Positions 1 to 20,949 of a DNA stretch of 20,949 nucleotides are shown here, one piece after another. The DNA lies in the IMG/VR virus record IMGVR_UViG_3300008120_001057, positions 1 to 20,949 of that record. One strand, 5' to 3'. The position numbers and the translations under genes are program-made. The number at the start of each line of letters is the position of its first letter. Position 1 is the stretch's first letter. The notes beneath the pieces are model-generated. The model saw only the letters and a program-made list of their open reading frames with translations, did not search any database and was not told the DNA's origin. The stretch comes from a virus.

Positions 1-1
1 A

Positions 2-64
2 TCACAGTATCAAATGGATCGGCCTGCTACTGGACAACTGGTGGCAGGCCATTCTTACATCTGA
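2..64 (+). CDS. C-terminal end of an upstream gene, probably structural (partial)
   Basis: A frame open from the left edge ends at the TGA of 62-64, giving about 20 residues that finish with HSYI. It sits immediately before the tail tubular protein A gene, the position occupied by the major capsid protein in T7-like genomes, so a capsid C-terminus is a reasonable guess, but the fragment is too short to identify by sequence. A different frame also stays open until the TGA at 67-69, so the choice of frame is tentative. It was preferred because its stop lies just before the Shine-Dalgarno of the next gene. Confidence 0.35.
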   Translation, partial: SQYQMDRPATGQLVAGHSYI

Positions 65-72
65 GGTGACAA

Positions 73-687
73 ATGGCTGCTGGTGATACCGACATTCGTA
101 TTTGCTCTGATGCCTTGCTGATGCTGGGCGGCAAAGCAATCTCTTCTTTCAACGAAGGCACATCAGCATCAAACACTTGTGACCGCCTGTACCCTGGTGT
201 CAAGTTCTCCACGTTACAGTCATACCCATGGTCTTTCAGCTTTAAGAAAGTCCAGCTTGCACAGACGATCAACACGCCTGTCAATCAATACCGATACGAA
301 TATCAACTGCCATCTGACCGACTTGGCGCAATCAGACGGGCATACAACAGTACAGCTATTGGCGCTGGAACATTCAATGATTGGGTGATCCAAGGCGATA
401 AGCTTTTGACAAATGAAACAACTGTGGTCATTGATTACCAGTTTGCGCCCACAGAATCCGAAATGCCAGCGTACTTTGTGCAATTGCTCAAGTACATGAT
501 GGCATGGCATTTGGCAGATCCGATCACAGATCAGGTCAGCAAGACACAATACTGGCAACAAGTTGCTGTTGGCTCACCTGGTGAGAACAACCGTGGTGGC
601 TACTTTCGCACAGCCATGGTGGTCGATGGACAAGGAAACACAACACAGTCATTTGAAGACTTCAGCCTTATTGAAGTGAGAAACTAA
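73..687 (+). CDS. Tail tubular protein A (T7 gp11-like adaptor)
   Basis: The 204-residue product looks like the T7 gp11 family, the ring that joins the portal to the tail nozzle in short-tailed phages. The N-terminus reads as a short helix-rich start (ICSDALLMLGG, then a conserved CDRLYP-type segment and a PWSF motif near residues 50-55) that is characteristic of these adaptors, and the length is close to T7 gp11 (about 196 residues). The ATG at 73 follows a strong GAGGTGA at 63-69. The stop TAA shares one base with the next ATG (TAATG), indicating translational coupling to the nozzle gene. Confidence 0.85.
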   Translation: MAAGDTDIRICSDALLMLGGKAISSFNEGTSASNTCDRLYPGVKFSTLQSYPWSFSFKKVQLAQTINTPVNQYRYEYQLPSDRLGAIRRAYNSTAIGAGTFNDWVIQGDKLLTNETTVVIDYQFAPTESEMPAYFVQLLKYMMAWHLADPITDQVSKTQYWQQVAVGSPGENNRGGYFRTAMVVDGQGNTTQSFEDFSLIEVRN

Positions 688-2669
688 TGGTTCGACTTGT
701 TGCCATTCAAACCAACTTTTCGAGCGGGGAGTTAGACCCTTTGCTCAGGGCTAGGGTTGAGCTTGAGCAATACAAGAATGGCGCTGAGACACTGACCAAT
801 GTATTGGTTCAGCCACAAGGCGGTGTACGCAGGCGTGGTGGGCTTAAACACTTGATGGAGATACCCAGCGCAGCAAGTCCACAAAATGGCACTCGTAGCG
901 TTGCATTTGAGTTCTCTGTAGACGACAGTTATATGCTGATCTTTGTGAATCAGCGGATGTATGTATTCAAAGACAGAACATTGATCACAAATATCAATGG
1001 TTCAGGCAATCCATATCTGGCAGTGACTGCTGTCACAAGCTCAATTCTGTCCACCATGTGTTGGACTCAATCTGCTGATACGCTGATCATCACCCATAAA
1101 GATATCAATCCGATCAAGATTGTGCGTGGTGGTACTGATGCCACATGGACTGTCAGCAATATCAGTTTTATTGGCATACCCAAATACGCATTCACCATTG
1201 CGTACAGCAACCCAGCAGGCACATTGACACCAAGTGCAACATCTGGAGCCATCACACTGACTGCATCGTCTGCGGTCTTTTCTGCTGGTAGTGTTGGTCA
1301 GTATGTAAATGCGACTCCACAAGGCAGAGCTAGGATCGTTGCATACACCAGTACCACTGTGGTTAGTGCTGTGACTGAGATCCCATTTTTCAATACTTCA
1401 GCTATTGCAACTGGATCATGGGAATATGAGTCTGGCTATGAAGATGTGTGGAGTTCAACCAAAGGTTGGCCTCGTACTTGTACCTTCCATGAAGGTCGTC
1501 TGTACTTTGGTGGCAGTAAGTCTCGCCCATCAACTGTGTGGGGAAGTAAGGTTGCCCAGTTCTTTGATTTCAATCCTGATCAAGTCTATGACGATGATGC
1601 GATTGAGGCAACGCTAGACACCAACAGCTTGAACACAATTACCGACATTATCAGTGGTCGTGACCTGCAAGTGTTTACGACTGGTGGCGAGTTCTATGTA
1701 CCGCAGTCTGGTCTTGATCCAATCACGCCAACCAACTTCTTTGTGAAAACAGTCAGCCGCAATGGTTCCCGTGAAGGTATGCGTGTGCAGACATTGCAGT
1801 CTGGAACCATCTATGTCCAGCGCCAAGGCAAAGCACTCAATGAGTTCTTGTACAGCGATGCAACTTTGTCTTATGTCAGTACATCAATCAGCTTGTTGTC
1901 CAGCCATTTGATCAACAATCCACTTGAATTGGCGTTAAGAAAAGCTACCAGTACAGAAGAGACAGATGCATTGCTGATGCTCAATGGAGACGGCACGATT
2001 GCCAACTACTCCATCTTGCGCCAGCAAAATGTGGTTGCTCCAAGCAAACTCACAACTGATGGATTGTTCAAAGACGTTGGCGTTGACATTGAAGACATTT
2101 ATGTTGTGGTCAAGCGTACATTTAACAGTGTGGACAAATACTTTGTTGAGGTGTTTGACACAACCACATTCACAGATTGCTGCTTTACTGGCGGTGTTGC
2201 CACAACCATTTCTAGCCTACCGCACATTGGCAAGACACTGAATGTGATTGCTGATGGCAGTGTGCTGTCTGATGAAGTTGTCAGCGGTGGTGGATCTATC
2301 ACAATGGATCGTGCCAGTACAACCAGTTATGAAGTTGGATTGCCATTCACAGTGACCATCAAGACTTTGCCTATTGAACCACGGATGTCTGTTGGTGTGC
2401 GTATTGGCTTTGTCAAACGCATTATTGAAGTCAATGCTTTGTTGTATGAGACACAGCATTTGCTGGTCAACGATAACCTTGTGCCGATCAGATCGTTTGA
2501 CACTGTTGGCATATTGGATGAAGCAATCCCAGAATTCACTGGAACAAAAACTGTTGGAGGAATCGCTGGGTACTCTGATGATGCTCAAATTACAATCAGT
2601 CAAAATCTTCCGTTGAAGTTAACGCTTCTGGGTCTTGACTACAAACTATCTGTGTACGGAGGCACATAA
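687..2669 (+). CDS. Tail tubular protein B (T7 gp12-like nozzle / stabilization protein)
   Basis: The 660-residue product begins with the typical family opening: TNFSSGELDPLL, then a GAETLTNVLVQPQGGVRRRGG stretch in which the N-terminal arm contacts the adaptor ring. The protein is beta-rich with no membrane segments, as expected for the tail nozzle. T7 gp12 is somewhat longer (about 790 residues), so this is a shorter relative of the kind common in non-T7 podoviruses. It begins on the overlapping TAATG of the upstream adaptor gene, and such adaptor/nozzle pairs are almost always adjacent. Family assignment is firm; the exact boundaries of domains were not resolved. Confidence 0.85.
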   Translation: MVRLVAIQTNFSSGELDPLLRARVELEQYKNGAETLTNVLVQPQGGVRRRGGLKHLMEIPSAASPQNGTRSVAFEFSVDDSYMLIFVNQRMYVFKDRTLITNINGSGNPYLAVTAVTSSILSTMCWTQSADTLIITHKDINPIKIVRGGTDATWTVSNISFIGIPKYAFTIAYSNPAGTLTPSATSGAITLTASSAVFSAGSVGQYVNATPQGRARIVAYTSTTVVSAVTEIPFFNTSAIATGSWEYESGYEDVWSSTKGWPRTCTFHEGRLYFGGSKSRPSTVWGSKVAQFFDFNPDQVYDDDAIEATLDTNSLNTITDIISGRDLQVFTTGGEFYVPQSGLDPITPTNFFVKTVSRNGSREGMRVQTLQSGTIYVQRQGKALNEFLYSDATLSYVSTSISLLSSHLINNPLELALRKATSTEETDALLMLNGDGTIANYSILRQQNVVAPSKLTTDGLFKDVGVDIEDIYVVVKRTFNSVDKYFVEVFDTTTFTDCCFTGGVATTISSLPHIGKTLNVIADGSVLSDEVVSGGGSITMDRASTTSYEVGLPFTVTIKTLPIEPRMSVGVRIGFVKRIIEVNALLYETQHLLVNDNLVPIRSFDTVGILDEAIPEFTGTKTVGGIAGYSDDAQITISQNLPLKLTLLGLDYKLSVYGGT

Positions 2670-3212
2670 ATGGCACAAATCGCAATGTTGGCCTTTGCTG
2701 CTGTAAGTGCATTGTCTTCTATCAGACAAGGTGAGCAACAAGCCGAAAGATTCAGATTTGAAGCACAGCAGGCTGAACTGCAAGGTCGTCAGAATGCGCT
2801 GAACTACAACCGCCAAGCTTTGGCTGTTTTTGAGCGCCAGCAAAAAATAAGTGGATCTATCCGAGCAAGAGCAGCCGCTGGCGGCATTGACCCACTGACA
2901 GGAAGCCCACTGTCTATTGACCAATCAAATGCCCAACGTGCTGGCTATGAGATGCAGATTGCCCGTGAGAATGCTGAGTTAGCGGCTGCTGGTGGTCTGG
3001 CTCAATCGCAACAACTGTATGGTGCGGCTACTGTTGCAGAGGCTGCTGGCATAACAGGCGCAATTGGCAAAGTTGGAATGGCGTATGCCATGTATGGTCA
3101 ATCTGCAACTCCACCTGCTCAGTCAACACCAGTTACTCCATATTCTAGACCTGTCACAACAAATCTTCCATCGTATTCTATGCCAATAAATTTGAATGGA
3201 AGGGAATACTGA
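2670..3212 (+). CDS. Small internal virion protein (T7 gp14-like)
   Basis: This 180-residue protein has a hydrophobic N-terminal helix (residues 2-17), a long Gln/Ala/Arg-rich helical middle and a GGIDPLTGSP turn near residues 70-79 that recurs in small podoviral internal proteins. In T7 the equivalent protein (gp14) leaves the virion first and forms the outer-membrane part of the ejection channel. GGAGG at 2658-2662 gives a good ribosome site seven bases before the ATG, which directly follows the upstream TAA. The role is inferred from position and composition more than from catalytic motifs. Confidence 0.7.
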   Translation: MAQIAMLAFAAVSALSSIRQGEQQAERFRFEAQQAELQGRQNALNYNRQALAVFERQQKISGSIRARAAAGGIDPLTGSPLSIDQSNAQRAGYEMQIARENAELAAAGGLAQSQQLYGAATVAEAAGITGAIGKVGMAYAMYGQSATPPAQSTPVTPYSRPVTTNLPSYSMPINLNGREY

Positions 3213-3213
3213 C

Positions 3214-3426
3214 ATGGCTGAATTACCTCGTTACGAAAATCTAGGTGTTCAGTATGCTGATCTGCCAAAGATATCCACAGCTATGCAGCAAATTAAAGCT
3301 CAGGGATATGCTGGCGTTGAGCAATCATTAGATCGAATGACCAACTTCTTTCAAGAGAAGGCGGTCACTGAAGCTCAAAAGAAAGCATTGAAATATGCTA
3401 TTGAATTACCTTCAACTACAGACTGA
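3214..3426 (+). CDS. Internal virion protein, N-terminal fragment of a frame-broken gene
   Basis: The ATG at 3214 is preceded by AAGGGA (about 3200-3205) at good spacing, one base after the previous stop, so this is the true start of the gene; an upstream in-frame ATG at 3196 lies inside the previous gene. The 70 codons (MAELPRYENLG..., then a helix ending in KKALKYAIE) look like the N-terminus of the mid-size internal virion protein that normally precedes the large one. The frame then stops at TGA 3424-3426, while the expected continuation is found in the +1 frame from about 3395. See the next entry and the finding on the frameshift. Confidence 0.6.
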   Translation: MAELPRYENLGVQYADLPKISTAMQQIKAQGYAGVEQSLDRMTNFFQEKAVTEAQKKALKYAIELPSTTD

Positions 3427-4774
3427 ATTTCAAAACAGGACTGCTGCAAGATTAAATGCAATGGAGCGTGGCGCTGTTCTTGATGTCACCACACTTCAAC
3501 GTGATTTGCGTGATGACATTGATGGCACTATATCTGTCCTGACTGCGATTGATCCAGAGACATCTATCAAGTTCCGTGCATCTATGGCTACCATTGGTCA
3601 TGGCGTATACAAGCAAGCATTGGTAATCGATGAAAAGAATCGCCAATTGAGTTATGCCGCTGATCAAGAGGCTGCTCTTATGAGCATCAAACCTGTGGTT
3701 GAAAATGTCATTAAGTCATATGCTGACATTGGAATGGATCCAGCAGAGCTTGAAAATATTTTGCAAAATGTGATACAGCCTTTTACAAACAAGACAAGCA
3801 TTACATTGTCTGGTAGTGAAAAATACGCTATTGAGGCATACAAGATTGTGCAAGAAGCTAAGGTTGGCGCTGTACTGACAAAGCTGTCAGATCCGATATT
3901 TGCACCTTCTGTTGGTGTTGCCGCTCAAAAATTAATGAATGGTGATGTTGGTGAATTGACTGGTTTATATAACAGACTGGATAAAGAAACCAAAAACAAA
4001 ATCAGATCTGCACATATGAAATTAGTCAGTGATGCCAAACAATTCACTGATATTGAAGATGAAAAACGTAAGGCTGAAAACAAAATCAAGGGCAATGAGT
4101 TGACTATTGAATTCTTGCGCCCTGATACAAAGCCTGCTCGTAAGCAAGAAATTTTGACCGAGATGATTCGTTTAGATGAAATGAATTTGACCACCGCTAT
4201 GGAATTGATGAAGCCAAAAGAAGTTGAACCAAATCCAGTGCTGACAATGAATCTTTATGAAAACATCAAGAATGGTCGGATAAAGAGCATCAAAGAACTT
4301 GTGCCATATTCATCCAAAATGAGTCGTGCTGAATTTGAATCACTTGGCAGATCATTGGTTGACAATCAGGCCAAGATTGCTTTGGAAAGAATTGATCGTG
4401 AAGCTGGCATTGTCAGTCCATTCATTGATCCTGGCGCTGAAAAACTCAAGAAGAAAATTGATCTTACCGAAAGATATTACCAAGAACTGCAAAAACAAGT
4501 GGTTGGTGAAAAAGGTGTAAAGCGTTATTTGACACCAGAAGAGGCTTTGAATAATGCATTAAAAGGATATGGTGGCGATAAGATCGTCATAGACAAAGAG
4601 ACAAAGCGCAAACAAGCTCAAGAGAAGATAGACAATTTCTTCAGCAAAAAGCCAGATGTCAAAAAGCCAAACACGCCACTTGATCAGACTGATTTTTCCA
4701 AAGTGCCTGGCTTGTCTTCAGATGAAGTGACTCGTCTGAACAAAGCCAAGAAAGATTATCAGGACAACCTATGA
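3395..4774 (+). CDS. Internal virion protein, main C-terminal part (T7 gp15-position)
   Basis: This frame encodes up to 459 residues, mostly charged alpha-helix with Lys/Glu-rich coiled-coil-like stretches. FQNRTAARL followed by IKFRASMATIG is the kind of sequence found in the middle of podoviral internal proteins rather than at a start. No convincing Shine-Dalgarno precedes the ATG at 3395, and the next ATGs (for example near 3459) also lack one. It therefore most likely represents the continuation of the gene starting at 3214, with a joined length of roughly 520 residues. Location between the gp14-like and large internal protein genes matches T7 gp15. The stop overlaps the next ATG (ATGA). 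Confidence 0.65.
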   Translation: MLLNYLQLQTEFQNRTAARLNAMERGAVLDVTTLQRDLRDDIDGTISVLTAIDPETSIKFRASMATIGHGVYKQALVIDEKNRQLSYAADQEAALMSIKPVVENVIKSYADIGMDPAELENILQNVIQPFTNKTSITLSGSEKYAIEAYKIVQEAKVGAVLTKLSDPIFAPSVGVAAQKLMNGDVGELTGLYNRLDKETKNKIRSAHMKLVSDAKQFTDIEDEKRKAENKIKGNELTIEFLRPDTKPARKQEILTEMIRLDEMNLTTAMELMKPKEVEPNPVLTMNLYENIKNGRIKSIKELVPYSSKMSRAEFESLGRSLVDNQAKIALERIDREAGIVSPFIDPGAEKLKKKIDLTERYYQELQKQVVGEKGVKRYLTPEEALNNALKGYGGDKIVIDKETKRKQAQEKIDNFFSKKPDVKKPNTPLDQTDFSKVPGLSSDEVTRLNKAKKDYQDNL

Positions 4775-5355
4775 GTCTAGAACGAGAACTTCGCAAAGAC
4801 TGGGATAGTGTGTTCTACCCAGCACCTGATCCTATTGTGGAGCCAGCGCCAGTCCAAGCGCCTGGCACAAGCCAGCTTGGTGACATTCTGGTGGCTGAGG
4901 CTGGATCTAGGGGCTTGCCTGAGTCTGCCTATTCTGGTCAGGTTCAGGCTGAGATGAAATCTTTTGATCCAACCATGCGCCAGCAAGCTGCTGACAAGCT
5001 TCAGGCTGTATTGGAAAGTCTTGGCGTAGATCGTTACAAAGCCCGTCAGAACGCACAATCTTTTATTGGTGGGCCAAGCAGTAATCTGCCAGCAACTATG
5101 GGGCTTGTAGACGCTTTGGCGATGCTGCCTGGTATTGGTACAGCAATTGGTACTGCCATGCTGCCCATGTACACTGAGGAAGGCGCTTTGGCAATTGCTG
5201 AAGGTATTAAATCTGCCGAGCAAGGCGATCTAGTATCTGCTGGAATTGAGACTACTGTTGGTGCATTGAATGTATTACCAGGCGCACAGGCGGCAAAAGA
5301 AGTTGGTAAGACTGTTGTCAAGAAAGCCAAGTCATTGGTTAAGGAAGCAAAATAA
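4771..5355 (+). CDS. Small virion-associated protein with hydrophobic segment
   Basis: The 194-residue product has an acidic, Pro-rich N-terminal third (PAPDPIVEPAPVQAP near residues 17-31), a helical middle, a Gly/Ala-rich hydrophobic stretch (about residues 110-132, VDALAMLPGIGTAIGTAML) that could enter a membrane, and a Lys-rich C-terminus. It is placed between two internal virion protein genes, with ATGA coupling upstream and TAATG downstream, so it is probably ejected or packaged with them. I do not recognise a catalytic motif. A structural or membrane-active role is inferred from context only. Confidence 0.55.
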   Translation: MSLERELRKDWDSVFYPAPDPIVEPAPVQAPGTSQLGDILVAEAGSRGLPESAYSGQVQAEMKSFDPTMRQQAADKLQAVLESLGVDRYKARQNAQSFIGGPSSNLPATMGLVDALAMLPGIGTAIGTAMLPMYTEEGALAIAEGIKSAEQGDLVSAGIETTVGALNVLPGAQAAKEVGKTVVKKAKSLVKEAK

Positions 5356-8309
5356 TGGCGATCCAGCAACTTGATCTTAAACTTGATCAGATGAATGAAA
5401 CCCTTGTTGACCAAGATCAGCGAGAAAAGCTTGCTTCTGCGCCAATGTCGGAAACAGCAACTGCTGACGCTATGGCTCCTATGCAAGCAGAAATGCAAGA
5501 AGAAGGCATTCAGGTTGCTGGCGGTGGTGGTTCGGTAATGCGTGAGGTATTGAAGAAGCTCAAGCCTGTCGAGATCCGCAAGCCACCAGTTGCACCACTG
5601 ACACCAGAAGCCGCTACTGCCGCTGCGGTAGAAGACACTACCAAAGCCGCAATTAATGCTGGTGTAACTACCAGCAAGACAGAAGCCAAGATTGCTGCCA
5701 AGGTGCAAGCTAACGCCAAGCCAGCGATCACGCCAGAAGCTTTTGCCAGTCAACGTGCTGAAGTGCAAAAGATCCGTGCTGTCACAGATCCAGCCACAGA
5801 AGTACCGCCAGCAACAGTATTCAATCTGCCAAAGATGGAGACAACGGAAGACATCAAGTCAACCATTGAAACCATGAACAAGATGGCTGGCATCAAGACC
5901 CAGACAATCACATTTGATGATGTGCGTACAGCCGCTGAAGGTGCTGGCATTGGCCCAAAGTTTATTGATGACATCACCAGTGGCAAGCTGGAAGTCAGCC
6001 CAGAGAACACCTACAAAGCTTTGAACGCCATGGTTGCCAGTGCCAAGCACTTAGATGGACTGGCGGCAAAAGTGGCTGATGGATCTGCTACTCCAACCGA
6101 GTTGGCAGAGATGGCTCAAACCATTCACTTTCACAATCTGCTTCAGCAAAGCGTCAAAGGTTACCAGACCAATGTTGCTCAGTCTTTGGCAGTGATGCGT
6201 ATGCCAAGAGATGGTGCTGTTGATATTTCAAGCATCATTGAGAACTTTGGCAATGAGACTGATATTGTGAAGTTTGCTCAAGCCTATCTGGATGTCAAGA
6301 CTCCAGAGGGTAAAGCCAACATGATCAAAAGTATGGCTCAAGGTAATCCTTGGGAGAAGATGTACACAGTCTATGTCAACGGCATTTTGTCTCGACCAGG
6401 CACACATTTGAAGAATGCTTTGAGTAACACTGTATTCTTGCCATGGCGAATGACTGAACGTGCTGTTGCCGCAACGATTGGAACAGTGCGACAAGGCATT
6501 GGTCTTGGTGGTGACGATGCATACTCATTGCTGGAAGTGCCAACCATGCTGGCATCCACAACAACTGCTGTGCGTAATGGCTGGGAGTTGATGTCTCATG
6601 CATTTGTCAATGGTGTGCCAAAAGGCTGGAATGACCCAACCAAGATTGCCAGACAACAATCCCGCTTAGAGTTGTTTAATGCCAAAGCAGATGGATCTTT
6701 GTTGTCGGCTGGCATTAGGTCACTCAATTATGTAACCACATTGCCTGGTCGTGCATTGATGACATCAGATGAATTCTTTAAGGGTGTCAACTACACCTAT
6801 GAGTTGTCTGCTGAAGCCTCACGACTTGGCATCAATACATATAACGATGCGCTAAAAAGCGGCTCATCTGTTGCTGATGCGCTCAAAGCCAAGTCTGATG
6901 CCATTGATAGATTCTTACTGGAGCCACCAGATTACATTGTGGGTTTGGCAGAGACTGGGACATTTACTCAAAGGCTTGAAGGTACTGCTGGGAAAATACA
7001 GTCTGCATTGACACCAAATACAGCAACTGGATTTGCCTTGCGTACTCAACTGCCATTTATTGCAACACCAGTCAATGTGATGGGTGAAGCAGTAGCTCGT
7101 ACACCATTGGCTCCATTTACCAGTTCTTTCTGGTCTGCCATGAAACAAGGCGGCAAAGAAGCAGATATGGCAATGACCAAGGTTGGTCTTGGTGGTGCAG
7201 CCATATATGGATTCAGCCAAATGGCTACCAATGGAACGATTACAGGATCTGGCCCTGGTGATAAAGGCACACGCCAAGCGATGGAGCGCCAAGGCTGGCA
7301 ACCATACAGCTTTGTGTTTGACATCAGTAACCTGACAGAAGATGTGCGTCAAGACTTTTCGCAGTTCCCTGGCATGGTCAGATTTGGTTCTGGTGATTAC
7401 GCAGGTAAGGTCTACTTGAGTTACCAAGGCATGGAGCCTATTGGAGCTTTGATGGGTATGTCTGCTGACTATGTGGACTATGCTCGGTATGAGGAAGACG
7501 ACAGTCGTGTTAATGCGCTGGCTGGCGGTATTGTGTTTGGTGTTGCCAACTATATGTTGGAGCATCCAATGCTGACTGGTGTGAGCAATATCACCTCATT
7601 GCTTGGCGGCAGTGTTCCAAACAGCAGACAACACATGGTTGAGATGTTGAATGGTATTGCTCGGATTGGTACAACAACTGCCATCAAATCTGTTGAGCCA
7701 CTGTCTGGAATTATTACCAGCACCAAAGAAAAGATTGATCCATTGCGTAGAGACTACCAAGCAGATCCTAATTTGCCTGCTGGCCTCAAAGGCTTGATGG
7801 ATGCTGTAAACAAGTGGAAATCTGAGACACCTGGCTTATCTGAGAATCTGCCACCCATGCTTAACATCTGGGGCGAGACAGTACCGCATGAGTACACATG
7901 GTCACCATTGCGGATGAAAGAAGGCAAGATGTCTGAGACTGATCAGGCGTTGATCCAGTTGAATGCCAACATTAGTATGCCTACTAGACAAGTCAACATG
8001 GTAGATCCAAAAACTGGAATCTCTTCAAGCACCAAGTTGACATCTGAAGAATATAACGAAGTGATTCGTATTGCGAATGACAAACTCAAATTGGAAGATC
8101 AGGTTAAAGCGGTTGTGCAAATGATTAAAGAAGACGACAATAAACAGCCATTAATCAGGTATCAGAACATGATCAGCAAAACATTCAGTGATGTGTTTGA
8201 AATCTCCAAAAAGTTTTTATTGGAAGAAAGCATTTATGGTGATGACATTAAGGAACGCATTGCCGACAAAGCTGAAAGACTCAATGAATTTGGCAAAGGA
8301 GCTAAATAA
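5355..8309 (+). CDS. Large internal virion protein (T7 gp16-position)
   Basis: At 984 residues this is the largest internal protein, in the place of T7 gp16, which spans the inner membrane during DNA ejection. The Ala/Pro-rich N-terminal part (residues 1-150) contains no soluble lytic transglycosylase signature that I can find, unlike T7 gp16. Two segments are typical of the large podoviral family: YVNGILSRPGTHLKNALSN at about residues 340-358, and an ITGSGPGDKGTRQAM...GWQPY block at about 630-655. Long Gly/Ala/hydrophobic helices lie between them. The start overlaps the upstream stop as TAATG, with AAGGA at about 5341-5345. A lysozyme activity, if any, must come from elsewhere. Confidence 0.75.
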   Translation: MAIQQLDLKLDQMNETLVDQDQREKLASAPMSETATADAMAPMQAEMQEEGIQVAGGGGSVMREVLKKLKPVEIRKPPVAPLTPEAATAAAVEDTTKAAINAGVTTSKTEAKIAAKVQANAKPAITPEAFASQRAEVQKIRAVTDPATEVPPATVFNLPKMETTEDIKSTIETMNKMAGIKTQTITFDDVRTAAEGAGIGPKFIDDITSGKLEVSPENTYKALNAMVASAKHLDGLAAKVADGSATPTELAEMAQTIHFHNLLQQSVKGYQTNVAQSLAVMRMPRDGAVDISSIIENFGNETDIVKFAQAYLDVKTPEGKANMIKSMAQGNPWEKMYTVYVNGILSRPGTHLKNALSNTVFLPWRMTERAVAATIGTVRQGIGLGGDDAYSLLEVPTMLASTTTAVRNGWELMSHAFVNGVPKGWNDPTKIARQQSRLELFNAKADGSLLSAGIRSLNYVTTLPGRALMTSDEFFKGVNYTYELSAEASRLGINTYNDALKSGSSVADALKAKSDAIDRFLLEPPDYIVGLAETGTFTQRLEGTAGKIQSALTPNTATGFALRTQLPFIATPVNVMGEAVARTPLAPFTSSFWSAMKQGGKEADMAMTKVGLGGAAIYGFSQMATNGTITGSGPGDKGTRQAMERQGWQPYSFVFDISNLTEDVRQDFSQFPGMVRFGSGDYAGKVYLSYQGMEPIGALMGMSADYVDYARYEEDDSRVNALAGGIVFGVANYMLEHPMLTGVSNITSLLGGSVPNSRQHMVEMLNGIARIGTTTAIKSVEPLSGIITSTKEKIDPLRRDYQADPNLPAGLKGLMDAVNKWKSETPGLSENLPPMLNIWGETVPHEYTWSPLRMKEGKMSETDQALIQLNANISMPTRQVNMVDPKTGISSSTKLTSEEYNEVIRIANDKLKLEDQVKAVVQMIKEDDNKQPLIRYQNMISKTFSDVFEISKKFLLEESIYGDDIKERIADKAERLNEFGKGAK

Positions 8310-9256
8310 TGGCATACCCGATATCTGATGTAACAAGGCGTGTTGTATACACTGGCTCTGCTGGAGTAGGGCCATACAGCTTCAGCTTTGAGATTCTCAC
8401 AAATACTGACATTGCGGTATATAAAGACACCACACTACTGACGCTGACCACTGACTACACTGTGACGATCAATGCCAATGGCACTACAGACTTTGTAACT
8501 GGTGGTGATTTGTTTGCCAACTCGCTCAATGATGAGTTTGACAGCTTGGTCATTTTTAGCCAGCAGACTGATGAAAAAGCAGAGCGTGGACTGAAAGCTC
8601 CTGTAACTGATCCAACAGACATCAACATGGTTTTGCCAAGCAAGACCAGTCGTGCAAGCAAGTACTTGGCGTTTGATGTTAATGGCAATCCTGTGGCTAC
8701 TGCTGGTACTTCTGAGTCTCCATCATTAGGCACAATGTCATCACAGAACGCAAATGCTGTTGCAATCAGTGGTGGCAGTATTGCTGGCATTACAGACCTT
8801 GCTGTTGCTGATGGTGGTACTGGTGCATCAACTGCTGCTGGGGCAAGAACAAATCTTGGTCTTGCAATTGGAACTGATGTTCAGGCATATGATGCAAATT
8901 ATGCAAAAACAAATACTGCTCAATCTTTTACAGCAGCACAACGTGGATCCATTACAGCATTAACTGATGGCGCAACCATTACTGCTGACTTTGCTGTGGC
9001 AAACAACTTCAGTGTGACGCTGGGTGGCAATCGGACATTGGCTAATCCAACCAATCAAACTGCTGGTCAGTCTGGTGCGGTTGTGGTGACACAAGATGGC
9101 ACTGGATCACGCACATTGGCTTATGGAAGCAATTGGAAGTTTGCTGGCGGTACTGCTCCGACATTGACAACTACGGCAAATGCTGTTGATGTAATTGCTT
9201 ATTATGTTGAAAGTGCAAGTCGTATTACTGCACGTTTGATTGCGGATGTGAAATGA
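8309..9256 (+). CDS. Tail fibre protein with T7-type N-terminus
   Basis: The 315-residue product opens with the T7 tail-fibre attachment type domain (residues 1-130: beta-rich, YTGSAGVGPYSFSFEIL, then TTDYTV and a KAPVTDP motif), which docks the fibre to the tail. A GGTGASTAAGARTNLGL segment near residues 170-190 is a recurrent joint in phage fibres, followed by a beta-rich C-terminal region (VVVTQDGTGSRTLAYGSNWKF, about 265-285) seen at the ends of many fibre proteins. AAAGGAG (about 8295-8301) precedes the overlapping TAATG. It probably forms the base on which the next gene product, the larger receptor-binding protein, is mounted. Confidence 0.8.
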   Translation: MAYPISDVTRRVVYTGSAGVGPYSFSFEILTNTDIAVYKDTTLLTLTTDYTVTINANGTTDFVTGGDLFANSLNDEFDSLVIFSQQTDEKAERGLKAPVTDPTDINMVLPSKTSRASKYLAFDVNGNPVATAGTSESPSLGTMSSQNANAVAISGGSIAGITDLAVADGGTGASTAAGARTNLGLAIGTDVQAYDANYAKTNTAQSFTAAQRGSITALTDGATITADFAVANNFSVTLGGNRTLANPTNQTAGQSGAVVVTQDGTGSRTLAYGSNWKFAGGTAPTLTTTANAVDVIAYYVESASRITARLIADVK

Positions 9257-12102
9257 GCATCATCAACGCCCACCCCCTACTGGCTGCCGCTGGTGCTGAT
9301 GGCTATCAAATCAGCCGAAACGCCTCTCTTGAAAACCTGTTGGGTACGCCATATAACACTGCATCTACTAACGCTACCTTACTCCGCATAGGCAACGATT
9401 CAGTGAATTTTGCTACATGGGATGGCGGTGTACAAACAGGACTTGTTAGCTCTGCAAATCTGCTTAGAGACCCATCTGCTTGGTACCACATTGTCTATAA
9501 GGTAGACACAACACAAGCAACCGCTGCTAACAGAGTTCGCATTTATGTAAATGGAGTTGAGGTTTCTTACTCAACTGCCTCCTACCCAGCGCAAAACTAC
9601 AATACTTACATTAATAGTGCAATAGCACATTATTCTGGGGTACTGTGGTTTAGTACTGGTGGCGCTTTCTCTGCGGCTCAACCAATGGACGGCTACCTCA
9701 CCGAAATCAATTTCATTGACGGACAGGCGTTAACGCCTTCTAGTTTCGGAGAAACTAACGCAGTCACAGGTGTATGGCAACCTAAACGCTATGCTGGTAC
9801 ATACGGCACAAATGGCTTCTATTTACCTTTTTCTGATAACTCTGGTGCGGATAGTTTTGGTATTGGTGCAGATAAATCAGCAGATGCATTAAATCGTGTT
9901 GAACTTGGCAATACTAGTGTGGGTTATACCATATTAGGAACCATGACATTTGCATCTGCTGGTGCAGCCCAAGTACACTTACGAGACAACAATTCATCAA
10001 CAGCAGCAGCAGACCCTGGTGGTTTAACTACAAATACAGCATTAGGATATGATTTTGGTAGAGCTATTAAAATAAGAAGAATTGCAACACTTACCGCTGC
10101 TGCTAATGGTACAGGTGCAACAAGTATATTCAATATTCAATACTCTGACGATAATGTCACATGGACAACAGTAACAGGGTCAGCTACTACACATACATTT
10201 TCAGCAGGGCTTGCACAAAGCAATACTACTGATATAGATGACAATGGTTCGCACCGATATTGGAGATTAAGATATTTGTCTGGTACTACAGCTGGTAATT
10301 TTTGGATTGCCACATTAGATATGTATGTTAACAATATTGGGCCTAATAGTTGGTTTCCAGTTAATGTATCTACAACTGCTGGCACAACCTACGATTCCAT
10401 GCTGGACGTGCCTACGCCTTATGCTGATGGTGATAAAGGGCGGGGGAACTATTGCGTGTTGAATCCGTTGCAAGATAGTGCAACGCTGGCGAATGGAAAC
10501 CTTGACGCTACCTCGCTCTCTAGTTACTCAGGCCGCAAGGCAACCATGCAACTCCCGACAACGGGAAAATGGTATTGGGAGACTACTGTTTCCAACACAA
10601 GCACAACGGCTGGAAACTGGTTTATTTTTGGCATGGTTACAAATTCTTTTGCGCTGACCTCTGCGGCTGTTGGGGCTGCTAATGCAATTTCTTTTGGTGA
10701 CAGGAACGATTCTGTATCTGGTGTGTTTAATGAAACAACAACAGTGTTCTCGTCTGCATCGATAAACTTTGCGACCAATGACATATTGCAATGTGCTTAT
10801 GACGCAGATAGTGGCAAGTTTTGGTTTGGAAAAAATAATTCTTGGTATGACTCATCTGGAACCACCACAGGCAATCCAGCAACAGGGTCTAACCAAACGC
10901 TAACGGCCTCCGCAAAAGAGTGGTTTCCGTTCTTCCAAGGCAATAACACTTCGTCTGTGGCTAATCTGAATTTTGGTCAACGCCCATTCAGCTACACACC
11001 ACCCACAGGTTTCAAAGCACTGAACACGCAAAATCTGCCTACGCCTACGATTAGCAATGGTGCTAATTACATGGCGGCTACGACTTACACGGGTACAAAC
11101 ACTACACTAGCTGTTAGCAATGCTGTTAATGGTATTTCATTTCAACCTGACTTGGTTTGGATTAAAAATAGAAGCGGTACTCAAAACCACTATCTACAAA
11201 ACTCTGTTGTTGGAGCAACAAGTTATCTTGTTAGCAACAACACAGGTGCAGAAAACCAATATAGCGGATCGGGGGTTAGTGCGGTCACAGCGTTTACCTC
11301 ATCTGGATTTAGCCTTGGCACTGACGCTATTGGCATGGCAAACAGCAACTCGCAAACCTATGTCGGCTGGCAATGGAACGCTGGCGGCTCAACTGTAACC
11401 AACACCAGCGGGACAATCTCATCACAAGTAAGAGCAAACCCCACTGCTGGCTTTAGCGTGGTGACATTTACTTCAACTGGTTCTTCAGGTGCTGTAACTG
11501 TTGGGCATGGTCTTGGTGTTGCCCCAGCAATGGTAATTACCAAAGAGCGTGGTGCGGTTGGTTCATGGGGTGTTTATCACACAGGATTAACAACACCCGC
11601 ATCACAGTATTTGAATTTACAAACAACTGGTGCGGCAACTACCAACACATCCTATTGGGGAAATACTAATCCAACATCTACTGTTGTCACTTTGGGCAAC
11701 GGAACAATGATGGCTCTTAATACAACAATGGTTATGTACTGCTTTGCCGCAGTAGCTGGATACTCTGCATTTGGTAAATACACAGGCAATAGTTCTGCTG
11801 ATGGGCCTTTTGTGTATCTTGGATTCAAACCAAGATATTTACTTATTAAATCATCAGTAGTTGCTGGTGGAACATGGGTGGTGTTTGATTCAGCAAGAAG
11901 TACATACAATGTAACAGGTGAAAAATTAGCACCAAATACCGCTGATTCAGAAAACAGCGGGGCTACGGGTATTGCTGGTGGCGTTGATTTTCTTTCAAAC
12001 GGATTTAAGATTCGATTAAGTTGGGGTGACATAAACACCTCAAACACCCTAATCTATGCCGCCTTTGCCGAAGTGCCGTTTAAATCGGCTCTCGGGCGTT
12101 GA
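9253..12102 (+). CDS. Mosaic receptor-binding / tail spike-like protein
   Basis: The 949-residue protein is a chain of beta-sandwich modules. Residues about 1-185 resemble a LamG/concanavalin domain (WYHIVYKVDTTQ, VRIYVNGVEV, then TEINFIDGQALTPSSFG). About 205-365 looks discoidin (F5/8)-like (IQYSDDNVTWTTV and RYWRLRY). About 425-585 resembles SPRY (GKWYWETTV, NFGQRPFSYTPPTGF). About 600-949 is the common phage C-terminal block ending AAFAEVPFK. All are typical of carbohydrate-binding adhesins. The ATG shares ATGA with the fibre stop; the Shine-Dalgarno is weak, so coupling is likely. The gene start seems short in its first LamG strand and the discoidin block differs in base composition (see findings). 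No enzymatic residues recognised. Confidence 0.75.
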   Translation: MSIINAHPLLAAAGADGYQISRNASLENLLGTPYNTASTNATLLRIGNDSVNFATWDGGVQTGLVSSANLLRDPSAWYHIVYKVDTTQATAANRVRIYVNGVEVSYSTASYPAQNYNTYINSAIAHYSGVLWFSTGGAFSAAQPMDGYLTEINFIDGQALTPSSFGETNAVTGVWQPKRYAGTYGTNGFYLPFSDNSGADSFGIGADKSADALNRVELGNTSVGYTILGTMTFASAGAAQVHLRDNNSSTAAADPGGLTTNTALGYDFGRAIKIRRIATLTAAANGTGATSIFNIQYSDDNVTWTTVTGSATTHTFSAGLAQSNTTDIDDNGSHRYWRLRYLSGTTAGNFWIATLDMYVNNIGPNSWFPVNVSTTAGTTYDSMLDVPTPYADGDKGRGNYCVLNPLQDSATLANGNLDATSLSSYSGRKATMQLPTTGKWYWETTVSNTSTTAGNWFIFGMVTNSFALTSAAVGAANAISFGDRNDSVSGVFNETTTVFSSASINFATNDILQCAYDADSGKFWFGKNNSWYDSSGTTTGNPATGSNQTLTASAKEWFPFFQGNNTSSVANLNFGQRPFSYTPPTGFKALNTQNLPTPTISNGANYMAATTYTGTNTTLAVSNAVNGISFQPDLVWIKNRSGTQNHYLQNSVVGATSYLVSNNTGAENQYSGSGVSAVTAFTSSGFSLGTDAIGMANSNSQTYVGWQWNAGGSTVTNTSGTISSQVRANPTAGFSVVTFTSTGSSGAVTVGHGLGVAPAMVITKERGAVGSWGVYHTGLTTPASQYLNLQTTGAATTNTSYWGNTNPTSTVVTLGNGTMMALNTTMVMYCFAAVAGYSAFGKYTGNSSADGPFVYLGFKPRYLLIKSSVVAGGTWVVFDSARSTYNVTGEKLAPNTADSENSGATGIAGGVDFLSNGFKIRLSWGDINTSNTLIYAAFAEVPFKSALGR

Positions 12103-12110
12103 GGAATACT

Positions 12111-12638
12111 ATGCCACAAGGACGCTTTCATCAAGACCAATCAGGCACAAAGATAGCGATGCTTACGCTATTGGAAAAAACTGAATCACGCACAGGAAAC
12201 GGCAGTTTTAAATATCGAGTTATGTGCGATTGTGGAACTGAAAAAATTGTAGGGTTTAGCCAAATGGCAACAGGCAGAACTCAATCCTGCGGTTGTTTGC
12301 AATTGCGTAAAGGTAAAGATGCTCCAGCATATAAACATGGTCGTAGCCAAACAAAAGAATATGACCTTGAACTGCACATGAAACGCAGTTACGGAATGGG
12401 CTTTAAAGAATACGAGGAAATGTTATTTGCTCAAGATGGCAAGTGCGCTATTTGTAAAGCAGAGCCACCCAAAGACCAGCACAAAACTAGATTAAACATA
12501 GACCATTGCCATACAACAGGCAAGGTTCGTGGATTGCTTTGTGACTGCTGTAATCGTGCTTTAGGCTTGATGCGAGACAATACAGAATTATTGGAAAAAG
12601 CTATCAAATACTTAAACAAAAATTCACTTGCGAGGTAA
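12111..12638 (+). CDS. HNH / endonuclease VII-type homing endonuclease
   Basis: The 175-residue protein has two zinc-binding parts. The N-terminal module has CDCG (residues 39-42) and SCGCL (59-63), a DNA-binding arrangement frequent in phage homing enzymes. The C-terminal catalytic module carries C112-x2-C115, IDHCH (130-134), then VRGLLCDCCN (139-148), the zinc and beta-beta-alpha metal signature of the recombination endonuclease VII family. An earlier in-frame TTG at 12099 was rejected because GAGG at 12101-12104 is spaced six bases from the ATG at 12111. Free-standing, inserted between the receptor-binding gene and a tail-associated gene, it is more likely a mobile nuclease than a packaging resolvase. 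Confidence 0.8.
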   Translation: MPQGRFHQDQSGTKIAMLTLLEKTESRTGNGSFKYRVMCDCGTEKIVGFSQMATGRTQSCGCLQLRKGKDAPAYKHGRSQTKEYDLELHMKRSYGMGFKEYEEMLFAQDGKCAICKAEPPKDQHKTRLNIDHCHTTGKVRGLLCDCCNRALGLMRDNTELLEKAIKYLNKNSLAR

Positions 12639-12641
12639 CTC

Positions 12642-13178
12642 ATGTTTTTACTCAATGGCTCACCACTCCCACTTGACACACCATTCACCATTGATGGCAC
12701 AAGCTATCCAGCAAACTGGCTACGCTTGACAAGCATTGCAGAGAAGAATGCTGTTGGCATCACAGAGGTGGCAGATGTGACTACCACATACGATGACAGA
12801 TTTTACTGGGGCGTAGACAACCCCAAACTGTTGAATGACAGAGAAGAATCTGACGAGGATGGCAACCCCATGTATGTGCAAGTCTATGACTCTGCCACAC
12901 AAGCAATGGTTGATTCATCTGAACGACTTGTCACCAAAGGACTAAAGTCACAGTGGATTGCACAGGTCAAAGACACCGCCAACAAATTGCTGGCTCAGTC
13001 TGATTGGATGGTGATTCGCAAGGTTGAGCGTAGCGTGGACATACCCGCTGATACTGTGACATACAGGGCGGCAGTGATTGCTGAATGCACAAGGCTTGTG
13101 ACTGCCATCCAAGGCTGTGCTGATGTACCTGCTTTGATTGATGTGGTAACCGCACAAGGATGGCCTGTAAATGTCTGA
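12642..13178 (+). CDS. Tail-fibre-adjacent protein, possible assembly chaperone
   Basis: The 178-residue product is soluble, without signal or membrane segments. It reads as an N-terminal beta-rich domain (residues 1-60, containing WLRLTSIAEKNAVGITEV and then RFYWGVDNP), and a helical C-terminal half with a Trp/Lys/Glu rich segment. Similar proteins occur just after fibre genes in many tailed phages and some act in fibre assembly, but I cannot assign a named family with certainty. GAGGT at 12632-12636 precedes the ATG, overlapping the stop region of the nuclease gene, so the nuclease has not disrupted its ribosome site. Confidence 0.55.
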   Translation: MFLLNGSPLPLDTPFTIDGTSYPANWLRLTSIAEKNAVGITEVADVTTTYDDRFYWGVDNPKLLNDREESDEDGNPMYVQVYDSATQAMVDSSERLVTKGLKSQWIAQVKDTANKLLAQSDWMVIRKVERSVDIPADTVTYRAAVIAECTRLVTAIQGCADVPALIDVVTAQGWPVNV

Positions 13179-13365
13179 TCTTGAAAAGAACTTTGCTGTG
13201 CATGAAGCAATCTGCGCTCAGAGATATGAGAGCATAGACAAGTCTTTGCGTGAGGGTGATAGGCGCATGACTAAGATTGAATATCTTATCTATGCTGTCA
13301 TGCTGTGTGTGCTGTTTGGCCCAGGCGTTGCTGGTGAATTCGTTAAGAAGCTTTTAGGGTTGTAA
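13171..13365 (+). CDS. Small membrane protein, unassigned (holin candidate)
   Basis: The 64-residue protein has a charged helical N-terminus (residues 1-36, ending RRMTKIEY) and a single hydrophobic segment (about 38-55, LIYAVMLCVLFGPGVAG) followed by a short Lys-rich tail (KKLLGL). One transmembrane helix in a protein just before a lysis module is compatible with a holin or with a scaffold for the following membrane proteins. The ATG overlaps the previous stop by eight bases and AAGGA at 13156-13160 is a usable ribosome site. Function is not evident from the sequence alone. Confidence 0.6.
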   Translation: MSDLEKNFAVHEAICAQRYESIDKSLREGDRRMTKIEYLIYAVMLCVLFGPGVAGEFVKKLLGL

Positions 13366-13369
13366 CAAT

Positions 13370-14077
13370 GTGGATCCTATATCCTTGCTATTCGCTGCCA
13401 ATGCTTGTGTGGCAGCAATTAAAGAAGGATGTGAACTTTATAAGCAAGCCAAAGAGTCTTTCATGGAGGTCAAAGCGACTGTCGATGAGGTTGCTGGCAT
13501 ATATAAGGAAGTTACTGGATTTTGGAGTAACTTTAGTAACTTCTTTAAACCTAAGAATAAGCCAGTTCAATCCTCTGCCACGCCAAAGTCTGTGGCGAAA
13601 AAGAAGGAGAAGTTCGTTGCCGTTGACGAGACACAAGTCAAGGTCAACATTGTCAAGCAGCTTACTGAGTTTTTTAAAATTCAGGAACAGCTTGAAGCAC
13701 ACATAAGAGAAGAAGAAGAAAAGTCGAGAACTGTCTATGACCCAGATCAGAATTACATGGAGGCAGCACTAAAGCGTGTGATGGCACAGCAGCAGATGGC
13801 TGAGTTAGTGGTTCAGATCCGTGAATGCATGGTGTACCAGTCCCCACCTGAAATGGGGGCTTTGTACAGCGAGGTGTTTAACATGAGGGAGATCATTCAG
13901 GAGGAGCAAACTCAGGCAAGACTCAAACAAGAAGCAGCGAAGAGGGTAGAGTCATGGCAACGCAAGGAAGAGCAAAGAAGCTTCCAGCTAAAACTAGGAT
14001 ACCTAGTAGCGACTTTTATATTCCTCCTGTATCTTTGGATGTGGCTCCTGTTCGTAAACCAATTGGGGAAGAAATAG
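13370..14077 (+). CDS. Membrane-anchored coiled-coil phage protein (GTG start)
   Basis: The frame begins with GTG at 13370-13372, giving VDPISLLFAANACVAAIKEG, the family's usual opening, rather than with the ATG at 13368, which belongs to a different frame. Residues 1-60 are helical, 85-200 are charged coiled coil (EEEEK, QEEQTQARLKQEAAKR), and residues about 209-228 form a C-terminal transmembrane helix (YLVATFIFLLYLWMWLL). Proteins with this arrangement occur near the lysis genes of podoviruses; their role is unknown to me. The last 120 bases are overlapped by the next gene. Confidence 0.65.
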   Translation: MDPISLLFAANACVAAIKEGCELYKQAKESFMEVKATVDEVAGIYKEVTGFWSNFSNFFKPKNKPVQSSATPKSVAKKKEKFVAVDETQVKVNIVKQLTEFFKIQEQLEAHIREEEEKSRTVYDPDQNYMEAALKRVMAQQQMAELVVQIRECMVYQSPPEMGALYSEVFNMREIIQEEQTQARLKQEAAKRVESWQRKEEQRSFQLKLGYLVATFIFLLYLWMWLLFVNQLGKK

Positions 14078-14241
14078 TGGGCTGGATTGCTGCGTGTGTG
14101 CTGATTGCCTTGCTGTTGCCAATCATGGGGGTTCTTTATCTTGACATACTTGCAACAAAGAATGAGGCTAAATCTCAGTTGGAACAGGTTGAACGGTTAA
14201 GACGACAGCTTGAGCAAAAGGAAAGGGAGAAAGAAAAATGA
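13954..14241 (+). CDS. Small membrane protein overlapping the upstream gene
   Basis: The 95-residue product has a basic N-terminus (MATQGRAKKLPAKT), a strong transmembrane segment (residues about 41-64) and a C-terminal coiled coil (QLEQVERLRRQLEQKEREKEK). It starts at an ATG inside the previous gene in another frame, so 124 bases encode two proteins. An AGAGGG upstream (about 13941-13947) is a plausible ribosome site, which argues that the frame is real. The pattern of transmembrane segment plus coiled coil resembles the preceding protein and the spanin, suggesting a membrane complex. Function is unassigned. Confidence 0.65.
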   Translation: MATQGRAKKLPAKTRIPSSDFYIPPVSLDVAPVRKPIGEEIVGWIAACVLIALLLPIMGVLYLDILATKNEAKSQLEQVERLRRQLEQKEREKEK

Positions 14242-14426
14242 ACATCTATTGCATTTGGGGGTTGTCTGTTTTGCTGGTCTTGTTGACTGGCTGCGAAGAT
14301 AGATTCAGGTATCCATGCCAAGACCCAAAGAACTGGGAAATTGATCAATGCAAACCTCCAATCTGTAGTGCCACTGGCACTTGTCCTGAAATGTTGATCA
14401 CCACATCTGAAAAGGAGAAAAAATAA
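14238..14426 (+). CDS. Small phage lipoprotein
   Basis: The 62-residue protein has a signal peptide with the lipobox LLTGC, so Cys19 would be the lipidated residue after cleavage by signal peptidase II. The mature part is short and Cys-rich (YPCQDPKNW, then CKPPICSATGTCP), which suggests disulfides in the periplasm. I know of similar Cys-rich lipoproteins near the lysis genes of other podoviruses, but not their function. It is translationally coupled on both sides (ATGA at the start, TAATG at the end). Confidence 0.7.
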   Translation: MNIYCIWGLSVLLVLLTGCEDRFRYPCQDPKNWEIDQCKPPICSATGTCPEMLITTSEKEKK

Positions 14427-14755
14427 TGCCGACCGTTGTAATGAACAAACCAAATCGAATGACCGCTGAAGAGATAGAGATCCGTGTGTGGGCTTTTGTG
14501 ATTGTCATATTGGTGGCAATTCTTTTCGGTGCAATGTTTGCGTTTCTCTATTCTGTGACTTATGTCACTCAGCCAATGGCTGGCATGGCTCCCATTGACA
14601 AGGTGTATACCAGCCAGATCTCTACGATCATGGTATTTATTACGGGTGTGCTAGGTGGTGTGGCTGGTAGATCTGGTGTCAAAGCTGTTGCAAAAGCTGT
14701 TGCCAAGGCAGATGCTGAAGCTGACAGCGAACCAAAGATGGAAGCCAAGGAATGA
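14426..14755 (+). CDS. Two-transmembrane protein, holin candidate
   Basis: The 109-residue product has two hydrophobic segments (about residues 21-46 and 63-84), a short connector with Pro and Gly between them, and a Lys/Ala/Glu-rich cytoplasmic tail (about 85-109). That arrangement, and the position just before the spanin and endolysin genes, fits a class II-type holin that would open the inner membrane for the signal-less endolysin. The helical GVLGGVAGRSG turn also occurs in other phage proteins of this type. No experimental family name is claimed; the 64- and 95-residue proteins upstream are alternatives. Confidence 0.55.
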   Translation: MPTVVMNKPNRMTAEEIEIRVWAFVIVILVAILFGAMFAFLYSVTYVTQPMAGMAPIDKVYTSQISTIMVFITGVLGGVAGRSGVKAVAKAVAKADAEADSEPKMEAKE

Positions 14756-15231
14756 GTCTATTCAATCCATGGGTGCTACTTGGCATCTTGATGGCTGTGA
14801 TTGGCGCTGGCACAACTGGATACATCAAAGGTGGATCTGATGAGAGCAAGCGCCAGCAACTAGAGATAGCCAGGTTAAACGAGCAGGCAAGGGCAAAGGA
14901 ACAAGCTCTGGTTTCTGCTGTTCAAACGCAAGCAACTCAATTGGTGAAGGCAAACAACAATGCAAAAACTGTTATTCAAAAGCGCAATGCTGACATTGAC
15001 TCTGGCACTTTGCGGCTGCGGCTCCCTGTTAAAGCCACCGCCTGCCCCGTACAAGCCCCCGCAGATCCCCCCGTTGCCAGCGGAGATAGCATTCAAACAG
15101 GAGCCGAACTTGAGCGAGAGACTGCTAAAGCTCTTATCACCATCACAGACGATGGAGACAAAGCAATCAGACAACTCAACGCCTGCATCGATGCCTACAA
15201 CTCCATCTACCAAACCATGAAAGGAAACTGA
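14752..15231 (+). CDS. Rz: Inner-membrane spanin subunit (Rz-like)
   Basis: The 159-residue product has one N-terminal transmembrane segment (about residues 5-25) and then a long periplasmic helix of coiled-coil character (31-85), as in lambda Rz. The segment SGTLRLRLPV at about 84-93 recurs in Rz-type i-spanins. Two Cys (98 and 145) could form intermolecular disulfides. It starts on the ATGA of the holin candidate and ends on the TGATG of the endolysin. Rz spans the periplasm with Rz1 to fuse the inner and outer membranes at the last step of lysis. The gene contains Rz1 completely (see below). Confidence 0.85.
   Translation: MSLFNPWVLLGILMAVIGAGTTGYIKGGSDESKRQQLEIARLNEQARAKEQALVSAVQTQATQLVKANNNAKTVIQKRNADIDSGTLRLRLPVKATACPVQAPADPPVASGDSIQTGAELERETAKALITITDDGDKAIRQLNACIDAYNSIYQTMKGN
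14960..15220 (+). CDS. Rz1: Outer-membrane spanin lipoprotein (Rz1-like), nested inside Rz
   Basis: An 86-residue frame lies wholly inside Rz in another frame. It begins with a signal peptide that ends in LCGC, so Cys20 is the expected lipid-carrying residue, followed by a strongly Pro-rich stretch (KPPPAPYKPP, then QIPPLPAEIAF) and a polar C-terminus. That is the defining layout of Rz1, an outer-membrane lipoprotein that complexes with the Rz C-terminus. GAAGG at 14946-14950 lies nine bases before the ATG. The run of C-rich codons shared with Rz at about 15035-15075 reflects the double coding. Nested Rz/Rz1 is well known from lambda and other phages. Confidence 0.85.
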   Translation: MQKLLFKSAMLTLTLALCGCGSLLKPPPAPYKPPQIPPLPAEIAFKQEPNLSERLLKLLSPSQTMETKQSDNSTPASMPTTPSTKP

Positions 15232-15842
15232 TGAACGCTGAACAACTTGCCCATGCTTTGAAATTAACGCCTGCAAAGGCAGAGGAGTGGATAGATGCAA
15301 TCAATGAAACTTTTGATCGTTTCGACATATCAACGCCTGAAAGACAGGCTTGTTTCTTGGGGCAATGCGCTCACGAATCTGCTGGGTTCACTGCGCTCAA
15401 AGAAAACCTCAACTACTCAGCAGAAGGATTGACCAAGGTCTGGCCTAAGCGGTTCCCTAGTTTGGACGCTGCCCAGCCATACCATCGCAATCCAGAGAAG
15501 ATTGCCAACAAGGTCTACGCTGACCGCATGGGCAATGGTGATGAGGATTCTGGTGAAGGGTTCAAGTACCGTGGTCGTGGTCTGATCCAGTTGACTGGCA
15601 AAGATAACTACCGTGCGTGTGGTGAAGCTTTAGGTGTTGACCTGGTTGAAGATCCAGATCAGGTATCCAGTCCTCAGTATGCTGCCTTGTCAGCAGGCTG
15701 GTTCTGGGATAAGAATAAGTTGAATCAGTTTGCTGATGCCAACGATATGACGACATTGACCAAGCGGATCAATGGTGGAACCCATGGCATTGATGATCGG
15801 ATTGCTCGTACTCAACACGCCTTGGATTCCTTGATGGCTTAA
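15231..15842 (+). CDS. Endolysin, GH19 chitinase-like muramidase
   Basis: The 203-residue product is a GH19-type catalytic domain over essentially its full length, with no binding domain. Expected landmarks are present: AHESAG with Glu49 as the probable acid catalyst, LKENLNY with Glu58 as a second candidate, YRGRGLIQLTG (113-123) and INGGTHGIDDR (180-190). The enzyme cleaves peptidoglycan glycan strands during lysis. No signal peptide is present, so release depends on a holin. AAGGA at 15221-15225 precedes the ATG, which shares TGATG with Rz. The TAA overlaps the convergent small gene (TTAA). Confidence 0.85.
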   Translation: MNAEQLAHALKLTPAKAEEWIDAINETFDRFDISTPERQACFLGQCAHESAGFTALKENLNYSAEGLTKVWPKRFPSLDAAQPYHRNPEKIANKVYADRMGNGDEDSGEGFKYRGRGLIQLTGKDNYRACGEALGVDLVEDPDQVSSPQYAALSAGWFWDKNKLNQFADANDMTTLTKRINGGTHGIDDRIARTQHALDSLMA

Positions 15843-15955
15843 TCTTGGCCTAAAAGCCAAGTGTGGAAATCAACAGGGGGTATGCCGACAGACTGACATC
15901 TGCGGCAGTACTCTCTGTATTCTTTGTCAAGCTTCTCCCAATCCGATGGATTCAT
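15839..15955 (-). CDS. Hidden 38-residue protein with a Cys pair
   Basis: A short minus-strand frame starts at the ATG whose complement is 15953-15955, inside the 3' end of the ERF gene, and stops at 15839. It reads MNPSDWEKLDKEYREY, then CRRCQ, then a VGIPPVDFHTW-type segment. GGAGAAGGA lies just before the ATG (complement about 15958-15968), an excellent ribosome site. The gene follows the leftward recombination operon in a shifted frame. Its last two codons overlap the endolysin stop through the palindrome TTAA. CxxC and the helix rich in charges suggest a small metal-binding or regulatory peptide, but no function can be assigned. Confidence 0.55.
   Translation of the reverse strand: MNPSDWEKLDKEYREYCRRCQSVGIPPVDFHTWLLGQD
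15844..15861. terminator. Candidate hairpin between convergent genes
   Basis: CTTGGC (15844-15849) and GCCAAG (15856-15861) form a perfect six-base-pair stem with a six-base loop directly after the endolysin stop. No U-run follows on the + strand, so as an intrinsic terminator it is weak. It lies inside the convergent 38-codon gene. It could end the lysis transcript or protect a 3' end. Confidence 0.35.
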
Positions 15956-16649
15956 CGTCCTTCTCCTCAAGCTGTGCGCCCAGTCTCTTTAGGCGCAGTT
16001 GGTAATCCCCAAGCAACTTTGCCTTATGCTCAGGGTTGATCTTGTTGACCTGATCCTCGTTTGCTTCACGCAATTCCCGAAGCTTAGTCATTTTTGTGCG
16101 GTTGGCAAGTGTGGATTTCTCTACCTTTTCACGCAGTTCAATGGTTCCATTTGTGTATGCATCTGAGTCAGCATAATGGCGTGGTTCTTTGCCTGGTATG
16201 GTTAGCGTGTATGGCAAAGTAGTTGCTGGCGCTGGTGGCTTGATAGCATCCAGCGGGTTGGTTGCTGGCGCTAGTTTGCGACTGCCAGCGTTGCCATCAT
16301 CGTCTTCTGGTGCTATGCCACAGGCAGACATCAGGCTGTACCTACGGGCATAGGTCAAGGCACTAGCGTACCCTTGTGGATCCTGTTTGACAGCAGGAAA
16401 GTGGACGATGCCGCACTCCAGCATCTCGCCAGACTCATGGACAAACACTGTCTCGCACATGATGCCATCATTGCAGTCGTAATTTTTTTGCAGTAAAAAT
16501 ATGCCATTTTCATTTAGGGCATCGATCACCGCTTCGACACAAGCAGACAGATCTGCATACCTACTGCGGAAGTGAGGGTTTGTACTAGTCTTCAATGCTG
16601 GGCCAAAGGCTCTTTGGGCTTTGACAAGGGCTGATGCAATCTGTTTCAT
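15927..16649 (-). CDS. erf: ERF-family single-strand annealing protein
   Basis: The 240-residue product belongs to the Erf/P22-like superfamily of single-strand annealing proteins, which pair complementary DNA strands after 5'-end resection. The best signature is at residues 89-120: QDPQGYASALTYARRY, then SLMSACGIAPEDDDGN. The C-terminal part (about 150-240) is a charged, variable tail. The start at 16649 shares ATGA with the end of the YqaJ-type exonuclease, and AAGGAA lies upstream at good spacing. Placement directly beside the exonuclease is that of a Red-type recombination pair, expected to act in phage recombination and repair. Confidence 0.9.
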   Translation of the reverse strand: MKQIASALVKAQRAFGPALKTSTNPHFRSRYADLSACVEAVIDALNENGIFLLQKNYDCNDGIMCETVFVHESGEMLECGIVHFPAVKQDPQGYASALTYARRYSLMSACGIAPEDDDGNAGSRKLAPATNPLDAIKPPAPATTLPYTLTIPGKEPRHYADSDAYTNGTIELREKVEKSTLANRTKMTKLRELREANEDQVNKINPEHKAKLLGDYQLRLKRLGAQLEEKDDESIGLGEA

Positions 16650-17596
16650 TTGGATTCCTTAATAGTGATCGTTGATTGACGGACTGAGTAGGCTTCTTTA
16701 GCTGGCGTGATCTTCTCAGGCGTTGCTTTGTAGTGACGCATAGGCCATTTGAGTGTCCAGTGACCAACCTTGGCGCTGGAATAATCCTTCATCATTACTT
16801 TTAGATCCTTCTCCCAGAGATCAATGTCTTCTTGAATACTGGCAATCTTGTTTTTGGCAAGCACAATGTTGGCAACCAAGTCTTCGGCATCAATGTCAAG
16901 CTCGACCTCTTCTTCCCTTGCTGTAGGCCAGATGCGGTTGGCATCTTTGCTGTCAACTGCTGGGTAGTACTGGGCTTCACCAGTCTCTTCAAAGGTTGTC
17001 AGTCTGCCTTGGAAGTCGATGGCGTAGTTCTCAATCTGTGCCATGGTTTCAGCATGGGGTTTGAACAAAAAGATCCGCAGTTCGACACCTGAATACAGAC
17101 AGCCAATGGCTGCCCAGTCCAAGCCAGTACACATCATCACGCCTTGGACTTGGATTGGCCCACGGTACAAAGGCAGTACATCCTCTGGGTGTCCACGGGT
17201 AAGCTTGGATTCCAGCACTCCATTGCCAGTCAACTCAATGCTGTCTCCATCCACCACATAGATGCCTTTGCTCGGGTCATGGTTGATGACCATGGGCTTG
17301 TCAATGTAGGCAATAGCATCAGCACTGGCGGCAAGTGCAAGGTTGGGATGCTGGAATGCTTTGTCAGGCATCACATAGCGGTCAATACCAAGGCGCTTTG
17401 CCATCTCAGCAATGATGGCTGGCTCCAAGGCATTGCCCCAGTCTGCCGCTTCACCAGCTTGGGTTCTGGCATCTTCGCCCAGTATGGACTTAAGGCAGAA
17501 CATCAGCACATCATTGGGGCTGGAATAGGGACTGACACCAAACAGGCTGGGCAGTTGTGAGCAGGACAGCATTTTGTCCGAGGTTAATTTAGGCAT
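16646..17596 (-). CDS. YqaJ-type viral recombination exonuclease
   Basis: The 316-residue product carries the exonuclease motifs in order: GNALEPAI (residues 54-61, conserved Glu58), ASADAI (90-95, Asp93), VLESKL (127-132, the ExK pair Glu129/Lys131) and PIQVQG (147-152, Gln149 and Gln151). This matches lambda-exonuclease/YqaJ enzymes that resect 5' strands to give 3' tails for the neighbouring ERF protein. I chose the ATG at 17596, with AAGGAG (complement 17604-17609) seven bases away, over a TTG six bases earlier. The winged-helix gene overlaps the start by eight bases. Confidence 0.9.
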   Translation of the reverse strand: MPKLTSDKMLSCSQLPSLFGVSPYSSPNDVLMFCLKSILGEDARTQAGEAADWGNALEPAIIAEMAKRLGIDRYVMPDKAFQHPNLALAASADAIAYIDKPMVINHDPSKGIYVVDGDSIELTGNGVLESKLTRGHPEDVLPLYRGPIQVQGVMMCTGLDWAAIGCLYSGVELRIFLFKPHAETMAQIENYAIDFQGRLTTFEETGEAQYYPAVDSKDANRIWPTAREEEVELDIDAEDLVANIVLAKNKIASIQEDIDLWEKDLKVMMKDYSSAKVGHWTLKWPMRHYKATPEKITPAKEAYSVRQSTITIKESK

Positions 17597-17897
17597 TGTC
17601 AAACTCCTTGATCATAAGAACCCGCTGGTTTCGACCTGACTTACCAGGGCGGGTCAGCCCAGTGTCAACGATGTATCCCTTGTCAAGCAAGGCTTTGAAC
17701 CGAGCGGTCACTGTACTGTAGGGGTAGCTCATTAACTGAGCCAGTACCTCATCTTGAATGCAACCCTGTGGATAACTGGCAATCACCTCATAGACGACTT
17801 GTTCCATTTTGGTGGTGTTGACCAGTTTGGCTGCGTCTTTGCTGGTTTGGGGGTCTTTTCTACGGACAAGCTTCTTCCAGATTGTGCCGAACTTCAT
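17589..17897 (-). CDS. Winged-helix DNA-binding protein
   Basis: With the ATG at 17897 (AAGGAGA at complement 17903-17909, seven bases upstream) the product has 102 residues. RRKDPQTSKDAAK at 12-24 is a typical opening of a phage family, followed by helices and a recognition-type segment (YPYSTVTARFKALLDKGYI, about 58-76) and a basic wing (TRPGKSGRNQRV, 82-93). Such winged-helix proteins bind DNA; here it leads the recombination operon and could regulate it or recruit the exonuclease. Only 102 residues, no effector domain. Function beyond DNA binding is inference. A longer start is possible but lacks a ribosome site. Confidence 0.7.
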   Translation of the reverse strand: MKFGTIWKKLVRRKDPQTSKDAAKLVNTTKMEQVVYEVIASYPQGCIQDEVLAQLMSYPYSTVTARFKALLDKGYIVDTGLTRPGKSGRNQRVLMIKEFDNA

Positions 17898-17931
17898 TGA
17901 ACTCTCCTTAGTAGGTAGGTTGTTGCTCTGC

Positions 17932-18028
17932 ATGATTGCAAAGTGATAGCATCATACAACACCAATAAACGCTAGGCTTCTAGGTGCTTTCCCTAATTCA
18001 ATGATTGCATTTTGCAATATACTTGCAA
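17932..18028. promoter_or_regulatory. Divergent control region with TTGCAA boxes
   Basis: The space between the divergent operons contains TTGCAA at 17936-17941, 18012-18017 and 18023-18028, and ATGATTGCA at both 17932 and 18001. ATTGCA-TTT-TGCAAT is a perfect dyad at 18004-18018, and ATGAT ... ATCAT (17932-17955) frames a second dyad. The last two TTGCAA copies are one helical turn apart (11 bases). Repeated half-sites of this kind are what a ribbon-helix-helix repressor would bind, and the gene at 18031 encodes one. Operator function is inferred. Confidence 0.5.
18018..18023 (+). promoter_or_regulatory. Candidate -10 element of a leaderless promoter
   Basis: TATACT (18018-18023) matches a sigma-70 -10 box and lies seven bases before the regulator's ATG at 18031. 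No clear -35 and no Shine-Dalgarno are visible, so a transcript would start at or almost at the ATG. The box is flanked on both sides by TTGCAA, fitting repression by the gene product. Confidence 0.4.
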
Positions 18029-18030
18029 GC

Positions 18031-18240
18031 ATGAAACACACAATCAATCCCAAGATCGAGGTCACTCCGCTGATGGTGAGAGTGCGTCCTAGTAGCAAAG
18101 AGATTTTGCGTAATGCGGCATTGGCGCAACGCAGATCGATGGCGGCAATCGTTGACGACTTGATAATTGATCACCTTGGTCGGCAGTATTCCAGCGCCAA
18201 TACCAGGCTTCAATCATTTTTAAGGACTGGCAATGAGTAA
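18031..18240 (+). CDS. Ribbon-helix-helix (Arc/CopG-type) DNA-binding regulator
   Basis: The 69-residue product has a beta strand near MVRVRP (residues 15-20), two helices (SSKEILRNAALAQ, then RRSMAAIVDDLIIDHLG), and a short polar tail: the layout of the Arc/MetJ ribbon-helix-helix fold, in which paired strands contact operator DNA. It leads the rightward cluster and faces the leftward recombination operon, so it probably represses one or both. The ATG at 18031 has no ribosome site; an earlier in-frame ATG at 18001 is also without one. I prefer 18031 because a -10 lies directly upstream. It overlaps the next gene by eight bases. Confidence 0.65.
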   Translation: MKHTINPKIEVTPLMVRVRPSSKEILRNAALAQRRSMAAIVDDLIIDHLGRQYSSANTRLQSFLRTGNE

Positions 18241-18445
18241 CAAATGGCATCCACCTGAAGGCACAAAGATCACCATGCCCAGCATCCGTGTGACCGCTGA
18301 AAACTTCAAGTATCAGCGTGGTGCTGATGTCCAAGCAACATGGCGCAAGTATGGTTGGATGCCGCCAAGCTTGCATTTACCTCCACCACCACCTGAAAAG
18401 CCTTCAGATCTGCCTTTTATCAAGCCATTGAGGGCTATCAAATGA
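18233..18445 (+). CDS. Small conserved phage protein, unassigned
   Basis: The 70-residue product starts at an ATG with AAGGA (18222-18226) six bases upstream, overlapping the regulator's end. It reads as a short basic N-terminus, a helix with FKYQRGADVQATWRKYGW (residues about 25-42) and then a Pro-rich segment (LHLPPPPPEKP). Similar proteins with a DVxxTWxxxGW motif occur in other phages, but I know of no function. The Pro-rich tail could be a protein-binding arm. The stop overlaps the following ATG by four bases (ATGA). Confidence 0.6.
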   Translation: MSNKWHPPEGTKITMPSIRVTAENFKYQRGADVQATWRKYGWMPPSLHLPPPPPEKPSDLPFIKPLRAIK

Positions 18446-18702
18446 CCAAGCAAGACGCAGTCAAGGTACTGGATGCTGTGCGTGAAGGCGAGGCGATGCC
18501 TACCAGTCTGGTTGACCGAGCTTTACAAATTACAGGGGATCTTAATGACTTTCATGGTGAATTTTGTCGTATGTGGAGAGCCTGTGGGGAAAGGCAGGCC
18601 GAGATTCGCCAGACAAGGGGGATTCGTAAAGACCTATACACCCAAGAAGACGGCAAATTGGGAGCAGGAGATAGCCAAAGTAGCGAGACAAGCCATGGGT
18701 AG
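18442..18702 (+). CDS. Small phage protein with an overprinting C-terminal extension
   Basis: The ATG has GAGGG (18430-18434) seven bases upstream. The first 34 residues (MTKQDAVKVLDAVREGEAMP ... ALQITGDL) resemble a short phage protein that I recall ending at GDL just before RusA-type genes. Here the frame continues for some 52 more codons into the RusA gene in another frame, producing a basic, low-complexity tail (RQTRGIRKD ... SQSSETSHG) with no recognisable fold. I infer that an ancestral stop has been lost, and the tail is probably carried along. RusA begins at 18545, inside it. Confidence 0.45.
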   Translation: MTKQDAVKVLDAVREGEAMPTSLVDRALQITGDLNDFHGEFCRMWRACGERQAEIRQTRGIRKDLYTQEDGKLGAGDSQSSETSHG

Positions 18703-18970
18703 CCAAGATCCTTTGGACACGCCTGTAGCCCTTTCTGTGCGAGTCTATAAAGCTATTCCTGTCAGTTGGTCAAAGGCCAAGCGCCAGCAAGCAGAGACAG
18801 GTGTGCTTAGACCAGTTGGCAAGCCCGATCTGGACAACTACATCAAGGGCTTGATGGATGCTGGCAATGGCATCTTATGGGTCGATGACAGTCAGGTATG
18901 CGAATTGCACAGCATCAAGGCGTTTGGATCACCTCGGATTGAGGTCACAGTGATGGAGCTTTTGCCATGA
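18545..18970 (+). CDS. rusA: RusA-type Holliday junction resolvase
   Basis: From the ATG at 18545 (GGGGAT at about 18535-18540 upstream) the product has 141 residues, the usual RusA length. Conserved features are CGEPVGKGRPRF (10-21), the catalytic KPDLDN (93-98; Asp95 and Asp97) and DDSQ (114-117; Asp114 and Asp115), which bind the metal ions used to cut four-way junctions. RusA enzymes occur widely in lambdoid and other phages and would resolve intermediates made by the ERF/YqaJ pair encoded across the control region. Earlier in-frame start codons (from 18473) lie in the previous gene. The TGA overlaps the next ATG. Confidence 0.9.
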   Translation: MTFMVNFVVCGEPVGKGRPRFARQGGFVKTYTPKKTANWEQEIAKVARQAMGSQDPLDTPVALSVRVYKAIPVSWSKAKRQQAETGVLRPVGKPDLDNYIKGLMDAGNGILWVDDSQVCELHSIKAFGSPRIEVTVMELLP

Positions 18971-19131
18971 ATGAAGATACTTTGGAGCAGCGGATCAGCC
19001 ACCTTGAACACCAGTTTGAGCAAATGGCAGAAGCTTTTCATGCCAACAGCCAGTTGATGGTGATGATGGCTAGGGAACTTAAACGAATCAAAGATGCAAT
19101 GGGTGATGAAGATCCCATGGGGATGCAATGA
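18967..19131 (+). CDS. 54-residue coiled-coil peptide
   Basis: The short frame begins at ATG 18967 on the ATGA of RusA with TGGAG (18954-18958) eight bases upstream. The product is a single charged helix with leucine and methionine heptad spacing (LEQRISHLEHQFEQMA, then QLMVMMARELKRIKDAMG). It has no catalytic features. Its TGA (19129-19131) overlaps the methyltransferase ATG at 19128 and lies one base before the second-frame ATG at 19132, so it is the translational feeder for that pair. Its role may be mostly to dimerise or bind the neighbouring products; none is proven. Confidence 0.55.
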   Translation: MNEDTLEQRISHLEHQFEQMAEAFHANSQLMVMMARELKRIKDAMGDEDPMGMQ

Positions 19132-19865
19132 ATGAGTTGGCTTTATTCGCAGGCGCTGGTGGAGGAATACTTGGGGGAAAACTTCTCGGATGGCGAACAG
19201 TCTGTGCCGTTGAATGGGAAGCCTACCCAGCAAGCGTATTGTGCGCCCGACAAAATGACGGATTTCTCCCGCCTTTCCCAATTTGGGATGACGTACAAAC
19301 CTTTGACGGAAAGCCTTGGCGAGGAATTGTTGATGTCGTATCTGGAGGATTTCCATGTACCGACATCAGTGCCGCCGGAAAAGGAGCAGGAATTGATGGC
19401 AAAGCCTCAGGAATGTGGAGAGAAATGGCTCGCATCATTTGCGAAGTACGACCCAAGTACGCATTTATTGAGAACTCACCAATGCTCACTTCTAGAGGAC
19501 TTGAACGAGTATTGTGCGACCTTGCCAAATTGGGGTTTGATGCGAAATGGGGAGTGTTGGGAGCAGACTCGATTGGATTACCCCACAGGCGAGAACGAAT
19601 TTGGGTCTTGGCTACCGACCCCTGTCACAAGTATGTGGAGAGGGGCATCAAAAAAAAGGTTTTTGGGAAGCCGAGAATACAAGGGAAGTTTTACGATGGA
19701 GTGGATAAGAACGAGTCCGGATTGCGCTCAATATTTTCACCCGGACTTTGCAGAGCTTTTAATGGACTTCCCGGACAAGTGGACAGACTTAAAGCCATTG
19801 GAAATGCACAAGTTCCTAGAGTGGCGGCAACAGCATGGAGAGTCTTAAATGCAGGGTGGAGCTAG
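19128..19865 (+). CDS. C5 cytosine DNA methyltransferase, overprinted
   Basis: The 245-residue product has the C5-methyltransferase motifs in the right order: LFAGAGGG (6-13, S-adenosylmethionine binding), VEWEAY (28-33), PIWDD (51-55), catalytic GGFPC (73-77, Cys77), IENSP (114-118), HRRERIW (153-159) and GNAQVP (225-230). The target-recognition part between 160 and 222 is short, about 60 residues, and has few typical landmarks, so specificity cannot be predicted. It probably protects the phage DNA from host restriction. The ATG is coupled to the previous stop; GGGGA at 19119-19123 is only four bases away. Almost the whole gene also encodes the next entry. Confidence 0.85.
   Translation: MNELALFAGAGGGILGGKLLGWRTVCAVEWEAYPASVLCARQNDGFLPPFPIWDDVQTFDGKPWRGIVDVVSGGFPCTDISAAGKGAGIDGKASGMWREMARIICEVRPKYAFIENSPMLTSRGLERVLCDLAKLGFDAKWGVLGADSIGLPHRRERIWVLATDPCHKYVERGIKKKVFGKPRIQGKFYDGVDKNESGLRSIFSPGLCRAFNGLPGQVDRLKAIGNAQVPRVAATAWRVLNAGWS
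19132..19848 (+). CDS. Overprinted 238-residue protein in the +1 frame of the methyltransferase
   Basis: This frame is shifted one base from the methyltransferase, starts four bases after it and stays open for 714 bases, ending with TAA at 19846-19848, exactly before the next gene's ATG at 19849. GGGGA at 19119-19123 lies eight bases from its ATG, a better spacing than for the methyltransferase. It includes LPNWGLMRNGECWE (131-144), SWLPTPV (159-165) and ELLMDFPDKWTDLKPLEMHKF (208-228). I recall such segments from phage proteins next to methyltransferases. No catalytic residue of that enzyme is present; a partner or modifier is possible, but function is unknown. Confidence 0.65.
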   Translation: MSWLYSQALVEEYLGENFSDGEQSVPLNGKPTQQAYCAPDKMTDFSRLSQFGMTYKPLTESLGEELLMSYLEDFHVPTSVPPEKEQELMAKPQECGEKWLASFAKYDPSTHLLRTHQCSLLEDLNEYCATLPNWGLMRNGECWEQTRLDYPTGENEFGSWLPTPVTSMWRGASKKRFLGSREYKGSFTMEWIRTSPDCAQYFHPDFAELLMDFPDKWTDLKPLEMHKFLEWRQQHGES

Positions 19866-20055
19866 AAAAGGATCAGGACGCAAGCCAATTCAGATTGACG
19901 AGCGCAGAGCTTTCAGTCTGTACGAGCAGGGCTTTAGCAAGCTGGAGATTGCCACTAGATTTGGTGTTAACTACAACAGTCTGCGGACAATCTTTCGTAA
20001 GGCTGGCAAGTTCAAGCCATCAAAGAAAAGGAAGCCAGATGGAGACATACGATGA
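19849..20055 (+). CDS. Small helix-turn-helix DNA-binding protein
   Basis: The 68-residue product has a basic N-terminus with the GARKGSGRKP signature (residues 4-13) and a helix-turn-helix region: ERRAFSLYEQGFSKLEIATRFGVNYNSLRTIF (about 18-49), followed by a Lys-rich tail. The HTH resembles the small resolvase/terminase type that binds DNA without a second domain. GGAGA at 19837-19841 is seven bases before the ATG, which directly follows the overprinted frame's TAA. That TAAATG junction suggests reinitiation from the overprinted gene. A regulatory role is likely; no target is visible. Confidence 0.65.
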   Translation: MQGGARKGSGRKPIQIDERRAFSLYEQGFSKLEIATRFGVNYNSLRTIFRKAGKFKPSKKRKPDGDIR

Positions 20056-20240
20056 GCACTTTCAATAAACCTAAAACTTTGCCAAAAACAAATCAGCAAA
20101 TGATGGATGAACATTACAAAGCGGGTTGGAACGCAGCACTTGAAATGGCGGCATACAGAATTGAACATGATTTTGTTAAGGCGTTTGGCAAGGATACGCT
20201 GTCCAGCATGGCTATTTATATTCGGAGTCTTAAGAAATGA
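20052..20240 (+). CDS. Small phage protein, unassigned
   Basis: The 62-residue frame starts on the ATGA of the HTH gene, with GGAGA at 20041-20045 six bases upstream. The N-terminus is Lys/Pro-rich (FNKPKTLPKTNQQ), followed by one helix with HYKAGWNAALEMAAY (about residues 21-35) and a second with DTLSSMAIYIRSLKK. The GWNAA pattern is seen in several small phage proteins of unknown role. The layout is compatible with a two-helix peptide; I do not assign a function. It is coupled to the next gene by ATGA. Confidence 0.5.
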   Translation: MSTFNKPKTLPKTNQQMMDEHYKAGWNAALEMAAYRIEHDFVKAFGKDTLSSMAIYIRSLKK

Positions 20241-20500
20241 CACAAGATGAAATCATTCGGTTTGCAATTCAATGCCGCCTTGTGACAACAGGCAATCGTG
20301 ATGGGTTATACATGAACGCATTAACAGAATTTGCCAACCTTGTAGCCGCCAAAGAGCGTGAAGCCTGTGCAAAGGTGTGTGAAGCAAATGTATGGAGCAA
20401 ACCCGTAGCATGGTGGGGGGAAGCAACAAAGTCCGAGGTAAGCGTGGAGGCGGGACTTCAATGCGCCATCGCCATCAGAGCCAGAGGAGAGCTGGCATGA
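20237..20500 (+). CDS. Conserved small phage protein (EREACAK motif)
   Basis: The 87-residue product has a motif AAKEREACAKVCEA at about residues 37-50, with two Cys, and a C-terminal AIRARGELA. This combination is common in small accessory proteins of tailed phages, whose function has not been established. The start overlaps the previous stop and GGAG at 20224-20227 lies nine bases away. The end overlaps the next start (ATGA at 20497-20500). There is no obvious nucleotide-binding or membrane feature. Confidence 0.6.
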   Translation: MTQDEIIRFAIQCRLVTTGNRDGLYMNALTEFANLVAAKEREACAKVCEANVWSKPVAWWGEATKSEVSVEAGLQCAIAIRARGELA

Positions 20501-20910
20501 AACCAATCGCATACATCAATGTCGAGAAGCGCACGCTGGAATTCGCAGAGCCAATCAAATGGCATACCCCGACTGTTGCGAACCTAGATCGAATTCCTTT
20601 GTTCACCAAAGAAGCCTTGGCACAGCCAGAGCAAGAGCCTGTGGCCAACATCCGCACTTGGCGCAAGAACGGCGAGCTTCACGCAGAACTCTGGAATTGG
20701 GATCGCGGCATTGAATCGTTGCCTGATGGCGAGTATGACCTCTACACCACCCCACCACAGCGCAGCGAATCGTCTGGCAAGCCATCCGCATGGGTAGGTC
20801 TGACTGATGATGAAATTGCACAGGGCTGGAAAGAATCTTGGGTAACTGAACAGGCTTTTCAATCAGCAGTGTGGTGGGCAGAGGAAAAGCTGAAGGAGAA
20901 GAACACTTGA
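20497..20910 (+). CDS. Phage accessory protein with C-terminal helix, unassigned
   Basis: The 137-residue product begins at the ATGA of the preceding gene (GAGGAG at about 20483-20488 upstream); an in-frame ATG at 20392 lies within that gene and is not preferred. The N-terminus is short and mixed (MKPIAYINVEKRTLEFAE), with a middle segment that includes LPDGEYDLYTTPPQR (about residues 70-84), typical of a phage family with a YxxPPxR turn, then WVGLTDDEIAQGW (94-106) and a C-terminal charged helix. I recognise the family pattern but not a biochemical role. Confidence 0.55.
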   Translation: MKPIAYINVEKRTLEFAEPIKWHTPTVANLDRIPLFTKEALAQPEQEPVANIRTWRKNGELHAELWNWDRGIESLPDGEYDLYTTPPQRSESSGKPSAWVGLTDDEIAQGWKESWVTEQAFQSAVWWAEEKLKEKNT

Positions 20911-20949
20911 TTAACTGCCAAAAGTGTCAAAAAACCAGTTGCGCTAAAC
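20907..20949 (+). CDS. Start of a small Cys-rich protein (partial, TTG start)
   Basis: A frame beginning with TTG at 20907, overlapping the previous TGA as TTGA, runs off the right edge. It reads (M)INCQKCQKTSCAK, with CxxC that could bind zinc. GGAG in the preceding tail (about 20895-20898) lies eight to ten bases upstream, a usable ribosome site. Only 14 codons are visible, so identity cannot be judged. Confidence 0.35.
   Translation, partial: MINCQKCQKTSCAK

Follow-up and report, generated by a model that had tools for sequence, protein, structure and literature searches.

The gene of a putative internal virion protein is split over two reading frames in the window, that is, the whole stretch of 20,949 nucleotides analysed here (bases 1–20949 of a virus record of 28,942 bases), and 116 nt that are present in near-identical contigs are absent at the point where the frames change. 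Comparison of these sequences suggests that the split gene is very probably an artefact of the metagenome assembly or of the underlying library, and the fault appears to lie in the assembly and not in the virus. Most probably, the sampled virus has an unbroken gene of about 558 codons that encodes a T7 gp15-like internal virion protein. On this reading, the contig would have joined two stretches with 116 nt omitted, and the omission would have moved the remainder of the gene into the +1 frame. As a guess, the length of the loss is about that of one read or one k-mer. As biology, the observed split is ordinary.

The broken gene in the window

3214..3426, plus strand: 5′ fragment of the internal virion protein gene, residues 1–66 of 558, followed by four out-of-frame residues and a stop
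3395..4774, plus strand: 3′ fragment in the +1 frame, 459 aa, with genuine coding from residue 106 (at about 3413)
3411..3412, plus strand: junction without the 116 nt found in relatives, located by comparison with near-identical contigs

The 5′ frame begins with the ATG at 3214, preceded by a good ribosome site (upstream sequence GGAAGGGAA), and ends after 70 aa with the TGA at 3424–3426; its last four residues are the product of the frame change. Upstream, a TGA at 3389 closes the second frame. Its first ATG (3395) precedes the first frame's stop codon by 29 nt, and the two open frames overlap by 32 nt. A ribosome-binding site was not recognisable by eye before this ATG or before the one at 3461. 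These features bear out the sequence-only reading, which had described a 5′ fragment with a good ribosome site and an early end, and a continuation in the +1 frame that had no such site. Its suspicion that the junction is short relative to relatives was also right. The 116 nt absent between 3411 and 3412 correspond to 38 whole codons plus 2 nt and affect residues 67–105, and the window keeps residues 1–66 and 106–558 of the 558-residue protein. Exact microhomology at the junction is 0 nt, and its flanks have an imperfect 10-nt stretch in common (8/10, read from the alignment). None of the 81 20-mers of the missing piece is present elsewhere in the record, and a consensus scan found no promoter or terminator near the junction. 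The exact 23-nt junction was absent from all other viral contigs in a scan that may omit the record itself and near-identical ones.

The gene is intact in relatives

Three contigs, 98–100% identical to the window on both flanks, hold a single frame of 558 codons with 116 extra bases at 3411|3412. The nearest, L003 (from data set 3300032050), shows 99.91% identity over window positions 1–3422 and 100% over 3412–8485, plus the 116 nt at the junction. The flanks of L003 and L008 (data set 3300008114) are 99.9–100% identical to the window and those of L002 (data set 3300008110) 98–100%, and all three carry the 116 nt within one open frame. Downstream of the junction, 5,074 nt are identical in the window, L003, and L002.

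The sequence-only reading had proposed a comparison with homologous proteins, and the outcome favours a single gene. Among the 65 contigs gathered with the intact-protein relative at E 1e-5, 64 carry the gene as a single frame open across the junction site, the window alone being broken, and in 0 of the 64 is it present as two separate genes. Full-length single ORFs of 547–599 aa are found in the 55 contigs that pass the length and start filters. When viral contigs were scanned with the 3′ fragment, 12 loci emerged, and all of them (12/12) continue in a single frame through the junction site. In one of the 64 (positions 10528–12201 of 3300011116_000049), codon 4 is a stop (MAD*PRYEN), away from the junction site, and the frame is open beyond this stop.

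The stretch absent from the window is conserved. In 41 aligned sequences, residues 67–105 have a mean identity of 54% to protein P0003 versus 42% for the whole protein, and they rank 59 among 520 segments of 39 residues; residues 1–66 are conserved higher still (60% mean identity to P0003). Within the lost stretch, T68, Q71, G86, G88, F91, and L103 are nearly invariant.

A cultured relative, Methylophilales phage MEP301, was found when the intact relative served as query; the 3′ fragment by itself matched nothing when the phage collection was searched at the protein level. The MEP301 protein gp26 (MW452941, QRV71454.1; 567 residues, annotated as hypothetical) is encoded, unlike the window gene, in one unbroken frame. 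It shows 31% identity over 177 aligned positions that span the stretch absent from the window, and its C-terminal two thirds are unaligned. The neighbourhood is shared: it comprises tail tubular protein B, a protein of the 160-aa size, gp26, a small protein, and then two more genes matching the 984-aa internal virion protein of the window. As a separate observation, the annotation of MEP301 divides the gp16-like protein between two overlapping frames, gp24 and gp23 (positions 14031–17130 of its record, 56-nt overlap), versus the single 984-aa ORF in the window (5355–8309); this may reflect a genuine split, a frameshift, or an error in sequencing.

Similar losses in the same record and data-set series

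8485..8486, plus strand: second loss (78 nt, frame kept), within the tail-fibre-like ORF 8309–9256
9317..9318, plus strand: third loss (102 nt, frame kept), early in the tail-fibre/virion-protein ORF 9253–12102
26525 of the virus record (L014:6526): fourth loss, 99 nt, frame kept, in the large terminase gene (phrog_2)

The junction in the internal virion protein gene is one of four such losses in the record. The ORFs at 8485|8486 and 9317|9318 both match tail-fibre PHROGs, and the product of the former (ORF 8309–9256) is 315 aa in the window versus 341 aa in L003. The 99-nt loss takes out 33 terminase residues that are present in 3300008114_000279, and the lost piece contains DTNP, which is conserved in terminases. 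As this loss keeps the frame, a gene caller would miss it. Three of the four lengths are divisible by three, for which chance gives about 11%. The long form is present end to end in 15 contigs at 3411|3412, and in 37, 3, and 12 contigs at the other three sites, respectively.

We counted losses of 60–200 nt among contigs with a near-identical partner. The record itself has 4 in 28,690 bases compared. Contigs from data sets 3300008107–3300008267, a series that we take to come from western Lake Erie (an assumption that plays no part in the argument), have 8 losses in 10 contigs and 99,020 bases compared, with six of the 10 contigs affected and four free of such loss. All other contigs together gave 1 loss (69 contigs, 493,920 bases). 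The range was set after the first scan had been viewed, and the P value of 4.6e-6 serves as a guide only. Judged from its behaviour, the record under study appears to belong to the faulty group.

The losses in the range contigs are of 146 and 164 nt (3300008107_001438), 98 nt (3300008110_001468), 95 nt (3300008110_003557), 73 nt (3300008113_003853), 96 nt (3300008114_000279), and 71 and 161 nt (3300008259_001706). Like the loss at the window junction, these losses of 71–164 nt in data sets 3300008107, 8110, 8113, 8114, and 8259 have 0–2 nt of microhomology and are indifferent to frame; each is at its own place, and some interrupt reading frames of tail or other genes. One of the sites of private blunt loss in range contigs is L002/L017:1529. 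At the sole event outside the range (3300012347_000071), microhomology is 7 nt and the flanks contain 10 mismatches, which is closer to what a natural event would leave.

Rows with net differences of 202–245 nt, five of the 18 listed, were excluded from the 60–200 nt count (20044_1216, 32288_427, 8055_894, 8114_301, and our record at 17599). The difference at 17599 looks like a natural variant because it is shared with 8114_301 against the same partner.

A follow-up check, in which 80 more loci were fetched with the endolysin, agrees with the first scan but is small, with one affected contig. Already-used contigs were set aside (5 from the range, with 1 known event, and 14 others, with none). 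Within the range, two new contigs (5,540 bases) gave two losses, both in 3300008114_001153, of 120 and 107 nt and exactly blunt. Outside the range, there were 59 new loci, of which 29 had a partner (129,450 bases); they gave two rows, which represent a single site compared with the same partner and surrounded by 15–20 mismatches.

Nature of the junctions and alternative explanations

The 12 junctions in our record and the range contigs have 0–2 nt of exact microhomology. The mean of 0.42 nt is about the chance level, the random expectation being 0.72 nt (20,000 random deletions of 70–164 nt in L003). At nine of the 12, there are zero mismatches in the surrounding 320 nt. Eight of the 12 lengths are not divisible by three, which equals the two thirds expected without selection. 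At six of the 12 places, the long form has a frame open over the full length compared, and the short form loses this frame at four and keeps it at two.

Since the losses are private to their contigs, homology-free, frame-indifferent, and bound to certain data sets, they argue for assembly or library faults and not for phage biology. As would befit an artefact, the intact allele of the virion protein gene is found in near-identical sequences and its loss in this contig only, and homology-free, frame-indifferent losses recur at unrelated places in the same data sets. Two options raised from the sequence, a deletion with a frame shift and an assembly error, are in this way supported together: 116 nt are absent, and such losses recur. 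Our search found no literature on five of the data-set numbers and none on assembler errors of this kind. One Lake Erie study applied IDBA-UD to Microcystis isolates and does not contain the number 3300008 (PMC5647855).

A real 116-nt deletion, very recent and present in some genomes, would disable the phage unless the protein came from intact siblings in the same cell. We regard it as unlikely, and it keeps its modest share of the probability because of the imperfect 10-nt repeat at both edges of the junction, which makes a homology-driven event possible. The downstream identity to intact relatives is also what a very recent event would give, and the other three losses in the record keep the frame. 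Against such a deletion, however, stand these same three further losses, in two tail-fibre-like genes and one terminase gene, together with the like losses elsewhere in other 3300008107–8267 contigs and the absence of the junction from the other viral contigs scanned.

More improbable still is the broader proposal that the losses occurred in the DNA itself, with blunt, homology-free deletions of about 70–165 nt in a fraction of the phage genomes from the sampled waters. If so, defective genomes would be supplied and maintained by intact siblings, and the clustering by data set would mirror place or season rather than software.

The sequence-only reading had also listed a programmed +1 shift and reinitiation, and neither is borne out. 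A programmed +1 frameshift, yielding a fusion protein or two products, would be compatible with the 32-nt overlap between the +1 open frame and the first, but we give it almost no credence: the two-frame layout is not kept in relatives (of the 65 gene-bearing contigs, 64 have no frame change), the fusion would be without the conserved stretch 67–105, and the junction sequence was found in no other viral contig scanned, so that a conserved shift site is not seen. Two separate genes, with the second translated by reinitiation at 3395 or 3461, are equally hard to credit; the ATG at 3395 is close ahead of the first stop codon, but neither start has a recognisable ribosome-binding site, and 64 other contigs and MEP301 have one gene.

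With an assembly or library artefact as the favoured explanation, these data carry a warning: several public viral contigs from one data-set series are short of pieces of about 100 nt, some of them in core genes. Gaps of this size can be mistaken for frameshifts, split genes, or short proteins. When contigs are mined for programmed frameshifts or broken genes, near-identical contigs of other data sets should be compared beforehand.

Identity of the broken protein

2670–3212: internal virion protein, phrog_418 (PHROG match)
5355–8309: internal virion protein of 984 aa, phrog_6651 (PHROG match)

The gene order in the window is T7-like, with tail proteins (phrog_394, phrog_376) followed by phrog_418, the broken gene, a 194-aa protein without a family, and phrog_6651. 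The broken gene is thus flanked by gp14-like and gp16-like proteins, as expected of a T7 gp15-like protein, with the 194-aa protein lying in between. No PHROG or Pfam family was matched by either fragment or by the intact protein. Searched against PHROGs, the 41 homologues matched two unnamed families, one homologue each (E 0.0065 and 0.008), and a sequence search of the PDB gave no gp15 match.

The predicted model of the intact protein (pLDDT 79.6, pTM 0.39) is almost wholly helical, and the lost stretch comprises a helix (residues 69–78), a loop, and the start of a helix at 89–123. Among solved structures, the model is matched best, though weakly, by the T7 ejectosome tunnel 7k5c_A (E 0.042, probability 0.90, TM-score 0.20–0.22), a chain that we take to be T7 gp15, and no PDB structure matches at E 0.001. 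Viral models named internal virion protein also match, the best of these with E 7.3e-5.

The window gene is like T7 gp15 in its position between gp14-like and gp16-like proteins, in its helical prediction, and, weakly, in its best solved match; it is unlike T7 gp15 in that its sequence matches none of the gp15 families of PDB, Pfam, or PHROGs, and the TM-score is low (0.20–0.22 as above). Its description as a mid-size internal virion protein, made from the sequence, is therefore supported by gene order and weakly by fold and not by sequence family, and its membership of the T7 gp15 class is weak.

Elsewhere in the window, a DNA methyltransferase gene (phrog_363) seems to have been inserted at 19132–19848. 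The contig 3300008259_000605 aligns to 19132 and resumes from 19848, and the match of 3300042868_003333, at 95% identity, ends at 19132. Two long frames overlap at this locus (19128–19865 and 19132–19848).
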